Assembly: GCF_018069875.1 (NCBI RefSeq)
Contig: NZ_JAGQDF010000015.1
Location: 62,001-126,000 of the forward strand
Direction of reading: 5' to 3'
DNA: 64,000 nucleotides
Origin: Ideonella alba
Lineage (GTDB): Bacteria; Pseudomonadota; Gammaproteobacteria; Burkholderiales; Burkholderiaceae_C
Shown: piece by piece, positions 1 to 64,000 of the stretch
How positions within the stretch are numbered: the stretch's first letter is position 1
Layout: each line of letters begins with the position of its first letter
The notes under the pieces: model-generated
The model's database searches: none
What the model was told of the DNA's origin: nothing
Seen by the model: the letters and a program-made list of their open reading frames with translations, nothing else
Position numbers and translations under genes: made by a program

Positions 1-496
1 GGCCGAACAGCGAACCGGCCAGGATGCGGTCCTTGTCGAGCAGCATGGTGGGCACGTCGCCGAAGTTGGCTTCAGGGTGCGGGGCGATCGGCGTCCAGAC
101 GTTGCGCAGCGTGTCGTACCACTCGCCGGTGTTGGTCCAGTTGGCGTCCAGGTTGGGACCGCTGTACTCGCCACCCAGCACCCAGACGTCGCCGCTGCGC
201 AGCACATGGCTGGCGAAGTACAGGCGATTGGTGCCCATGCCGGCCACGCGCGTCCAGCGGCCGTTGGCGTAGTTGCCGTTGGCGTCCGGGCTCAGCTTGA
301 GCCAGATGTTGCCGGGGCCGTCGTAGGAATGGGCCAGCACCGTGCCGTCGGTCAGCAGCAGCATGGTCTCCACGCTGTTGGGCGGCTTGCGCGCGACCGG
401 GGTCCAGCTGGCGGCGGCGGCGCTCAGCGGTGCGCAGGCCAGGCTGGCCAGCGTCAGCGCACAGGCCAGGGTCTTCGACGACTTCAATGCGGGCAT
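1..496 (-). CDS. Secreted kelch/galactose-oxidase-like protein (N-terminal part)
   Basis: The frame opens at ATG 496 after a good ribosome site (AAGGAGA) and runs off the left edge, so only about 165 residues are visible. It begins MPALKSSKTLACALTLASLA and reads as a Sec signal peptide ending near residue 27 (S-A-A-A-A). The mature part has spaced Trp/Gly motifs typical of kelch-type beta-propellers: a T-D-G-T-V-L-A-H-S blade start and a later S-G-D-V-W-V-L-G-G-E segment. The family includes galactose-oxidase-like and sialidase-like propellers. The enzymatic part, if any, lies outside the window, so no substrate can be named. It is transcribed divergently from the alpha/beta hydrolase gene. 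Confidence 0.72.
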   Translation of the reverse strand, partial: MPALKSSKTLACALTLASLACAPLSAAAASWTPVARKPPNSVETMLLLTDGTVLAHSYDGPGNIWLKLSPDANGNYANGRWTRVAGMGTNRLYFASHVLRSGDVWVLGGEYSGPNLDANWTNTGEWYDTLRNVWTPIAPHPEANFGDVPTMLLDKDRILAGSLFG

Positions 497-582
497 GGGT
501 CTGGGTCTCCTTGTGGGTCCCGAAGTGTCGCAAAGTGTTACCAAGCCCCGGACCCACCCCCCACGTTTCAGGTCGGACGGAT

Positions 583-598
583 GTCACACCCCTGTGAC
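583..598. promoter_or_regulatory. Inverted repeat between divergent genes, possible operator
   Basis: GTCACA-CCCC-TGTGAC is a perfect 6-bp inverted repeat with a 4-bp spacer. It lies in the 147-bp gap between the divergent kelch-like and hydrolase genes. It could bind a dimeric regulator that controls both genes, but no regulator gene is adjacent. The arms are the reverse arrangement of a CRP site (which is TGTGA-N6-TCACA), so it is not a CRP site as written. Confidence 0.3.
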
Positions 599-631
599 CA
601 GACGGGGACCGCGGCCGCCGGGCGCGGCTCC

Positions 632-637
632 TAGAAT
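632..637 (+). promoter_or_regulatory. Candidate -10 element placed for a leaderless hydrolase mRNA
   Basis: TAGAAT ends seven bases before the ATG at 644, so transcription would start at or next to the start codon. No Shine-Dalgarno sequence precedes that ATG, which agrees with a leaderless message. No convincing -35 hexamer is visible at 17 bp, so the call is tentative. Confidence 0.3.
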
Positions 638-643
638 CGCCGC

Positions 644-1594
644 ATGCTGTCCGTCCTGCTGCGCGCCTTCGGTATCCTGCTGATGCTGACCGCCGTGGCC
701 CTGCCGCTGGCGCGGGCGCCCGACCGCTCGCCGGAATCGCTGGTGGCCCGCTGGGCGCCACGGCCGTCCGAGCTGGTGGAGGTGGGTGGCCTGATGGTCC
801 ATCTGCGCGACGAGGGGCCGCGCAACGACCCCACCCCGCTGCTGTTCATCCACGGCCTGGGCTCCAGCCTGCACACCTGGGAAGGCTGGGCCAGCGCACT
901 GCGCGCGCAGCGCCGCGTGATCCGCTTCGATCTGCCCGGCGCCGGCCTGACCGGCCCCTTCCCCGAGCCCCAGCCCCAGGACTACCGCAGCGAAACCCTG
1001 GCCCGCTTCACGCTGCAACTGATGGACCAGCTGAAGCTGCGCCAGGTGGTGCTGGTGGGCCATTCGCTGGGCGGCGAGGTGGCCTGGCAACTGGCCAGCC
1101 GGGCCCCCGAACGCATCAGCCGCCTGGTGCTGCTGGACGCCACCGGCCTGGCGATCGAGCCGCTGGAAGTGCCCCCGGGCCTGCGCCTGGCCCGCGTGCC
1201 GGTGCTGGGCTGGCTGGGCCAGTCGCTGCTGCCGCGCGGCGTGGTCGAGGCCACCCTGGAAGCGGTCTACGCCGATCCGCGGCGCCTGACGCCGGAGGTG
1301 GTGGACCGCCATTTCGAGCTGCTGCTGCGCGACGGCAACCGCCAGGCCTTGCGGCAGACCCTGCTGCAGCAGCAGCCGGGGCGCGACGTCGAGCGTCTGG
1401 CCGGCCTGCGCCTGCCCACGCTGCTGCTGTGGGGCGAGAAGGACCGCGTGGTGCCGCCCGCCGCCGGCGCCGAGTTCGCCCGGCGCATTCCCGGCGCCCA
1501 GTTCCAGGTGCTGGCCGGCCTGGGCCATGCGCCCCAGGAAGAGCTGCCGGCGCGCAGCCTGGGCGCACTGCAGGCCTTTCTGCCGCCACGCTGA
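644..1594 (+). CDS. Alpha/beta hydrolase, membrane-anchored or exported
   Basis: The 316-residue protein has the alpha/beta-hydrolase layout. There is an oxyanion-hole H-G at residues 70-71 (F-I-H-G-L-G), a nucleophile elbow G-H-S-L-G-G with Ser141, an acidic residue Asp267 in W-G-E-K-D-R, and the catalytic His295 in G-L-G-H-A-P. A hydrophobic stretch at residues 4-23 looks like an uncleaved anchor or signal peptide, so the catalytic domain is probably periplasmic. The substrate is unknown; the family covers esterases, C-C hydrolases and haloperoxidase-like enzymes. It is transcribed in the same direction as the secretion operon beginning at 1714, 119 bp downstream, but nothing links it to secretion. 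Confidence 0.9.
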   Translation: MLSVLLRAFGILLMLTAVALPLARAPDRSPESLVARWAPRPSELVEVGGLMVHLRDEGPRNDPTPLLFIHGLGSSLHTWEGWASALRAQRRVIRFDLPGAGLTGPFPEPQPQDYRSETLARFTLQLMDQLKLRQVVLVGHSLGGEVAWQLASRAPERISRLVLLDATGLAIEPLEVPPGLRLARVPVLGWLGQSLLPRGVVEATLEAVYADPRRLTPEVVDRHFELLLRDGNRQALRQTLLQQQPGRDVERLAGLRLPTLLLWGEKDRVVPPAAGAEFARRIPGAQFQVLAGLGHAPQEELPARSLGALQAFLPPR

Positions 1595-1713
1595 GGCACA
1601 TCCCCCCGCGCCGCGGCTGGCGGATCTGCCCCGCCTTGGCCCGCCTATTCCGCCCCATGGCCCCGGGCCGCCCTGACTAGCATCGGCTGGAGACCCCATA
1701 CCGTGTCCCAGCC

Positions 1714-3606
1714 ATGTCCGCGACCACCCTTGCCGCCCCGCTGACCGCCCCCACCGGCGATCCCGCCAGCGCCCCCGTTGCCACCCCGGCGCAAGCCGAT
1801 CTGGCGCGCCTGCGCAGCGGCGCCTGTCCGCTGGCCGAGCTGCTGGACCGCACCGCCGCCTGGCAGGCCCGGGGCGACGACGACACCGCGATCCGCCTGT
1901 ACGCCGAGTGGCTGGCCCACACCGACTCCCCCTTCCGCCACGTGGCGCTGTTCAACCAGGGCACGCTGCTGGCCGCCCGCCAGCGCGATACCGAGGCCGA
2001 GGCCGCCTACCGCGAGGCCCTGGCCCTGCTGCCGGCCTTTTCCCAAGCCCGGCTGAACCTGGGCCACGCGCTGGAGCGCCGTGGCGACACCGACGGCGCC
2101 CTGGCCGAATGGGCCCGCGTGGTGGCCGACACCCGCCCCCTGCCCGACGACCCGCGCCCCGAGCAGCGCGAGCTGTGCCTGCACGCGCTGAACAATCTGG
2201 CCCGCCTGAACGAGCAGCTGCGCCGCTTCGACGTGGCCGAGGCACACATGGTCGACAGCCTCACGATCAAGCCCGACCAGTTCGACGTCATCCAGCACTA
2301 CGTGCACATCCGCCAGAAGCAGTGCGAGTGGCCGCTGTACCGCACCGTGGGCGAGGTCACCCCCAACCAACTGCTGATGGGCACCTCGGCGCTGGCCATG
2401 CTCAGCGTCAGCGACGACCCCGCGCGCCAGCTGATGGCCGCACTGCGCTTCGTGCAGGAGAAGCTGCCCAGGACCAACCACCCGCCGCTGCACACCAGCG
2501 GCCCGCGGCGCGAGGGCCGCATCCGCATCGGCTACCTGTCGGGCGACCTGGCGATGCACGCGGTGGGCCTGCTCACCGCCGAGCTCTTCGAGCTGCACGA
2601 CCGCAGCCGCTTCGAGACCTTTGCCTTCTGCTGGAGCCGCGAAGACGGCAGCCCGCTGCGCGAGCGGCTGCTGAAGTCTTTCGAGCACGTCTACCGCATT
2701 GGCCAGATGGACGACACGCTGGCCGCGCGGCTGATCGCCGGCCTGGGCATCGACGTGCTGATCGACCTGCAGGGCCTGACCAATGGCGCGCGGCCCGCCA
2801 TCCTGGCACTGCGCCCGGCGCCGGTGCAGGTGAGCTACCTGGGCTTTCCGGGCACCTGCGCCATCCCCGGCGTGGACTGGATCGTCGCCGACCGCTTCGT
2901 CATGCCCGAGGCCCTGCTGCCCTTCCACACCGAGCGGCCGATCTACCTGCCGGTGTGCTACCAGGTCAGTGACCGCCAGCGCCCGGTGGGCGCGCTGCCC
3001 ACGCGGGCCCAGTACGGCCTGCCCGAGGACGGCTTCGTCTACTGCAGCTTCAACAACAACTTCAAGTTCACCGAAGAGGTCTTCGACAGCTGGATGCGCG
3101 TGCTGGCCGCGGTGCCCGGCAGCGTGCTGTGGCTGCTGGCCGACAACGACTGGACCCGCGCCAACCTGCTGGCCCGCGCTGCGCAGCACGGCATTGCCGA
3201 GCAGCGCCTGGTGTTTGCGCCGCGCGTGGCGCCGCCCGACTACCTGGCCCGCTTCGCGCTGGCCGACCTGATGCTCGACACCTTCCCCTACAACGCCGGC
3301 ACCACCGCCAGCGATGCGCTGTGGATGGGCTTGCCCATCGTCACGCTGGCCGGGCGCAGCTACATCTCGCGCATGGCCGGCAGCCTGCTCACCGCGGTGG
3401 GCCTGCCCGAGCTGATCACCGAGACCCTGCCCGACTACGAGCGCCTGGCCGTCGCCATCGGCCGCTCGCCCGGCCGTGCCCGCTCGTACCGCCGCTACCT
3501 GGAGCGCGACGGCCGCCAGTCGCCGCTGTTCGACATGCCCGCCCGTGTGCGCGAGCTCGAAGACGCGCTGGCCGCCCTGGCGCTGAAGGCGCGCCAACCC
3601 GAATGA
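1714..3606 (+). CDS. TPR-containing O-GlcNAc-transferase-like glycosyltransferase (GT41)
   Basis: The 630-residue protein has TPR-like helical repeats over about residues 55-200 and a GT41 (OGT/SPINDLY) catalytic region from about residue 268. The visible GT41 signatures are G-Y-L-S-G-D-L-A-M-H with His282, D-L-Q-G-L-T-N (351-357), S-Y-L-G-F-P-G-T (374-381), F-N-N-N-F-K with Lys451, and L-D-T-F-P-Y-N-A-G-T-T-A-S-D (521-534). Enzymes of this family transfer a nucleotide sugar to Ser/Thr (O-GlcNAc type) in the cytoplasm. It is the first gene of the type I secretion operon, with 13 bp between its stop and the exporter ATPase. That position suggests it modifies the exported substrate before secretion, the giant Ser/Thr-bearing octad protein at 13078-24114 being the obvious candidate. 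The link is inferred from context. Confidence 0.9.
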   Translation: MSATTLAAPLTAPTGDPASAPVATPAQADLARLRSGACPLAELLDRTAAWQARGDDDTAIRLYAEWLAHTDSPFRHVALFNQGTLLAARQRDTEAEAAYREALALLPAFSQARLNLGHALERRGDTDGALAEWARVVADTRPLPDDPRPEQRELCLHALNNLARLNEQLRRFDVAEAHMVDSLTIKPDQFDVIQHYVHIRQKQCEWPLYRTVGEVTPNQLLMGTSALAMLSVSDDPARQLMAALRFVQEKLPRTNHPPLHTSGPRREGRIRIGYLSGDLAMHAVGLLTAELFELHDRSRFETFAFCWSREDGSPLRERLLKSFEHVYRIGQMDDTLAARLIAGLGIDVLIDLQGLTNGARPAILALRPAPVQVSYLGFPGTCAIPGVDWIVADRFVMPEALLPFHTERPIYLPVCYQVSDRQRPVGALPTRAQYGLPEDGFVYCSFNNNFKFTEEVFDSWMRVLAAVPGSVLWLLADNDWTRANLLARAAQHGIAEQRLVFAPRVAPPDYLARFALADLMLDTFPYNAGTTASDALWMGLPIVTLAGRSYISRMAGSLLTAVGLPELITETLPDYERLAVAIGRSPGRARSYRRYLERDGRQSPLFDMPARVRELEDALAALALKARQPE

Positions 3607-3619
3607 ATCCGGCCACCGC

Positions 3620-5839
3620 GTGAGCACCGCCACCGCCGCCGCTGCCGCCACCGCCGCCCCGAAACGGGTGGCGATGGAGCACGACGCCCTGCTGCAATCG
3701 CTGGTCTGGCTGACCCGCCACCACGGCCGCGAGCGCTCGGCCAGCGCACTGCTGGTGGGCGTGCCGGTGGACGGCCACGCCCTCACGCCCGCGCAGGCAC
3801 TGCGCGCCCTCACCCAAGCGGGCTACCGCACCGGTCTGCTGCCGCGCCCGCTGGCCGACATCAGCCCGCTGCTGTTCCCGGTGGTGGCGCTGATGCGCGA
3901 CGACGACGCCTGCATCCTGCGCCGCCGCATCGAATCGCCGCAGCACGGTGGCCGCTCCTACGAGATCGTGCTGCCCGCCGCCGGCGGCGCCACGCTGATC
4001 GTCGGCGAGCAGGAGCTGTCGCAGGAATACCTGGGCCATGTGATCGCCGCCACGCCGCAGCTGCCGGTGGTGCACGACGAGGATGACAACGGCCTGCTGG
4101 GCCACGGCGGCCACTGGCTGTGGGGCACGCTGCGCCGCTTCGTGCCCTACTACCGCGCCGCCCTGCTGGCCGCGCTGATCAGCAACGTGATGATGCTGGT
4201 CACCGGCCTGGTCAGCTCAGTGGTGTTCGACAAGGTGATCCCGCAGCAGGCCTTCGTCACGCTGTGGACACTGGCCGCCGGTGCCGTGCTGGCGCTGGGG
4301 CTGGACCTGGCGGCGCGGCAGATCCGCGCTCACCTGATCGATGTGTCGGGCCGCAAGGCCGACCTGATCATCGGCTCGCTGCTGTTCCGCCAGACGCTGG
4401 GCGTGCGCATGGAGCACCGGCCGGTGTCCGCCGGCGCCTACGCCCACCACCTGGCGCAGATCGAAACCGTGCGTGACTTCTTCGCGTCGGCCACGCTGGC
4501 CACGCTGTCCGACCTGCCCTTCATCGCGCTGTTCATGGCGATGACCTTCATCGTCGGCGGCCCGCTGGGCTGGGTGCTGGCTGGCGCGGTGCCGCTGATC
4601 CTGGCCGTGGTGCTGGTGATGCAGGGCTCCTTGCGCCGCGCGATGAACTCGGGCCTGCGCCACCAGACCGACCTGCAGGGCGTGCTGGTGGAGGCCGTGG
4701 ACGGTCTGGAAGACCTGAAGGCCAGCGGCGCCCAGGGCCGCTTCCTGCGCCGCTACGAAGACGCCACCGCGCTGGCGGCTGAATCGGCGCTGCGCGCCCG
4801 CTCGGTCAGCGCCTGGAGCAACAACCTCAGCGGCAGCGCGCAGCAGCTGGTGACGCTGGTGATGCTGGTCTGGGGCGTCTACCTGATCCACGACGGCGTG
4901 ATCACCGCCGGTGCCTTGATCGGCGCGGTGATGTTCGCCGGCCGCGCGGTGGCGCCGCTGGGCAGCGTGATCGCGCTGGCCAACCGCTACCAGGGTGCGC
5001 GCGCCGCGATGACCGCGCTGGACCGTCTGATGCGCCTGCCGCTGGAGCGCGACGAGCAGCGTCAGTACGTGGTGCGCCCGCAGCTGCGCGGTGGCCTGGC
5101 ACTGCGCCAGGCCAGCTTTGCCTACCCGCCCACCGGCCAAGACCGGCCGCCCAAGGTGCTGTCGGACGTGACGCTGCAGTTCGCCCCGGGTGAGCGCGTG
5201 GCCATCCTGGGCCGCATCGGCTCGGGCAAGTCCACCGTGCTGCGTCTGCTGGCCGGTCTGTACCAGCCCACCGACGGCCGGGTGGAGGTGGACGGCATTG
5301 ATCTGCGCCAGATCGACCCGGTGGACTACCGCGACCAGATCGGCTTTGTCGCCCAGGACCCGCGCCTGTTTGCCGGCACGCTGCGCGACAACGTGCTGCT
5401 GGGCCGCTCGCATGCCGACAGCGTGCGCCTGCAGCAGGTGGCCGCGCTGACCGGCCTGGACCGCCTGGTGGCCAGCCACCCGCTGGGCTGGGACCTGCCA
5501 GTGGGCGAGCGCGGCGCACTGCTGTCGGGCGGCCAGCGCCAGCTGGTGGCGCTGGCGCGCTGCCTGATCACCACGCCGCGCATCCTGCTGATGGACGAGC
5601 CCACCAGCTCGATGGACGCGCAGTCTGAAGTGCAGTTCCTGCAGCGCCTGGCCGCCTCGGCCGGTGACCGCACGCTGCTGGTGGTGACCCACCGGCCGGC
5701 GGTGCTGGAGCTGGTGAACCGCATCATCGTGGTGGATGCCGGCCGCGTGGTGATGGACGGCCCGAAGGCCGCCGTGCTGGCCGCCTTGTCCGGCGCTGCC
5801 AAACCAGCCGCTGCGCCCGCCGCAGCCCCCGCGCGATGA
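3620..5839 (+). CDS. Type I secretion ABC exporter, permease-ATPase with C39-like domain (LapB/LssB type)
   Basis: The 739-residue protein has three parts. Residues about 20-150 are a C39-peptidase-like domain that lacks the catalytic Cys: the usual D-C-G-x-x-C region reads H-D-A-L-L-Q-S-L-V-W-L. Several hydrophobic helices follow between about 165 and 450. The C-terminal ATPase has Walker A G-R-I-G-S-G-K-S-T at 531-539, signature L-S-G-G-Q-R-Q near 635 and Walker B I-L-L-M-D-E-P. An inactive C39-like domain is the hallmark of exporters of RTX adhesins and toxins (HlyB, LapB): it binds the substrate without cleaving it. The start is GTG at 3620. The stop overlaps the ATG of the adaptor gene. 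Confidence 0.95.
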   Translation: MSTATAAAAATAAPKRVAMEHDALLQSLVWLTRHHGRERSASALLVGVPVDGHALTPAQALRALTQAGYRTGLLPRPLADISPLLFPVVALMRDDDACILRRRIESPQHGGRSYEIVLPAAGGATLIVGEQELSQEYLGHVIAATPQLPVVHDEDDNGLLGHGGHWLWGTLRRFVPYYRAALLAALISNVMMLVTGLVSSVVFDKVIPQQAFVTLWTLAAGAVLALGLDLAARQIRAHLIDVSGRKADLIIGSLLFRQTLGVRMEHRPVSAGAYAHHLAQIETVRDFFASATLATLSDLPFIALFMAMTFIVGGPLGWVLAGAVPLILAVVLVMQGSLRRAMNSGLRHQTDLQGVLVEAVDGLEDLKASGAQGRFLRRYEDATALAAESALRARSVSAWSNNLSGSAQQLVTLVMLVWGVYLIHDGVITAGALIGAVMFAGRAVAPLGSVIALANRYQGARAAMTALDRLMRLPLERDEQRQYVVRPQLRGGLALRQASFAYPPTGQDRPPKVLSDVTLQFAPGERVAILGRIGSGKSTVLRLLAGLYQPTDGRVEVDGIDLRQIDPVDYRDQIGFVAQDPRLFAGTLRDNVLLGRSHADSVRLQQVAALTGLDRLVASHPLGWDLPVGERGALLSGGQRQLVALARCLITTPRILLMDEPTSSMDAQSEVQFLQRLAASAGDRTLLVVTHRPAVLELVNRIIVVDAGRVVMDGPKAAVLAALSGAAKPAAAPAAAPAR

Positions 5840-7236
5840 AGCCGCCCGACACCCGCCGCTGGTTCTCGGCGCCGCCCGAGCGGCAGCCCTCGGCCACGGG
5901 CGCGCCGGTGACGCAGCCACCCACGCTGAAGCACACCCTGCCGCCTGAGCCCGCTGCTGCGCCCGCCCCGGAGCGCGCCAGCAAGCGCCTGCTGAACGCC
6001 GCCCAGGCCGCCTCCCCCCGCCCCACCCGCGCCGCGCTGCGCCCCGGCGACGAAGACTTCCTGCACGCCGTGCGCGCCGCCCAGCAGCTGGAGCCGCGCC
6101 GCGCGCCGCGCCTGGCGCTGTGGCTGATGGCGGTGGCCATCACGCTGGCCGCGCTGTGGGCCGCCACCACCCGCGTCGAGCAGATCACCCGCGCCGAAGG
6201 CCGCGTGATCCCCGAGACCCGCGAGCAGGTCATCTCCAGCCTGGAAGGCGGCCTGCTGGCCGAGCTGCTGGTGCGCGAGGGCGAAGCCGTGCGCGCCGGC
6301 CAGCCGCTGCTGCGCATCGACCCCACGCGCGCCGAATCGTCCCAGAACGAAGGCGCTGCGCGCCGCCTGGCGCTGCTGGCCACCACCGCCCGCCTGCAGG
6401 CCGAGGTGCAGGGCCGCGAACCCAGCTTCCCTGCTGAACTGAAGGACCAGCCCCGCCTGGTGGCCATGGAGACCGAGGCCTTCCAGGCCCGCCGCCGCCT
6501 GCTGGACGAAGCCGTGGGCGCCAACCGCCAGAGCATCGCGCTGGTGGGCAAGGAGCTGGCGGTGGCCGAGGACATGGCCCAGCGCGGCCTGATGTCCGAG
6601 GTGGAGGTGGTGCGCCTGCGCCGCCAGATCAACGACATGCAGCAGCAGATGCTGGAGCGCCGCAACCGCTTCCGCCAGGACGCCAGCACCGAGCTGCTGC
6701 GCGTGCAGGGCGAACTGGCCCAGCTGGACGAGCAGATGGTGGCGCGCGAGGACGCGGTGCGCCGCACCGTGGTGGCCTCCCCCGTGGACGGCCTGGTCAA
6801 GAACATCCGCCAGCACACGCTGGGCGGCGTGATCTCGCCCGGCGCACCCATCCTGGAGATCGTGCCGCGCAGCGAACACCTGCTGGTGGAGATGCGCCTG
6901 AAGCCCGCCGACGTGGGCTTCGTGCGCATCGGCCAGGCGGCCGAGGTGAAGCTGTCGGCCTACGACTACAACCTGTACGGCGGCCTGAGCGGCACCGTCG
7001 AATCGATCAGCCCCGACGCGCTGGGCGAGGCCGAGCGCCCGCCTAACGCGCCCGATGCCACCTGGTTCCGCGCCCTGGTGCGCATCCAGACCAACCACCT
7101 GCGCAGCGCCGACCAGGTGCTGCCGGTGATCCCCGGCATGACCGCCACGGTGGAGGTGAACACCGGCGAGCGCACCGTGCTGGAGTTCGTGCTGCGCCCC
7201 CTGCTCAAGGCCCGTGAGGCCTTCCGTGAACGATGA
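5836..7236 (+). CDS. HlyD-family type I secretion membrane-fusion adaptor
   Basis: The 466-residue protein is the periplasmic adaptor linking the inner-membrane exporter to the outer-membrane channel. It has a Pro/Ala-rich cytoplasmic N-terminus of about 90 residues, one membrane helix near 95-115 (L-A-L-W-L-M-A-V-A-I-T-L), a lipoyl-like half-motif R-V-I-P-E-T-R-E-Q-V-I-S-S-L-E-G-G, a coiled-coil region around 170-300, and the second half-motif A-S-P-V-D-G-L-V-K-N followed by beta-rich C-terminal segments. The cytoplasmic tail is longer than in typical HlyD and may carry recruitment information. The ATG overlaps the upstream stop (ATGA), so translation is probably coupled. Confidence 0.95.
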   Translation: MKPPDTRRWFSAPPERQPSATGAPVTQPPTLKHTLPPEPAAAPAPERASKRLLNAAQAASPRPTRAALRPGDEDFLHAVRAAQQLEPRRAPRLALWLMAVAITLAALWAATTRVEQITRAEGRVIPETREQVISSLEGGLLAELLVREGEAVRAGQPLLRIDPTRAESSQNEGAARRLALLATTARLQAEVQGREPSFPAELKDQPRLVAMETEAFQARRRLLDEAVGANRQSIALVGKELAVAEDMAQRGLMSEVEVVRLRRQINDMQQQMLERRNRFRQDASTELLRVQGELAQLDEQMVAREDAVRRTVVASPVDGLVKNIRQHTLGGVISPGAPILEIVPRSEHLLVEMRLKPADVGFVRIGQAAEVKLSAYDYNLYGGLSGTVESISPDALGEAERPPNAPDATWFRALVRIQTNHLRSADQVLPVIPGMTATVEVNTGERTVLEFVLRPLLKAREAFRER

Positions 7237-8543
7237 GACACGCCCACACGCTTTCGCTTGTTGCCAGCGTGCTGCTGGCGCTGCCCGCCCACGCCGAGCC
7301 CACCGGCTGCCAGCCCCCCACGGCCCTGGCCCAGCCGGCCGAGTCGCCGCCGCCGCGCCAGAGCCTGGTGCAGCTGCTGTCGCTGGCCGAGCAGCGCAGC
7401 CAGGCCATCGGCGCCGCCCGCCTGCTGACCGAGGCCGCGCAGAGCGACCTGCAGGAAACCCAGGCCGCCAAGCAGCCGCAGGCCTCGCTCAGCTGGATCG
7501 CCGGCGCCACCGGCAGCCGCAGCCAGCTGCTGCCCAGCCGCAGCGATGCGCTGAACCGCCCTTCCCTGCAGGTGGGCGCACCGCTGTGGGACGGCGGCCG
7601 CCAGCAGGCGCTGGAAGACTGGCGCGGCCAGCTGGCCGAAGCCGCCCGCCAGGGCCAGCTGAACGCCGCCGAGCAACTGCGCGTGCAGGTGGTCAACCTG
7701 GCGTTTGATCGCAGCCGCTACCGCCTGCAGGCGCAGGTGTGGCAGCAATACACCCATAAGGTCTGCACCCTGGTGCAGGCGCTGGAAGACATCGTCGCCC
7801 GCGACCGCGGCCGCGCCAGCGAACTGGTGCAGGCCCGCAAGCAACTGCAGCAGGTGCAGCTGTCACGCCAGCAGGCGCTGAGTGCCATGCAGCTGACCGA
7901 CACCCGCCTGCGCCGCTACGTGGGTGAATACCTGCCCGACGTGCCCAGCCTGGCCGCGCTGATGACCGAACTGCCCGAGCTGCCGCAACTGCACCAGCGC
8001 GCCACCGGCGCCGCCGAGGTGCTGCAACTGGAAGCCCAGCAGCACGCCGCCGAGCAACTGGCCAACGCCACCGCCGCCAGCCAGCGCCCGCAAGTGAGCT
8101 GGGCCGTGCAGGCCAGCCGCGACCTGGCCGGCGACCGCCAAAGCCAATGGCAAGCCGGCGTGACCCTGAGCCTGCCGCTCTACAACCCCGGCGCCGCCCC
8201 CGCCGAGCGCGCCGCCCGCCAACGCGCCGAAGCCGCCCGCCTGCAGCGCGAAGACACCCTGGCCACCCTGCTCAACCGCATCGACCAGGTCCACGGCCAG
8301 GCCGAAGCCGCCTTCACCCGCGCCCGCGACGTGGTGCAGGTCCTGCGCGACTCCGAACGCGTGCGCGACGACACCCTGCAGATGTGGCAACAACTGGGCC
8401 GCCGCTCCCTCTTCGACGTGATGTCGGCCGAGGGCGACCACTTCAACCTGCGCCTGGCCTACGTGGACGCGCTGCACGATGGGCAGCAGTCAGTGGCGCT
8501 GTTGTGGTCGTTGGCGGGTGGGGTGCAGCAGCCGCTGCGGTGA
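7233..8543 (+). CDS. TolC-family outer-membrane channel of the type I system
   Basis: The 436-residue protein has a clear signal peptide (MRHAHTLSLVASVLLALPAHA, cleaved near residue 21). Two long, Gln/Ala-rich alpha-helical halves follow, as in outer-membrane efflux proteins: residues about 45-230 and 240-430, with S-L-P-L-Y-N-P-G near the second strand pair. It completes the exporter-adaptor-channel set and starts by ATGA overlap with the adaptor gene. A 50-bp stretch of its second half (8050-8099) has a diverged copy at 9631-9680. It probably forms the trimeric channel for the substrate exported by the 3620 gene product. Confidence 0.93.
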   Translation: MRHAHTLSLVASVLLALPAHAEPTGCQPPTALAQPAESPPPRQSLVQLLSLAEQRSQAIGAARLLTEAAQSDLQETQAAKQPQASLSWIAGATGSRSQLLPSRSDALNRPSLQVGAPLWDGGRQQALEDWRGQLAEAARQGQLNAAEQLRVQVVNLAFDRSRYRLQAQVWQQYTHKVCTLVQALEDIVARDRGRASELVQARKQLQQVQLSRQQALSAMQLTDTRLRRYVGEYLPDVPSLAALMTELPELPQLHQRATGAAEVLQLEAQQHAAEQLANATAASQRPQVSWAVQASRDLAGDRQSQWQAGVTLSLPLYNPGAAPAERAARQRAEAARLQREDTLATLLNRIDQVHGQAEAAFTRARDVVQVLRDSERVRDDTLQMWQQLGRRSLFDVMSAEGDHFNLRLAYVDALHDGQQSVALLWSLAGGVQQPLR

Positions 8544-8609
8544 GCGCGGCGGGCTTGACGACAAGGTCCTTCCAGCCCAGTCGCGCGAGGCCGACTTGGC
8601 CCCGATTGG

Positions 8610-9026
8610 CTACCGGGTCCAGTTCTCGACACGCAGCCCCTTGACGCGCCCGAAGTCCTTGACGTTGTTCGTCACCACGGTCGCGCCCAAGGCCCGCGCA
8701 TGCGCCGCGATCATCAGGTCTGCGGCGCCCAGCTGCGCGCCGCGACGCTTCAGGTCAGCGCGGATCTCTGCATAGTGGGGCGCCGCCTCCTGCGGCCAGT
8801 CCAGCACCGCCAGGTGCAGGGCCAGGCTGTCCAGCACCTGCTGGTTCTGCTTGCGCTTGGCCGCGGCCGAGGCCTGCACACCGTAGCTCAACTCGGCAAA
8901 TGTCACCGCTGACATCAGCTGCTGCTGCAGCGGCACCGACTGCACCTTGTCCGCCAACACCGCCGACTCGCCACGCATCAGGAAGATGCAGGTGTCGGTG
9001 TCCAGCATGTACAGCGGCAACGTCAA
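8610..9026 (-). CDS. vapC: VapC-like PIN-domain toxin ribonuclease
   Basis: The 138-residue PIN-domain protein has the expected acidic cluster: Asp near residue 9 (M-L-D-T-D-T-C), Glu in V-T-F-A-E-L-S-Y-G, Asp in A-A-D-L-M-I-A-A-H and the T-N-N-x-x-D-F motif. VapC toxins are Mg-dependent RNases that often cut initiator tRNA or rRNA loops; the target here is unknown. The ATG overlaps the antitoxin stop by 4 bp, the usual operon order antitoxin-toxin. The gene points towards tolC and ends 66 bp from it. Confidence 0.93.
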   Translation of the reverse strand: MTLPLYMLDTDTCIFLMRGESAVLADKVQSVPLQQQLMSAVTFAELSYGVQASAAAKRKQNQQVLDSLALHLAVLDWPQEAAPHYAEIRADLKRRGAQLGAADLMIAAHARALGATVVTNNVKDFGRVKGLRVENWTR

Positions 9027-9280
9027 AACCGGCGCTCCTGCACGGGCAAACGTTCCGTCTCCGCCATGAAGTCAGCCGACGCGGTCAAGCCCAAAGCAAG
9101 AAAGCCGGACCAATCCGTGGGTCGCGGCGTCAACACAACGCTCTCGCCCTCGCGGCGGATGAATACCTCGCGCACCGACTCCGGAAACCGAAACTCAAGC
9201 GGCATCGTCACCGTCTGCGAGCGGTTGTTCCAGCCGACGCGCGCGGTGGGGCGTTGCTTGGGGGTGTGCTGCTCTGCCAT
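9023..9280 (-). CDS. vapB: VapB-like antitoxin (AbrB/SpoVT fold)
   Basis: The protein of about 85 residues carries a swapped-hairpin AbrB-type N-terminal region (N-N-R-S-Q-T-V-T-M-P-L-E-F-R-F-P) that binds DNA. Its C-terminal tail (W-S-G-F-L-A-L-G onward) should wrap the PIN toxin. I chose the ATG at 9280 (M-A-E-Q); an in-frame ATG four codons upstream at 9292 is equally possible, since neither has a clear ribosome site. Both candidate starts lie inside the palindrome at 9276-9297, so autorepression by the VapBC complex is expected. Confidence 0.88.
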   Translation of the reverse strand: MAEQHTPKQRPTARVGWNNRSQTVTMPLEFRFPESVREVFIRREGESVVLTPRPTDWSGFLALGLTASADFMAETERLPVQERRF

Positions 9281-9297
9281 ATGGCATAGCATATGGC
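9276..9297. promoter_or_regulatory. Palindromic operator overlapping the vapB start
   Basis: GCCATATG-GCATAG-CATATGGC is a perfect 8-bp inverted repeat with a 6-bp spacer. Each arm contains the self-palindromic CATATG. It covers the start codon of vapB, a common location for the VapBC autoregulatory operator. Confidence 0.55.
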
Positions 9298-9862
9298 AAC
9301 ATCAAGCGCCCGGCAAGTCTGATACTCCACCTCTTGCCGCCCGGCCATTCGCCGCCCACACTGGAGTGGGCACCTGATCCGCCGCTGACGCGAGCCATAC
9401 ATCGGCGCACCGGTGAAGGAGATTCCCGGTGCCCGCCAGTTCCAAGCCACTCCCCCCAAGCAGCTCAAGTGGGTCGAGGCGCATCACCATCTGGACTCTG
9501 ACCTGTTGCAGTCCATCCTAAAGACGAAGGCGAGCCGCGTCCAGGTGGCTCACTTTCCGACGAACGAGGCGCACCTGAAGTTCAGGTCGTCGCGACGAGT
9601 GGCTGACCAGCCCTCCCCCGCAAGACGCGACCGAACAACTGCCCAACGCCACCGCCGCCAGCCAGCGGCCGCAGGCGAGCCTTGCCTATCGCTCTTTGCG
9701 AAGCGGAACAAACCGCCTCAGATTGCGTCACAAAGGTCCTGAAAAACTTTGCGTCGCAGCGCGAGCCGATGCCAGTGCCGTCCGGGCTGAACGGTGCTTG
9801 GCTCAACGTTCGAGCCGACCACCTTCGGCAGCGCATAGGCGCTACCGTCAGCAGCGAAGATC
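9293..9862. other. Gene-free stretch with a tolC-derived fragment
   Basis: No reading frame in this 570-bp interval has recognisable protein character or a good ribosome site. The only identifiable content is the vapB operator at its left edge and the tolC-like remnant near 9621-9690. The segment is less GC-biased than its neighbours. It looks like a scar of past insertion or deletion events between the secretion operon and the 10.6 kb genes. Confidence 0.5.
9621..9690 (+). pseudogene. Fragment of a TolC-like outer-membrane channel gene
   Basis: Positions 9631-9680 match 8050-8099 of the intact tolC-like gene at 45 of 50 bases without gaps. The frame is kept, giving E-Q-L-P-N-A-T-A-A-S-Q-R-P-Q-A-S-L-A against E-Q-L-A-N-A-T-A-A-S-Q-R-P-Q-V-S-W-A. 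Flanking sequence shows no further similarity, and there is no start or complete domain. It is either the remnant of a duplicated type I secretion cluster or a short duplication. Confidence 0.6.
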
Positions 9863-10495
9863 ATGCAACTGCGTTCTGCGTGTTTTCAAGTGATCAAGGC
9901 CACACTGCCCATTGCGTTGGCATGTTCGGTCACGGGAGAACTGTCCTCCACCACGCCGCAGCAGCTCGCCGATCGGTATGTTGATCGCGTCTATGCGCAG
10001 TCAACGCCAGTCGCTCGCGAGCGCGCGCGGCGCTCCTACCTGATTTGGTTCTTTGAGGGATTCGTCAGTCCCGGCGACTTCATGCCGGGCGATCACGACC
10101 TGGAGCGTGACGCGTTCCAGGATGGCCAGGCGTTTTGGTGGACGCGGCCCAGCTTGCGCCCATGGGTGATGCAGAACTACGGCTACGTCGAGGTGCGACT
10201 GGCAGGGCTTTGGACCGTTGGTTACGAGGCAAGCAGCCTTGAAGTCGGCGATGGATCGCGCCGGCGATGCTGGCTGTGGGGCCTTGGCGACGCGCAGATC
10301 GACCCCTCGTTAGCTATGAGCCGATCACCTTGGGGTGTACCCGTTGCCGTGGCGGGCTACCTCAGCCCGCCGGGCCGGTACGGCCATCTGGGTTCCTATG
10401 ACTGTCAAGTCTACGCAACGAAGATCGCTCGCGATGGCAATCAACCCTTGGCCGCACCCGACCCACGGCCGCCCGGCATGCCCGTGTGGAGGTAG
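9863..10495 (+). CDS. Unrecognised protein, possibly exported
   Basis: This 210-residue frame is not a family I recognise. Its N-terminus (V-I-K-A-T-L-P-I-A-L-A-C-S-V) could be a weak signal peptide. The body is Trp/Tyr-rich (L-I-W-F-F-E-G-F, F-W-W-T-R-P, C-W-L-W-G-L-G) with several charged stretches, which argues for a real soluble protein and not random translation. The ATG at 9863 lacks a strong ribosome site; GTG 9890 is an alternative start. It stands alone, convergent with the 10598 gene, in a less GC-rich patch that also holds vapBC, so horizontal acquisition is plausible. Confidence 0.5.
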   Translation: MQLRSACFQVIKATLPIALACSVTGELSSTTPQQLADRYVDRVYAQSTPVARERARRSYLIWFFEGFVSPGDFMPGDHDLERDAFQDGQAFWWTRPSLRPWVMQNYGYVEVRLAGLWTVGYEASSLEVGDGSRRRCWLWGLGDAQIDPSLAMSRSPWGVPVAVAGYLSPPGRYGHLGSYDCQVYATKIARDGNQPLAAPDPRPPGMPVWR

Positions 10496-10597
10496 GCGGC
10501 CGGGAAGGAATGCCCCCGTGTTTGTCCGCTCTGGGCTCAAACGCGCAGGCCCGATGTGCGATCAGAACGATCCGGGCGAGCGTACCCGGGCCGATGT

Positions 10598-11977
10598 TCA
10601 GGCCTCCAGTGCCAGGTTGTTGCGCATCACCCTGGCGCGGCTGCGCTCGGCCAGCGAGGTGTCGGCCCGCGACAGCACCAAGCGCACGCAGTTGGAGCCC
10701 GCGTCGGCAACTGGCATCCCACCGTCGTCCAACGCCCCAGCATGCACCAACGACAACCGCTGCTGCAGCATCCCGCGCTCCCAGAAGCGATCCAGCCAGG
10801 GCGCCAGCCGTTCGGACCAATTGGGCGCATCGCCCGCGCCCAATTGCAGCACCAAGCGCCCCTCCGGCCCCAGCAGCCGCAGCGCGGTGTCCAGCAGCGG
10901 CGCAGTGGCAGCGTCATCCAGCCGCCGCTCGCCCACATCGATCAGGGTCCATTGCCCGTCACCACGTGGCAGTGCAGCGGCATCCAGGGGGCCGGCTGCA
11001 TCACCGCCCTCCCCCACGTTGAACCAGCCCGGCCGGTAGCCTGAGCGGCCGTCGTCCAGGTGCAGTCGGTCGGGCACCGGCAGCGCGCTGCCGGCCTGCT
11101 GTGCAGCCGCCCACACCTGCTGACCCAGTTGCCAGGCGGCGCGTGCACCGTCCAGCCGGTCGTCGGACAAGCGGCTGCGCCAGTCGCGTTCGGCAATTCC
11201 GGCGAACTCCGGCCCCCCCAGCCCGTCGGCCAGGGCGCGCAGCAGATCGTCCGCCCGCGCCTCGAACCAGCGGATGTGGGCATGCGCGGCATCGCTGGGC
11301 AGCGCTGCGCGGTTGCTGACCTCGGCCAGCACGGGCACGCCGTGGCGCTGGGCGAGGCGCAGGGCCATCAGGTCGGGGGCGGCGTCGTCGCGCGGCAGCA
11401 GGGCCAGCCAGGCCTGGGCCTGGCGGAGCAGGGCGCGGCGTTCGGGGCCGGCCAGGGGGACGTCGATGCGGTGCACGGGCAGGCCCAGGCGTTGCAGGCC
11501 GGCCAGCACGGCGTGTTGGCGCTCGTTCAATTGGCCTTCGACCACCAGGCCGAGTGGGCGCTGGGGGGTGGGTTGCCAGGGGGTGGCGGGGTCGGGGGCG
11601 GGTTGCCACAGGGCGAAGGGCGGGGCCTTGGGCGCGTCGGCGCGGTAGGCGGCCACGGCGGTGGGGTCGGCGTCCAGCACGGGCCAGCGCTTGAGCAGGC
11701 GGCGGGCCTGGGTGGACAGGGCGCTGGCTTCGCCGGTGCCGCGCACCAGCACGCAGGCGTGGCCTTGGGCGGCGGCGGCATCAAAGCCGTGTTCCACGCC
11801 GATCACGTAGTTGATGGCGCCGGGCTGCAGGCGGCGGCGGGCCAGGGTGGGCGCCAGGCCCAGGGCGCGCAGGTCGTCGCGCAGGGCCAGGGCCAGTTCC
11901 AGGTCGTGCAGGCCGGCCCAGGCGCCGGCGGGGGCGGTCACGCACAGGTGGACGGCGGGAGAGGTGTCTTGGCTCAT
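10598..11977 (-). CDS. Uncharacterised protein, possible glycosyltransferase/methyltransferase-like fusion
   Basis: The protein has 459 residues. The N-terminal half alternates hydrophobic strands and helices like a GT-B fold (L-H-D-L-E-L-A-L-A-L-R-D-D-L, then a second Rossmann-like start P-L-G-L-V-V-E-G). The C-terminal part resembles small sugar-linked methyltransferases: G-Y-R-P-G-W-F-N-V-G-E-G, then W-T-L-I-D-V-G-E and a strand G-R-L-V-L-Q-L-G. I cannot assign catalytic residues. It starts 13 bp after the 328-residue glycosyltransferase-like gene, forming a two-gene operon downstream of the giant repeat gene. A role in modifying that protein is plausible but unproven. Confidence 0.6.
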   Translation of the reverse strand: MSQDTSPAVHLCVTAPAGAWAGLHDLELALALRDDLRALGLAPTLARRRLQPGAINYVIGVEHGFDAAAAQGHACVLVRGTGEASALSTQARRLLKRWPVLDADPTAVAAYRADAPKAPPFALWQPAPDPATPWQPTPQRPLGLVVEGQLNERQHAVLAGLQRLGLPVHRIDVPLAGPERRALLRQAQAWLALLPRDDAAPDLMALRLAQRHGVPVLAEVSNRAALPSDAAHAHIRWFEARADDLLRALADGLGGPEFAGIAERDWRSRLSDDRLDGARAAWQLGQQVWAAAQQAGSALPVPDRLHLDDGRSGYRPGWFNVGEGGDAAGPLDAAALPRGDGQWTLIDVGERRLDDAATAPLLDTALRLLGPEGRLVLQLGAGDAPNWSERLAPWLDRFWERGMLQQRLSLVHAGALDDGGMPVADAGSNCVRLVLSRADTSLAERSRARVMRNNLALEA

Positions 11978-11990
11978 GCTCGGGCCTCGC

Positions 11991-12977
11991 TCAGGCAGGA
12001 AGACCGTCGCGCAGGCGCGCGCGCTGGCGGGCCTCCACCGTGGCCAGGAAGGTGAACACCTCCTCGGTGAACAGGCGGCGCTGGTCCTCGATCCACTGCA
12101 CGTAGGGCGCCAGGCGCTGGGCGTGGGTGGCGTGGTCGGCCATGGCCTCGGCGATGCGCTGAATCACCAGCGGCACGGTCAAGGGGTGGCGCTCGTCGAA
12201 CTTGTAGCCTTCGGGCAGCGGCACATCCACCGCGTTGCCGGCGCTGCCCTGGGTGTTGGTGATGACCACGCAGCCGCACAGCGCGGCTTCGCGCGGGATG
12301 CGGTCGCGGCCGGGGTGGGGGCCGAAGTCCACATACACCTTGGCACGGCCCAGCAACTGGGCCACCTCGGCGGGGCTCATGTTCTCGATCGCCACCCACT
12401 GCACCTCGGGCGGTGAGGCCGCCATCAGCTGCTGGGTGAAGGCCAGGCCCTTCTTGGGGTTGTAGGCCACGATGTTCTGGCGCGCACCGCCGCGCAGCGC
12501 GCGGCTGCGGTCCAGGATCTCGTCGCGGATGAAGTCGGTCAGCATCAGCGCGCTGGAGCCGCGGGCGGCCACCCACTGACGGGCGTATTCGCTTTGCGCC
12601 AGGTGGACGATCTCGAAGCGGGGGTCGAAGACGAAGTCCAGCGGGCTGCGGGCGGCGCCGCGGCGCAGGGCCTCGGCGCGCGAAAAGTAATGCTCCACGC
12701 TCAGCCACCACAGCGCGCGGGTGGCGTGCTTCAGCTCCAGCAGCTGCAGCGTGCCGGTCTCGGGCACCACCACCACGCTGTCGGGGCTGTCGACGATCTC
12801 CTTGACCACGCGCGGCTGGTACATGCGAAAGACGGCCGGCGTGGGGTCCGGGTCGTCCTCGGGCAGGTAGAGCATGGCCATGTCGTAGCCCAGGCGCTGC
12901 CCGGCGTCGACCAGTTGATGCAGCGCCTCGGGGCCGCCGGTGACCGAGGAGGCCGGGCACAGAACGTGGACTTTCAT
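11991..12977 (-). CDS. Glycosyltransferase-like protein (GT-B fold)
   Basis: The 328-residue protein begins M-K-V-H-V-L-C-P-A-S-S-V-T-G-G-P-E-A-L-H, a GT4-like N-terminal Rossmann strand followed by a glycine-rich acceptor loop. Near residues 240-265 it has H-P-G-R-D-R-I-P-R-E-A-A-L-C-G-C-V-V-I, which resembles the nucleotide-sugar binding E-A-x-x-x-G motif of GT4 enzymes. There are no membrane segments or signal, so it is cytoplasmic. It is the first gene of the two-gene unit following the terminator of the giant repeat gene. The donor and acceptor are unknown. Confidence 0.65.
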   Translation of the reverse strand: MKVHVLCPASSVTGGPEALHQLVDAGQRLGYDMAMLYLPEDDPDPTPAVFRMYQPRVVKEIVDSPDSVVVVPETGTLQLLELKHATRALWWLSVEHYFSRAEALRRGAARSPLDFVFDPRFEIVHLAQSEYARQWVAARGSSALMLTDFIRDEILDRSRALRGGARQNIVAYNPKKGLAFTQQLMAASPPEVQWVAIENMSPAEVAQLLGRAKVYVDFGPHPGRDRIPREAALCGCVVITNTQGSAGNAVDVPLPEGYKFDERHPLTVPLVIQRIAEAMADHATHAQRLAPYVQWIEDQRRLFTEEVFTFLATVEARQRARLRDGLPA

Positions 12978-13017
12978 CCGGGCAGTCTAGGCAGCGCCCG
13001 GCGCGGCTGAAGCCATG

Positions 13018-13058
13018 AAAAAGGGCCCGCTGGCGGACTTCTGTCCGCCAGCGGGCCC
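13018..13058 (-). terminator. Rho-independent terminator of the giant repeat gene
   Basis: A perfect 16-bp stem (13023-13038 pairing with 13043-13058) has a 4-base loop and is followed on the minus strand by five T residues. It lies 20 bp past the stop codon of the octad-repeat gene. It is one of the strongest hairpins in the window and separates that gene from the glycosyltransferase-like pair. Confidence 0.9.
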
Positions 13059-13077
13059 TCTCCGGTTCAGCGCCGGA

Positions 13078-13770
13078 TCAGAGCAGCGGCGTGTGGCGCT
13101 GCAGGTCGTCGTTCTCCGGGCGGAAGACGGCGGCCAGCAGGGCCGGCTGCGACGCGGTGGCCGCAGCGTGCTCGGTCAGCGCGGTGGGCAGCGCCTCGCT
13201 GGGCGCCACCAGCAGCTCGCCCAGGCTGGGCGGGGTGCTGTCGGCCGCGGGCTGCTGCTTGGCGAACCAGACGTCGGCCATGGCGTGGGTCTGGCCGTCG
13301 GTGCTGGTGTAGCTCGACACCAGGCCCAGCAGGTTGCCGTTGTCCACGGCGCCGCCCTTCTGCGCGGCCAGGTCCAGGCTGGCGATGCCCAGGCTGTCCA
13401 GGCTGCGCAGCTCGCCGGCGTCGGTGACGCCGTCGTGGTTGCCGTCCACCCAGACCTGCAGCTTGGCCCAGTGGGCATCGGCCGCGTTCAGCACGCCGTC
13501 GTGGTTGCTGTCTTCCAGGGCCATGGCCTGGTAGCCGTTGCCCACGTGCTGGCCGTTGGCGTCGCGGGTGCCGGTGCCGAACAGCTCGGTGCCGTCGTTG
13601 ATGCGGCCGTCACCGTTGCGGTCCATCACCAGCAGGCCGTCGTTGCCACCCACCCAGCCCACCTGGTGGGTGGTGCCGGTGCCGGCCAGGTCAAAGTTCA
13701 CGCCCTGGGCCGCAGACACGGTCTGGATGCCGTTGCCGTCCAGGTCCAGCACCATCGGGGTGACCAGATA
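13078..13770 (-). other. C-terminal calcium-binding and probable secretion-signal region of the giant protein
   Basis: This codes for the last 230 residues, outside the octads. It holds four Asp-rich loops: one partial (D-L-D-G-N-G) and three of EF-hand length. A region with hydrophobic and small residues follows, ending D-D-L-Q-R-H-T-P-L-L. Type I substrates carry an uncleaved C-terminal signal, so the last 60 or so residues are the probable export signal. The assignment is by position and family resemblance. Confidence 0.7.
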
Positions 13771-16700
13771 CAGCGCGTCAAGCTGGGCGGCGCTCATCAC
13801 GGCCACGTCCTCGGCCTCGAAGGCAGCCACCTGGTCGCTGGTCATGGCGGCGATGTCCGCCGTGTGCAGCGCGGTGATCTGCTCGGTGGTGAAGGCGGCG
13901 ATCTGGTCGGTGGTCAGCGCATGGGCCTGGGCGGTGGTCAGCGCCGCCACTTCGGCCGTGCTCAGCGCGGCGAACTGGGTGGTGCTGAGGGCCGCCACCT
14001 GGGCCGTGGTCAGCGCGGTGAACTGGCTGGCGCCAATGGCCTGCAGGTCCTCGGTGGCGATCGCGGCGATCTGCTCGGTGGTCAGGCGGGCCAGCTGCGT
14101 GGTGCCCAGCGCAGCGAACTGCGCGGTGGTCAGCGCGTCGATCTGCTCGGTGCCGATGGCCTGCAGCGCGGCGCTGCTCAGTGCCTGCAGATCGGCCGTT
14201 TCCATCACCGCCACCTGGGCGGTGGTGAGCGCGGCGGCCTGGGTGGCCGTCAGCGCTGCGGCCTGCAGGCTGGTCAGCGCGACGATGTCCTGGGTCTCCA
14301 GGGCCTGGATGGCCGCGGTGTCCAGCGCGCGCAGGCCGGCGGTGCCCAGCGCCACGATCTCGGCGGTGCCCAGGGCCACCAGCTGCGCGGTGTCCAGCGC
14401 ATCCACCTGGGCGGTGGTCAGCGCGGCCACCTGGGTGGCGGTCAGCGCGTCCACCTGGGCGGTGGTCAGGGCCAGCACCTGGTCGGTGGTCAGGGCGCGC
14501 AGGTTGACGGTGCCCAGCGCGGCCATGTCGGCGGTTTCCAGCGCGGCGATCTGGGCGGTGCCCAGGCCAGCCACCTGGGCGGTGCTGAGCGCGGCCACCT
14601 GGGCGGTGGTCAGGGCCAGCACGGCCTCGGTGGTCAGCGCGGCCAGCTGGGCGGTGCCCAGGGCGCGCAGCGACGCGGTGGCCAGCGACGGCAGGTCGGC
14701 GGTGTCAAACGCGGCCATCTGCGCGGTGGTCAGCGCCGCGGCCTGGGCCGAGGTCAGCGCGGCCACCTGGGCCGAGCCCATGGCCACCCACTGGTCGGTG
14801 TCCAGCGCGGCCACCTGGGTGGTGGTCAGCGCGGCCACCTGGACGGTGGTCAGGGCCGCCACCTGCTCGGTGCCCAGGGCGCCGATCTGGTCGGTGCTCA
14901 GGGCGCGCAGCGCGGTGCTGCCCAGGGCGCGCAGATCCAGGGTCTCCAGCGCGGCCACCTGGGCGGTGGTCAGCGCCGCAGCCTGGGTGGCGCTGAGGCT
15001 GGCGTAGGCGGCGGTGCCCAGCGCGTTGAGCAGGTCGGTGCTCAGGGCCGACAGCTGGGCAGTGCTCATCGCCGACACCTGGGCGGTGCTGACGGCGGCC
15101 ATCTGGGCGGTGCCCATGGCGTTGAGCTGGTCGGTGCCCAGGGCCTGCCACTGGCTGGTGCTCAGCGCGGCCAGGTCGGCGGTCTCGATGACGGCCACCT
15201 GCGTGGTCGTCAGCGCGGCCACCTGGGCGGTGGTCAGCGCGGCCACCTGGGCGATGGACAGGGCGACCACGTCGTCGGTGTCCATGGCCGCCACCTGGGC
15301 GGTGGTCAGGCTGCGCAGCTGGGTGGTGGTCAGCGCGGCCACCTGGCCGGTGGTCAGGGCGGCCACCTGGTCGGTGCCCAGGGTGCTGACCTGGGCGGTG
15401 CTCATCAGGCGCAGGTCGGCCGTTTCCAGGGCCTGGATCTGCGTGGTGGTCAGCGCCGCCGTCTGGGCGGTGGTCAGGCCGGCCACCTGGGCGCCGGTCA
15501 GGGCCACCACCTGGGCGGTGGACAGCTCGGCCAGCGTGGCGGTGCCCATCGCGGCCAGCGAGGCGGTGGCGATCAGCGCCAGGTCGGCGGTCTGCAGGCC
15601 GGCGATCTGGTCGGTGGTCAGCGCGGCCAGCTGGGCGCTGGTCAGGGCCGAGGCCTGGGCGGTGGTCAGCGCGGTGATCTCGTCGCTGGTCAGCGCGGCG
15701 AAGGCAGCGGTGCCCAGCGAACGCAGCGCGGTGGTCTCGATCGCCGCCAGGTCAGCCGTGTCCAGCGCCGCCGCCTGGGCGGTGCCGATGGCCGCCACCT
15801 GGCTGCCGGTCAGCGCGGCGAACTGGGTGGTGGTCAGCGCATTCAGCGCATCGGTGGACAGCGCCGCCAGCTGCGCGGTGCCCAGGCCGGCCACCTGGGT
15901 GGTGCTCAGCGAGGCCCACTGGCCGCTGGTCAGCGCATTGAGCTGGTCCGAACCCAGGGCGCGCAGCGAGGTGACCGACAAGGCACGCAGGTCGGCGGTC
16001 TCGATCGCGGCCATCTGGTCGGTGCCCAGCGCGGCCAGGTTGGTGGTGGTCAGGGTCTGCCACTGGGCGGTGCCCATGGCGGCGATGGCGTCGGTGGACA
16101 GCGCGGCCAGGTTGGCGGTGCCCAGCGCGTTGAGCGTGGCGCTGCTGAGGGCGGCCACATCCGCGGCTTCCAGCGCGGCGGCTTGCGTGGTGTCCAGCGC
16201 GGCGGCCTGGGTGCTGGTCAGCGCGGCGTACTGCGCGGTGGTCAGCGCAGCCAGTTGCGCGGTGTCCAGACCGGCCATCTGCGACGTGGTCAGGCCGGCC
16301 ACCTGGGTGGTGGTCAGCGCGGCCAACTGGGCCGAGCCCAGGGCATTGAGCTGGTCAGTGGACAGCGTGCGCAGCGAGGCCACGCTCAGCGCGCGCAGGT
16401 CGGCGGTTTCCAGGGCCGCCACCTGGTCGGTGCTGAGCGCCGCCAGCTGGGCGGTGGACAGCGCGGCCGCCTGGGCGGTGGTCAGCGCGATGATCTGGTC
16501 GCTGGTCAGCGCGGCGACCGACGCGGTCTCCAGGCTGCGCAGCGCCAGCGTGCTCAGGGCCGCCAGGTCGGCGGTTTCCAGCGCGGCGGCCTGGTCCGAA
16601 CCCAGCGCGGCGGCCTGTGCCGAGCTGAGCAGCGCGAAGTGGCTGGTGGTCAGCGCGTTCAGCGTGTCGGTGCTGAGTGCGGCGATCTGCGCGGTGGTCA

Positions 16701-19700
16701 GCGCGGCCGACTGGGTGGTGGTCAGCGCGGCCACCTGGGCCGAGCCCAGGGCATTGAGCTGGTCGCTGCCCATGGCGGCGATCTGGGTGGCGCCCAGGCG
16801 CTGCAGGTCGGCGGTTTCCAGCGCGGCGATCTGGTCGGTCGTCAGCGCGGCCACCTGCGTGGCGCTCAGCGCGCCAGCCTGGGCGGTGGTCAGGGCCACC
16901 ACCTGGTCGGTGGTCAGCGCGGCCACCTGGTCGGTGCCCAGGCCCCGCACGGCGGCGGTGCTCAGGGCCGCCAGGTCGGCGGTCTCCAGCGCGGCCAGCT
17001 GGGCGGTGGTCAGGGCCGCGGCCTGGGCCGTGGTCAGCACCGCGAACTGGGCGGTGCCCAGCGCGTTGAGCTGGGTGGTGTCCAGGCCGGCCAGCTGGGC
17101 GGTGGTCAGCGCCGCCACCTGGCCCCCGGTCAGCGCGGCCATCTGGGCGGTGCCCAGGGCGTTGAGCTGGTCGGTGCCCAGGGCGTTGATCTGCGCATTG
17201 CTCATGGCACGCAGGTCATCGGTCTCCAGCGAGGGCAGCTGGTCGCTGGTCAGCGCGGCCACCTGGGCGGTGCCCAGGGCCATCACCTGGGCCGAGCCCA
17301 GGGCGGTGATGGCGTCGGTGCTGAGCGCCGCCACCTGGTCGGTGGACAGACGCACCAGTTGCGCGGTGGACAGCGCGGCGGCCTGCGCGGTGGTCAGCGC
17401 AGCCACCTGGTCGGTGCCCAGCGCGGTCAGCGCGGCCGAGCCCAGCATGCGCAGGTCGGCGGTCTCGATGGCCTGGATCTGGTCGGTGGTCAGTGCGGCC
17501 ACCTGGTCGGTGGTCAGCGCGGCGACCTGGGCGTTGCCCAGCGCGGCCACCTGGGCGGTGGTCAGCGCGGCCAGCGTGTCGGTGGTCAGTGCGGCGACGG
17601 CGGCGGTGCTCAGCGCGGCCAGCGCCGCGGTGGACAGGCTGTCGATCTGGGTGCTGCCGATGGCGGCCGACTGGGTGGCGGTCAGCGACGCAGCCTGGGC
17701 CGAGGTCAGCGCGGCCATGGCGTCGGTGGACAGGGCCGCCACCTGCTCGGTGGCCAGGCCCCGCAGCGCGGCGGTGCTGAGCGCCGCCACGTCAGCGGCT
17801 TCCAGCGCCGAGACCTGGTCGGTGGACAGCGCAGCCAGCTGGGCTGAGCTGATCTGGGCGAACTGCGCGGTGGTCAGGGCGTTGAGCGGGTCGGTGCCCA
17901 GCGCGGCCACCTGGGCCGTGCCCAGGGCGCGCACCTGCGCGGCGGTCAGCACGCCGATCTGGTCGGAGCCCAGGGCGTTGAGCGCCTCGGTGCTCAGCGC
18001 AGCCACCTGGGCCGTGCCCAGCTGCACCAGGTCGGCGGTCTCGAAGGCGGCCAGCTGGTCGCTGGTCAGCGCGGCGGCCTGGCCGGCGGTGATGACCGCG
18101 GCCTGGGCAGTGGTCAGGGCGATGATCTGGTCACTGGTCAGCGCAGCGGCCTGGTCGGTGGTCAGGGCGGCCACCTGGGTGGTGGTCAGCGCCGCCACCT
18201 GGGTGGCGGTCAGTTCAACCAGTTGGCCGGTGCTCAGGGCCTGCAGCGCGGCGGTGCCCAGCGACCGCAGGTCGGCGGTCTCCAGTGCGGCCACCTGGTC
18301 GGTGGTCAGGGCCGCCACCTGGGCGGTGGTCAGCGCGGCCACCTGGGCGGTGCCCAGGGCAGCCACTTGGGCGGTGTCGAGTGCGGCCAGGGCCTCGGTG
18401 GCCAGCGCGGCCACCTGGGCCGTGCCCAGCGCCGCGACCTGCGCGGTGCTCAGGCCCGCCATCTGCTCGCTGCCCAGCGCGGCCGCCTGGCCGGTGGCCA
18501 GCGCCGCCACCTGGGCGGTGGTCAGGGCGGCGATCTGGTCGGTGCCCAGCGCGGCCAGCTGATCGGTGCCCAGGCCACGCAGCGCGGCGGTGCCCAGCGC
18601 GGCCAGGTCAGCGGCTTCCAGCGCCACGGCCTGGTCGGTGCCCAGGGCGGCGACCTGGGCGCTGCCCAGCGCGGCGAACTGGGCGGTGCCCAGGGCCACC
18701 AGGTTGTCGGTGCTCAGGCCGGCGATCTGCGCGGTGCCCATGGCGGCCACCTGGCTGGCCAGCAGCGCGGCCATCTGGGTGGTGTCCAGGGCGTTGAGCT
18801 GTTCGGTGCCCAGCGCGGCCACCTGGGCGGTGGTCAGGGCCACCAGGTCGGCGGTCTCCAGCGCGGCGGCCTGCTCGGTGCCGAGCGCGGCGATCTGCGC
18901 CGTCGTCATGGCGGCGGCCTGGGCGGTGGTCAGGGCGGCGATCTGGTCGGTGCCCAGCGCGGCGATCTGGTCGGTGCCCAGAAAGCGCAGCTGGGTGGTG
19001 CTGAGGGCCGCCACCTGGGCGGTGCCCAGCGCGGCCATCTGCTCGGTGGACAGGCTTTGCAGCGCGGCGCTGCCCAGGGTGCGCAGGTCGGCGGTCTCGA
19101 TGGCCTGGACCTGGTCGGTGCCCAGCGCGGCGATCTGCGCGGTGGTCAGCGCGGCGGCCTGGGCGGTGGTGATGGCGGCGATCTGGGCGGTGTCCAGCGC
19201 GGCCAGCGTGGCGGTGGCCAGCGCGGCGATCTGGGCGGTGCCCAGCTGCACCAGGTCAGCGGTTTCCAGACCCGCGACCTGGTCGCTGGTCAGGGCCGCG
19301 GCCTGGGCGGTGGTCAGCGAGGCGGCCTGGGCGGTGGTCAGCGCCGCCACCTGCTCGGTGGTCAGGGCGGCCACGCGGGCGGCGTCCAGGCCACGCAGGG
19401 CGGCGGTGCTCAGCAGGGCCAGGTCCTGGGTCTCGAGCGCGGCCACCTGGTCGGTGCCCATCGCGGCCACCTGGGCCGAGCCCAGCGCGCCCACCTGGGC
19501 GGTGGTCAGGGCGTTGAGCAGGCTGGTGTCCAGCGCGGCGATCTGGTCGGTGGTCAGGCCGGCCACCTGGGCCGTCGTCAGCGCGGCGATCTGGTCGGTG
19601 GACAGGGCATTGACCTGGTCGGTGTCCAGCGCCACCAGGCCGGTGCGGCCGATGGCGCGCAGGTCGGCGGTTTCCAGCGCGGCCACCTGCTCGGTGGTCA

Positions 19701-22700
19701 GCGCGGCCAGCTGGGCGGTGGTCAGCGCCAGCGCCTGGGCGGTGCCCAGGGCCACGATGTGGCTGGTGCCCAGGGCCTGGATCTGGTCGGTGGACAGGTG
19801 GGCCACCTGCTGGGTGGCCAGCGCGGTGACCTGGCTGTCGGTCAGCGCGGCGATCTGGTCGGTGGTCAGCGCGCCGATGGCGGCGTTGCCCAGGGCCTGC
19901 AGGTCAGCGGTTTCCAGGGCCTGGATCTGGTCGGTGGTCAGGCCGGCGATCTGGGTGCTGGTCAGCGAGGCCACCTGGGCCGAGCCCAGCGCGGCGACCT
20001 GGGCGGTGCCCAGCGCGGCCAGCGCGTCGGTCTGCAGCGCGGCCAGCGCGGCGGTGGTCAGGCGGGAGGCCGCGGCGGTGGTCAGCGCGGCGACCTGGTC
20101 GCTGCCCAGCGCGGCCGACTGCACAGACGACAGCGCGGCGGCCTGGCCGTTGGTCAGCACGGCGATGGCCTCGGTGGTCAGCGCGGCGATCTGGGCGGTG
20201 CTGAGCTGGCGCAGCGCGGCGGTGCCCAGCGCGGCGAAGTCAGCGGTTTCCAGCGCGGCGATCTGGGCGGTGGTCAGCGCGGCGGCCTGAAGCGCGCTCA
20301 TCGCCGCGAACTGGGTGGTGGTCAGCGCATTGAGGTGCGCGGTGTCCATGGCGGCCAGCTGGGCGGTGGTCAGCGCGGCGGTCTGCACCGTGCTGAGCGC
20401 GGCCAGCTGGGTGCTGTCCAGGGCGTTGAGCTGGTCGCTGCCCAGGCGCACGATCTGCTGTGTGCTGAGCGCCGCCAGGTCGGCGGTTTCCAGCGCGGCG
20501 ACCTGGCCGGTGGTCAGCGCGGCCACCTGGGCAGTGGTCAGCTGGGCGGCCTGGGCGGTGGTCAGGGCCTGCACGGCCTGGGTGGACAGCGCGGCGATCT
20601 GGGCGGTGTCCAGCGCGCGCAGCGTGGCCACCTTCAGCGCGGCGACGTCGGCGGTTTCGAGCGTGGCCACCTGGGCGGTGGTCAGCGCGGCGGCCTGGGT
20701 GGCGCTGAGCGTGGCGAACTGCTCGGTGCCCAGCGCATTGAGGGTGTCGGTGCTCAGGCCGGCGACCTGCGCCGTGGTGAGCGCGGCCACCTGCACGGTG
20801 GACAGCGCCGCCACCTGGGCACTGCCCAGGGCGTTGAGCTGGTCGGTGCCCAGCGCCACCACCTGGGTGGTGGCCAGGGCGGCGAGGTCGGCGGTTTCCA
20901 GCGCGGCGACCTGCTCGGTGCCCAGCGCGGCGATCTGCGTGGTCGACAGGCCGGCGATCTGCCCGGTGCTCAGCGCACGCAGGTTGTCGGTGGACAGCGC
21001 GCCGATCTGCGCGGTGTCCAGCGCACGCAGTTGCGTGACGCTCAGGGCCTGCGCCTGCGCGGTGGTCAGCGCAGCGACCTGGTCGGTGCCCAGCGCGGCC
21101 ATCTGAGCGGTACCCAGCGCGCGCAGGTCGGCGGTTTCCAGCGCGGCCACCTGGTCGGTGGTCAGCGCGGCGACCTGGGCGGTGGTCAGCGCGGCCACCT
21201 GCAGGCTGCTCAGGCCGGCGACCTGGGCGGTGCCCAGCGCGGCGGCCACATCGGTGGTGAGCGCGGCCACGGCGGCGGTGCCCAGCGAGGCCAGGTCGGC
21301 GGTCTCGAAGCCGGCCACCTGGTCGGTGCCCAGCGCGGCGGCCTGGGTGGCGGTGATCGAGGCGGCCTGACCGGTGGTCAACGCGGCCAGCTGGTCGGTG
21401 CCCAGCGCGGCGACCTGGGCGGTGCCCAGGCCGGCGATCGCGGCGGTGCTGAGGTGGGCGATGTCGCCGGTTTCCAGCGCGGCCAGTTGATCGGTGCCCA
21501 GGGCCGCCACCTGGCTGGCCTTGAGGGCTGCCACCTGGGTGGTGGTCAGGGCTTCAATCTGCGTGGTCGACAGACCGGCCACCTGGGCGGTGCCCAGCGC
21601 AGCGATCTGCGCGGTGCTCAGGGTCTGCCACTGGGCGGTGCCCAGCGCATTGAGCTGGGCCGTGCCCATGGCGGCGATCTGCGCGGTGCTCAGGCTGACC
21701 AGGTCGGCGGTCTGCAGCGCGGCCACCTGGTCGGTGCTCAGCGCGGCGACCTGGGCGGTGCTCAGCACCGCGTACTGGGCGGTGCCCAGGGCCTGCAGGT
21801 CATCGGTGGCGATGGCGGCGATCTGGTCGGTGCTCAGGGCCGCCAGCTGGGCCGTGGTCAGGGCCGCGGCCTGGGCCGTGGTCAGGGCATCGATCTGGCT
21901 GCTGTCCAACGTGCGGACGGCGGCGCTGCCCAGGGCGACCAGGTCAGCGGTCTCGAGCGCGGCGATCTGCGCGGTGGTCAGCGCCGCCACCTGGGCGGTG
22001 CTGAGCGCGGCGACCTGGGCGCTGCCCAGCGCGGCGATCTGCGCGGAATCCAGCGCGGCGACGGTGTCGGCGGCCAGGGCGCGGATGGCGGCGGTGCTCA
22101 GGCGGGCCAGGTCCACGGTCTGCAGACCGGCGATCTGGTCGCTGCCGAGCGCGGCGGCCTGGGCAGTGGTCAGCGCAGCGGCCTGGGCGGTGGTGATGGC
22201 GGCCAGCTGGTCGGTGCCCAGTGCCGCCACCTGGGCGGTGGTCAGCGCGGCGAAGCTGGCGGTGGCCAGCGCGGCCACGTCGGCGGTCTGCAGCGCGGCC
22301 ACCTGGGCGGTGGTCAGCGCGGCGGCCTGGGTGGCGCTGAGCCAGCTGAACTGGGCGGTGGTCAGCGCGTTGAGGTTGTCGGTGCTGAGGGCGGACAGCT
22401 GGGCGGTGCTGAGCTTTTGCACCTGTTCGCTGGTCAGCGACACCAGCTGGGCCGTGCCCAGCGCATTGAGCTGGGCCGAGCCCAGCGACAGCAGCTGCGA
22501 GGTGCTCAGCGCCGCCAGGTCGGCGGCTTCCATCGCGGCCACCTGGTCGGTGGTCAGCGCGGCGACCTGGGCATTCGACAGCGCGCGCACCTGGGCGGTG
22601 CTCAGGGCCGCCACGTCGGCGGTTTCCATCGCGGCGATGCGGTCGGTGGCCAGCGCGTTGACCTGCGCGGTCTGCAGCGCGGCCACCTGGGCGGTGGACA

Positions 22701-24114
22701 GCGCGGCGATCTGGGCGGTGGTGAGGGCGGCGGTCTGCTGGGTGGTCAGCTGGCGCAGCTGGGCGGTGCTGAGCGCGCTCAGGCCCTCGGTGCCCAGCGC
22801 CACCATGGCGGCGGTGCTGAGGGCGCGCAGCGCGCCGGTGGTCAGCGCGGCGATGTCGGCGGTCTCCATCGCGGCGGCCTGGGCGGTGGTCAGCGCGGCG
22901 GCCTGGGCGGTGGTCAGGGCCTGGATCTGGGCCGTGCCCAGCGCGTTGAGCTGGGTGCTGCCGAGGTTGGCGACCTGGCCGGTGGTCAGCGCCGCCACCT
23001 GGGCGGTGGTCAGCGCCGCGACCTGGGCGGTGCCCAGGGCGTTGAGCTGGGCGCTGCCCATGGCGATGACGTTGCGGGTGCTGATGGCGCGCAGGTCGGC
23101 CGTCTCCAGCGCGGCCACCTGGTCGGTGGTCAGCGCGGTGATGCGGCTGGCGCTCATCGCGGCGTACTGGGCGGTGGTCAGGGCCCGCAGGTCATCGGTT
23201 TCGATCGCGGCCACCTGGGCGGTGGTCAGCGCATTGAGGTTGGCGGTGCCCAGCGCGGCCCACTGGGCGCTGCCCAGGGCCGCCAGCTGGTCCGACGACA
23301 GACCGGCCAGCGCGGCGGTCTTCAGGGCGTTGAGCTGGGCGCTGGCCAGCGCCACCATCTGGTCGGTGTTCAGCGCCTGGGCCTGGGCCACCGACAGCGC
23401 ATTGACCTGGGCGGTGGTCAGCGCCTGCACCTGCGCGGTGGTCAGGGCATCGACAGCCGCCGTGCCCAGCGCGGCCACCTGGGCGGTGGTCAGCGCACGC
23501 AGATCGGCGGTCTGCAGGGCCGCGATCTGGTCGGTGCCCAGCGAGGCCACCTGCCGCGTGGTCAGCGCCAGGTACTGGGCGGTGGTCATGGCCTGGATGG
23601 CGTCGGTGGACAGCGCGGCCAGCGCGGCGGTCGACAGGCTGCGCAGCGACGCGGTGCTGATCGCGGCGGCATCGGCCGACTGCAGCGCGGCGGCCTGGGC
23701 GGTGCCCAGCGCGGCGATCTGCGCCGAGCTCAGCGCCGCGAACTGCGCGGTGCCCAGCGCGTTCAGGTTGCCGGTGTCCAGCGCGGCCACCTGCGTGGTG
23801 CTGAGCTTGCCCAGCTGCACCGTGGTCAGCGCGGCCATCTGGGCGTCGGTCATCGCATTGAGCTGCGCCGTGGTCAGCGCAGCGATGCCGGCGGTGGTGA
23901 TGGCGCGCACATCGGCCGTCTCCATCGCCGCGATCTGGGTGGTCGACAGGCCGGACAGGCGGGCCGCCGGGATGGCCGCGATCTGCGCCGTCGTCAGCGC
24001 CACGATCTGCGCGGTCGAGAAGGCGGCCCAGTCTTCAGTGGTCAGACGCGCGATCGTCGCGGTCGACAGGGCAGCAATCTGGGCCGTCGTCAGGTTCGGG
24101 ATATAGGTGGCCAT
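13078..24114 (-). CDS. Giant octapeptide-repeat protein with EF-hand-like C-terminus, putative type I secreted surface protein
   Basis: The start chosen is ATG 24114 (M-A-T-Y-I-P-N), with GGAG seven bases upstream; a longer in-frame start at 24162 has no ribosome site. The product has 3678 residues. Seven leader residues precede 430 octapeptides (residues 8-3447), then a region of about 231 residues. The octad consensus is L-[T/S/G/E]-[T/S]-[A/D]-[Q/D]-[V/I/L/A]-[A/N/R]-A. The C-terminus begins V-L-D-L-D-G-N-G and has three EF-hand-like loops (D-R-N-G-D-G-R-I-N-D-G-T-E, D-S-N-H-D-G-V-L-N-A-A-D, D-G-N-H-D-G-V-T-D-A-G-E), as in type I secreted calcium-binding proteins. No Sec signal or classical RTX nonapeptide array is present. 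The LapB-type exporter operon at 3620-8543 is the likely secretion route, and the GT41 enzyme at 1714 a likely modifier. Adhesin, sheath or matrix fibre are possible roles. Confidence 0.9.
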   Translation of the reverse strand: MATYIPNLTTAQIAALSTATIARLTTEDWAAFSTAQIVALTTAQIAAIPAARLSGLSTTQIAAMETADVRAITTAGIAALTTAQLNAMTDAQMAALTTVQLGKLSTTQVAALDTGNLNALGTAQFAALSSAQIAALGTAQAAALQSADAAAISTASLRSLSTAALAALSTDAIQAMTTAQYLALTTRQVASLGTDQIAALQTADLRALTTAQVAALGTAAVDALTTAQVQALTTAQVNALSVAQAQALNTDQMVALASAQLNALKTAALAGLSSDQLAALGSAQWAALGTANLNALTTAQVAAIETDDLRALTTAQYAAMSASRITALTTDQVAALETADLRAISTRNVIAMGSAQLNALGTAQVAALTTAQVAALTTGQVANLGSTQLNALGTAQIQALTTAQAAALTTAQAAAMETADIAALTTGALRALSTAAMVALGTEGLSALSTAQLRQLTTQQTAALTTAQIAALSTAQVAALQTAQVNALATDRIAAMETADVAALSTAQVRALSNAQVAALTTDQVAAMEAADLAALSTSQLLSLGSAQLNALGTAQLVSLTSEQVQKLSTAQLSALSTDNLNALTTAQFSWLSATQAAALTTAQVAALQTADVAALATASFAALTTAQVAALGTDQLAAITTAQAAALTTAQAAALGSDQIAGLQTVDLARLSTAAIRALAADTVAALDSAQIAALGSAQVAALSTAQVAALTTAQIAALETADLVALGSAAVRTLDSSQIDALTTAQAAALTTAQLAALSTDQIAAIATDDLQALGTAQYAVLSTAQVAALSTDQVAALQTADLVSLSTAQIAAMGTAQLNALGTAQWQTLSTAQIAALGTAQVAGLSTTQIEALTTTQVAALKASQVAALGTDQLAALETGDIAHLSTAAIAGLGTAQVAALGTDQLAALTTGQAASITATQAAALGTDQVAGFETADLASLGTAAVAALTTDVAAALGTAQVAGLSSLQVAALTTAQVAALTTDQVAALETADLRALGTAQMAALGTDQVAALTTAQAQALSVTQLRALDTAQIGALSTDNLRALSTGQIAGLSTTQIAALGTEQVAALETADLAALATTQVVALGTDQLNALGSAQVAALSTVQVAALTTAQVAGLSTDTLNALGTEQFATLSATQAAALTTAQVATLETADVAALKVATLRALDTAQIAALSTQAVQALTTAQAAQLTTAQVAALTTGQVAALETADLAALSTQQIVRLGSDQLNALDSTQLAALSTVQTAALTTAQLAAMDTAHLNALTTTQFAAMSALQAAALTTAQIAALETADFAALGTAALRQLSTAQIAALTTEAIAVLTNGQAAALSSVQSAALGSDQVAALTTAAASRLTTAALAALQTDALAALGTAQVAALGSAQVASLTSTQIAGLTTDQIQALETADLQALGNAAIGALTTDQIAALTDSQVTALATQQVAHLSTDQIQALGTSHIVALGTAQALALTTAQLAALTTEQVAALETADLRAIGRTGLVALDTDQVNALSTDQIAALTTAQVAGLTTDQIAALDTSLLNALTTAQVGALGSAQVAAMGTDQVAALETQDLALLSTAALRGLDAARVAALTTEQVAALTTAQAASLTTAQAAALTSDQVAGLETADLVQLGTAQIAALATATLAALDTAQIAAITTAQAAALTTAQIAALGTDQVQAIETADLRTLGSAALQSLSTEQMAALGTAQVAALSTTQLRFLGTDQIAALGTDQIAALTTAQAAAMTTAQIAALGTEQAAALETADLVALTTAQVAALGTEQLNALDTTQMAALLASQVAAMGTAQIAGLSTDNLVALGTAQFAALGSAQVAALGTDQAVALEAADLAALGTAALRGLGTDQLAALGTDQIAALTTAQVAALATGQAAALGSEQMAGLSTAQVAALGTAQVAALATEALAALDTAQVAALGTAQVAALTTAQVAALTTDQVAALETADLRSLGTAALQALSTGQLVELTATQVAALTTTQVAALTTDQAAALTSDQIIALTTAQAAVITAGQAAALTSDQLAAFETADLVQLGTAQVAALSTEALNALGSDQIGVLTAAQVRALGTAQVAALGTDPLNALTTAQFAQISSAQLAALSTDQVSALEAADVAALSTAALRGLATEQVAALSTDAMAALTSAQAASLTATQSAAIGSTQIDSLSTAALAALSTAAVAALTTDTLAALTTAQVAALGNAQVAALTTDQVAALTTDQIQAIETADLRMLGSAALTALGTDQVAALTTAQAAALSTAQLVRLSTDQVAALSTDAITALGSAQVMALGTAQVAALTSDQLPSLETDDLRAMSNAQINALGTDQLNALGTAQMAALTGGQVAALTTAQLAGLDTTQLNALGTAQFAVLTTAQAAALTTAQLAALETADLAALSTAAVRGLGTDQVAALTTDQVVALTTAQAGALSATQVAALTTDQIAALETADLQRLGATQIAAMGSDQLNALGSAQVAALTTTQSAALTTAQIAALSTDTLNALTTSHFALLSSAQAAALGSDQAAALETADLAALSTLALRSLETASVAALTSDQIIALTTAQAAALSTAQLAALSTDQVAALETADLRALSVASLRTLSTDQLNALGSAQLAALTTTQVAGLTTSQMAGLDTAQLAALTTAQYAALTSTQAAALDTTQAAALEAADVAALSSATLNALGTANLAALSTDAIAAMGTAQWQTLTTTNLAALGTDQMAAIETADLRALSVTSLRALGSDQLNALTSGQWASLSTTQVAGLGTAQLAALSTDALNALTTTQFAALTGSQVAAIGTAQAAALDTADLAAIETTALRSLGTAAFAALTSDEITALTTAQASALTSAQLAALTTDQIAGLQTADLALIATASLAAMGTATLAELSTAQVVALTGAQVAGLTTAQTAALTTTQIQALETADLRLMSTAQVSTLGTDQVAALTTGQVAALTTTQLRSLTTAQVAAMDTDDVVALSIAQVAALTTAQVAALTTTQVAVIETADLAALSTSQWQALGTDQLNAMGTAQMAAVSTAQVSAMSTAQLSALSTDLLNALGTAAYASLSATQAAALTTAQVAALETLDLRALGSTALRALSTDQIGALGTEQVAALTTVQVAALTTTQVAALDTDQWVAMGSAQVAALTSAQAAALTTAQMAAFDTADLPSLATASLRALGTAQLAALTTEAVLALTTAQVAALSTAQVAGLGTAQIAALETADMAALGTVNLRALTTDQVLALTTAQVDALTATQVAALTTAQVDALDTAQLVALGTAEIVALGTAGLRALDTAAIQALETQDIVALTSLQAAALTATQAAALTTAQVAVMETADLQALSSAALQAIGTEQIDALTTAQFAALGTTQLARLTTEQIAAIATEDLQAIGASQFTALTTAQVAALSTTQFAALSTAEVAALTTAQAHALTTDQIAAFTTEQITALHTADIAAMTSDQVAAFEAEDVAVMSAAQLDALYLVTPMVLDLDGNGIQTVSAAQGVNFDLAGTGTTHQVGWVGGNDGLLVMDRNGDGRINDGTELFGTGTRDANGQHVGNGYQAMALEDSNHDGVLNAADAHWAKLQVWVDGNHDGVTDAGELRSLDSLGIASLDLAAQKGGAVDNGNLLGLVSSYTSTDGQTHAMADVWFAKQQPAADSTPPSLGELLVAPSEALPTALTEHAAATASQPALLAAVFRPENDDLQRHTPLL
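13774..24093 (-). repeat. 430 tandem 24-bp units coding octapeptides, with 816-bp higher-order periodicity
   Basis: Every unit is exactly 24 bp; unit n starts at 24117 minus 24n, and I found no insertion or deletion from unit 1 to 430. Units diverge in sequence but keep hydrophobic position 1, Ser/Thr at 2-3, a polar residue at 5, aliphatic at 6 and mostly Ala at 8. Marker units of E-T-A-D-[L/V] type sit 7 or 10 units apart. One series recurs exactly every 34 units: 151, 185, 219, 253, 287, 321 and 355. A second runs 161, 195, 229, 263, 297 and 331. Confidence 0.95.
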
Positions 24115-24338
24115 CGAGCACTCCAGGGTGTTGGGTTGGAACCCCTGGATCGATGCGCACAATGGTCATGCAGCCCGGCCCGAGGGTCCCCGTCGCTCGT
24201 GGTTTCGGCTCGGACCTGCATGGAATTAAGCGTTTTCCAGAACTGGCCGGATTTGTCCTTCTCTTCGGTGACGAACACCACAGGACGGCCGGACGCCACC
24301 GGCCTCACTCTCACATCACGAAATGTGCAGTGACGTAT
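24115..24338. other. Intergenic region upstream of the giant gene
   Basis: This 224-bp region must hold the promoter of the octad gene if it is transcribed separately from the DUF599 gene. It contains a clear ribosome site (GGAG near 24122) and an AT-richer patch around 24225-24260 with TTAATT on the minus strand. No confident -35/-10 pair or terminator hairpin could be identified by eye. Confidence 0.35.
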
Positions 24339-25049
24339 TCACGGCTGGGCGAGCAGCCGCAGCACGTCGGAGTGGAACTCGCGCCGGTACAGCAGCGCGA
24401 CGATCGCGGCCGTGGCGGCCATGAAAGCCCAGGGCGAGATGAACCAGGCCACGGCCGCAAAGGCCATGTAGTAGGCGCGCAGGCCGTCGTTGAAGCTCTC
24501 GGCGGCCAGGCCCATGATGCCGCCGGCGCGGTCGGCAAAGGCCTGGCGCTCGGGCTCGGTCCAGCCCTCGTCGCGCTGCGGCGCGGCGGCCAGCAGCAGC
24601 GCGCCGAAGCTGTACTGGCGGATGCTCCAGGTGAAGCGGAAGAAGGCGAAGACGAAGACGCCCGTCAGCAGCACCAGCTTGAAGTCGAACACCAGACCGG
24701 TGGTGCGGGCGGCAAAGGGCAGCTCGCGCGCCAGCTCGGCCGCCTTGTCGGCGGTGCCCAGCACCGCCAGCAGGCCGCCGATGATCAGGATCGTGGTGGA
24801 CGCAAAGAACGCCGGGCTGGACGACAGGTTCTGCGTGACCACGCCATCAAAGACGCGGTTGTCGCGCGCGGTGGCGCGCAGCATCCAGGCGTGGCGGGCG
24901 CGGTTGGTCAGGCCCAGGATCGACGGCCGGGTGGCGGCACGCCGCCGCGCGAAGGCGGCGTAGCCCACCCAGCCGACGAAGAACAGCGCCAGCGCCAGCC
25001 AGTCGGCCAGCGGCAGCAGGGACAGGGCGTCGACACTGAAGATGCGCAT
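24339..25049 (-). CDS. DUF599 family membrane protein
   Basis: The 236-residue protein has about four hydrophobic helices: near residues 10-30, 80-100, 125-145 and 195-220. It carries the DUF599 features R-A-x-W-M near 53, N-L-S-S-S-P-A-F-F-A-S-T near 73, and F-x-F-F-R-F-T-W-S-I-R-Q-Y-S-F near 136. The function of the family is unknown. It is an inner-membrane protein by prediction. It follows the pirin gene on the same strand with a 27-bp gap, and it precedes the octad gene. Confidence 0.88.
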   Translation of the reverse strand: MRIFSVDALSLLPLADWLALALFFVGWVGYAAFARRRAATRPSILGLTNRARHAWMLRATARDNRVFDGVVTQNLSSSPAFFASTTILIIGGLLAVLGTADKAAELARELPFAARTTGLVFDFKLVLLTGVFVFAFFRFTWSIRQYSFGALLLAAAPQRDEGWTEPERQAFADRAGGIMGLAAESFNDGLRAYYMAFAAVAWFISPWAFMAATAAIVALLYRREFHSDVLRLLAQP

Positions 25050-25076
25050 CGGCCCGATTGTCGGGCCATCAGCGCC

Positions 25077-25778
25077 TCATCGGGCGAGGTCGAAGACCAG
25101 CACCATGGCGCCCTGGCCGCCATCCAGGCGCAGCTCGGGCTCGCCGTCCAGCGTGGCGGCGTCGCCGGTGCCCAGACGCTGGCCATTGACCTGCACCGAG
25201 CCTTCGGCCACGAAGACATAGCCCAGGCGGCGCGGGTTCAGCGCCACCGTGGCCGACTCGGCGCCGTCGAAGCGGCCCAGCGACAGCGCGGCGTCGGCGT
25301 TCAGGCGGATCGCGCCGTCCTGCGCATCGGGCGAGGCCACGCGCTGCAGCCGGCCGCGCTGCTCGGCCGGGTCGAAGGCCTTCTGCTCGTAGCCGGGCGC
25401 CAGGCCGGTGGCCTCGGGCAGCAGCCAGATCTGCAGGAAGTGCGTGGTCTGGCCCTGGGCGTGGTTGAACTCGGAGTGGCGCACACCGGTGCCGGCGGTC
25501 ATGCGCTGGATCTCGCCGGGGCGGATGGCGCTTTCGTTGCCCATGCTGTCGCGGTGGGCCAGCTCGCCCGAGAGCACCACACTGACGATCTCCATGTCGC
25601 GGTGGCCATGGGTGCCGAAGCCGGTGCCCGGGGCGATGCGGTCCTCGTTGATCACCCGCAGGTTGCCCAAGCCCATGTGGGCCGGGTCCAGGTAGTCGGC
25701 GAACGAGAAGCTGTGGTGGCTCTTGAGCCAGCCGTGGTCGGCGTAGCCTCGGTCTTCGGAGCGGCGCAGGGTGATCAT
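25077..25778 (-). CDS. Pirin family protein
   Basis: The 233-residue bicupin protein has the pirin N-terminal signature: H-S-F-S-F-A-D-Y near residue 21, and the metal-binding H-x-H-x-D-M-E-I-V-S (F-G-T-H-G-H-R-D-M-E) with the later G-V-x-H-S-E-x-N. Pirins bind Fe or Ni; some are quercetin dioxygenases and others redox sensors. The start at 25778 is set by AGGAG eight bases upstream and by the family N-terminus (M-I-T-L-R-R-S-E-D-R-G); the open frame extends 66 codons further up without family similarity. It is divergent from a LysR regulator 97 bp away, a common pairing. Confidence 0.93.
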   Translation of the reverse strand: MITLRRSEDRGYADHGWLKSHHSFSFADYLDPAHMGLGNLRVINEDRIAPGTGFGTHGHRDMEIVSVVLSGELAHRDSMGNESAIRPGEIQRMTAGTGVRHSEFNHAQGQTTHFLQIWLLPEATGLAPGYEQKAFDPAEQRGRLQRVASPDAQDGAIRLNADAALSLGRFDGAESATVALNPRRLGYVFVAEGSVQVNGQRLGTGDAATLDGEPELRLDGGQGAMVLVFDLAR

Positions 25779-25875
25779 CTCGGGACTCCTTTCGTGCAGT
25801 GGGCTCCACTGTAGGGCGCTGCCGCGAGCAGGGGGATGCGACGCGTTGGAGGGATCTTTCAAATAAGATGAACCC
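25779..25875. promoter_or_regulatory. Divergent promoter region between pirin and LysR genes
   Basis: This 97-bp spacer between the divergent pirin and LysR-type genes is the expected place for the regulator to bind. LysR-type regulators usually bind a T-N11-A box in such a gap. I could not fix the exact box by eye. Confidence 0.4.
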
Positions 25876-26865
25876 ATGCCCGACCGCCGCACCGCCCTGA
25901 CGCCCGACGCGCTGCTGATGATGGACGCGATCGCCCGCACCGGCAGCTTTGCCGCCGCGGCGCGCGAGCTGGGCAAGGTGCCCTCGGCGCTGACCTACAG
26001 CGTGCGCCAGCTGGAAGACGCGCTGGACGTGCTGTTGTTTGACCGCCGCTCGCGCCAGGCCAAGCCCACCGCCGCTGGCGAGGAACTGCTGGCCGAGGGC
26101 CGGCGCCTGCTGGCCGAGATGGACGCGGTGGCCAACCGGGTGCGCCGCGTGGCCACCGGCTGGGAAACCCAGCTGACCGTGGCGGCCGACGGCGTGCTCT
26201 CGCGCCTGACGCTGCTGGAGCTGTGCGAGGCCTTCTACGCGCTGCGCCCGGACGAGGCCGAGCAGGGTCCCGGCACCCGGCTGCGCCTGCGCACCGAGGT
26301 GCTGGCCGGCACCTGGGAGGCGCTGGTCTCGGGCCAGGCCGACCTGGCGCTGGGTGTGCCGCTGGAATCGGCGGCGCCGGGCATCGAGCTGGCGCCGCTG
26401 GGCGACCTGCCCTTTGTCTTTGCGGTGGCGCCGCACCACCCGCTGGCCGCCCTGCCCGAGCCGCTGCCGGACGACGCCATCCTGCGCCACCGCGCGGTGG
26501 CGGTGGCCGACTCGGCGCAGCGCCTGTCACCCATCACCGTGAACCTGCTGCCGGGCCAGGACGTGCTGACAGTGTCCAGCATGCAGGCCAAGATCGAGGC
26601 CCAGCTGCGCTGCCTGGGCTGCGGCTTCGTGCCCGAGCCGCTGGTGCGCGACCACCTGCGCGGCGGCCGCCTGGTGGCCAAAACCGTGCAGCGCCAGCGC
26701 CGGCAGGTGCGGCTGGGCTATGCCTGGCGCGCCGCCGCAGTGGGCAGCCGGCGCCAGGCGCCGCAGGGCCTGGCGCTGCAATGGTGGCTGCAGCAGCTGG
26801 AGAGCCCGGCCACCCGCCGGGCCCTGCTGGAGCGCCACTGCGGCCTGCCCTCTGACGTCGATTGA
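25876..26865 (+). CDS. LysR-type transcriptional regulator
   Basis: The 329-residue protein has an N-terminal winged helix-turn-helix ([20 protein letters not shown]-type, residues about 15-40, then L-F-D-R-R-S-R near 55). A periplasmic-binding-like effector domain starts at about residue 90. It lies divergent to the pirin gene and probably controls it. The last bases overlap the TTG start of gluQ. The effector is unknown. Confidence 0.95.
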
Positions 26866-27749
26866 TCTACCGCGGCCGCTTCGCCCCCTCGCCCACCGGT
26901 GCGCTGCACGCCGGCTCGCTGGTGGCTGCGCTGGCCAGTTGGCTGGACGCGCGCGCGCATGGCGGCGTCTGGCTGCTGCGCATCGAGGATGTCGACACGC
27001 CCCGCTGCGTGCCCGGCGCCGACCACGAGATCCTGCGCCAGCTGGCCGCCTGCGGCCTGCACGCTGATGAGCCGCCGGTCTGGCAATCGGCGCGTGCCGC
27101 CCACTACCAGCAGGCGCTGGACGCGCTGGCCGCTGCCGGCCGCGCCTACCCCTGTGCCTGCAGCCGCAAGGACATCGAGGCCGCGCAGGCCGCCGCCGGC
27201 CTGCAGCGCGAGCGCCATGCCGAGCTGCCCTACCCCGGCACCTGCCGCCCCGAGCGCGGCGGTCTGGCCGGCCGCACCGGCCGCGCCTGGCGCCTGCACA
27301 CCGGTGATTCGGCCCGCATCAACTGGACCGACCGCCGCCTGGGCGCCCAGCAGCAGGACGTGGCCAGTGCCGTGGGCGATGTCGTGCTGCGCCGCGCCGA
27401 CGGTCTGTGGGCCTACCAGCTGGCGGTGGTGGTGGACGATGCCGCGCAGGGCATCACCCACGTCGTGCGCGGCGAGGACCTGGCCGACAACACGCCGCGC
27501 CAGATCCTGCTGCAGCGCGCGCTGGGCGTGCCCACGCCCGTCTACCTGCACACACCGCTGGTGCTGGCGGCCGACGGCTGCAAGCTCAGCAAGCAGAACG
27601 GCGCCGCGCCGCTGGACCTGACCGACCCGCTGGCGGCGCTGCGCGCGGCGGGCACGGTGCTGGGGCTGCCGCCGCTGCCCGGCACCGCCCTGCCCGACTG
27701 GCTGGCCAGCGCCGTGGCCGCCTGGCCGTGGCGTGCTTCGGTGGCATGA
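26862..27749 (+). CDS. gluQ: Glutamyl-Q tRNA(Asp) synthetase
   Basis: The 295-residue truncated GluRS paralogue attaches glutamate to queuosine at position 34 of tRNA-Asp. It has [15 protein letters not shown] at the N-terminus (HIGH-like), the zinc ligands C-A-C near residue 100 and Y-P-G-T-C near 126, and the KMSKS equivalent K-L-S-K-Q-N-G near 243. It lacks an anticodon-binding domain, as the family does. The TTG at 26862 overlaps the LysR stop; no later start would keep the G-R-F-A-P-S-P motif, so this start is well supported. Confidence 0.95.
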
Positions 27750-27784
27750 TCACCGCCTTTGCCTGAACCATTCCAAGGATGTCC

Positions 27785-28489
27785 ATGAGCACCACCCCGA
27801 GCGGCCTGCAGATCGATGACGTCAAGATCGGCGACGGCGCCGAGGCCACCGCCGGCCAGAGCGTCACCGTGCACTACACCGGCTGGCTGTACGACGAGAA
27901 CGCCCCCGACAAGCGCGGCAAGAAGTTCGACTCCAGCAAGGACCGCGACGAGGCCTTCGAGTTCGACCTGGGCGCCGGCATGGTGATCCGCGGCTGGGAC
28001 GAGGGCGTGCAGGGCATGAAGGTGGGCGGCCAGCGCATCCTGACCATCCCGCCCGAGCTGGGCTACGGCGCGCGCGGCGCCGGCGGCGTGATCCCGCCCA
28101 ATGCCACGCTGGTCTTCGAGGTGGAGCTGCTGCCGCAGCCGGTGCTGCCGGAACTGCAGATGATCGACGTCACCTTGGGCGATGGCGCCGAGGCCACCGC
28201 CGGCAAGCCGGTGATCGTGCACTACACCGGCTGGCTGTTCGATGAAAGCGCCCCGGACAACCGCGGCCGGAAGTTCGACTCCAGCAAGGACCGCAACGAC
28301 CCCTTCCGCTTCCACCTGGGCGCCGGCATGGTGATCCGCGGCTGGGACGACGGCGTGCAGGGCATGAAAGTGGGCGGCACCCGCGTGCTGGTGATCCCGC
28401 CGCACCTGGGCTATGGCCCGCGCGGCGCCGGCGGCGTGATCCCGCCCAACGCCACGCTGGTCTTCGAGGTGCAGCTGCTGGGCGTCTGA
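27785..28489 (+). CDS. Tandem FKBP-type peptidyl-prolyl isomerase
   Basis: The 234-residue protein is made of two FKBP domains, about residues 1-117 and 120-234. Both carry V-H-Y-T-G-W-L near the start, G-M-V-I-R-G-W-D in the middle and G-Y-G-[A/P][16 protein letters not shown] at the end. The halves are highly similar, implying an internal duplication. FKBPs speed proline isomerisation in folding proteins. There is no signal peptide, so it acts in the cytoplasm. I chose the ATG at 27785, six bases after AAGGA; the ATG at 27779 overlaps that ribosome site. Confidence 0.95.
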
Positions 28490-28510
28490 GCCCCCGCGCG
28501 AGGGGGTGCC

Positions 28511-29578
28511 TCAGCGCACCCCGTCGACCACCTTCACCCGCAGCCGGCGCTCCTGGTCGCCGCGCAGCACGGTGAGCTCGGCGGTGTTGTCGACACCCGC
28601 CTTGTCCAGCTCGCCGACGAAGCCCGACAGCGAGGTGATCCGTTTGCCGTTGACGGCGACGATGATGTCGCCCACTTCGCCGGTGCGGCGATCCAGCCCC
28701 TTCAGGCCGGCATCGTGCGCGGGGCTGCCGCGCACCACGTCGGCGATCACCACGCCGGACAGGCCGGCGCGCGCCACCAGATCAGGACGCACCGGTGCGA
28801 TGCCGATGCTGGGCAGCGGCGCGCGACCGCGGCTGATCAGCGCCGGCACCACGCGGTTGACCAGGTCGGCCGGGATGGCAAAGCCGATGCCCGCCGACGA
28901 GCCCGAGGCCGAACGGATCGCGGTGTTCACGCCGATCAGCCGGCCGGCGCTGTCAAGCAGCGGGCCGCCGGAGTTGCCGGGGTTGATGGCCGCATCGGTC
29001 TGGATCACGCCGGCCACCTCGCGGTAGTCGGTGGTGGGCAGTTCGCGGTCAAGCGCGCTGATCAGGCCTTGCGTCAGCGTGCGCTGCAGGCCGAAGGGGT
29101 TGCCGATCGCGTAAACCGTCTGGCCGGGCCGCAGCTCGCGCGAGCTGCCCAGCGGGATCGGCCGCAGGTCCTTGGGCACGCGGCTGAGCTTGACCACCGC
29201 CAGGTCGTACTCGGGCGAGCGGCCGACCAGCGTGGCCTCGATCGGGTTGCCGGCATCCAGTTGCACGAAGACCCGGCGCGCGTCCTCGACCACATGGTTG
29301 TTGGTCACCACGTGGCCGCTGGCATCCCAGACGAATCCGCTGCCGGCGCCCTGGCTGACCTCGGGTCGCAGGAAGAAGCCGTTCATCTGCACCACCTCGG
29401 TGGTGATGTAGGCCACCGAGGGCGCGGTGGACTCGAACAGGTTGACCACCTGCTGCTCCTGCGCCAGCAGCGGACCGCGCGGCGTGACGGCGCGCGGCGC
29501 GGCGGGCTCGCGGGCCCAGGCGGGGGTCAGGGCCAGCAGGCCGGCGGTCAGCAGAGGAACCAGCGAACGAGGGTTCAT
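28511..29578 (-). CDS. HtrA/DegP-like periplasmic serine protease (S1C)
   Basis: The 355-residue protein begins M-N-P-R-S-L-V-P-L-L with a signal peptide cleaved near residue 22. The trypsin-like domain has the triad His95 (T-N-N-H-V-V), Asp125 (Y-D-L-A-V-V) and Ser203 (G-N-S-G-G-P-L). One PDZ domain follows from about 255 (S-I-G-I-A-P-V to the C-terminus), as in DegS or single-PDZ HtrA proteins. It degrades or senses misfolded envelope proteins. The start at 29578 is preferred because it begins the signal peptide; upstream in-frame codons show no signal. Confidence 0.95.
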   Translation of the reverse strand: MNPRSLVPLLTAGLLALTPAWAREPAAPRAVTPRGPLLAQEQQVVNLFESTAPSVAYITTEVVQMNGFFLRPEVSQGAGSGFVWDASGHVVTNNHVVEDARRVFVQLDAGNPIEATLVGRSPEYDLAVVKLSRVPKDLRPIPLGSSRELRPGQTVYAIGNPFGLQRTLTQGLISALDRELPTTDYREVAGVIQTDAAINPGNSGGPLLDSAGRLIGVNTAIRSASGSSAGIGFAIPADLVNRVVPALISRGRAPLPSIGIAPVRPDLVARAGLSGVVIADVVRGSPAHDAGLKGLDRRTGEVGDIIVAVNGKRITSLSGFVGELDKAGVDNTAELTVLRGDQERRLRVKVVDGVR

Positions 29579-29651
29579 GGCAGGGTCGAAAAGCGGCAGA
29601 CCCTGGCAGATCGTGGCAGCCCGGCGCGGTTTCAAGGGGCCGCCCCCTTGT

Positions 29652-30218
29652 TCAGACCTTCAGGAAGGTGCTGCGGTAGTGCGCCAGCTCGTCGATCGAC
29701 TCGTGGATGTCGGCCAGCGCGGTGTGCTTGTTGGCCTTGACCAGGCCCTCCAGTGCCGCCGGGTTCCAGCGCTTGGCCAGCTCCTTCAGCGTGGAGACAT
29801 CCAGGTTGCGGTAGTGGAAGTAGGCCTCCAGGCCCTTCATGTCCTTGGCCAGGAAGCGGCGGTCCTGGCAGATGCTGTTGCCGCACATCGGGCTCTTGCC
29901 GGCGGGCACGTACTGGGCCAGGAACTCGATCACGCGGGCCTCGGCGTCGGCCTCGGAGACCTCGCTGGCCTTGACGCGGTCGATCAGGCCGCTCTTGCCG
30001 TGGGTGCCCTTGTTCCAGGCGTCCATGCCGTCGAGCACGGCATCGCTCTGGTGGATGGCGAACACCGGGCCCTCGACTCGGATGCTCAGGCTGGGGTCGG
30101 TGACGACCACCGCGATCTCGATGATGCGGTCGGACTCCGGCTTCAGGCCGGTCATCTCCAGGTCGATCCAGATCAGGTTCTGCTCGCTCTTGGCGAGCAC
30201 GGGGGCGGTGTCGGTCAT
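29652..30218 (-). CDS. orn: Oligoribonuclease
   Basis: The 188-residue DEDDh 3'-5' exonuclease degrades 2-5-nt RNAs and pGpG, the end product of cyclic-di-GMP breakdown. The motifs are [11 protein letters not shown] near the N-terminus, [14 protein letters not shown] in the middle, and [12 protein letters not shown] and H-x-A-x-x-D-I-x-E-S at the end. The ATG at 30218 follows GAG by six bases; an ATG two codons upstream at 30224 is the alternative. The family is essential or nearly so in many betaproteobacteria. Confidence 0.97.
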
Positions 30219-30272
30219 GGTCATCTCGGGGCAGGTCCAGCCGCTGATTGTCCGACAACATACACTGCCGGG

Positions 30273-31553
30273 ATGTCCCTGTCCCTGCACGCCGGCACCG
30301 TCACCGCGCTGTTCTGCGCCTTCCTGCTCGCCTCGCTCAGCGTGGGCTTCTGGCTGACCACCCGGCAGATCCGCCACGTGGCCGCGCACCGTGACCGCGT
30401 GCCCGAGGCCTTCGCGGGGCGCATCACGCCCGAGGCCCATCAGAAGGCCGCCGACTACACCATCGCCAAGGCCCGCTTCAGCCTGCTGGTGGATGGCTTC
30501 GGCGGCGTGGTGCTGCTGGGCTGGACGCTGCTGGGCGGGCTGGACGCGCTGAACGCATGGGTGCGTGACGCCGTGCAAGCGCGCTGGGGCGACCTGGCCT
30601 ACCAGCTGGCGCTGTTCGCCGGTTTCAGCGTGATCAGCGGCCTGCTGGACCTGCCGCTGTCGTGGTGGCGCACCTTCCGGCTGGAGCAGCGCTTCGGCTT
30701 CAACCGCAGCAGCCTGGGCCTGTGGCTGGCCGACCAGGCCAAGGGGGTGCTGGTGGGCGTGCTGATCGGCGGCCCGCTGCTGGCCGCGGTGCTGTGGGTG
30801 ATGGGCGCCTCGGGCGGCTGGTGGTGGCTGTGGGCCTGGTGCCTGTGGACCGGCTTTGCGCTGCTGATGCAGGTGATCTACCCGATCTGGATCGCGCCGC
30901 TGTTCAACCAGTTCAAGCCGCTGGACGACACCGGCCTGGCGCAGCGGGTGCAATCGCTGATGCAGCGCTGCGGCTTCCAGAGCAAGGGCTTCTTCGTGAT
31001 GGACGGCAGCCGCCGCAGCGCCCACGGCAACGCCTACTTCGGCGGCCTGGGCAAGTCCAAGCGCGTGGTCTTTTATGACACGCTGCTGGCGCGCCTGAAC
31101 ACCGACGAGATCGAGGCGGTGCTGGCCCACGAGCTGGGCCACTTCCACCACCGCCACATCCAGCAGCGCATGCTGATGATGTTCGGCCTGTCCTTCGCGG
31201 CCCTGGCGCTGCTGGGCTGGCTGGCGGGCCAGACCGGCTTCTATGTGGGCCTGGGGGTGCAGCCCAACCTGGCCGCGGCCAACGACGGCCTGGCGCTGCT
31301 GCTGTTCCTGCTGGCCTCGCCCTGCTTCACCTTCTTCATCGGGCCGCTGATGGCGGTGCATTCGCGCGGCGCCGAGTTCCAGGCCGACGCCTACGCCTGC
31401 CAGCAGACCAGCGCGCGCGAGCTGTCGTCGGCGCTGCTCAAGCTCTACCAGGACAACGCCAGCACGCTGACCCCTGATCCGCTGTACGTGCGCTTCCACT
31501 ACTCGCACCCGCCGGCCAGCGAGCGGCTCGCGGCCATGCAGAAGCACGACTGA
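30273..31553 (+). CDS. M48 family membrane metallopeptidase (Ste24-like)
   Basis: The 426-residue protein has about seven hydrophobic helices and the zinc motif H-E-L-G-H at residues 286-290 ([11 protein letters not shown]). A second ligand Glu near 368 lies in [11 protein letters not shown]. The arrangement matches the Ste24/CAAX-protease family, whose bacterial members handle membrane-protein quality control. The ATG at 30273 is the natural start of the first membrane helix. Its stop overlaps the rsgA ATG. A TACACT sequence lies seven bases before the ATG. Confidence 0.93.
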
Positions 31554-32479
31554 TGGTGGCGCGCGCCGAGCTGGATCTGGCGCTGGTGGTGGGCAGCCAC
31601 GGCCGCCACGTGATGATCGAGACCCCGGAAGGCCAGCGGCTGATCGCCCACCCACGCGGGAAGAAGAGCGCCTGCGTGGTGGGCGACCGGGTGCGCTGGC
31701 AACGCGCTGGCGACGAGGGCGTGATCGAGGCGATCGAGCCGCGCCGCAACCTGCTGATGCGCCAGGACGAGTGGCGCCACAAGAGCTTTGCCGCCAACAT
31801 CGACCAGCTGCTGGTGGTGCTGGCCGGTGAGCCGATGTTCAGCGAAAGCCAGCTCACCCGCGCGCTGATCGCCACCGAGGACGCCGGCATCCCGGCCACG
31901 CTGCTGCTCAACAAGGTGGATGTGCCGCAGGCCGCCACCGCGCGCGAGCGCCTGCGGCCCTACGCCGCCATGGGCTACACGCTGCACGAGACCGCGCTGA
32001 AGACCCGCCCCGACGAGGCCCGCGCCACGCTGGCGCCACTGCTGGCCGGCCGCGCCACGCTGGTGCTGGGCGCCAGCGGCATGGGCAAGAGCACGCTGAT
32101 CAACCTGGTGGTGCCCAGCGCGCAGGCCGAGACGCAGGAGGTCTCGCAGGCGCTGAACTCCGGCAAGCACACCACCACCACCACCCGCTGGTACTGGCTG
32201 GACGAGACCGCGTCGGGCCTGGACGGCCGCGGCGCGATCCTCGATTCGCCCGGCTTCCAGGAGTTCGGCCTGATGCACATCACGCCGCAGCGCCTGGCCG
32301 AGCTGATGCCCGATCTGCGCCAGCACCTGGGCGCGTGCCGCTTCTACAACTGCACCCACCGCCACGAACCCGGCTGCGGCGTGCGTGACGCGGCCGATCG
32401 CGGCGAGATCGCCGCCACCCGCTACCGGCTGTATGCCGGGCTGTGGGACGAGCTGGAGGCGGGGCAGCGCAAGGGCTAG
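31553..32479 (+). CDS. rsgA: Small ribosomal subunit biogenesis GTPase RsgA
   Basis: The 308-residue circularly permuted GTPase has an N-terminal OB-fold. The order of motifs is G4 (L-L-L-N-K-V-D), G1 (G-A-S-G-M-G-K-S-T) and G3 (D-S-P-G-F). A C-terminal zinc knuckle follows ([14 protein letters not shown]). It helps mature the 30S subunit in the cytoplasm. It is translationally coupled to the M48 protease gene through a TGATG overlap. Confidence 0.97.
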
Positions 32480-32485
32480 GACTGC

Positions 32486-33319
32486 TCAGCGGCCGCCAGG
32501 GTCCTGTGCCAGGCCCAGCACCTCGATGCGGCTGGGCAGCCGGGCCAGGCCCTGCAGCAGGGACAGTCGGTGGCCAGGCCCTTCATTGCTCAGCACCAGG
32601 CTGGGCAGGTAGTAGATCGGCCCGGGCTCGCTCCACAGCGCGCTGTCGCGCAGCACCCACTGGCCCGATTCCTGGGTCTGGATCCAGGCATGGCCATAAC
32701 CCTGCCATTGCCCGTTCACCACCACCAGCACCGCGCCATGGACCACGCGTGCCGGAATGCCCAGCGCGCGCGCCAGCGCGGCGCTGAGCAGCGCGTGCTC
32801 GGTGCAGTCGCCGCGCAGGTTGCGGGCCACCGCAGAGGCGTAGGGTGTCTGGGCCGGCTCCGAGCGCATCACGCTGGCCACGAAGGCCACGACGCGCGCG
32901 CCGTCCACCGGCTCGCCGGGCCGCTGCTGCAGCAATTGCGCCTTGAGCTGCTGCACCGCCGGGTCGGCGTGGTCGATGATGAAGGACGCGGCCAGGGCGT
33001 CGAGCGCGACGTCCAGGTCCGCCTGCCGGCCGGGCGCCAGCGTGAGCACCACATGGCCTTGCCGCGTGTCCTCGCCCTCGGGCCGCCCCAGGAAGCGCGC
33101 CAGCGCGGCGGCATCGGCCGCCTGCACGCGCACCCGCACCGCCGACCCGCTGGCGGGCGGCGCGGCGACTGCTGAGGCCTCCACCGGGATCGAGGCAAAC
33201 ACCTGGGCCTGGCCCGACACGGGCCACAGGGCCCCCCCGACCGCGCACAGGCTGACGAACACGGCGCCCACCCGCGATGCCGCCGACGCCCCACGGTACG
33301 CCGGGTGGCGGCGGCGCAT
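32486..33319 (-). CDS. Secreted transglutaminase-like protein
   Basis: The 277-residue protein has an N-terminal signal-like segment (V-G-A-V-F-V-S-L-C-A-V-G-G-A-L-W) up to about residue 40. The transglutaminase-like core carries the Cys in R-G-D-C-T-E-H-A-L-L, the His in Y-G-H-A-W-I-Q and the Asp in V-L-R-D-S-A-L-W. In this superfamily the Cys-His-Asp triad acts as a protease or crosslinking enzyme in the periplasm. The ATG overlaps the stop of the upstream gene (TGATG), so the two are co-translated. The substrate is unknown. Confidence 0.82.
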   Translation of the reverse strand: MRRRHPAYRGASAASRVGAVFVSLCAVGGALWPVSGQAQVFASIPVEASAVAAPPASGSAVRVRVQAADAAALARFLGRPEGEDTRQGHVVLTLAPGRQADLDVALDALAASFIIDHADPAVQQLKAQLLQQRPGEPVDGARVVAFVASVMRSEPAQTPYASAVARNLRGDCTEHALLSAALARALGIPARVVHGAVLVVVNGQWQGYGHAWIQTQESGQWVLRDSALWSEPGPIYYLPSLVLSNEGPGHRLSLLQGLARLPSRIEVLGLAQDPGGR

Positions 33320-34542
33320 CAGAAGCTGCCCTCGGTGTAGATGCGCTGGAAGCTCATCGTCCGCGGACCGATCGGCATGCGGCCGCTGAGCAGGGTGCCG
33401 GTGCGGCGGTCGAGCACCATCTCCATCGCGATCTCACCCAGTTCCTCGCGCACCGAGAACGCGTCCGCGCCCTGGGCCGCCAGTACCGTGGCGCGCGCCT
33501 TGATCAGGCGGGTCGGGTCCACCCCGCTCCAGTTCATGGCCTCGGTGCTGGCACCCACCGCGTCGGCACGGGCCATCAGTTGGCGCCGTGCCAGGGCCTG
33601 CGCGACCTGGGACGCCGGCTCACCCGACAAGGCCAGGTCGATCGATTTGCCGTCGAGACTGCCGCTGGCGCGCCAGACGCCGTCGGCCCGCTTGAGCGTC
33701 AGGTTGTGGCTGAGCTCGCCGTTGGCGGCCTTGAACTGCGCGGCATTGATCAGGCTGCCGTCGGGGCGCACCCACTCCACCGCAAAGCTGTCCTCGGACA
33801 CCAGTCGGCCCGGCGTGATCTGCAGGATCGTCGAACCGCGGCTGACCAGCTGGGTGTCCCCATCGGCGTCGACACTGAACGAGGTCGTGGTCACACCCAC
33901 CGGTGCACCGTCGACACTGAAGGTGACGATCTCCCGGAAGCGCGGCGCAGGCGGCTCGGCGTCGCCGGTGCGCAGGGCGCTGGTCAGCGTGCGCGTCAGG
34001 GTCTCGAAGGTCTTGGCGTAGCCCACCTGATCGTGCGCGCAGAGGAGCGCTGCATCGCCCACGTTGGCGGCGAACTGGTGCAAGGCGCCGACCCGCTGCT
34101 CGCCTTTCTGCGTCACCCGGTAGATCCACTGCAGGCCCAGGAAGGCATGGGGCCCGACGGCGCCGGCGGCGGTGCGTTCAATCACCCGCGCCTCGACCGA
34201 GCCCATGGACTTCGCGACCTGGGCGAAACCGGCTTCGGAGGACACGACCAGCAGCCGCGCCAGATCACGCGCCTCGCGGGCCACTTCGCAATGCACGGTC
34301 AGCGTGTCGTCCACCACGATGCTGAAGGCATAGCCCTCGTCCTGCAGCACCGGCTTGCGGTCCACCCGGCCCTGGACCTGGGTGCGCAGCCAGCCATCCT
34401 CGCTGCTCAGCGGCACCGGTGCGGGCAGGCGGGCTTCGCGGGCCTGGGCCTCGACCAGCCAGGCGGGCAGCCCCTGGGCGGGCGCCGGCAGCGCGAGGGC
34501 GCACAGCAGCGCCAGGCCAGCGGCCCGGTCGATTCGGATCAT
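33319..34542 (-). CDS. Uncharacterised exported protein
   Basis: The 407-residue protein begins with a signal peptide (M-I-R-I-D-R-A-A-G-L-A-L-L-C-A-L-A-L-P-A). I do not recognise a domain. The body looks beta-rich with alternating charged and hydrophobic residues. The C-terminal part contains an M-E-M-V-L-D-R-R-T-G-T-L-L-S-G-R segment resembling lipid-binding or lipocalin-like strands. It is co-translated with the transglutaminase-like gene, so the pair probably acts together in the periplasm. Confidence 0.7.
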   Translation of the reverse strand: MIRIDRAAGLALLCALALPAPAQGLPAWLVEAQAREARLPAPVPLSSEDGWLRTQVQGRVDRKPVLQDEGYAFSIVVDDTLTVHCEVAREARDLARLLVVSSEAGFAQVAKSMGSVEARVIERTAAGAVGPHAFLGLQWIYRVTQKGEQRVGALHQFAANVGDAALLCAHDQVGYAKTFETLTRTLTSALRTGDAEPPAPRFREIVTFSVDGAPVGVTTTSFSVDADGDTQLVSRGSTILQITPGRLVSEDSFAVEWVRPDGSLINAAQFKAANGELSHNLTLKRADGVWRASGSLDGKSIDLALSGEPASQVAQALARRQLMARADAVGASTEAMNWSGVDPTRLIKARATVLAAQGADAFSVREELGEIAMEMVLDRRTGTLLSGRMPIGPRTMSFQRIYTEGSF

Positions 34543-34627
34543 GGGTGAGTCTCCCTGTTCTTGGTGGTGATGAACGCCCTGATTGTGCCGCCACGGCCGG
34601 CGTGGCCGTCCGCCAGGCGCCTGCCGA

Positions 34628-37321
34628 TCAGCGGCGCATCAGTCGCTTGCGGGCCTCTTCCACCCCCAGCACCAGGGCCGCCAGCGCCAGCAGCACCGGC
34701 AGCGTGCTGCCGTCCAGCGGCACGGTGTGGAACAGCGCATTCATTGCCGGCAGGTAGAGCACCGCGGCCTGCAGCACCACGCTCAGGCCCAGCCCGGCGG
34801 CCAGCCAGCGGTTGTGCAGCGCCCGGCGGCTGAAGACGCTGAGGGTGGCGCTGCGGCAGCTCAGCATGTTGAACCACTGGGTCAGCGCCACCAGGGTGAA
34901 CACCTCGGTGCGGGCCTGCTCCAGCGCTATCCCCACGCCCAGCCGCCACTGGAACCACACGAAGGCCACCGCCGCCGCGCTGAGGGCCATCAGGGCGGCG
35001 CGCAGCAGCATGCGGCGGTCGAACAGGGCCTCATCGCGTGCGGTGGGCGCACGGCGCATCTCGTCGCCATCGGCCGGGTCCATGACCAGGTTCACGGTCA
35101 GCGTGCCCTCGGTGACGATGTTGATCCACAGGATCTGCACCGCCACCAGCGGCAGCGGCAGGCCGGCCACCAGGCACAGCAGCAGCAGGATGACCTCGTC
35201 CACCGAGGTGGCGAACAGGTAGAGGATGACCTTCTTCAGGTTGGCATAGACCACCCGGCCCTGCGCCACCGCATGCACCAGGGTGGCGAAGTCGTCGTCG
35301 GTGATGACGATGCGTGCGGCGCTCTTGGCCACCTCGGTGCCGCTGCGGCCCATGGCCACGCCCACGTCGGCGCGGGCCAGCGCCGGCGCGTCATTCACGC
35401 CGTCGCCGGTCATGGCCACCACCTCGCCGCGGGCCTGCAGCGCCTCGACGATGCGCAGCTTCTGTGCCGGCTGCACGCGGGCGAAGACAGCGATGGCCGG
35501 CAGCGCGTCCAGCAGTTCGGCCTCGCCCATGCGCTCGAGCTCGGGGCCGTCGACGGCGCGGTCGTCGAGGCCGGCGATGCCCAGCGTGCGCGCGATCGCC
35601 AGGCCGGTCAGCTTGTGGTCGCCGGTGACCATCACCGGGCGGATGCCCGCGGCCTGGCAGGCGGCCACCGCGGCGGGCGCGGCCTCGCGCGGCGGGTCGA
35701 TCTGGCCGACCAGGCCGAGCAGGCGGCCCCGCGCCACCAGGTCGGAGTCATCCACCGCAGACGGGGCCTGCGGATCGACGGCGTCGATCACCGCCAGCGC
35801 CAGCACCCGCAGCGCCTGGCCGGCCAGCGCCTCGGCCTGGGCGCGCGCGGCCTGCAGCGTCGCCGGGCGCTCGGCGCCGCACAGGCGCAGCACGGCCTCC
35901 GGCGAGCCCTTGATCAGCCATTGGGCGCGGCCATCGGGCCCGGGGTGCAGCGTGGCCATGCGCTGGGTGTCGGCGTCAAAGGGCTGCTCGGCCAGCCGGC
36001 GTGTGGCGGCGCGGGTGGTGTCCACGTCCAGACCGGCCTTGGCGGCCAGTGTCAGCAGCGCGCCCTCGGTGGGGTCGCCGACGATGCGCCAGGCTGCGCC
36101 ATCGGCGGGCGGCAGCAGCTGGGCGTCGTTGCACAGCACCGCGGCACGCAGCAGCGCATGCAGATCCGGCAGCGCTGTGGCCTGCACGGGCCCGTCTGCC
36201 GCCAACAGCGTGCCCTGCGGGGCGTAGCCGCTGCCCTGCACCTGCAGACGCTGGCCGCCCGTGTCCCCCGGCAGCCACAGCGCGACCACGGTCATCTCGT
36301 TGCGGGTGAGCGTGCCGGTCTTGTCACTGCAGATCACCGTGGTCGAACCCAGCGTCTCCACCGCCGCCAGTCGGCGGATGATGGCGCCGCGGGCGGCCAT
36401 GCGCTGCATGCCCACCGCCAGCGCGATGGTCATGGCCACCGGCAGGCCCTCGGGCACCATCGACACCATCTGGCTGATCGCCACCATCAGCACCTCGGCC
36501 AGCGGCATGTCGCGCCACAGGCCCAGCGCCATCACCAGCGCGAACAGGCCCAGCGCCGCCAGCGTCAGCGCGCGGCCAAAGCGCTCCAGCCGTTGCTCCA
36601 GCGGCGTGGGCGGCTCCTGGGCACGCTGGGTCAGGCCGGCGATGCGGCCGATCTCGGTGTGCCGCCCGGTGGCCACCACCAGCGCCCGGGCGCGGCCGGC
36701 GGTGACCAGCGTGCCGGCGTGCAGCATGCAGTGGCGGTCGGCCAGCGCACTGGCTTCGGGCACGGCGGCCACGGTCTTGGTCACCGGCACCGATTCGCCG
36801 GTCAGGGCGGCCTCGGCCACCTGCAGCCGCACGGCCTCCAGCAGCCGTGCGTCGGCCGCGACCGCATCGCCCGCGGCCAGCAACAGCACATCGCCCGGCA
36901 CCAGCGCATGGGCCGGCGCCAACTGCTCGGCGCCGTCGCGCCAGACCCGCACCTGCACCGCGGCCAGCTGGCGCAGCGCCGCCATCGAGCGCTCGGCACG
37001 CCCCTCCTGCAGGCTGCCCAGCAGGCCGTTGATCAGCACCACCACCACGATCACCGCCGCATCACCCAGGTGACCCATCGCCAGCGCCAGCCCAGCGGCG
37101 ACGCCCAGGATGGCGATCAAGGGACTGCGCAGCTGGCGCAGGAAGATCGCCCAGTACGGGCGCGTGCTGGGCTCGGGCAGCGTGTTGGGGCCATGCACGG
37201 TCAGGCGGCGCGCCGCGTCCTCGGCGCTCAGGCCCAGTTCGGCGTCGGTGCCCAGCTGCTGCAGTGCGGCCGCCGGTGGCAGGGCGTGCCAGTCGGTGCG
37301 GGGGGCGGCATCAGCGTTCAC
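34628..37321 (-). CDS. Cation-transporting P-type ATPase (P2 type)
   Basis: The 897-residue protein has an N-terminal cation-ATPase domain and the actuator motif L-T-G-E-S. The phosphorylation motif is C-S-D-K-T-G-T-L-T, with N-domain and hinge G-D-G-V-N-D-A-P-A-L. There are about ten membrane helices. The fourth helix reads V-P-E-G-L-P-V-A-M-T-I-A-L; P-E-G-L-P is the pattern of P2A/P2B Ca and Na/K-type pumps rather than heavy-metal pumps. The ion is therefore probably calcium or another hard cation, but cannot be fixed from sequence alone. It shares the strand of its neighbours but has an isolated 110-bp upstream gap. Confidence 0.93.
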   Translation of the reverse strand: MNADAAPRTDWHALPPAAALQQLGTDAELGLSAEDAARRLTVHGPNTLPEPSTRPYWAIFLRQLRSPLIAILGVAAGLALAMGHLGDAAVIVVVVLINGLLGSLQEGRAERSMAALRQLAAVQVRVWRDGAEQLAPAHALVPGDVLLLAAGDAVAADARLLEAVRLQVAEAALTGESVPVTKTVAAVPEASALADRHCMLHAGTLVTAGRARALVVATGRHTEIGRIAGLTQRAQEPPTPLEQRLERFGRALTLAALGLFALVMALGLWRDMPLAEVLMVAISQMVSMVPEGLPVAMTIALAVGMQRMAARGAIIRRLAAVETLGSTTVICSDKTGTLTRNEMTVVALWLPGDTGGQRLQVQGSGYAPQGTLLAADGPVQATALPDLHALLRAAVLCNDAQLLPPADGAAWRIVGDPTEGALLTLAAKAGLDVDTTRAATRRLAEQPFDADTQRMATLHPGPDGRAQWLIKGSPEAVLRLCGAERPATLQAARAQAEALAGQALRVLALAVIDAVDPQAPSAVDDSDLVARGRLLGLVGQIDPPREAAPAAVAACQAAGIRPVMVTGDHKLTGLAIARTLGIAGLDDRAVDGPELERMGEAELLDALPAIAVFARVQPAQKLRIVEALQARGEVVAMTGDGVNDAPALARADVGVAMGRSGTEVAKSAARIVITDDDFATLVHAVAQGRVVYANLKKVILYLFATSVDEVILLLLCLVAGLPLPLVAVQILWINIVTEGTLTVNLVMDPADGDEMRRAPTARDEALFDRRMLLRAALMALSAAAVAFVWFQWRLGVGIALEQARTEVFTLVALTQWFNMLSCRSATLSVFSRRALHNRWLAAGLGLSVVLQAAVLYLPAMNALFHTVPLDGSTLPVLLALAALVLGVEEARKRLMRR

Positions 37322-37431
37322 GGCGGCACAGGATCACAGGCGAGACCTGTCGATTCTGTGGTGGGCGACCACCTGTTCAGCTTGACCCTGGACAAGCCAC
37401 GGCGGCACGTGGCCCGCATTCCGCGGGGTTC

Positions 37432-38421
37432 TCAACCCAGCAGATTGGCCAGCTTCAGCAGCGCCAGCAGCAGCATCCACAGCACCACCGAGCGCCAGAC
37501 CAGACCGACCAGGCTGCCCAGGTGGCCCAGTTCGGGCGGCAGGCCGGGGGTGGAGCCGGTGGCGTCGGTGGCGTCGGTGTCGCCGCTGGCGAAGGTGCGG
37601 CTGCGGTCAGGCGTCACGCCCGGGGCGGCCGCGCCGCCCAGCTGCACGCCCACCGCACCGGCCGCCGCCGCGAGGATGATGCCCTCGTTGGCGTGCTTCC
37701 ACAGGCCGGCGTCGCGGCGCCAGCCGGCCACCGCATCCTCGAAGTTGCCCACCACCGCGAAGCCGAAGGCGGTGAGGCGGGCCGGCACATGGTCGATCAG
37801 GTTGAAGGCGCGCTGGGACAGCTCGCGCAGGTTGTCATTCACCGGCACGCCCAGGTGGTGGCTCTTGAAGGCCCAGTAGCGGCTGCCGAACTCGGCCATG
37901 CGGTAGAGCACCGCGCCGGCCGGGCCCAGGCCCAGCGCCGCCAGCACCACGTAGCAGAAGAACACGCCGAAGACATGGCGGTGCGCGGCCAGCAGTGCGT
38001 GTTCCAGCACGTGGCGCAGCAGTTCGGTGCGCGGCAGCTCGGACGCATCCAGGTGGCGCCATTCGGCCAGCAGGCGGCGGGCGCCGTCCTCGTCGCCCTT
38101 CTCCAGCGCCTCGCGGATGTCGGTGAAGTAGTGGCTGAACTGGCGAAAACCCAGCGTCAGGTAGATCACCAGCACATCGAAGGCCAGCGCCAGGAAGAAG
38201 CTGATGTAGGTGGCCAGCACCCAGTGCAGCGCCCAGGCCAGCAGGGCCGGCACGATGACCGTCACCACCCAGACGATGCGCGCGTGCTGGGGCTGGCCGG
38301 CGTCGAAATTGCGCCCGGTCCAGCCGACCCAGTCGGCCAGCGTGTCATGGACCCAGTTGTCGCGCGGCAGCGGCTTGATCTGCTCAAGCACCAGCGCGAA
38401 GAGGACGGCGAAGAAACTCAC
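37432..38421 (-). CDS. CobD/CbiB family membrane protein
   Basis: The 329-residue protein has several membrane helices (residues about 1-20, 45-75, 80-100, 150-170 and 300-325) and the CobD/CbiB-type layout. Its N-terminus is M-S-F-F-A-V-L-F-A-L-V-L-E-Q-I. Family members include cobinamide synthase and AmpE-like regulators. No other cobalamin genes are nearby, so a role in B12 synthesis is doubtful. Confidence 0.82.
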   Translation of the reverse strand: MSFFAVLFALVLEQIKPLPRDNWVHDTLADWVGWTGRNFDAGQPQHARIVWVVTVIVPALLAWALHWVLATYISFFLALAFDVLVIYLTLGFRQFSHYFTDIREALEKGDEDGARRLLAEWRHLDASELPRTELLRHVLEHALLAAHRHVFGVFFCYVVLAALGLGPAGAVLYRMAEFGSRYWAFKSHHLGVPVNDNLRELSQRAFNLIDHVPARLTAFGFAVVGNFEDAVAGWRRDAGLWKHANEGIILAAAAGAVGVQLGGAAAPGVTPDRSRTFASGDTDATDATGSTPGLPPELGHLGSLVGLVWRSVVLWMLLLALLKLANLLG

Positions 38422-38449
38422 GCTGGCGATGATACCCAGCGTTGGCGGC

Positions 38450-39175
38450 TCAATCGTCGGCCAGCAGGTGGTAGAGATTGCGCAGCATCGCGGCTGTGGC
38501 GCCCCAGATGAAGAAGCGGTCGGGCTGGCCCGCCGGGTCGGGCGACCAGGGCATGGACAGGAACTCGCGCCAGACGCCGGGCGCCGCCTCGAAGCGGTGG
38601 CGCCGGTGGTGCGCCGGGTTCATCAGAAAGGCCAGCGGCACCTCGAAGGCCTCGGCCACCTCGAAGGCGTCCAGCGCCAGCTGGTGGTCCGGGTCGACCA
38701 GGCCGACCACCGGCGTCACCACGTAGCGGGTGACCGTGGTGTAGGTGGGCAGGCGGGCGATGACCTCGATCCGCTCGGCGCCCAGGCCCACCTCCTCGTG
38801 GGCCTCGCGCAGCGCGGTGGCCACCGCGTCGGCGTCCTCGGGGTCGGTGCGGCCGCCGGGAAAGCTGACCTGGCCGGCATGGTCGTGCAGGTGGGCGGTG
38901 CGCTCGGTCAGCAGCACCGACAGCCCGTGCGGCCGCGGCACCAGCGGCACCAGCACCGCGGCGGGCGTGGGTTCGCGGTCGAAGTGCAGGTCGTGGCGGT
39001 TGCCGTCGCCCGCGATCGGAGCGACGCGTTCATGGGCGCCCGCCAGGCGCTGGCGCAACAGCGCAGGCTGCAGCCGCGCCGGATCGATCGCCGGCAGATG
39101 GGCGTCGGTGGACAGGACCGGGATGGCGCGGGGGTCGCGGATCAGGCGGCTGGGTCGGGTCGGCGGCGCGTTCAT
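38450..39175 (-). CDS. Nudix hydrolase, CoA pyrophosphatase type
   Basis: The 241-residue protein has the Nudix box beginning G-G-R-T-D-P-E-D-A-D with R-E-A-H-E-E-V-G at its end. It also has the preceding V-S-F-P-G segment typical of NudL-type CoA diphosphatases, and T-Y-T-T-V-T-R-Y-V-V-T-P-V-V-G after it. It would hydrolyse CoA and related nucleotide conjugates in the cytoplasm. The start at 39175 (M-N-A-P-P-T-R) is the last ATG before the conserved body; a longer frame upstream lacks similarity. Confidence 0.93.
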   Translation of the reverse strand: MNAPPTRPSRLIRDPRAIPVLSTDAHLPAIDPARLQPALLRQRLAGAHERVAPIAGDGNRHDLHFDREPTPAAVLVPLVPRPHGLSVLLTERTAHLHDHAGQVSFPGGRTDPEDADAVATALREAHEEVGLGAERIEVIARLPTYTTVTRYVVTPVVGLVDPDHQLALDAFEVAEAFEVPLAFLMNPAHHRRHRFEAAPGVWREFLSMPWSPDPAGQPDRFFIWGATAAMLRNLYHLLADD

Positions 39176-39203
39176 GCCCGGCCATGATAGGCGGCTCGCC
39201 CCG

Positions 39204-39491
39204 TCAGCGCAGGCTGCCCACGTAGCGCCGCATCGCCACGCCCAGCGGGCTGCTGGGCGTGGCGGCCGGCCGCACCGGCGCGGCGGGCGGTGGCGGCGGG
39301 AACAGGGCCTCGGCCAGGCGGTTGGCGCGCTCGACACAGTCGGCCTGGCCGCTGGCCCGCGCCAGCGCGATGATCTCCTGCGCGTAGGCGGCATCGCGAA
39401 CCAGCCATTCGACGTCGGTGACGCGGCCGACATGGCGGCGCAGCACCACGTGCAGATGGGCCGCCAGGGCCAGCTTCTCGCTCTCCAACAT
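39204..39491 (-). CDS. Small uncharacterised protein
   Basis: The 95-residue protein has no recognised domain. It is predicted mostly helical (E-K-L-A-L-A-A-H-L-H-V-V-L-R-R-H) with a proline-rich patch (P-P-P-P-P-A-A-P-V-R-P-A) near residue 68. The frame keeps the local codon bias and lies directly downstream of the ammonium-transporter gene (21-bp gap) on the same strand. A P-II protein usually follows amtB, but this is not one. Confidence 0.6.
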   Translation of the reverse strand: MLESEKLALAAHLHVVLRRHVGRVTDVEWLVRDAAYAQEIIALARASGQADCVERANRLAEALFPPPPPAAPVRPAATPSSPLGVAMRRYVGSLR

Positions 39492-39512
39492 GGGTCACTC
39501 CCGGGTCGTGGG

Positions 39513-40760
39513 TCAGTCGATGCGTTCGCCGTGCTGGGCCAGATCCAGCCCCAGCCGCTCCTGGTCGGGTGTCAGGCGCAGGCCGACCAGGGCGTCGACC
39601 AGCCACAGCAGGAACGCGGTGGCGACGCCGCTGTAGAGCAGCGTGGCGCCCGCGGCGGTGGCCTGCGCCGCCAGCGAACCGCTGACGCCGCCCACCAGCG
39701 GCTCGGCCAGCACGCCGGTCAGCAGTGCACCGACCAGGCCACCGATGCCGTGCACGCCGAACACGTCCAGCGAGTCGTCCACGCCCAGCAGGCGTTTCAG
39801 ACCGGTGGCGCCCCACAGGCCCGCCAGACCCGCCACCGCGCCGATCAGCACCGCGTTGCCGGGGCCGACGAAGCCCGAGGCCGGCGTCACCGCGACCAGG
39901 CCGGCCACCACGCCGCTGCACAGGCCCAGCAGCGTGGGCGTGCGGCGCAGCGTCCATTCGGCCCCCATCCAGCCCAGCGCGCCGGCGGCCCCGGCCAGTT
40001 GCGTGGCCAGCATGGCCATGGCGGCGCGGGCATCGGCGGCCCCGGCCGAGCCGGCATTGAAGCCGATCCAGCCCACCCACAGCAGCGCCGCGCCGGTCAT
40101 CGTCTGGCCCAGGTGCGAGGGGGTCAGGGCCTCGCGCCCCCAACCCTGGCGCGGGCCCAGCCACCAGGCCGCCACCAGGCCGGCCACGCCGGCGTTGAGG
40201 TGGACCACGGTGCCACCGGCGAAGTCCAGTGCGCCGCGCTGCGCCAGCCAGCCCTCGGGCGACCAGACCCAGTGGGCCAGCGGCGCATAGACGCCCAGCG
40301 ACCACAGTGCGCTGAACCACAACAGGGCGGCGAAGCGCATGCGTTCGGCCACCGCGCCCACGATCAGTGCGGGCGTGATGACGGCAAAGCTGAGCTGGAA
40401 CATCGCGAACACCGCCTCGGGCACCGAGGGCATCAGCGGGTGCACGCTGGCCAGGCCCTGTGGCTTGTCCACGCGCAGGCTGGCCATCCAGGGGTGGCGC
40501 CAGTCGCCGATCCACCCATCACCAGGGCCGAAGGCCAGGCTGTAGCCGATGGCGAACCACAGCAGGCTCACCAGGGCGGCGATGGCCAGCACCTGCGCCA
40601 GGGTGCCCAGCACGTTCTTGCGCCGCACCATGCCGGCGTAGAACAGCGCCAGGCCTGGCAGGCTCATCAGCAGCACCAGCGTGGTGGCGCTGATCATCCA
40701 GGCGGTGTCGCCGGCGCTGAGTTGCGCGACCGGCACCAGGGCTGGCAAAGGGGTGGCCAT
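39513..40760 (-). CDS. amtB: Ammonium transporter
   Basis: The 415-residue Amt family protein has about eleven helices. It has the N-terminal family signature D-T-A-W-M-I-S-A-T-T-L-V-L-L-M-S-L-P-G-L, and the two pore histidines in T-V-V-H-L-N-A-G and F-G-V-H-G-I-G-G. It passes ammonia or ammonium across the inner membrane. Unlike most amtB genes it has no glnK beside it; the next gene is the 95-residue unknown. A sigma-54-like promoter at 40796-40811 suggests nitrogen control. Confidence 0.95.
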   Translation of the reverse strand: MATPLPALVPVAQLSAGDTAWMISATTLVLLMSLPGLALFYAGMVRRKNVLGTLAQVLAIAALVSLLWFAIGYSLAFGPGDGWIGDWRHPWMASLRVDKPQGLASVHPLMPSVPEAVFAMFQLSFAVITPALIVGAVAERMRFAALLWFSALWSLGVYAPLAHWVWSPEGWLAQRGALDFAGGTVVHLNAGVAGLVAAWWLGPRQGWGREALTPSHLGQTMTGAALLWVGWIGFNAGSAGAADARAAMAMLATQLAGAAGALGWMGAEWTLRRTPTLLGLCSGVVAGLVAVTPASGFVGPGNAVLIGAVAGLAGLWGATGLKRLLGVDDSLDVFGVHGIGGLVGALLTGVLAEPLVGGVSGSLAAQATAAGATLLYSGVATAFLLWLVDALVGLRLTPDQERLGLDLAQHGERID

Positions 40761-40795
40761 CGACGTCCTCTTGTTCTGTACTGCCCCCAGGACTC

Positions 40796-40811
40796 AGCAA
40801 GAACCCTGCCC
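40796..40811 (-). promoter_or_regulatory. Sigma-54-like promoter of the ammonium transporter gene
   Basis: Read on the minus strand this is GGGCAGGGTTCTTGCT. Its GG and GC are separated by exactly 10 bp as in the -24/-12 consensus (TGGCACG-N4-TTGCA/T). Transcription would begin near 40785, about 25 bases before the ATG at 40760. RpoN/NtrC control is usual for this family. Confidence 0.5.
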
Positions 40812-40831
40812 AGCAGCGCCGCGCCGGGACG

Positions 40832-40856
40832 AAAAAAAACCGCCCCGGTGGGGCGG
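40832..40856 (-). terminator. Rho-independent terminator of the rpsP-rimM-trmD-rplS operon
   Basis: A GC hairpin CCGCCCCGGTGGGGCGG (40840-40856) is followed on the minus strand by eight T residues. It lies 30 bp beyond the rplS stop. It ends the ribosomal operon before the ammonium transporter promoter. Confidence 0.92.
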
Positions 40857-40886
40857 CTTTCTTGGGGGCAGGCGCGAGGCCGGCGA

Positions 40887-41240
40887 TCAGGACAGCTTTT
40901 CCTTGATGCGCGCCGACTTGCCCGAGCGCTGGCGCAGGTAGTACAGCTTGGCGCGGCGGACGTCACCGCGGCGCTTGACTTCGATCGAGGCGATCAGCGG
41001 GCTGTAGAGCTGGAAGGTCCGCTCGACGCCTTCGCCGCTGGAGATCTTGCGCACGATGAAGCTGCTGTTGAGGCCGCGGTTGCGCTTGGCGATCACGACG
41101 CCTTCGTAGGCCTGCACGCGCTTGCGGGTGCCTTCGACGACGTTGACGCTGACGATCACGGTGTCGCCGGGGGCAAAGGCCGGGATGGTCTTGCCAAGAC
41201 GAGCAATTTCTTCCTGCTCGAGGGTCTGGATCAGGTTCAC
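40887..41240 (-). CDS. rplS: 50S ribosomal protein L19
   Basis: The 117-residue protein is L19, with the typical L-E-Q-E-E-I-A-R-L near the start and [17 protein letters not shown] at the end. The start is a GTG at 41240 with GGAG seven bases upstream; the longer ATG frame from 41288 has no family similarity. It is the last gene of the conserved rpsP-rimM-trmD-rplS operon and is followed by a strong terminator. Confidence 0.98.
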
Positions 41241-41339
41241 TGACTTCTCCGAAGTGATCGTGCCGGGGCTGGTTGAAAGATGGTGCATCCCTGGCGGTGC
41301 ATGGATGCGTCCCTCGGCAGAGGATCGAAAAGCCGCTGA

Positions 41340-42116
41340 TTATAGCGCGGCGTTGCCCTGGGCGCCAAGCGCAGCCAGGAAGCGCTCATCGGCCGCGCTG
41401 AGGCGGCCCGCCGCCCGGGCGGCAGCGATCAGGTCGGGGCGACGGCGCGCGGTGAGTTCCAGCGAGCGCTCGCGGCGCCAGCGCTCGATCTGCGCATGGT
41501 GGCCGGACAGCAGCACGGGCGGCACCGGCTGGGCGGCCTCGCCCTCAGCGGGCGTCCAGACCTCGGGGCGGCTGTAGTGCGGGCAGTCGAGCAGGCCGTC
41601 CTCGAAGCTGTCCTGCTGGTGCGAGCGGGCGTCGGCCAGCACGCCCTCCTGCAGACGCGCGATGCCGTCCAGCAGCGCCAGCGCGGGCAGTTCGCCCCCG
41701 GACAGCACGAAGTCGCCCAGGCTCAGTTCCAGGTCGACATGGCGGTCAAGCAGGCGCTGGTCGATCCCTTCGTAGCGGCCGCACAGCAGCAGCGCGCCAG
41801 GGCCGCCGGCCATCTCGCGCAGCAGGGCCTGGTCGATGCGTCGGCCGGTGGGGCTGAAGTGGATCACCGGCGCGGGGGCGGCGCGGTCGGCGCGCACCGC
41901 GGCCAGCGCGCGCTCCAGCGGCTCGGCGAGCATCACCATGCCGGGGCCGCCGCCGTAGGGACGGTCATCGACGCGGCGGTAGTTGTCGTCGGCGAAATCG
42001 CGCAGCGGCCAGCAGCGCACGTCCACCTGGCCCGACTCGAAGGCGCGCCGGGTCACGCCCTGCGTGAGAAAGGGCGTGAACAGCTCGGGAAACAGCGTGA
42101 TGACGTCGAAGCGCAT
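41340..42116 (-). CDS. trmD: tRNA (guanine37-N1)-methyltransferase
   Basis: The 258-residue enzyme methylates G37 of tRNAs carrying G36, which prevents frameshifting. It starts [13 protein letters not shown] at 42116 and contains the knotted SAM site ([15 protein letters not shown]) and [17 protein letters not shown]. The open frame extends 24 codons further up, into rimM, without family similarity. Confidence 0.98.
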
Positions 42117-42126
42117 GGCCCGATCG

Positions 42127-42732
42127 TCAATAGTCCAGGCCCCAGTCGACGAGCAGGCACCGGCCCGGCAGGTCCACCTCGTCGACATAGGCGGCCACGA
42201 AGGGGATCAGGCGCTCGGCCTCGTCGGGCGGCGCATCAGCGGCCGCGTCGGGGCGACGCACGCGCAGCACGCAGTGGGCCCCGGTTTCAAGCAGGTCGGT
42301 GACGGTGCCGAGCACCGCCCCCTCGCGGTTGAGCACCTGCAGGCCGATCAGGTCGACCCAGTAGAACTCGTCGGGGTCGGCGGTGGGAAAGCTCTGGCGC
42401 GAGACGAACACCCGGGCGCCCTTGAGCGCCTCAGCGGCGTTGCGGTCGGGGATGTCCTGGGCGGTGGCCACGACCACCTCGCCATGTTCCTTGGCGCTGG
42501 TGATCTTCAGCAGCGCCGGCAGCGGCGCCGGCTTGGCGGCGCGCACCGCGGCGACACCCTTGCCGGGCGCCGCGTCCGCCGGTTGCAGGAACCAGCGGCG
42601 GGAGGAAAACAGGGCCTGGGGATCGGCGGAAAAAGGCTGGACCTTGAACCCGCCCTTGATGCCCCAGGCGTCGATGATGCGGCCGACCTCGACCGCGTCA
42701 TCGGGCCAGCTCACCGCATCAGGCGACGTCAT
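42127..42732 (-). CDS. rimM: Ribosome maturation factor RimM
   Basis: The 201-residue 30S maturation factor binds S19. It has the N-terminal [18 protein letters not shown] motif and a C-terminal PRC-barrel with [10 protein letters not shown] and a final E-V-D-L-P-G-R-x-L-x-V-D-W-x-L-D-Y. It lies between rpsP and trmD in the usual order, with a 10-bp gap to trmD. Confidence 0.97.
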
Positions 42733-42760
42733 GCGCGGATGGGTGGGCCGGCCGGGCCGG

Positions 42761-43021
42761 TCAGGCGGCCGGGGCGACCTTGGCCTTGGCCTGGGCGATC
42801 AGGCGCGAGACGGTGTCCGACGGCTGGGCGCCGACGCCGACCCAGTAGGTCACGCGGTCCTGAGCCACGCGCAGGGCTTCTTCGCCCTCGGAGGCCACCG
42901 GGTTGTAGAAGCCCAGCTTCTCGATGAAGCGGCCATCACGGCGCTCGCGCGAGTCGGCGACGACGATGTTGTAGAAGGGGCGCTTCTTGGAGCCACCGCG
43001 GGCCAGACGAATCACGACCAT
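42761..43021 (-). CDS. rpsP: 30S ribosomal protein S16
   Basis: The 86-residue S16 begins [17 protein letters not shown] and ends with a short Ala-rich tail. It is the first gene of the operon. The ribosome site AAGGA precedes the ATG. A strong promoter lies about 190 bp upstream, leaving a long leader. Confidence 0.99.
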
Positions 43022-43213
43022 GTTGTCGTTCCTTGATGTTCAGTTCGTGTGGACCGCCGCGCCTGGGAGACACCGCCTGGATTGGCTGATCCGGTTGCCC
43101 GGGCCTGATGTGCAGATGTACGTCAGACCCGAACGCTGCTCCAGCCCCGTAGATACGCCTGCTCGGTGACCACGCTCCGTGGGTACCGTCAAGCCGGTGC
43201 TGGAAAACATGGG

Positions 43214-43243
43214 ATTATAGGGTCTGTACAGCGAACCTGACAA
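43214..43243 (-). promoter_or_regulatory. Sigma-70 promoter of the rpsP operon
   Basis: On the minus strand TTGTCA (43243-43238) and a perfect TATAAT (43219-43214) are 18 bp apart. Transcription would start near 43207, giving a leader of about 185 bases before rpsP. Its -35 lies only seven bp from the start codon of the divergent GNAT gene. Confidence 0.8.
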
Positions 43244-43249
43244 ACCGAG

Positions 43250-43783
43250 ATGCCCGAGCTGCTCATCCGCCCCAGCACCGATGCCGACCTGCCGGCCATC
43301 ACCGCGATCTATGGCCAGGCCGTGCTGCACGGCACCGGCACCTTCGAACTGGAGCCGCCCGACCTGGCCGAGATGGGCCGCCGCCGCGCCGACGTGCTGG
43401 GCAAGCAGCTGCCCTGGCTGGTGGCCGCAGGCGCCGACGGCGCGTTGCTGGGCTATGCCTACGCCAACCATTTCCGGCCGCGCCTGGCCTACCGCTTCTG
43501 CCTGGAGGACTCGATCTACCTGGCTCCCGAGGCCCAGGGCCGTGGCGTGGGCACCGCCCTGCTGGCCGAACTGGTGGGCCAGTGCGAGGCGCGTGGCGCC
43601 CGCCAGATGCTGGCGGTGATCGGCGACAGCGCGAATGCCGGCTCGATCGGCGTGCACCGGCGGCTGGGTTTCGAGCACACCGGCGTGCTCAAGGCCTCGG
43701 GCTGGAAGTTCGGCCGCTGGCTGGACGTGGTGCTGATGCAACGCGCGCTGGGTGTGGGCGACACGCTGCCGGCGGCCGACTGA
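43250..43783 (+). CDS. GNAT family N-acetyltransferase (phosphinothricin-acetyltransferase-like)
   Basis: The 177-residue GNAT protein begins L-L-I-R-P-S-T-D-A-D-L-P-A-I-T-A-I-Y. It has the acetyl-CoA loop A-P-E-A-Q-G-R-G-V-G-T-A-L-L near residue 95 and the Pat-like ending F-E-H-T-G-V-L-K-A-S-G-W-K-F-G-R-W-L-D-V-V-L-M. Relatives acetylate methionine sulfone, phosphinothricin or other amino-acid analogues. It stands alone, divergent from rpsP, with a weak ribosome site. Confidence 0.92.
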   Translation: MPELLIRPSTDADLPAITAIYGQAVLHGTGTFELEPPDLAEMGRRRADVLGKQLPWLVAAGADGALLGYAYANHFRPRLAYRFCLEDSIYLAPEAQGRGVGTALLAELVGQCEARGARQMLAVIGDSANAGSIGVHRRLGFEHTGVLKASGWKFGRWLDVVLMQRALGVGDTLPAAD

Positions 43784-43797
43784 GGGCCAGACACGAC

Positions 43798-43819
43798 ACA
43801 GGGCCCCGCAAGGCCCTGT
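43798..43819. terminator. Hairpin between convergent GNAT and pit genes
   Basis: ACAGGGCC (43798-43805) pairs with GGCCCTGT (43812-43819) across a six-base loop, 15 bp past the GNAT stop. There is no U-tract on either strand, so it may act as a weak bidirectional terminator or 3' stabiliser. Confidence 0.45.
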
Positions 43820-43840
43820 CTGTGCGCCGAACCGCGTGGC

Positions 43841-44851
43841 TCAGAACAGCATCGTGCTGATCCAGTAGAACACGCCGGCCACGAAGGCCGCCGCCGGGAT
43901 CGTGAAGATCCAGGCCCAGACGATGTTGCCGGCCAGGCCCCAGCGCACCGCCGACGGGTTGCGCACCGAGCCCACGCCCAGGATGGCGCCGGTGATCGTG
44001 TGGGTGGTCGACACCGGGATGCCCAGCGAAGTGGCCAGGAACAGCGTCAGCGCGCCGCCGGTCTCGGCACAGAAGCCGCCCACCGGCTTGAGCTTGGTCA
44101 GGCGCTGGCCCATGGTCTTGACGATGCGCCAGCCGCCGAACATCGTGCCCAGGCCGATCGCCATGTAGCACGACCAGATCACCCAGTCGGGCGGTGCCGT
44201 GTCGGAGGCGGCCACGTAGCCCGAGGCCACCAGCAGCATCCAGATGATGCCGATGGTCTTCTGCGCGTCGTTGCCGCCATGGCCCAGCGAATACAGGCCG
44301 GCCGAGACCAGCTGGAAACGCCGGAACCAGCGGTCCACGCGCATCGGCGCGGTGCGCCGGAACACCCAGGACACGCCCACCATCATCAGCGAGCCCAGCA
44401 CGAAGCCCAGGGCCGGCGAGATGAAGATGAAGACCACCGTCTTGGCGATGCCGGCGCCGATCAGCTTGCCCAGGCCCGCCTTGGTGATGACCGCACCGAT
44501 GATGCCGCCGATCAGCGCGTGCGAGCTGGACGAGGGGATGCCGTACCACCAGGTGATGATGTTCCAGGTGATGGCGCCGATCAGCGCGCCGAAGACCACA
44601 TGCTGGTCGACCACGCCAGGCTCGACGATGCCCTTGCCAATGGTCTTGGCCACGCTGAGGTGGAAGACCGAGATGGCGATGACGTTGAAGAAGGCGGCGA
44701 ACAGCACCGCCTGCTGCGGCTTGAGCACACCGGTGGAGACGACGGTGGCGATCGAGTTCGCCGCGTCGTGGAAACCGTTCATGAAGTCGAAGGCCAGGGC
44801 CAGGGCCACCAGCACGACGACGAACCAGAACGCGATCTGGGCTGCTTCCAT
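43841..44851 (-). CDS. pit: Low-affinity inorganic phosphate transporter (PiT family)
   Basis: The 336-residue PiT permease has the repeated signature near both ends: D-F-M-N-G-F-H-D-A-A-N-S-I-A-T near residue 23 and S-L-G-I-P-V-S-T-T-H-T-I-T-G-A-I-L-G-V-G near 275. It moves metal-phosphate complexes with protons or Na across the inner membrane. It follows its DUF47 partner gene by 22 bp, a common pairing in which the partner modulates the transporter. Confidence 0.96.
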   Translation of the reverse strand: MEAAQIAFWFVVVLVALALAFDFMNGFHDAANSIATVVSTGVLKPQQAVLFAAFFNVIAISVFHLSVAKTIGKGIVEPGVVDQHVVFGALIGAITWNIITWWYGIPSSSSHALIGGIIGAVITKAGLGKLIGAGIAKTVVFIFISPALGFVLGSLMMVGVSWVFRRTAPMRVDRWFRRFQLVSAGLYSLGHGGNDAQKTIGIIWMLLVASGYVAASDTAPPDWVIWSCYMAIGLGTMFGGWRIVKTMGQRLTKLKPVGGFCAETGGALTLFLATSLGIPVSTTHTITGAILGVGSVRNPSAVRWGLAGNIVWAWIFTIPAAAFVAGVFYWISTMLF

Positions 44852-44873
44852 GAGAAGTCCGGGCCGCGGCCGC

Positions 44874-45521
44874 TCAGGAGTTCTCGAGGACGACGCCCTC
44901 GATCAGGTTGGCGACATCCTCGCAGCGGTCGGAGATCGACTCCATGTGCTCGTAGATGGCCTTCAGCTTGATCAGCTCCTTGACGTCGATGTCGTCGCGG
45001 AAGAGCTTGGACATGGCGCTGCGCATCACCCGGTCGGCGTCGCTTTCCAGGCGGTCGATCTCCTCGCAGGTCTTGAGCGCGGCCTCGGCCACCTCGGGCT
45101 GCGACAGCTTGGGCAGCAGCGAGACCGCATGCTGCACGCGCTCGCAGCACTTCAGCGAGATGTCACCCAGGCGGATCACGTCCTCGTTGACGTTCTGCAC
45201 GTTGTACAGCGCCATCACCTCGGAGGAGTCCTGCAGCAGGTCGAGGATGTCGTCCATCGCGTTGATCAGGCCGTGGATCTGCTCGCGGTCGATCGGCGTG
45301 ATGAAGCTGCGGTGCAGCAGGCGGTTGACCTCGGCCGTGACCTTGTCGGCGGCGCGCTCGGCGTTGTCCACCTCGGCGGCGTACTTCTCACGCAGGTCGG
45401 GCGTGCTGTAGTACTGGATCATCGACGTGAAGGAGCGGGCCCCCTCGGCGATGTATTTGCCATGCTCGTTGAAGAGTTCGAAAAAGTTGCCTTCCTTGGG
45501 CAACAGCTTGCCGAAGAACAT
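44874..45521 (-). CDS. DUF47 family protein, PiT accessory (PhoU-like)
   Basis: The 215-residue all-helical protein has the DUF47/PhoU-like pattern: K-L-L-P-K-E-G-N-F-F-E-L-F near the start, T-P-I-D-R-E-Q-I-H-G-L-I-N-A-M-D-D-I-L-D in the middle and Y-E-H-M-E-S-I-S-D-R-C-E-D-V-A-N near the end. These metal-binding acidic helices are typical of PhoU relatives that regulate PiT transport. The start at 45521 is set by GAGGAG seven bases upstream. Confidence 0.95.
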   Translation of the reverse strand: MFFGKLLPKEGNFFELFNEHGKYIAEGARSFTSMIQYYSTPDLREKYAAEVDNAERAADKVTAEVNRLLHRSFITPIDREQIHGLINAMDDILDLLQDSSEVMALYNVQNVNEDVIRLGDISLKCCERVQHAVSLLPKLSQPEVAEAALKTCEEIDRLESDADRVMRSAMSKLFRDDIDVKELIKLKAIYEHMESISDRCEDVANLIEGVVLENS

Positions 45522-45565
45522 CGGGGTCTCCTCTGGCCCGGTGCGGGCGCAAAAAGGGGCGGTGA

Positions 45566-45598
45566 CCGTCACACTGCGGTCATCGCCCTGTCATATCC
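45566..45598 (+). promoter_or_regulatory. Three Pho-box-like direct repeats upstream of DUF47-pit
   Basis: Three consecutive 11-bp units (CCGTCACACTG, CGGTCATCGCC, CTGTCATATCC) fit the spacing of PhoB boxes (CTGTCAT plus a 4-bp spacer). They face away from the DUF47-pit genes, and the spacers are not AT-rich as in the consensus, so PhoB control is only a possibility. Confidence 0.3.
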
Positions 45599-45614
45599 GC
45601 ATTCTAGCGGGCGC

Positions 45615-45977
45615 TCAGGACCGGAAGATGAAGTACACCGCGCCCAGCAGGCACAGCCCGGCCCACAGGTAGTCCAGTTTCAGCGGCTGCCCCATGTAGA
45701 ACACCGCGAAAGGCACGAAGACCGCCAGGGTGATCACCTCCTGGGCGATCTTCAGCTGCGCCAGGCTGTAGCCGCCGCCGTAGCCGATGCGGTTGGCCGG
45801 CACCTGCAGCAGGTACTCGAAGAGCGCGATGCCCCAGCTGACCAGGGCGGCCACGTACCAGGCCTGGCCGGCCTGATGGCGCAGGTGGCCATACCACGCC
45901 ACGGTCATGAACAGGTTGGACAGGGTGAGCAGGCCAAAGGTCTGCACCCACAGCGGCAGGCTGGTCAGCCAGGTCAT
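45615..45977 (-). CDS. DMT-superfamily small membrane protein (DUF486)
   Basis: The 120-residue protein has four hydrophobic helices. It has the family pattern S-N-L-F-M-T-V-A-W-Y-G-H-L near residue 20, E-Y-L-L-Q-V-P-A-N-R-I-G-Y in the middle, and L-K-I-A-Q-E-V-I-T-L-x-V-F near 75. DUF486 proteins are small drug/metabolite transporter-like proteins of unknown substrate. It follows folK by 10 bp and is the end of a long minus-strand operon. Confidence 0.92.
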   Translation of the reverse strand: MTWLTSLPLWVQTFGLLTLSNLFMTVAWYGHLRHQAGQAWYVAALVSWGIALFEYLLQVPANRIGYGGGYSLAQLKIAQEVITLAVFVPFAVFYMGQPLKLDYLWAGLCLLGAVYFIFRS

Positions 45978-45987
45978 GCCAGGGCCC

Positions 45988-46461
45988 TCACAGGGGTTCG
46001 AGACGCTGATCGGCCACGGCCGCCAGCAGCGTGGGCCAGTCGCCCTGCGCCAGCGCCAGTTCCGGCGCCAGCTGGGCCAGCGGGCGCAGCACGAAGGCGC
46101 GCTGGTGCATCCGCGGGTGCGGCAGCGTCAGCACCGGGTCGTCCTGCACCAACTGGCCGTAGAGCAGCAGGTCCAGGTCCAGGGTGCGCGGCGCGTTGCG
46201 GTAGGGTCGTTCGCGGCCGTGGCGCTGCTCGATGTCCTGCAGCACCGCCAGCAGCGCGCGCGGCGCCAGCGCGGTGCGCACGCGACCCACGGCGTTGACG
46301 TAGTCGGGGCCGCCGGCATCGACCGGCGCGCTGCGCCACAGGCCCGACAGGCCGTCGCCCTCGACCCCCGCCACCGTGGTCAGAGCCTGCCAGGCCAGCC
46401 GCAGCGTGCCCTGGGCATCGCCCAGGTTGGCACCCAGCCCGATGTAGGCCAGCTCGGTCAC
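45988..46461 (-). CDS. folK: 6-hydroxymethyl-7,8-dihydropterin pyrophosphokinase
   Basis: The 157-residue HPPK transfers pyrophosphate from ATP to hydroxymethyl-dihydropterin in folate synthesis. It has Y-I-G-L-G-A-N-L-G-D at the N-terminus, N-A-P-R-T-L-D-L-D-L-L-L-Y-G in the middle, and L-P-H-P-R-M-H-Q-R-A-F-V-L-R-P-L. It follows pcnB by five bases, the order pcnB-folK seen in many proteobacteria. Confidence 0.97.
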   Translation of the reverse strand: MTELAYIGLGANLGDAQGTLRLAWQALTTVAGVEGDGLSGLWRSAPVDAGGPDYVNAVGRVRTALAPRALLAVLQDIEQRHGRERPYRNAPRTLDLDLLLYGQLVQDDPVLTLPHPRMHQRAFVLRPLAQLAPELALAQGDWPTLLAAVADQRLEPL

Positions 46462-46466
46462 GACGC

Positions 46467-48071
46467 TCAGGCCGCGGCGGGCGGCGCGCCCTCGCCCCCG
46501 CCCGAGGGCTTGCGGCGGCGGCGCCGGCGGCGCTTGCGCGCCGGGGCGGCGTCACCGCCCTCGTCGGGGCCATCGCCGGCGTCCGGGCCGCCCTCCGCGC
46601 CGGCCTCAGGGCCGTCGTCATCGGCGTCGGCCTCGCGCGGGGCCTGGGCAGTGGCCGCTGGCGCCCGGGCCGGCTTGGGCGCGCGGCGCGGCTTGTGCTG
46701 GCTGTCGCGCACCGCTTCCAGCAGGGCCTCGCGGTCCTCCGGGCTGCCCAGCGAGAAATCCTCCCACCACTCGGCCAGCTCGGCCGGGATCTCACCCACG
46801 TCGGCGCGCAGGCGCAGGAAATCGAAGCCGGCGCGGAAACGCGGCTGCTCGACCAGGCCGAAGGCGCCGTTGGGCGTGCGGCGCTCGAAGCGCGGCTGCA
46901 TCATCCAGATGTCGCGCATGTCGGCGGCCAGCTTGCCGCGGCCGGAGATGTCGCCGATGCGGGCGTCGAAGACCGCGTCGATCGCCTGCTGCAGCGCCGG
47001 CGACGGGTGCTCGCCGGCGGCGCGGCGCTCGGCCCAGCCGGCCTGCACGTCGTGCCACAGCATGCAGGCCAGCATGAAGCTGGGCGCCACCGCCTTGCCC
47101 TCGCCCACCCGGCGGTCGGTGTCGGCCAGCGCCAGCTGGATGAACTTCTGGCGCGCGCTGCCGGCCGGGGCGTTGAGCAGCGCAGCATCCAGGATCGGGA
47201 AGACACCCCGGCCCAGGCCCTGGGCCTGGATCTGCTCCAGACTGGCCAGCGCGTGGCCGGTCTGCAGCAGCTTGATCATCTCGTCGAACATGCGCGAGGC
47301 CGGCACGTTGGCGAGCAGCGGGATGGCGGCGGCGATCGCCTTGTGCGTCTTGGGCTCGATCTTGAAGCCCAGCTTGGCGGCAAAGCGCACCACGCGCAGG
47401 ATGCGCACCGGGTCTTCGCGGTAGCGGGTGGCCGGGTCGCCGATCATGCGCAGCGTCTGCGCACGCACGTCCTTGAAGCCATGGTGGTAGTCGACCACCA
47501 GCTGACGCCTCGGGTCGTAGTACATCGCGTTGACGGTGAAGTCGCGGCGCGCGGCGTCCTCGATCTGCGGGCCCCAGACGTTGTCGCGCAGCACGCGGCC
47601 GTCGGCATCGACGACGTGGCTCTTGTTCTCGATCTCCTTCTTGGAGGTCTTCTCATTGCCGGCCACCTGCTCGGCGGCGCTGGCGTCCATGTAGGCGCGG
47701 AAGGTGGAGACCTCGATCACCTCGTGGTCGCGGCCGCGGCCATGGATCACGTGGACGATGCGAAAGCGCCGGCCGATGATGAAGGCGCGGCGGAACAGGC
47801 CCTTGACCTGCTCGGGCGTGGCGTTGGTGGCGACGTCGAAGTCCTTGGGGCGGCGGCCCACCAGCAGGTCGCGCACCGCGCCACCGACGATGTAGGCCTC
47901 GTGGCCCGCGTCCTGCAGCGTGGTGACCACGCGCACCGCGCGCTCGTCGAGCAGCGAGGGGTCGATGCCATGCTCGGACGCCGGGATCTCCAGGCGCTTG
48001 CCCAGCGGGATGCCGGCGGGCTGCGGCGCTGCGGGCTTGCCCAGCAGCTTGTCGATGAATTTGCGGATCAT
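46467..48071 (-). CDS. pcnB: Poly(A) polymerase I
   Basis: The 534-residue nucleotidyltransferase adds poly(A) tails that mark RNAs for decay. The catalytic motif is G-G-A-V-R-D-L-L-V-G-R-R-P-K-D-F-D-V-A-T near residue 62, followed by the arginine-rich D-x-R-R-x-F-T-V-N-A-type helix (A-A-R-R-D-F-T-V-N-A-M-Y-Y-D) near 184. The C-terminus has a low-complexity tail with seven consecutive Arg (K-R-R-R-R-R-R-R-K) and a Gly/Pro-rich end, probably RNA-binding. The ATG overlaps the HAD gene stop. Confidence 0.96.
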   Translation of the reverse strand: MIRKFIDKLLGKPAAPQPAGIPLGKRLEIPASEHGIDPSLLDERAVRVVTTLQDAGHEAYIVGGAVRDLLVGRRPKDFDVATNATPEQVKGLFRRAFIIGRRFRIVHVIHGRGRDHEVIEVSTFRAYMDASAAEQVAGNEKTSKKEIENKSHVVDADGRVLRDNVWGPQIEDAARRDFTVNAMYYDPRRQLVVDYHHGFKDVRAQTLRMIGDPATRYREDPVRILRVVRFAAKLGFKIEPKTHKAIAAAIPLLANVPASRMFDEMIKLLQTGHALASLEQIQAQGLGRGVFPILDAALLNAPAGSARQKFIQLALADTDRRVGEGKAVAPSFMLACMLWHDVQAGWAERRAAGEHPSPALQQAIDAVFDARIGDISGRGKLAADMRDIWMMQPRFERRTPNGAFGLVEQPRFRAGFDFLRLRADVGEIPAELAEWWEDFSLGSPEDREALLEAVRDSQHKPRRAPKPARAPAATAQAPREADADDDGPEAGAEGGPDAGDGPDEGGDAAPARKRRRRRRRKPSGGGEGAPPAAA

Positions 48072-48742
48072 GTCGCGTCGAAGAGGTCGATGATGCGCCA
48101 GCCGCGCTCAAGCGCGATCTGACGCAGGGCCGGCGTCGGGTTGGTGGCCACCGGGGTGGGCACCGCCTCGAGCAGCGGCAGGTCGTTGGTGGAGTCGCTG
48201 TAGAACAGCACGTCGTCGAAGTCGGCGAAGGACTGGCCCCGGCTGTGCAGCCAGGCCTGGACGCGCGCCACCTTGCCTTCGCGGAAGGTGGGGGTGCCGC
48301 GGATGGCGCCGGTGGCGCGGCCGTCGGCGCCGCGCTCCAGTTCCACCGCCAGCAGGGTCTCGACACCGAAGGCCGTGGCGATCGGCCGGGTGACGAATTC
48401 GTTGGTGGCGGTGACCACCGCCACCAGGTCGCCGTCCTGCTGGTGGGCGCGCACCAGCTCGATCGCCTCGAAGCGCAGCGCGGGGCCGATCACCTCCTGC
48501 ATGAAGCGCTCGCGCGCGGCCTCGGCGTCGGCCAGCGGGCGGTGGCGCCAGGCCGAGGTGGCGAAGTCCACGTAGTCGGCCAGCACCAGCGTGCCGGCCT
48601 GGTACTGCTCGAAGAACTGCTGATTGCGCGCGCGCCAGGCCTGGCCGTCGGTCCAGCCGATGGCGCACATGAACTCGCCGAAGGCGTGGTCGGAATCGGT
48701 GGGCAGCAGGGTGCCATCCAGGTCGAACAGGGCCAGCCTCAT
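48068..48742 (-). CDS. HAD-IB family phosphatase
   Basis: The 224-residue haloacid-dehalogenase phosphatase has the nucleophile motif F-D-L-D-G-T-L-L-P-T-D-S-D at residues 6-18, motif II V-V-T-A-T-N-E-F near 112, and motif III with K-V-A-R-V then F-Y-S-D-S-T-N-D-L-P. This is the SerB-like HAD-IB subfamily. The substrate is probably a phosphoserine- or phosphosugar-like metabolite. The gene overlaps both neighbours by 4 bp (hda before it, pcnB after it). Confidence 0.93.
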   Translation of the reverse strand: MRLALFDLDGTLLPTDSDHAFGEFMCAIGWTDGQAWRARNQQFFEQYQAGTLVLADYVDFATSAWRHRPLADAEAARERFMQEVIGPALRFEAIELVRAHQQDGDLVAVVTATNEFVTRPIATAFGVETLLAVELERGADGRATGAIRGTPTFREGKVARVQAWLHSRGQSFADFDDVLFYSDSTNDLPLLEAVPTPVATNPTPALRQIALERGWRIIDLFDAT

Positions 48743-49413
48743 GCGGCCACCTCGCCTTCAGTGAGCATCTTCTTGAGCAGGGGAACGGTGACGGCGCGGC
48801 GCTCGGCCAGCGAGAAGCGGTCGAGCCGGTGCAGCAGGCTTTTCAGCGAGCCCAGGTCGCGCTCGAAGCGGGTCAGCAGGTAGTCCATCACCTCGTCGGA
48901 CAGCATCAGGCCACGCGCGTCGGCCTCGCGGCGCAGTACCGCTCGGGTGGCGGCTTCGTCCAGTGGCTGCAGCTCGAACACCGGGCCCCAGCCGAAGCGC
49001 GTGCGCAGGTCCTCGCGCAGCGGAAGGTCCACGGGCGGCAGGCGGGCGGCGGCGGCCATCTGCGTGCCATGGGTGGCGGCCTCGACGAAAAGCGTGAAGG
49101 CGGCATGCTGGCGCGCCTCGTCCAGGTCCTGGGCGTCGTCGATGACGACCAGGGTCCAGGCCTCGTCGAAGGTCCAGGGCAGCGGTGTGCTGGCGTGGAA
49201 CCAGGCCACCTGACCGCCCTGCCCCCGCACCCGCGCCGCCCAGGCCGCCAGCAGGTGCGACTTGCCGGTGCCGGCCCGCCCGTGCAGGAACACCGGCGGA
49301 CCCGGCTGGCGCCACTGGGTCAGCGCATGCAGGGCCACCCCATTGGGCCCGGTCACGAAGTTGTCGAAACCGGGCTCGGGCCCCAGTCCGATGGCCAGCG
49401 GGATCTGCTTCAT
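48739..49413 (-). CDS. hda: DnaA regulatory inactivator Hda
   Basis: The 224-residue DnaA-paralogous AAA+ protein prevents re-initiation by promoting DnaA-ATP hydrolysis with the sliding clamp. The N-terminus M-K-Q-I-P-L-A-I-G-L fits the clamp-binding Q-x-x-L-x-L type. Walker A is H-G-R-A-G-T-G-K-S-H-L and Walker B T-L-V-V-I-D-D-A-Q-D-L. It lacks the DnaA DNA-binding domain, as expected. It overlaps the upstream permease stop by 4 bp. Confidence 0.95.
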   Translation of the reverse strand: MKQIPLAIGLGPEPGFDNFVTGPNGVALHALTQWRQPGPPVFLHGRAGTGKSHLLAAWAARVRGQGGQVAWFHASTPLPWTFDEAWTLVVIDDAQDLDEARQHAAFTLFVEAATHGTQMAAAARLPPVDLPLREDLRTRFGWGPVFELQPLDEAATRAVLRREADARGLMLSDEVMDYLLTRFERDLGSLKSLLHRLDRFSLAERRAVTVPLLKKMLTEGEVAA

Positions 49414-50471
49414 CCGCGGTACAGCTCGCTTTGCAGGTAGGCGGCCAGCACGCGCCGGGCAGCGACCAGGGCCACCGCCGACAGCGGCAGCGCCGCCAGC
49501 ACGCCCACGAAACCGAACAGCTGGCCGAAGGCCATCAGCGCGAAGATCACCGCCAGCGGGTTCAGGCCGATGCGCTCACCCACCAGGCGCGGCGTCAGCA
49601 CGAAGCTCTCCAGCATCTGGCCCAGGCCGTAGACCACGGCCACCGCGCCCAGGCCGTACCAGCTGCCGAACTGCAGCACCGCGCTCAGCAGCGCCAGCAC
49701 CAGGCCCAGGCCGAAGCCCAGGTAGGGAATGAAGACCAGCAGGCCGGTGAACACGCCCACCGGCAGCGCAAGCTCGAAACCGGCCAGCGCCAGCGCACCG
49801 GCATACCAGACCGACAGCACCAGCATCACCATCAGCTGGCCGCGCAGGTACTGGCCCAGCAGCTCGTCGCACTCGCCCAGGAAGCTGTCCACCGAGGCAC
49901 GCATGCGCGGCGGCACCAGCCGGCGCAGCCGCTCCATCATCTGCGGCCAGTCCAGCAGCAGGTAGAACAGCACCAGCGGCACCAGCACCAGGTTGCCCAG
50001 CACGGTCAGCACCACGCTGCCGCCCAGGCGCGCCGAGCTGAGCAACGCCGCCAGGCCATCCTCGAGGTTGCCGCCAAGGCCCTTGAGCACCATGTCCTTG
50101 ATGCCGGCCACATCCAGGCGCACCTCGATGCCCAGCCTGGCCAGCGCCGGCGCCAGCACCTGGTTGGCCCACTCGGCACCGCGCGGGATCTGCTCGCGCA
50201 GGATGGGCAGTTCGCGGGCGATGATGGGCACCACCAGCAGCGCCATCGCCAGCACCGACACCACCGCCAGCAGCACCGCCAGCGTGGCCGCCAGCGAACG
50301 CGGCCAGCCGCGCCGGGCCAGCGCCTCGGTCAGCGGCTGCAGCGCATAGGCCAGCACCGCCGCGATCAGGAAGGGCATCAGCACGGGCGCGAGCAGCCAC
50401 AGCAGCACCAGCACGACTGCGGCGATCAGCAGCCAGCTCAGCGACTGTCTCTGGGCGGGGGATAGGTTCAT
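49410..50471 (-). CDS. AI-2E/PerM family transporter
   Basis: The 353-residue protein has about eight membrane helices and the PerM/TqsA (UPF0118) layout. It begins with S-W-L-L-I-A-A-V-V-L-V-L-L-W-L-L-A-P-V, with P-F-L-I-A-A-V-L-A-Y-A-L-Q-P following. Later come L-G-Q-Y-L-R-G-Q-L and F-I-P-Y-L-G-F-G-L-G near 250. Members export autoinducer-2 or act as putative Na/H antiporters. It heads the hda operon with the start at 50471. Confidence 0.93.
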   Translation of the reverse strand: MNLSPAQRQSLSWLLIAAVVLVLLWLLAPVLMPFLIAAVLAYALQPLTEALARRGWPRSLAATLAVLLAVVSVLAMALLVVPIIARELPILREQIPRGAEWANQVLAPALARLGIEVRLDVAGIKDMVLKGLGGNLEDGLAALLSSARLGGSVVLTVLGNLVLVPLVLFYLLLDWPQMMERLRRLVPPRMRASVDSFLGECDELLGQYLRGQLMVMLVLSVWYAGALALAGFELALPVGVFTGLLVFIPYLGFGLGLVLALLSAVLQFGSWYGLGAVAVVYGLGQMLESFVLTPRLVGERIGLNPLAVIFALMAFGQLFGFVGVLAALPLSAVALVAARRVLAAYLQSELYRG

Positions 50472-50622
50472 CGGTACAGGGATCGGCGGCACGCGCGTCC
50501 CGGCAGGAACGCTGGCGGCGGCGGGGCGGTGCGGGTCACGGTGTCGGGGCCGGCCAGCCGCGCGGCCCGTGGGGGGCGTCCCGCAACACGCTGCGCGATT
50601 GTACGGCGACCGTCCACGCCGC

Positions 50623-51483
50623 TCAGGCGGGGGGGCGTCCGCGCAGCTCGGCCATGCGCTGGCGCAGCAGCTCGGCCTGCGGGCCGTCGGGGCGCTGGTC
50701 CAGGCAGGTCTGCAGGTCGACCAGCGCCTCGGCCGGGCGGCCCAGCTCGGCCAGCAGCAGGCCGCGGTCGCGGCGCTCGTCCCAGTCGCCCGGCAACAGC
50801 CGCACCAGGCGCTGCTGCACCGCCAGCTGGCGCCGCAGGTCACCCTGGCGTTCATGCACTGACTTGAGGTTGCGCAGCATGCGCGCCAGCACCTCGCGCG
50901 GCTCGGCCGCCTGCAGGAACAGGCCCAGCGGCAGCTCGTCATCGCCCGGCAGGCCCAGCTGCTGGCGCCAGGGCTCCAGGCGCTGCGCCAGGCGCTCGCG
51001 CGAGAGCGATTCGCCGGTGAAGGGGTCGACCACCACCTCGCCGGCCGGCAGCCGCAGCTTGACCAGGAAGTGGCCGGGGAACGAGATGCCCCGCGCCGTC
51101 AGGCCGATCTGCTGGGCGATCTCGATGTAGAGCAGGGCCAGCGAGATGGGAATGCCCAGGCGCGTCTGCAGCACCCGGTGCAGGTAGCTGTTGTCGGCAT
51201 GGTGGTAGTCGTTGACGTTGCCGGCAAAGCCCAGTTCGCGGAAGAAGTAGCGGTTGAGCATGCGCAGCCGGTGGGTCGGCGGCGCATCGGCGGGCAGTCG
51301 CTGGCGCAGGCGCTGGGCGAGCTGGTCGATCTCGTCGAGCACGCCCTGCACGTCCAGCGCCGGGTGGTCGTCCTGGGCCAGCAGGATCGCGGCCTCCAGC
51401 AGCGCGACATCGGCCCCTTCCGCCACCAGTGCCGAGAAATAGTCCAGCGGACTGGCCGGCGCGAAGCGCGGCGTCTGGGTCAT
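50623..51483 (-). CDS. SirB1 family transglutaminase-like/TPR protein
   Basis: The 286-residue protein has a helical region in its first 100 residues, then a transglutaminase-like segment R-L-G-I-P-I-S-L-A-L-L-Y-I-E-I-A with F-P-G-H-F-L-V-K-L. TPR-like helices follow from about 225. In SirB1 proteins the catalytic Cys position is Ser, as here (P-I-S-L), so it is probably not an active protease. The role is unknown. It lies five bases from murJ on the same strand. Confidence 0.92.
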   Translation of the reverse strand: MTQTPRFAPASPLDYFSALVAEGADVALLEAAILLAQDDHPALDVQGVLDEIDQLAQRLRQRLPADAPPTHRLRMLNRYFFRELGFAGNVNDYHHADNSYLHRVLQTRLGIPISLALLYIEIAQQIGLTARGISFPGHFLVKLRLPAGEVVVDPFTGESLSRERLAQRLEPWRQQLGLPGDDELPLGLFLQAAEPREVLARMLRNLKSVHERQGDLRRQLAVQQRLVRLLPGDWDERRDRGLLLAELGRPAEALVDLQTCLDQRPDGPQAELLRQRMAELRGRPPA

Positions 51484-51488
51484 GACGC

Positions 51489-53045
51489 TCAGCCTCGGCG
51501 GGCGAACTGCCGCAGGTTCAGGCCCAGCACGCGCAGCATGCCGAAGTACAGCAGCGCCGCCACCGCCAGCGCACCGAACAGCAGGCCGGCGCGCTGCAGC
51601 CAATGCGCCTGCAGCGCCACCCAGTCCAGGCGCCAGGCCACCCAGCCCAGCCAGCCGGCCAGCACCGCCGAGGCGGCCATCACCCGCAGGATGAATCCCC
51701 CCCAGCCGGGCTCCGGCATGTAGATGCCGCGCGCGCGCAGCCCGCGCAGCAGCCAGGCCGCATTGCCCATCGCCCCCAGGCTGGTGGCCAGCGCCAGGCC
51801 GGCGTGCCCCAGCCAGGGCACGAAGGCGGCGTTCATCACCTGGGTGAGCACCAGCACGACGATGGCAATGCGCACCGGCGTGCGGATGTCCTGCTGGGCG
51901 TAGAAGCCCGGCGCCAGCACCTTCACGCCGATCAGGCCGATCAGGCCCACGCCGTAGCCCTGCACCGCCAGCGTGCTCATGCGCAGCGCCCGCTCGTCGA
52001 AGGCACCGTGGTGGAACAGCACCGCCATCAGCGGCAGGCCGAACACCAGCATCGCCAGCGCGCAGGGCCAGGCCAGCATCAGCGCCAGACGCAGGCCCCA
52101 GTCCAGGTGGCCCGAGTAGCCCTGGGCGTCGCCGCGGGCCTTCAGCGCCGACAGACCCGGTGTGAGCACCACGCCCAGCGCCACGCCCAGCAGCGCGGTC
52201 GGGAACTCCATCAGCCGGTCGGCGTAGGTGAGCCAGGACACCGCCCCCGCCCCCAGGTGCGAGGCGATCTGGCTGTTGATCAGCAGCGAGATCTGCGCCA
52301 CCGACACGCCCAGCAGCGCCGGCGCCATCTGGGACAGCACGCGGTGCACGCCCGGGTGTTGCCACGCACGCTTCAGGCCCGCCGGTGTCAGGCCGATGTG
52401 CGGCAGGCAGCCGATGCGCGCCAGCGCCGGCACCTGCACCGCCAACTGCAGCACGCCGCCCAGCACCACGCCCACCGACAGTGCGTGGATCGGGCGGATG
52501 CCCTGGGCCTGCAGCAGCGGCGTCAGGCCCCAGGCGCAGGCGATCACCGACAGGTTCAGCAGCACCGGCGTGGCCGCCGGCACCACGAAGCGTTTCCAGG
52601 TGTTGAGGATGCCGGCCGCCAGCGCCACCATCGACATGAAGCCGATGTAGGGGAACATCCAGCGGGTCATCAGCACCGCCAGGTCCAGCTCTTCCAGGCC
52701 GGCGCCGAACAGCCAGACGATCACCGGCGCCCCCGCCACGCCCACGGCGCAGGTCAGCAGCAGCGCCCACGCCAGCATGGTGGCGACGGCGTCGATCAGG
52801 CGGCGCGTGGCCTCGTCGCCGTCGGTTTCGCGGCTGGCGGCCAGGATGGGCACGAAGGCGGCCGAGAAGGCCCCTTCGGCAAACAGCCGCCGCAGCAGGT
52901 TGGGAATGCGGAACGCGATGTTGAACGCATCGGTCATCGCGCTGGCGCCGAAGGCGTGCGCCACGAGCTGCTCGCGCACCAGGCCGGTGATGCGCGACAA
53001 CAGGGTCCAGAGGGAGACGGTGGTGGCCGCCTTGAGCAGGTTCAT
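51489..53045 (-). CDS. murJ: Lipid II flippase MurJ
   Basis: The 518-residue MOP-superfamily protein has about fourteen helices. It begins M-N-L-L-K-A-A-T-T-V-S-L-W-T-L-L-S-R-I-T-G, with F-N-I-A-F-R-I-P-N-L-L-R-R-L-F-A-E-G-A-F-type sequence at about residues 42-60, the hallmark of MurJ/MviN. It flips the peptidoglycan precursor lipid II to the periplasm. It is divergent from rpsT with a 142-bp gap, a conserved neighbourhood in betaproteobacteria. Confidence 0.97.
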   Translation of the reverse strand: MNLLKAATTVSLWTLLSRITGLVREQLVAHAFGASAMTDAFNIAFRIPNLLRRLFAEGAFSAAFVPILAASRETDGDEATRRLIDAVATMLAWALLLTCAVGVAGAPVIVWLFGAGLEELDLAVLMTRWMFPYIGFMSMVALAAGILNTWKRFVVPAATPVLLNLSVIACAWGLTPLLQAQGIRPIHALSVGVVLGGVLQLAVQVPALARIGCLPHIGLTPAGLKRAWQHPGVHRVLSQMAPALLGVSVAQISLLINSQIASHLGAGAVSWLTYADRLMEFPTALLGVALGVVLTPGLSALKARGDAQGYSGHLDWGLRLALMLAWPCALAMLVFGLPLMAVLFHHGAFDERALRMSTLAVQGYGVGLIGLIGVKVLAPGFYAQQDIRTPVRIAIVVLVLTQVMNAAFVPWLGHAGLALATSLGAMGNAAWLLRGLRARGIYMPEPGWGGFILRVMAASAVLAGWLGWVAWRLDWVALQAHWLQRAGLLFGALAVAALLYFGMLRVLGLNLRQFARRG

Positions 53046-53121
53046 GCGGTGGGCCGCCCGCTCACGCGGCAGCCATGCCAGGGCACAGCCGACCGATTAT
53101 AGGGACCCACCGGCGGCCACC

Positions 53122-53151
53122 TTGCCAGCTGGACCAGGAAAATGCTATACT
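53122..53151 (+). promoter_or_regulatory. Sigma-70 promoter of rpsT
   Basis: TTGCCA (53122-53127) and TATACT (53146-53151) are 18 bp apart. A TG dinucleotide one base before the -10 makes an extended -10 (TGCTATACT). Transcription would begin near 53158, about 30 bases before the ATG at 53188. Confidence 0.82.
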
Positions 53152-53187
53152 CGATAGTCTTTATCCACCTGGACCCAATTTCAAGCA

Positions 53188-53484
53188 ATGGCCACTTCCT
53201 CCAAAGCCAAGAAGAAGACCGTTCGTCTCGCGTCGGGCCGCAAGCGCGCTCGCCAGGACGTCAACCTGAACGCCGCCAACACCTCGCTGCGTTCGAAGTT
53301 CCGCACCTCGATCAAGAACGTGCTCAAGGCCGTCGCCGCTGGCGACAAGGGCCAGGCCACCGACCTGTTCAAGACCGCCCAGAGCGTGATCGACTCGATC
53401 GCCGACAAGGGCATCTTCCACAAGAACAAGGCCGCTCGTCACAAGAGCCGCCTGTCCGCCAAGATCAAGGCGCTCGCCGCCTGA
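53188..53484 (+). CDS. rpsT: 30S ribosomal protein S20
   Basis: The 98-residue basic helical protein begins [19 protein letters not shown]. The typical [11 protein letters not shown] and [16 protein letters not shown] segments are present. It binds 16S rRNA early in 30S assembly. It is a monocistronic gene with its own promoter and terminator. Confidence 0.99.
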
Positions 53485-53507
53485 CAACCCTCTCCAGGTG
53501 GAAGACA

Positions 53508-53533
53508 AAGGCCCCGCACTGCGGGGCCTTTTT
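53508..53533 (+). terminator. Rho-independent terminator of rpsT
   Basis: AAGGCCCCGC-ACT-GCGGGGCCTT is a ten-bp stem with a three-base loop, followed by T residues. It lies 23 bp after the rpsT stop. Confidence 0.93.
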
Positions 53534-53711
53534 CATGGCGGGCCCCGACGTGCGGGGCCCTTGTTCTTTGGCGCCCTGTACCCCATGGCCTGTGGGGTGG
53601 GGGCCGCAGGGCGGGGCTGATGTTCTTGGGCAGCGCCAGGCTGAGTTTCCTGGCAGTCGCCACCAGCCCACCCAAGCCACGCCACGGACTGTGGCATCCG
53701 CGGCGCAGGCC

Positions 53712-54035
53712 TCAGGCCGACGGCGGGTCGGGCAGCAGGCATGCCTCGGACACCTGCAGGTGGTTGTCCTTGGCAAAGTTCATCACGAAGTCCCAGGCCA
53801 TGGGTTCGAGGTCGCGCAGCGCCTCGTTGACGATCACGCACTTCACGCCGTTGATCACCCGCGGCACGCAGTACGGCGAGTAGCCGATGAAGGCGCCAAT
53901 GCCGCCCGCGCCGCCCCCCGGGCGGAAGCACGACATCGCACCGGCCAGGCGCTCGGCCCAGTCACTGGGACGGAAGGTCCGTCCTTCCAGCGTGATGCCT
54001 TGGATGAAGAACTCGCGGGGCTTGGTGACGGACAT
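53712..54035 (-). CDS. DUF3579 domain protein
   Basis: The 107-residue protein begins M-S-V-T-K-P-R-E-F-F-I-Q-G-I-T-L-E-G-R-T. The mid-region W-A-E-R-L-A-G-A-M-S-C-F and the P-R-V-I-N-G-V-K-C-V-I-V-N segment are typical of DUF3579, a family found mainly in betaproteobacteria and of unknown function. The start is set at 54035 because the family N-terminus begins there; the open frame extends 45 codons upstream without similarity. It lies divergent from argD. Confidence 0.9.
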   Translation of the reverse strand: MSVTKPREFFIQGITLEGRTFRPSDWAERLAGAMSCFRPGGGAGGIGAFIGYSPYCVPRVINGVKCVIVNEALRDLEPMAWDFVMNFAKDNHLQVSEACLLPDPPSA

Positions 54036-54234
54036 GGGCTCAGGAATCGGCGGCAGCGACGAGCGTACGGGAACAAGCTGGCATGGCGCTGTCGCGAGAT
54101 GCCGTTTGTTTTCAGGATGCGGAAGAGAAGCACGTATTGTGCCCCGATCGTGTTGCAACGCAGCATGCATGGCGACTCCAGTGCGGTCTTTCGGGTTTGT
54201 CGCCCTGTTCGGGTGCGGGCTTTAGAATTGCAGT

Positions 54235-54276
54235 GGGCCGGTGCGTGAAATGAGGCGCTGCCGGCCCTTTTCTTTT
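54235..54276 (+). promoter_or_regulatory. Terminator-like hairpin in the argD leader
   Basis: GGGCCGG (54235-54241) can pair with CCGGCCC (54261-54267). It is extended by a bulged GCG/CGC pairing and followed by TTTTCTTTT. It lies 44-85 bases before the argD start with no upstream + gene to terminate, so it may be a leader attenuator or only a structured 5' end. Confidence 0.35.
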
Positions 54277-54319
54277 CCCGAACCTGTTTCCTTCACCGAT
54301 TTCGACTGGAGTCCAAGGG

Positions 54320-55510
54320 ATGACCGCCTCGATGCCCCACGTGATGAACACCTATGGCCGGCTGCCGATCGCGCTGTCGCACGGCCGAGGCTGCCGCGTC
54401 TGGGACACCGAAGGCCGACGCTACCTGGACGGCCTGGGCGGCATCGCCGTCAACACCCTGGGCCATGCCCACCCCAAGCTGCTGGCCGAGCTGACCGACC
54501 AGATGGGCAAGCTCATCCACTGCAGCAACTACTACGAGAACCCGCTGCAGGAGGCGCTGGGCGCCAAGCTGGCGGAACTGTCGGGCCTGTCGGCGGCCTT
54601 CTTCTGCTCGACCGGCCTGGAGGCCAACGAGGCCGCGCTGAAGATCGCCCGCAAGGCCGGCCATGACCGTGGCATCGAGCGCCCTGGGGTGATCGTCTTC
54701 GAGAAGGCCTTCCATGGCCGCTCGATCGCCACCCTCAGCGCCACCGGCAACCCCAAGGTGCAGGAAGGCTTCGGGCCGCTGGTCGAGGGCTTCATCCGCG
54801 TGCCCTTCAACGACATCGAGGCGCTGCGCGCCCACAGCGCCAACCGCAACATCACCGCGGTCTTCCTGGAGACCATCCAGGGTGAAGGCGGCATCAACCC
54901 GGCGCGCTGGGACTACCTGCGCGAGGTGCGCGCGCTGTGCGATGCCAACGGCTGGCTGCTGATGCTCGACGAGGTGCAGTGCGGCATCGGCCGCACCGGC
55001 AAGTGGTTCGCCCACCAGTGGGCCGGCATCGTCCCCGACGTGATGCCGCTGGCCAAGGGCCTGGGCTCGGGCGTGCCGATCGGCGCCGTGGTCGTCGGAC
55101 CCAAGGCGCTGAATGTCTTCGGCCCGGGCAATCATGGCACCACCTTCGGCGGCAACCCGCTGTCGATGCGCGCCGGCATCGCCACGCTGAAGATCATGGA
55201 AGAAGACGGCGTGATGGCCAATGCCGCCGCGGTGGGCGCCCACCTGAAGGCCGCGCTGCAGCGCGAGTTGGCGGGCGTGGACGGCGTCAAGGAAGTGCGC
55301 GGCGAGGGCCTGATGCTGGGCATCGAGCTGGCCCGCCCCTGCGGCGCCATCCTGACCCGCGCGATGCAGGCCGGGCTGCTGCTGTCGGTCACCGCCGACA
55401 CCGTGGTGCGTCTGGTGCCGCCGCTGATCCTGACCCAGGACGAGGCCGACGAGATCGTCAGCCTGCTGGTGCCGGTGATCAAGACCTTCCTGTCCGAGGC
55501 CGCGGCATGA
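54320..55510 (+). CDS. argD: Acetylornithine/succinyl-diaminopimelate-type aminotransferase
   Basis: The 396-residue class III PLP aminotransferase has P-H-V-M-N-T-Y-G-R-L at the N-terminus, F-C-S-T-G-L-E-A-N-E-A-A-L-K-I-A near 95, and L-D-E-V-Q-C-G-I-G-R-T-G near 215. The Schiff-base Lys is in P-L-A-K-G-L-G-S-G-V-P-I-G-A. It converts N-acetylglutamate semialdehyde to N-acetylornithine in arginine synthesis. Its stop overlaps a possible argF start, and argF follows by 17 bp; the two form an arginine operon. Confidence 0.95.
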   Translation: MTASMPHVMNTYGRLPIALSHGRGCRVWDTEGRRYLDGLGGIAVNTLGHAHPKLLAELTDQMGKLIHCSNYYENPLQEALGAKLAELSGLSAAFFCSTGLEANEAALKIARKAGHDRGIERPGVIVFEKAFHGRSIATLSATGNPKVQEGFGPLVEGFIRVPFNDIEALRAHSANRNITAVFLETIQGEGGINPARWDYLREVRALCDANGWLLMLDEVQCGIGRTGKWFAHQWAGIVPDVMPLAKGLGSGVPIGAVVVGPKALNVFGPGNHGTTFGGNPLSMRAGIATLKIMEEDGVMANAAAVGAHLKAALQRELAGVDGVKEVRGEGLMLGIELARPCGAILTRAMQAGLLLSVTADTVVRLVPPLILTQDEADEIVSLLVPVIKTFLSEAAA

Positions 55511-55527
55511 AGCCGGGAGACACGCTG

Positions 55528-56469
55528 ATGAAGCACTACCTGCAGTTCAAGGATTTCCGGGCCGAGGAATACGCCTACCTGTTCGAGCGCGCCCGCATCA
55601 TCAAGAGCCGCTTCAAGAACTACGAGAAATACCAGCCGCTGGCCGACCGCACGCTGGCGATGATCTTCGAGAAGGCCAGCACCCGCACGCGTGTCAGCTT
55701 CGAGGCCGGCATGTACCAGATGGGCGGCTCGGTGGTGCACCTGACCACCGGCGACAGCCAGCTGGGCCGCGCCGAGCCGATCGAGGACAGCGCGCGCGTG
55801 ATCAGCCGCATGGTCGACATCGTGATGATCCGCACCTACGAGCAGACCAAGATCGAGCGCTTCGCCGCGCACTCGCGGGTGCCGGTGATCAACGGCCTGA
55901 CCAACGAGTTCCACCCCTGCCAGATCCTGGCCGACCTGTTCACCTACCTGGAGCACCGCGCTCCGGTGGGCGCCCGGGGCTACGACCTGGACAGCCTCAA
56001 GGGCAAGGTCGTGACCTGGGTGGGTGATGGCAACAACATGGCCAACACCTGGCTGCAGGCCGCCGAGATCCTGGGCTTCACGGTGCACGTCAGCACGCCC
56101 GGCGGCTACGAGGTGGACCCGGCCGTGGCCGGCATCAGCCAGCGCGACTGCTACAAGGTCTTCAAGGACCCGCTGGAAGCCTGCCGCGGCGCCCACCTGG
56201 TGACCACCGACGTCTGGACCAGCATGGGCTACGAGGCCGAGAACGAAGCCCGCATCAAGGCCTTCGCCGACTGGTGCGTCGACGCCGACATGATGGTCGT
56301 GGCCCAGCCCGACGCCCTGTTCATGCACTGCCTGCCGGCCCACCGCGGCGAGGAGGTCACCGCCGAGGTGATCGACGGGCCGCAGTCGGTGGTCTGGGAT
56401 GAGGCAGAAAACAGGATGCACGTGCAGAAGGCACTCATGGAGTACCTTCTGCTCGGCCGGATCGGCTGA
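55528..56469 (+). CDS. argF: Ornithine carbamoyltransferase
   Basis: The 313-residue enzyme makes citrulline from ornithine and carbamoyl phosphate. It has the carbamoyl-phosphate loop S-T-R-T-R-V-S-F-E, then H-P-C-Q-I-L-A-D-L and the ornithine motif F-M-H-C-L-P-A-H-R-G. I chose ATG 55528 (M-K-H-Y-L-Q-F-K-D-F), which follows GGGAGA by six bases; an ATG overlapping the argD stop at 55507 would add seven residues. The last 54 bases of the gene are repeated twice downstream. Confidence 0.97.
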   Translation: MKHYLQFKDFRAEEYAYLFERARIIKSRFKNYEKYQPLADRTLAMIFEKASTRTRVSFEAGMYQMGGSVVHLTTGDSQLGRAEPIEDSARVISRMVDIVMIRTYEQTKIERFAAHSRVPVINGLTNEFHPCQILADLFTYLEHRAPVGARGYDLDSLKGKVVTWVGDGNNMANTWLQAAEILGFTVHVSTPGGYEVDPAVAGISQRDCYKVFKDPLEACRGAHLVTTDVWTSMGYEAENEARIKAFADWCVDADMMVVAQPDALFMHCLPAHRGEEVTAEVIDGPQSVVWDEAENRMHVQKALMEYLLLGRIG

Positions 56470-56740
56470 AGGCCGGGCCGGCGGCCCGCCAGGGCCGGCA
56501 GCCTGTTTCGGCGCAGGGTCATGTCCGCGCAGCGGACGTGAGCCGTAGCCAAAATCGAATGCTCATGGAGTACCTTCTGCTCGGCCGGATCGGCTGAAGG
56601 CCGGGCCGGCGGCCCGCCAGGGCCGGCAGCCTGTTTCGGCGCAGGGTCATGTCCGCGCAGCGGACGTGAGCCGTAGCCAAAATCGAATGCACGTGCAGAA
56701 GGCACTCATGGCGTACCTTCTGCTCGGCCGGATCGGCTGA
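56416..56740 (+). repeat. Triplicated 3' end of argF with two identical 92-bp spacers
   Basis: The final 54 bases of argF (56416-56469, from M-H-V-Q-K-A-L-M to the stop) recur at 56687-56740 with one base change (Glu to Ala codon). A shortened 36-base copy lies at 56562-56597. The spacers 56470-56561 and 56598-56689 are identical over 92 bp and contain GC-rich inverted repeats (GGCCGGGCCGGCGGCCCGCC and TCCGC-GCA-GCGGA). The period is 128 bp, then 143 bp; the difference is the 15 bases absent from the middle copy. This fills most of the 369-bp gap after argF. Confidence 0.95.
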
Positions 56741-56838
56741 CGCATTGGCCTGCCCTTGATCTGGGGCAAGCGAGCGATCAGCGTCCTGTCAGGCGCCCGG
56801 CGCAAGCTCCCCGCAGGAGACAACAAGGGTTCACAACG

Positions 56839-57582
56839 ATGAAACTCGCCCTGATCACTGACCTGCATGCCAACCGCGAGGCGGTGCAGGCGGTGCTGGA
56901 CCATGCCAAGGCCGCCGGCGCGCAGCGCTACGCATTCCTGGGCGACTATGTCGGCTACGGCGCCGATCCCGGCTGGGTGGTCGACACCGTGCGCGAGTAC
57001 GTGGCCGCTGGCGCGATCGCCGTCAACGGCAACCACGATGCCGGCTGCGTGCAGGAAATCTCGCCCAACATGCGGCCGGACGCCCGCCAGGTGGTGGAGT
57101 GGACCCGCGCGCAGCTCACGCCCGCCCAACTGGCCTTCCTGGCCGAGCGGCCGATGTCGCACACCGAGGGTGACATGCTCTTCGTGCACGCCAACGCCTT
57201 TGCGCCGGCCGAGTGGGAGTACATCCAGGGCCGGATCGAGGCGGTGCGCAGCCTGCATGCCACGACCTGCCACTACACCTTCTGCGGCCACATGCACGAG
57301 CCCAAGCTGTTCCACCTGTCGGGCACCGGCAAGGCGGGCGACTTCGTGCCCACGCCCGGCGTGCCGATTCCGGTGCCGCCGCACCGCCAGTGGCTGATCG
57401 TGCCCGGCTCGGCCGGTCAGCCGCGTGACGGCAACCCGGCCGCCTGCTACGCGATGTTCGACCTGCGCGAGCAGACCCTGAGCTTCCAGCGCGTGCCCTA
57501 CGACCACGAACTGGCGGCCGCCAAGATCCGCGCCGCCGGCCTGCCGGAGCGCCTTGCCGACCGCCTGGCCCATGGACAGTAG
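56839..57582 (+). CDS. Metallophosphoesterase
   Basis: The 247-residue calcineurin-like phosphoesterase has the motif set D-L-H-A-N (residues 8-12), G-D-Y-V-G-Y-G, G-N-H-D, H-A-N and C-G-H-M-H, all dimetal ligands. The layout resembles YfcE/ApaH-type phosphodiesterases. The last codons overlap the kinase start by 11 bp, so the two are co-translated. It may act on phosphoproteins or nucleotides in the same signalling unit. Confidence 0.94.
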   Translation: MKLALITDLHANREAVQAVLDHAKAAGAQRYAFLGDYVGYGADPGWVVDTVREYVAAGAIAVNGNHDAGCVQEISPNMRPDARQVVEWTRAQLTPAQLAFLAERPMSHTEGDMLFVHANAFAPAEWEYIQGRIEAVRSLHATTCHYTFCGHMHEPKLFHLSGTGKAGDFVPTPGVPIPVPPHRQWLIVPGSAGQPRDGNPAACYAMFDLREQTLSFQRVPYDHELAAAKIRAAGLPERLADRLAHGQ

Positions 57583-59083
57583 CAGCAGCTTCGCCGGCGG
57601 CAAGGGGCCGGCGCCGGATGCCGGGCAACGTGTACTGCAGGTGGGCGAGGTCATCGACGGCTTCCGCCTCGAAGAGCGTCTGCACCAGGGCGGCATGGCC
57701 ACGCTGTGGCGCGTGCAGCGCGTCGACGACCAGGGCCGGCCGCTGGCCGACAACCCGCCGCTTCCGCTGATCATGAAGGTGCCGCGCATCAAGGGCGGCG
57801 AAGACCCGGCCACGATCGTCGGCTTCGAGGTCGAGCGCATGATCATGCCGATGCTCTCGGGGCCGCACGTGCCGAAGTTCGTCGCCAAGGGCGACTTCAC
57901 GCGCCAGCCCCACATCGTCATGGAGCACATCCCGGGCGAGACCCTGCGCCCGCGCCTGGACCAGGCGCCGCTGGCGCTGGACGAGGTGGTCGAGATCGGC
58001 TCGCGCGTGGCACAGGCGCTGCACGAGCTGCACCGGCAGAACGTGGTGCACCTGGACATCAAGCCCAGCAACATCCTGTTCCGCCCCGACGGCACCGCGG
58101 TGCTGGTCGACTTCGGCCTGTCGCGCCACGACCACCTGCCCGACCTGCTGGACGAGGAGTTCACGCTGCCCATGGGCACCGGGCCCTACATGTCGCCCGA
58201 GCAGGTGCAGTTCGTCCGCAACGACCCGCGCAGCGACATCTTCGCGCTGGGCGTGATGCTCTACCACTTCACCACCGGCGAGCGCCCCTTCGGCGCCCCC
58301 ACCTCGGTCAGCGGCCTGCGCAAGCGGCTGTACGTAGACCCGGTGCCGCCGCGCGCGCTGCGCAGCGACTGTCCGCCCTGGCTGCAGGAGCTGATCCTGA
58401 AGTGCCTGGAGGTCAAGCCCGAGCACCGCTACCAGAGCGCCGCGCAGCTGTCACTCGACCTGCAGAACCCCACGCAGATCGCGCTGACGCGGCGCGCCGA
58501 GCGCCTGCAGCAGTCCAGCGCCTTCAAGCGCATGAAGCGCTGGTTCTTCGCGCTGGGCAGCGAGCCCGACAACCGCGCGGTCAGCGCGTCCGAGCTGGTC
58601 AAGAAGAGCCCGATCATCATGGCCGCGGTGGACATCGACTCGGCCTCGAGCCAGCTGCTCGAGCAGCTGCGCGAGACCGTGCGCCGCATCGTGCTGACCG
58701 AGCCCGGCGCGCGCCTGGCCTGCGTCAGCGTGATGAAGACCGCGCGCATCGGCATGGACGAGCTGGTCGACGCCGAAGGCCGCAGCGTGCACGTCAAGCA
58801 GCTGGTCAACCTCAAGCACTGGGCACGGCCGATCAGCAAGTCGCTGAACCTGGACGACGGCCGGCTGACCTTCCATGTGCTGGAAGCGCCGGACCCGGCG
58901 GCGGCCATCATCGACTTCGCCAAGCGCAACCACGTCGACCACATCGTGATGGGTGCGCGCGGCCAGTCGGCGCTGCGCCGCTACCTGGGCAGCGTGTCCT
59001 CGCAGGTGGTGGCCGAGTCGGACTGCACCGTCACCGTGGTGCGCGCCGAGACGCCGGCCGACGACGACTACGTCCCCTTCTGA
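57572..59083 (+). CDS. Bifunctional Ser/Thr protein kinase and universal stress protein
   Basis: The 503-residue protein has a Hanks-type kinase domain over about residues 18-290, with glycine loop H-Q-G-G-M-A-T-L, Lys in I-M-K-V-P, catalytic loop H-L-D-I-K-P-S-N, D-F-G-L-S, and M-S-P-E-Q. The HRD motif reads H-L-D, so it is a non-RD kinase. A UspA domain follows from about 345 (K-K-S-P-I-I-M-A-A-V-D). It ends with the ATP-binding G-A-R-G-Q-S-A-L-R-R-Y-L-G-S-V-S, which fits G-2X-G-9X-G-[S/T]. The ATG at 57572 lies inside the phosphoesterase gene. Confidence 0.93.
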   Translation: MDSSSSFAGGKGPAPDAGQRVLQVGEVIDGFRLEERLHQGGMATLWRVQRVDDQGRPLADNPPLPLIMKVPRIKGGEDPATIVGFEVERMIMPMLSGPHVPKFVAKGDFTRQPHIVMEHIPGETLRPRLDQAPLALDEVVEIGSRVAQALHELHRQNVVHLDIKPSNILFRPDGTAVLVDFGLSRHDHLPDLLDEEFTLPMGTGPYMSPEQVQFVRNDPRSDIFALGVMLYHFTTGERPFGAPTSVSGLRKRLYVDPVPPRALRSDCPPWLQELILKCLEVKPEHRYQSAAQLSLDLQNPTQIALTRRAERLQQSSAFKRMKRWFFALGSEPDNRAVSASELVKKSPIIMAAVDIDSASSQLLEQLRETVRRIVLTEPGARLACVSVMKTARIGMDELVDAEGRSVHVKQLVNLKHWARPISKSLNLDDGRLTFHVLEAPDPAAAIIDFAKRNHVDHIVMGARGQSALRRYLGSVSSQVVAESDCTVTVVRAETPADDDYVPF

Positions 59084-59084
59084 C

Positions 59085-59420
59085 GTGGCCGAGGCCGACA
59101 ACCCCTGCGTCCGCTGCGGCGCCTGCTGCGCCGCCTTCCGGGTGGACTTCTCGGTGGAGGAGCTGGACAGCCGCTTCGGCCGCGTGCCCGACGGCCTGAC
59201 GGTCGAGGTCACCGACGGCACCTGCCGCATGCGCGGCACCGACCACGCCCAGCCGCGCTGCGCGGCCCTGGTGGGCACGGTGGGCGTGCAGGCCCACTGC
59301 GGCATCTACGAGTGGCGGCCGTCGCCCTGCCGCGAATTCGGCCTGCTGGCGCCGCTGGGCCGTGGCGACGAGGCCTGCAGCCGCGCCCGCGCCCGTCACC
59401 GGCTGCCCCCCCTCGACTAG
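59085..59420 (+). CDS. YkgJ-family cysteine cluster protein
   Basis: The 111-residue protein starts at a GTG one base after the kinase stop. It has the C-x2-C-x2-C-C cluster (C-V-R-C-G-A-C-C), then C-R-M-R-G and C-A-A-L-V, and C-x5-R-P-x2-C (C-G-I-Y-E-W-R-P-S-P-C), as in YkgJ zinc/iron-sulfur proteins. The function is unknown. The downstream convergent SDR gene shares the CTAG at its stop. Confidence 0.88.
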   Translation: MAEADNPCVRCGACCAAFRVDFSVEELDSRFGRVPDGLTVEVTDGTCRMRGTDHAQPRCAALVGTVGVQAHCGIYEWRPSPCREFGLLAPLGRGDEACSRARARHRLPPLD

Positions 59421-60205
59421 AAGCTGCCCGGGTAGGCGCCGCCGTCGATCAGCAGGTTCTGGCCGGTGAGGAAGCCGGCCTGCGCGCTGCAGACGTAGGC
59501 GCACAGCGCACCGAACTCGGCGGGCGTGCCGAAGCGCCGCGCGGGCGCGACCTGGCGGCGCTGATCCATCACCGCCTCCAGCGGCTGGCCGCTCTTGGCC
59601 GCGGCACCTTCCATCGTCTTGCGCAGGCGGTCGGTGTCGAACGCGCCGGGCAGCAGGTTGTTGATGGTGACGTTGCGGCTGGCCAGGCGCGGCTGGCGCG
59701 ACAGGCCGGCGATGAAACCGGTCAGGCCGCTGCGCGCGCCGTTGGACAGGCCCAGGATGTCGATCGGCGCCTTCACCGCGCCCGAGGTGATGTTGACGAT
59801 GCGCCCGAAGCCGCGCTCGGCCATGCCGTCGACCACCGCCTTGATCAGCTCGATCGGGGTCAGCATGTTGGCGTCCAGCGCCGCGATCCAGGCCGCGCGG
59901 TCCCAGTCACGGAAGTCACCCGGCGGTGGTCCGCCGGCGTTGTTGACCAGGATGTCGACCTGCGGGCAGGCGGCCAGCGCGGCGGCGCGGCCCTCCGGCG
60001 TGGTGATGTCGCCGGCCACGGTGCGCACCGTGATGCCCGGGGATGCCGAGCGCAGCTCGGCCGCAGTGGCCTCCAGGGCCTCGGCGCCTCGCGCCGTGAT
60101 CACCAGGTGCACGCCCTCGGCCGCCAGCGCCTGTGCGCAGCCCTTGCCCAGGCCCTTGCTGGCCGCACACACCAGGGCCCAGCGGCCCGCGATCCCCATG
60201 TCCAT
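59417..60205 (-). CDS. SDR family protein without the catalytic Tyr/Lys
   Basis: The 262-residue Rossmann protein has a cofactor loop C-A-A-S-K-G-L-G-K-G instead of T-G-x-x-x-G-x-G, N-N-A-G near residue 88, and the catalytic Ser motif N-I-T-S-G-A. Where active SDRs have Y-x-x-x-K it reads L-G-L-S-N-G-A-R-S-G-L-T, so both catalytic residues are replaced. Related proteins are often called 3-oxoacyl-ACP reductases, but activity here is doubtful. The start at 60205 follows AGGAGG. It ends the five-gene minus-strand operon. Confidence 0.88.
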   Translation of the reverse strand: MDMGIAGRWALVCAASKGLGKGCAQALAAEGVHLVITARGAEALEATAAELRSASPGITVRTVAGDITTPEGRAAALAACPQVDILVNNAGGPPPGDFRDWDRAAWIAALDANMLTPIELIKAVVDGMAERGFGRIVNITSGAVKAPIDILGLSNGARSGLTGFIAGLSRQPRLASRNVTINNLLPGAFDTDRLRKTMEGAAAKSGQPLEAVMDQRRQVAPARRFGTPAEFGALCAYVCSAQAGFLTGQNLLIDGGAYPGSF

Positions 60206-60216
60206 CGCTCGTCCTC

Positions 60217-61137
60217 CTATCGCCAACGGGCGAGCAGCCACACGCCGCTCATCACCAGCACCGTGCCGGCCAGCAGCCAGGGCGTGAAAGGCTCGCCCAG
60301 CAGCCACACACCCATCGCGATCGTCGACAGCGGCCCGATCATGCCCACCTGGGCGGTCATGGCCGAGCCGATGCGCTCGATCGCCATCATCACCATCAGC
60401 ACGGGTGCAAAGGTGCAGGCCAGCGCGTTGAGGGCCGACAGCGCCACCACGGGCGCCGGCACCACGGCCGCATCCCAGGGCCTGAAGAGCGCGAAATGCA
60501 ACAGGCACAGCACGCAGGCCGCGCTGCTGGCCAGGCCGGTCAGGCGCATCGACCCCAGCCGGCCCACCACCTCGCCGCTGGCCACCAGGTAGACCGAATA
60601 GCTGACCGCGCTGCCGAACACCAGCGCCGCGCCCAGCGCCACCGCGCCGCCCTGCAGCGTCAGCTCATGGCCGAAGACCACCAGCGCGCCCGAGTAGCTG
60701 ATCGCCGCCGCCAGCCACTGCCGGGTGCTGACATGCCGCTTGAACCACAGCACCGAGATCACCATCACGATGGTCGGACCCAGGTACAGGATCAGCCGCT
60801 CCAGGCTGGCGCTGATGTACTGCAGGCCGGCGAAGTCCAGCATGCTGGCCGCGTAGTAGCCCGAGAAGCCCAGGCCCCAGACCGCCAGCCAGTCGCGCCG
60901 CGTCAGCGCGGCCTGGCCGCGGCTGGCCCACACCGCCAGGGACAGGAACATCGGCAGCGCCAGCGCCATGCGCCAGGCCACCACCGTCACCGCGTCCACG
61001 CCGTGGCGGTACATCAGCTTGGCCAGGATGGCCTTGCCCGAGAAGGCCACGGCGCCGGCCGCGGCCAGCACGATGCCCGGCCACAGCTGATCGCCGCGGG
61101 CCGAGGCAAAGGCCGAGACGCGCGCGCCGCCGGTCAT
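60217..61137 (-). CDS. EamA/DMT family transporter
   Basis: The 306-residue protein has ten hydrophobic helices in two EamA repeats, separated near residue 160. There are G-K-A-I-L-A-K-L-M-Y-R-H near residue 33 and S-Y-S-G-A-L-V-V-F-G-H-E-L-T at the end of the first repeat. It probably exports or imports a metabolite. The ATG directly follows the gamma-glutamyltransferase stop. Confidence 0.93.
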   Translation of the reverse strand: MTGGARVSAFASARGDQLWPGIVLAAAGAVAFSGKAILAKLMYRHGVDAVTVVAWRMALALPMFLSLAVWASRGQAALTRRDWLAVWGLGFSGYYAASMLDFAGLQYISASLERLILYLGPTIVMVISVLWFKRHVSTRQWLAAAISYSGALVVFGHELTLQGGAVALGAALVFGSAVSYSVYLVASGEVVGRLGSMRLTGLASSAACVLCLLHFALFRPWDAAVVPAPVVALSALNALACTFAPVLMVMMAIERIGSAMTAQVGMIGPLSTIAMGVWLLGEPFTPWLLAGTVLVMSGVWLLARWR

Positions 61138-62775
61138 TCAGCAGCCCACCGCCGCGCCGTCGCGCCGCGGGTCGCTGGCGGCCACATAACCCTCGACCGC
61201 CGGATCGCCCAGGCGCCAGATGAACTGGCCGGCGCCGAAGTCCTGGTAGCTGTCGCTGATCGGCTCGACCTGGTGGCCGCGCTCGGCCAGGCCGGCCACG
61301 GTGGCGGCTGGCCAGTGCGCCTCGGTGTTGATCGACAGGCCCTGGTTGAAGCGCCAGCGCGGCGCATCGCAGGCGGCCTGCGGCTGCTGGCGGTGCGCCA
61401 GCATGCGCACCAAGGTCTGCACATGGCCCTGCGGCTGCATGTTGGCGCCCATCACACCGAAGGCCATGCGCGGCGCACCATCGGCATCGGTGAGGAAGCC
61501 GGGGATGATGGTGTGGAAGGGCCGGTGGCCCGGTGCCACCTGGTTGGGATGGCCATCGACCAGGCTGAAGCCGTGGCCGCGGTTCTGCAGGCTGATGCCC
61601 CAGTCCGGCAGACACACGCCGGAGCCAAAGCCCATGTAGTTGCTCTGGATCCAGCTGACCATCATCCCCTGCTCGTCGGCGGCGCACAGGTAGATCGTGC
61701 CGCCGCGGCGGTGCACGTCCCCGGGCGTGCCGGCCTGGAAGACCTGCGCGCGGCGTGGGTCGATCAGGCGCGCGCGTGCGGCCAGGTAGTCCTCGTCCAG
61801 CAGGTCCTGCACGCCCACCGTCATGGCCGAGGGCTCGGCGACGAAGCGGTAGACATCGGCAAAGGCCAGCTTGATCGCCTCGATCTGCAGGTGCGCGGCC
61901 TCGGGGCCATCGGGGTCCATCGCGGCCAGGTCGAAGCGGCGCAGGATGCCCAGCGCGATCAGCGCGGTGATGCCCTGCCCGTTCGGCGGGATCTCGTGCA
62001 GGCGGTGGCCCAGCGCGTCGACAGCGATCGGCTCGACCCACTGCGCCGCCATGCCGGCCAGGTCGGCGGTGCGCATCGAGCCGCCCTGCGCCGCCGAGGC
62101 GGCGGCCAGCGCGGCAGCCACCTCACCGCGGTAGAAGGCCTCGCCACCGCTGCGGGCGATCGCGCGCAGCGTTCGCGCAGCGCCGGGCATCGCAAAGCGC
62201 TCGCCCACGTCCGGCGCGCGCCCACGGGGCAGGAACAGCTCGGCAAAGCCCGGCTGGCGCACCAGCGACTCGACCTGCGCCGCCGCCGCCCATTTCTGCT
62301 GCACCACCACCGGCACCGCATAGCCGCGCTCGGCGATCTCGATCGCCGGCGCCAACAGGCGCTCCAAGGGCAGCCGGCCCAGGCGCTGGTGCAGCGCCAT
62401 CCAGCCGGCCACCATGCCGGGCACGGTCACTGCGTCCCAGCCGCGCGCCGGGGGAGCCACCGCCTCGCCGTGGCGCTGCCGGAAATAGGCCGGCGTCCAG
62501 GCGGCCGGTGCGCGCCCCGAGGCGTTCAGGCCCTGCAGACGCTGGCCGTCCCAGACGATGCCGAAGGCGTCCGAGCCCAGGCCGTTGCTGCAGGGTTCGA
62601 CCAGGGTCATGACCGCGGCTGCGGCGACCACGGCATCCGCGGCACTGCCGCCCTCGGCCAGCATGCGCAAACCGGCCTGCGCGGCCAGCGGGTGCGAGGT
62701 GGCCACCATGTTGCGCGCGAACACCGGCAGGCGCGCGCTGGGGTAGTGGCAGTGGTAGTTGAAGGAATGGTTCAC
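61138..62775 (-). CDS. Gamma-glutamyltransferase family protein
   Basis: The 545-residue Ntn-hydrolase precursor has the large-subunit start A-R-N-M-V-A-T-S-H-P-L-A-A-Q-A-G and G-G-S-A-A-D-A-V-V-A near residue 45. The autoprocessing Thr lies in R-G-G-T-I-Y-L-C-A-A-D-E-Q-G, with the substrate region N-Y-M-G-F-G-S-G after it. Family members hydrolyse or transfer gamma-glutamyl groups, or cleave cephalosporin/acylase substrates. No Sec signal is visible, so a cytoplasmic location is more likely than periplasmic. It overlaps the lipoprotein gene by 4 bp. Confidence 0.93.
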   Translation of the reverse strand: MNHSFNYHCHYPSARLPVFARNMVATSHPLAAQAGLRMLAEGGSAADAVVAAAAVMTLVEPCSNGLGSDAFGIVWDGQRLQGLNASGRAPAAWTPAYFRQRHGEAVAPPARGWDAVTVPGMVAGWMALHQRLGRLPLERLLAPAIEIAERGYAVPVVVQQKWAAAAQVESLVRQPGFAELFLPRGRAPDVGERFAMPGAARTLRAIARSGGEAFYRGEVAAALAAASAAQGGSMRTADLAGMAAQWVEPIAVDALGHRLHEIPPNGQGITALIALGILRRFDLAAMDPDGPEAAHLQIEAIKLAFADVYRFVAEPSAMTVGVQDLLDEDYLAARARLIDPRRAQVFQAGTPGDVHRRGGTIYLCAADEQGMMVSWIQSNYMGFGSGVCLPDWGISLQNRGHGFSLVDGHPNQVAPGHRPFHTIIPGFLTDADGAPRMAFGVMGANMQPQGHVQTLVRMLAHRQQPQAACDAPRWRFNQGLSINTEAHWPAATVAGLAERGHQVEPISDSYQDFGAGQFIWRLGDPAVEGYVAASDPRRDGAAVGC

Positions 62776-63470
62776 AGCGGCTCCAGGGTCAGTCGGCCAT
62801 CGACCAGGATCAGCTCGGACGCGGCCTCGTAGCCCGAGTCGAAACCCACCCAGGCCCAGGCCGATCCATCGGCCGCGGCCACCAGCGGGGTGGGCTGCAC
62901 GCCGGACAGGGGCTTGAGTTCGGGCGGCACGGCCACGCAGTCGCGGCCGCTGCTGCTGAGATTGCCCAGCACCATGGACTCACTGCCACCCTGGGTCTGA
63001 TCGCCCTTGTCCAGGTTGAAGCGCCACTCGGCGCCCTCCCGCACACGCGCCGGCGCACGGCCGGCCGCACCGGCCTTGACGGTGACGCCCTCGCCGGGCG
63101 CGCCGCCCACGCCGATGCAGCCACCGGGCACCGTGGCCACCATGCGCAGCGCCCAGCGCACGCGGTAGCGCGCCCCGGGCTGCAGGCCGTCGATGCGGCG
63201 GGCGGTGAAGACGAACAGGTCATCGCTGTGGTTGTGGCCGGCCAGGCGCAGGCCCTGGCCGGCCAGCGGCGCGGGCAGGGCCACCACCGTCTGCGACAGC
63301 TCGGAGGGCGCGGTGTCGTCGCTGTAGTCGGCCGAGCCCAGCTGCCACTGCGAGGCCTCGGCCGCGAAGCCGACGGCCAGGCCGTCGTCGCCGCCCCCGC
63401 AGGCGGCCAGGGCGGCGGCGACTGCCACCAGCGCGAGGGGTCGAAGCGTGCCATGCATGCGCGGCATCAT
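62772..63470 (-). CDS. Putative lipoprotein of unknown function
   Basis: The 232-residue protein has a short hydrophobic leader ending in the lipobox L-A-A-C (residue about 23), followed by a Gly/Asp-rich linker. The mature part shows beta-type strands and conserved-looking Cys pairs, but no domain I know. The start chosen is ATG 63470; an ATG at 63458 would shorten the leader. The last codons overlap the gamma-glutamyltransferase start, so it belongs to that operon. Confidence 0.72.
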   Translation of the reverse strand: MMPRMHGTLRPLALVAVAAALAACGGGDDGLAVGFAAEASQWQLGSADYSDDTAPSELSQTVVALPAPLAGQGLRLAGHNHSDDLFVFTARRIDGLQPGARYRVRWALRMVATVPGGCIGVGGAPGEGVTVKAGAAGRAPARVREGAEWRFNLDKGDQTQGGSESMVLGNLSSSGRDCVAVPPELKPLSGVQPTPLVAAADGSAWAWVGFDSGYEAASELILVDGRLTLEPL

Positions 63471-63474
63471 AGGG

Positions 63475-64000
63475 TCAGGGCTCGACCTGGGCGTCGATGT
63501 AGCGGCGCACGCGGGGCGGCTCGTCGCCCAGATGGAAAGCCAGGCGCTGCTCGCGCAGGCCGATGTCACCGGCAGTGAAGCGTTCGTGGCGACGCAGGTG
63601 CTCCACCCAGCTTTCGTCGACGAAGTACTCGATGTAGCGACCGGGTGCCGCGGCATCCTGGAACAGGCCCCAGGACAGCGCACCCTGGCGCAGCCGGGCC
63701 TGGCGGGTCTGCTGCATCACGGCCTTGAACGCGGCCTCGCGCGCGGGGTCGATCTGGTATTCCACGGTCACCATGACCGGCCCGGCCTCGGGGTCGACCG
63801 GCGACGCCGGTTCGGGCAGGCCGCCGGCGGGCTGGGCCGGGCTGGGGTCGGGCGCGCTGTCGCTGATCAGCGGCCAGCGGCGCAGCAGCAACTGCACGGC
63901 CACGCCGGCCACCACCGAGGCCACCAGCGCGCTGCGCACGCTGCTGTGCCCGGCCACCTGGCCCCACAGCGCCGCGCCGGCCGCCGTGCCACCCATCAGG
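63475..64000 (-). CDS. C-terminal part of an MFS transporter with a fused ABM-like domain
   Basis: The frame is open to the right edge, so only the last 175 or so residues are seen. The visible part has the end of a membrane region (G-G-T-A-A-G-A-A-L-W-G-Q-V-A-G and V-A-S-V-V-A-G-V-A-V-Q-L-L-L-R-R), as in EntS-like MFS_3 transporters. A linker and a dimeric alpha/beta barrel domain follow (V-T-V-E-Y-Q-I-D-P near the start, then G-A-L-S-W-G-L-F-Q-D), resembling antibiotic-biosynthesis monooxygenase (ABM) domains. Fusions of this kind are known in MFS exporters. The stop precedes the lipoprotein start by four bases. Confidence 0.8.
   Translation of the reverse strand, partial: LMGGTAAGAALWGQVAGHSSVRSALVASVVAGVAVQLLLRRWPLISDSAPDPSPAQPAGGLPEPASPVDPEAGPVMVTVEYQIDPAREAAFKAVMQQTRQARLRQGALSWGLFQDAAAPGRYIEYFVDESWVEHLRRHERFTAGDIGLREQRLAFHLGDEPPRVRRYIDAQVEP

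Follow-up and report, generated by a model that had tools for sequence, protein, structure and literature searches.

A 430-octad ALTTAQ repeat protein of Ideonella alba: period, conserved length and association with GT41 glycosyltransferase and type I secretion genes

Introduction

What kind of protein consists of several hundred consecutive octapeptides, none of them out of register, and what holds so long an array in phase? The question is raised by a gene in the 5.5 Mb draft genome of Ideonella alba (RefSeq assembly GCF_018069875.1), and we address it here from the surrounding 64,000 nucleotides of contig NZ_JAGQDF010000015.1 (positions 62,001 to 126,000, hereafter the window), from related genomes and from predicted structures. 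The repeat family itself is known; what is new here is a period of 3.4 octads, a fixed length, a link to GT41 glycosyltransferase and type I secretion genes, and a C-terminal calcium module that probably does not clip. An initial annotation of the window had described the array; the 3.4-octad period, the calcium module and the glycosyltransferase and type I secretion operon had escaped it.

Results

A giant gene on the minus strand

The open reading frame extends from a TTG at 24162 (3694 amino acids), and we placed the start at the ATG at 24114 (3678 amino acids), where the N-terminus conserved in relatives begins. Third-position G+C is 0.958 in this frame, which marks the minus strand as coding; long open reading frames on the plus strand over the gene carry their high G+C (0.94-0.96) at first positions and were rejected as genes. 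The gene is divided as follows:

13078..24114, minus strand: giant repeat protein gene, 3678 amino acids plus stop (open reading frame, third-position G+C, start at the conserved N-terminus)
24094..24114, minus strand: N-terminus ahead of the octads, 7 residues (conserved in relatives)
13774..24093, minus strand: 430 in-register octads, PF20080 ALTTAQ repeats, residues 8-3447 (octad count; AlphaFold2 of octads 170-220)
13261..13758, minus strand: FrpC-type calcium module, residues 3453-3618 (6sjw, sequence E 8.6e-36, fold E 1.4e-15)
13081..13260, minus strand: tail of 60 residues, candidate C-terminal type I secretion signal (disordered in the model; putative role)

The count of 430 copies over residues 8-3447, with no insertion or deletion, had been given exactly in the initial annotation (bases 24093 to 13774). 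Position 1 is hydrophobic throughout, as it had stated (L, M, I, F or V in 430/430), while the Ser/Thr it had assigned to positions 2 and 3 holds for position 3 (387/430) and is too narrow for position 2, which takes T, G, S, D or N in 361/430. Position 5 is Q in 295 octads, position 6 hydrophobic or Ala in 424, and position 8 A, G or S in 387. Whichever 200-residue block of the tract is taken, its best four identity lags up to 39 are 8, 16, 24 and 32 (0.35-0.55), and the next best never exceeds 0.20; by a crude octad rule the longest run is 154 octads in the real protein, against 8 in 200 shuffles. The array holds 326 distinct octads, the commonest of which (LTTAQVAA) occurs only 16 times, so it is diverged and not a recent expansion. 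The net charge of the tract is -170, with His counted as positive. As a separate observation, to which we attach no structural reading, an acidic residue is strongly preferred one octad before R or K at position 7.

The repeat family and its hosts

The initial annotation had recognised no named repeat family in the array. There is one: the octads match Pfam PF20080 (ALTTAQ_rpt) with 2682 bits over 124 stretches (gathering cut-off 26.4 bits), and a new family is thereby rejected. The Pfam model spans 38 positions and has the same octad; the entry, as far as seen, gives no fold, role, 3.4-octad period, frozen length or GT41 link. Within the source genome, 112 of 112 PF20080 matches among those listed fall in the giant frame. 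NCBIfam has no name for the protein or its C-terminus, and in PHROGs only the C-terminal module matches (phrog_3677). The LRR family of EndoS in Pfam and several PDB LRR chains also match, probably through composition; the structural model contains helices only, and an LRR relationship was rejected. The PDB also contains a related sequence, 9zem 'HeliScrew4', 120 residues long and made of L-[TS]-P-[ED]-x-[IVF]-A-[AR] octads. It aligns with the octads of the giant protein (E 3.3e-16) and differs in their number, about 15, and in the Pro at their third position. A helical screw is what the name implies, and the solved entry suggests that octad screws are already being worked on by others. Searches of the PMC literature, in which most subscription papers are missing, returned no paper on ALTTAQ or HeliScrew, nothing on the fold, partner enzyme or length of ALTTAQ proteins, nothing relevant on short-helix octad or octapeptide-repeat solenoids, and no lead in work on the Leptothrix sheath.

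The family is widespread and patchy. PF20080 occurs in 10 of 40 relatives, the source genome included, and in 8 of 16 genomes within the genus. In a sample of 398 genomes from the phylum it occurs in 28, of which 18 have at least 20 matches; the match numbers per genome are lower bounds, as about 18 candidates were scored in each. A scan of named genomes by alignment of the N-terminus gave 112 confirmed stretches, the best 80 of which make up 79 loci; 78 of these yielded an open reading frame and one (L087) yielded none. The hosts are mostly freshwater and soil bacteria, and include Ideonella, Aquabacterium, Rubrivivax, Rhizobacter, Sphaerotilus, Leptothrix, Roseateles, Azohydromonas, Derxia, Duganella, Massilia, Iodobacter, Rhizobium, Pseudomonas and others. 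The N-terminus of the giant protein finds its best named match in Ideonella aquatica (97% identity).

A predicted solenoid of very short helices

AlphaFold2 modelled octads 170-220 (51 octads) with pLDDT 94.5 from an alignment of 11 rows, all of them the protein's own repeats, and with pTM 0.80, a value that for an elongated repeat carries little information on long-range twist. Each octad forms one helix of 5-6 residues and a turn of 2-3 residues, except at 123-136, where two octads are fused into a single helix; DSSP places the helix at positions 3 to 7 or 8, with position 2 as the residue ahead of it. In a second model the final 20 octads reach a block pLDDT of 88-91, which drops to 73-78 in roughly the four at the end. 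The initial annotation had suggested an Ala-rich short-helix solenoid with Thr/Ser N-caps, and had held that a prediction without a regular fold would count against it; the predicted model supports the suggestion, with a helix in each octad and the N-cap at position 2 (T, G, S or D).

Foldseek found no close PDB relative of the octad model. The top match was a designed protein (8cws, E 6.0e-5, TM 0.12) and the best natural one mesothelin (E 1.6e-4, probability 1.00, TM about 0.2-0.3), described in the available part of its source as a right-handed solenoid of 24 short helices (PMC10035497); VIA-align Z scores reached at most 7.6. Short-helix solenoids of the mesothelin or ARM/HEAT kind are the nearest comparison, and the octad tract may share their fold. 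The entry 9zem was not among the fold matches listed, and the folds may still agree. We regard it as probable, judging from these models, that the tract is a solenoid of very short helices, and we are surer of this than of the whole mechanistic chain proposed below.

A period of 3.4 octads

Residues on the octads recur with a period of their own. Asp or Glu at position 4 has a period of 3.399 octads (power 75, against a white-noise mean of about 1), and Glu or Gln at position 2 and Asp at position 5 have one of 3.402. Self-similarity between octads peaks at lags of 34, 17, 68 and 51 octads, and the repeated units of relatives are 24 octads (3.43 per turn, seven turns), 27 octads (3.375, eight turns), 31, 44, 48 and 61 octads long. 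We compared 74 tracts, each at least 80 octads long, in 65 proteins; they share ancestry and were found with a PSSM built from the giant protein. The strongest period lies between 3.3 and 3.5 in 63, compared with 7 of 200 shuffled controls; after dereplication the figure is 49 of 60. The remaining 11 tracts have it elsewhere (2.39-2.45, 4.80, 5.40 or 5.68) and belong to L082, L096 (three tracts), L099 (one), L105, L106, L112, L117 (one) and L118 (two). The best self-similarity lag is on average 0.030 turn away from a whole number of 3.4-octad turns, against 0.249 by chance, and we read duplications as having been kept, for the most part, only if the same faces were restored.

A period of 3.40 octads would correspond to about 3.4 octads per superhelical turn, or some 106 degrees per octad. 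An ideal-backbone scan, which considered CA distances only and kept only 98-114 degrees per octad, and so speaks to feasibility and is no test of other angles, yielded 601 screws free of CA clashes. In the most compact 25 the radius is close to 8 Angstrom and the rise 7-10 Angstrom per turn, with position 1 toward the axis and positions 2, 3, 4 and 7 outward, which may be how the octads are oriented in the protein. On a wheel plot of the octads, Asp/Glu at position 4 centres on 291 degrees, Glu at 2 and Asp at 5 on about 30 and Arg at 7 on 95, and in the sector of about 85-210 degrees the octads have a near-neutral or positive charge and the highest average Ser/Thr content. At 3.4 octads per turn the 430 octads make 126.5 turns, so that at 8-10 Angstrom per turn the rod would measure roughly 100-125 nm.

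Length is fixed within lineages

Exactly 430 octads are present in the source genome, I. oryzae (L010), I. livida (L012), I. aquatica (L013) and I. paludis (L014). Since these four other Ideonella have the same count, and a fifth relative has it minus one residue, misassembly of the tract, which the initial annotation had named as a reason to abandon its reading, is unlikely. Ungapped identity over the 3440 residues at shift 0 is 0.62-0.65, and 0.90 between the source genome and I. aquatica; the next best shift against the source protein is 34 octads, at an identity of 0.55-0.57. All 43 ten-octad segments match I. aquatica best at shift 0, compared with 17-24 of 43 for the three more distant Ideonella, a proportion that may be expected of repeats so alike.

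Other lineages have lengths of their own. Complete open reading frames contain 362 octads in three Roseateles/Mitsuaria genomes (80-97% identity) and 327 in three Rhizobium (91-97%), while Sphaerotilus has 324 and Leptothrix 327. In eight whole genes of Rubrivivax and relatives, the stretch between the TTEDW motif of the N-terminus and the calcium module measures 4191-4192 residues in five Rubrivivax (L060, L068, L072, L076, L115) and 4064-4065 in three related genomes (L074, L084, L088). These two groups are 127-128 residues apart, which is 16 octads and not a whole number of 3.4-octad turns. Identity over the full length without gaps is 0.65 for the pair L068/L076 and 0.62 for the pair L060/L072; L115 equals the other four in length and has different internal breaks (identity 0.25). 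Second copies have 141 octads in I. livida and 301 in I. paludis. The initial annotation had taken the perfect phase as a sign of selection, and the equal octad counts in diverged relatives do point to selection, on length as well as on phase. They also make one ask what it is that gauges 430 octads inside the cell.

A calcium module without its cleavage site

The predicted C-terminal module matches the self-processing module of FrpC (6sjw; Foldseek E 1.4e-15, TM 0.81 by target length). Fold and four EF-hand-like calcium sites are common to the giant protein and FrpC (6sjw, 6sjx); the module here is C-terminal, after the octads, and the scissile Asp-Pro bond of FrpC is not kept in it. Calcium-ligand and scissile residues of FrpC were taken from the available part of PMC7078468. 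We compared the 34 C-termini, among 93 proteins, that had the module start motif and at least 150 residues past its start; the motif required D or N at 419 and 421 and left the scissile position free, and two entries (L051 and the long copy of L014) are one gene. Equivalents of D419, D456, D462, E474, D499, D503 and D521 are kept in all 34, that of D421 is D in 23 and N in 11, and D423 is variable. The equivalent of the scissile Asp414, ahead of Pro, is Thr in 24, the giant protein among them, and Ser in 10, and that of Asp478 is Asp in none. Given that the ligands are kept and both Asp are lost, the module probably folds with calcium and does not clip; clip-and-link activity was rejected. The Rhizobium forms are without the calcium module.

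Beyond the module, the last 57-60 residues or so are nearly all disordered (pLDDT below 50 at model residues 335-384 and 387-391 of 391). A Pfam scan at E 0.1 returned no Gly/Asp-rich RTX nonapeptide repeats. Nor was a LapA-type N-terminal retention module found: the octads start at residue 8, and the scan gave no other N-terminal Pfam domain.

Neighbouring genes and their co-occurrence with the repeat

Past the 3' end of the giant gene lie the following genes:

1714..3606, plus strand: TPR and GT41 glycosyltransferase, OGT/SPINDLY-like (PF13844 E 5.2e-74; XcOGT 2jlb E 1e-78; co-occurrence)
3620..5839, plus strand: LssB-type type I secretion permease/ATPase (TIGR03375, 775.7 bits, cut-off 693.1)
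5836..7236, plus strand: HlyD-family type I secretion adaptor (TIGR01843, 325.5 bits, cut-off 208.65)
7233..8543, plus strand: TolC-like outer membrane channel (PF02321 E 1.3e-18; TIGR01844 63.6 bits, below its cut-off of 225.15)
10598..11977, minus strand: 459-residue protein downstream of the 328-residue gene, no family (homologues in L010 and L013)
11991..12977, minus strand: 328-residue protein, possibly a second glycosyltransferase, adjoining the giant gene on its 3' side (sole family match WsaF_C at E 0.028, short of the cut-off)

The GT41 and exporter genes lie 4.5 to 11.4 kb past the giant gene, and GT41 stands 14 bases ahead of the exporter genes on one strand. Its product combines PF13844 (249.9 bits, cut-off 25) with TPR families and resembles Xanthomonas XcOGT, human OGT and SPINDLY. 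Members such as OGT, SPINDLY and the HMW1C-like enzymes use differing sugar donors, and sequence alone does not settle the donor. The 328-residue protein has homologues beside the giant gene in L010 and L013 and one PDB match (E 0.2); by eye it has a GT-B look, and it is possibly a second glycosyltransferase. The 459-residue protein has no Pfam or PHROGs match, and has homologues in L010 (34% identity) and L013.

Among 24 members of the genus and family, an orthologue of the GT41 gene (at least 62% identity) accompanies the repeat in 10 of the 10 genomes that have it and occurs in 1 of the 14 that do not (Fisher 5.6e-6), the single exception being G002, which is 80% complete and in 510 contigs. 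The TolC gene is present in 9 of 10 and 0 of 14 respectively (Fisher 7.6e-6; a 31% match in G023 was not counted). The remaining GT41 paralogues occur across both groups. In six of the ten the GT41 gene lies on the contig of the repeat gene, and in G003, G004, G010 and G014 the two are on separate contigs.

Beyond the family, 733 kb of flank around 78 named loci contain 9 GT41 homologues where 0.27 would be expected from the GT41 density of the source genome (2 matches; some relatives have up to 6); the hosts are Rhizobium (three), Gallionellaceae, Hyphomicrobiales, Massilia, Aquabacterium soli, Sphaerotilus mobilis and Leptothrix discophora. Where the 3' flank reaches 2 kb or more, as it does at 25 loci, GT41 is present in 6 and HlyD or TolC in 4, and because flanks are limited a missing GT41 says little. 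In the phylum sample PF13844 occurs in 17 of 18 strongly repeat-positive genomes, 14 of which are one MAG family, against 116 of 380 others (133 of 398 overall), and in 19 of 28 genomes with any repeat match; in several repeat-positive MAGs, GT41 clusters lie within about 20 kb of the repeats. The repeat-positive genomes without it are the strongly positive G427, the weaker f63 members G231, G234 and G311, and five other weak ones (G095, G170, G225, G268, G295). No report of GT41 joined with type I secretion was among the matches listed from the PMC literature.

Discussion

We think that the giant protein is probably a rigid thin rod, roughly 100-125 nm long, that is glycosylated in the cytoplasm and secreted by the type I pathway. 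Each L-T-T-A-Q-V-A-A octad would form one short helix, capped at position 2 and running through positions 3 to 7 or 8, and the helices would wind into a solenoid at about 106 degrees per octad, such that 17 octads make five turns. Leu1, Gln5 and the hydrophobic residue 6 would point inward, and positions 2, 3, 4 and 7, with most of the variation, outward, where that variation would be sorted into an acidic face (Asp/Glu at 4), an E-T-A-D ridge and an uncharged face rich in Ser/Thr. We infer that GT41 grips the chain by its TPR domain and places sugars on exposed Ser/Thr before export; the LssB-HlyD-TolC exporter would then secrete the chain, C-terminus first, and external calcium would fold the FrpC-like module, starting folding and helping the chain outward. 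With its calcium sites kept and its clip-and-link Asp lost, the module may serve as a folding cap. As no retention module precedes the octads and no tip domain is recognised, the rod would most likely end in a surface coat, fibre or matrix. Sugar on a thin rod with an acid strip and a Thr/Ser-rich face might add solubility, protease resistance or sticking to neighbours.

The enzyme has precedents: XcOGT, FlmG and the HMW1C-like enzymes combine TPR with a glycosyltransferase domain as GT41 does here, XcOGT matching in sequence. As far as the available parts of the sources go, FlmG and HMW1C modify an exported protein before export, as proposed here, and the substrates of FlmG and HMW1C-like enzymes are flagellins or two-partner-secreted adhesins, unlike the type I substrate that we propose. 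Such precedents also leave some room, though we think it fairly unlikely, for GT41 to glycosylate flagellin or another substrate and to be merely co-inherited with the secretion operon: Caulobacter FlmG, a TPR and glycosyltransferase protein, is described in the available part of PMC7591256 as modifying flagellins in the cytoplasm, and a third of the phylum sample (133/398) carries GT41 genes. It is the orthologue, however, that follows the repeat (10/10 against 1/14) while paralogues occur in both groups, and the 14-base spacing on one strand ties it to the exporter genes.

A usual type-I-secreted giant adhesin, with octads that only space a binding domain and glycosylation incidental or absent, is a somewhat less likely account again. 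Exporters of LssB type and calcium modules like that of FrpC typically go with large secreted proteins, and giant adhesins often have long repeats as spacers, according to the parts of the literature available. Yet no ligand-binding domain is recognised, the octads from residue 8 being followed only by the calcium module and a disordered tail; the Pfam scan gave no RTX nonapeptide or other adhesin domain, its one sub-threshold match, Fibrinogen_BP, lying inside the octads; and GT41 genes travel with the repeat gene.

That the Ser/Thr array is not a sugar acceptor and itself binds an ice, mineral or polysaccharide surface is very unlikely. The N-cap position and the backbone scan would put Thr/Ser at 2 and 3 outside at regular spacing, and an uncharged Ser/Thr-rich face is present, but several residues occur at position 2 (T, G, S, E, D), the GT41 association is left unexplained, and freshwater and soil hosts predominate. 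Most improbable is a slippage product of little function kept open by its codon pattern: although slippage does occur in GC-rich repeats, units of 24 and 27 octads that are nearly identical betray recent duplication in some relatives and presence in the genus is patchy (8/16), this sits poorly with 430 octads persisting at 62-65% identity in Ideonella, a total length within one residue in five Rubrivivax, third-position G+C of 0.958, duplication units that keep to the 3.4 period, and the associated neighbour genes.

Returning to the glycosylated rod, we suggest, tentatively and as a bolder step than the account above, that ALTTAQ proteins may be extracellular filaments of a class of their own. 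Each would be a screw of single-turn helices, capped by calcium and with 3.4 octads per turn, that grows mainly by whole-turn duplication to a lineage-fixed length; a dedicated OGT-like enzyme would coat one face with sugar in the cytoplasm, ahead of type I secretion, giving in effect a glycosylated molecular ruler or brush. A catalogued repeat family, unexplained as far as we found, gains a predicted fold, a superhelical parameter that the sequence itself reveals and a set of partners open to testing. If the GT41 link holds, O-glycosylation of a type I substrate by an OGT-like enzyme would have a natural example, and whole-turn duplication of the octad screw may offer a design rule for rods of set length.

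Genes flanking and antisense to the repeat gene

Two further genes accompany the ALTTAQ repeat gene in the window, and two long open frames lie on the strand opposite to it.

8610-9026, minus strand: PIN-domain gene, with the exporter operon on one side and the 459-aa gene on the other
24339-25049, minus strand: DUF599 family gene, upstream of the ALTTAQ gene
13015-17847, plus strand: long open frame of 1610 aa, antisense to the repeat gene
18223-24333, plus strand: long open frame of 2036 aa, antisense to the repeat gene

In both plus-strand frames the high G+C falls at first codon positions, and hence these frames mirror the codons of the repeat. The DUF599 gene is also found close to the repeat gene at four loci in other genomes (L009, L012, L013 and L016).

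Variation in the repeat among relatives

The two Rubrivivax length groups (L126-L133) are 16 octads apart, equivalent to 4.7 turns of 3.4 octads, and this gap does not fit the proposed rule that duplications comprise whole superhelical turns. In part of the protein at locus L011 (genome G022), octads are arranged in 24-octad units with a ten-residue break per 386 residues. Beside it lies another octad ORF, 840 aa long, whose N-terminus is different. The ALTTAQ locus L016 (genome G004) appears broken or rearranged; one octad ORF there, of 1738 aa, lacks the typical N-terminus, and in another ORF, of 374 aa, a lipoprotein-like start is fused to 25 octads. At locus L087 the N-terminus is matched, yet the rule applied yields no octad ORF; the MAG in question carries the label Chloroflexaceae, perhaps through a binning error.

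Co-occurrence with GT41 glycosyltransferases

In family f59, MAGs from two genera (G084, G112, G143, G080 and G140 among them) have several ALTTAQ ORFs as well as GT41 gene clusters, which are partly close to the repeats; some single ORFs contain several GT41 matches. Among 14 control genomes, only that of Caulobacter vibrioides has ALTTAQ repeats, and a GT41 protein is present there too. In three Rhizobium loci (L094, L097 and L121) the GT41 gene lies approximately 440 bases downstream of the repeat gene, which encodes 327 octads. The calcium module was not found in these Rhizobium proteins, which end C-terminally in octad-like sequence, and their secretion signal must differ from that of the calcium-module forms.
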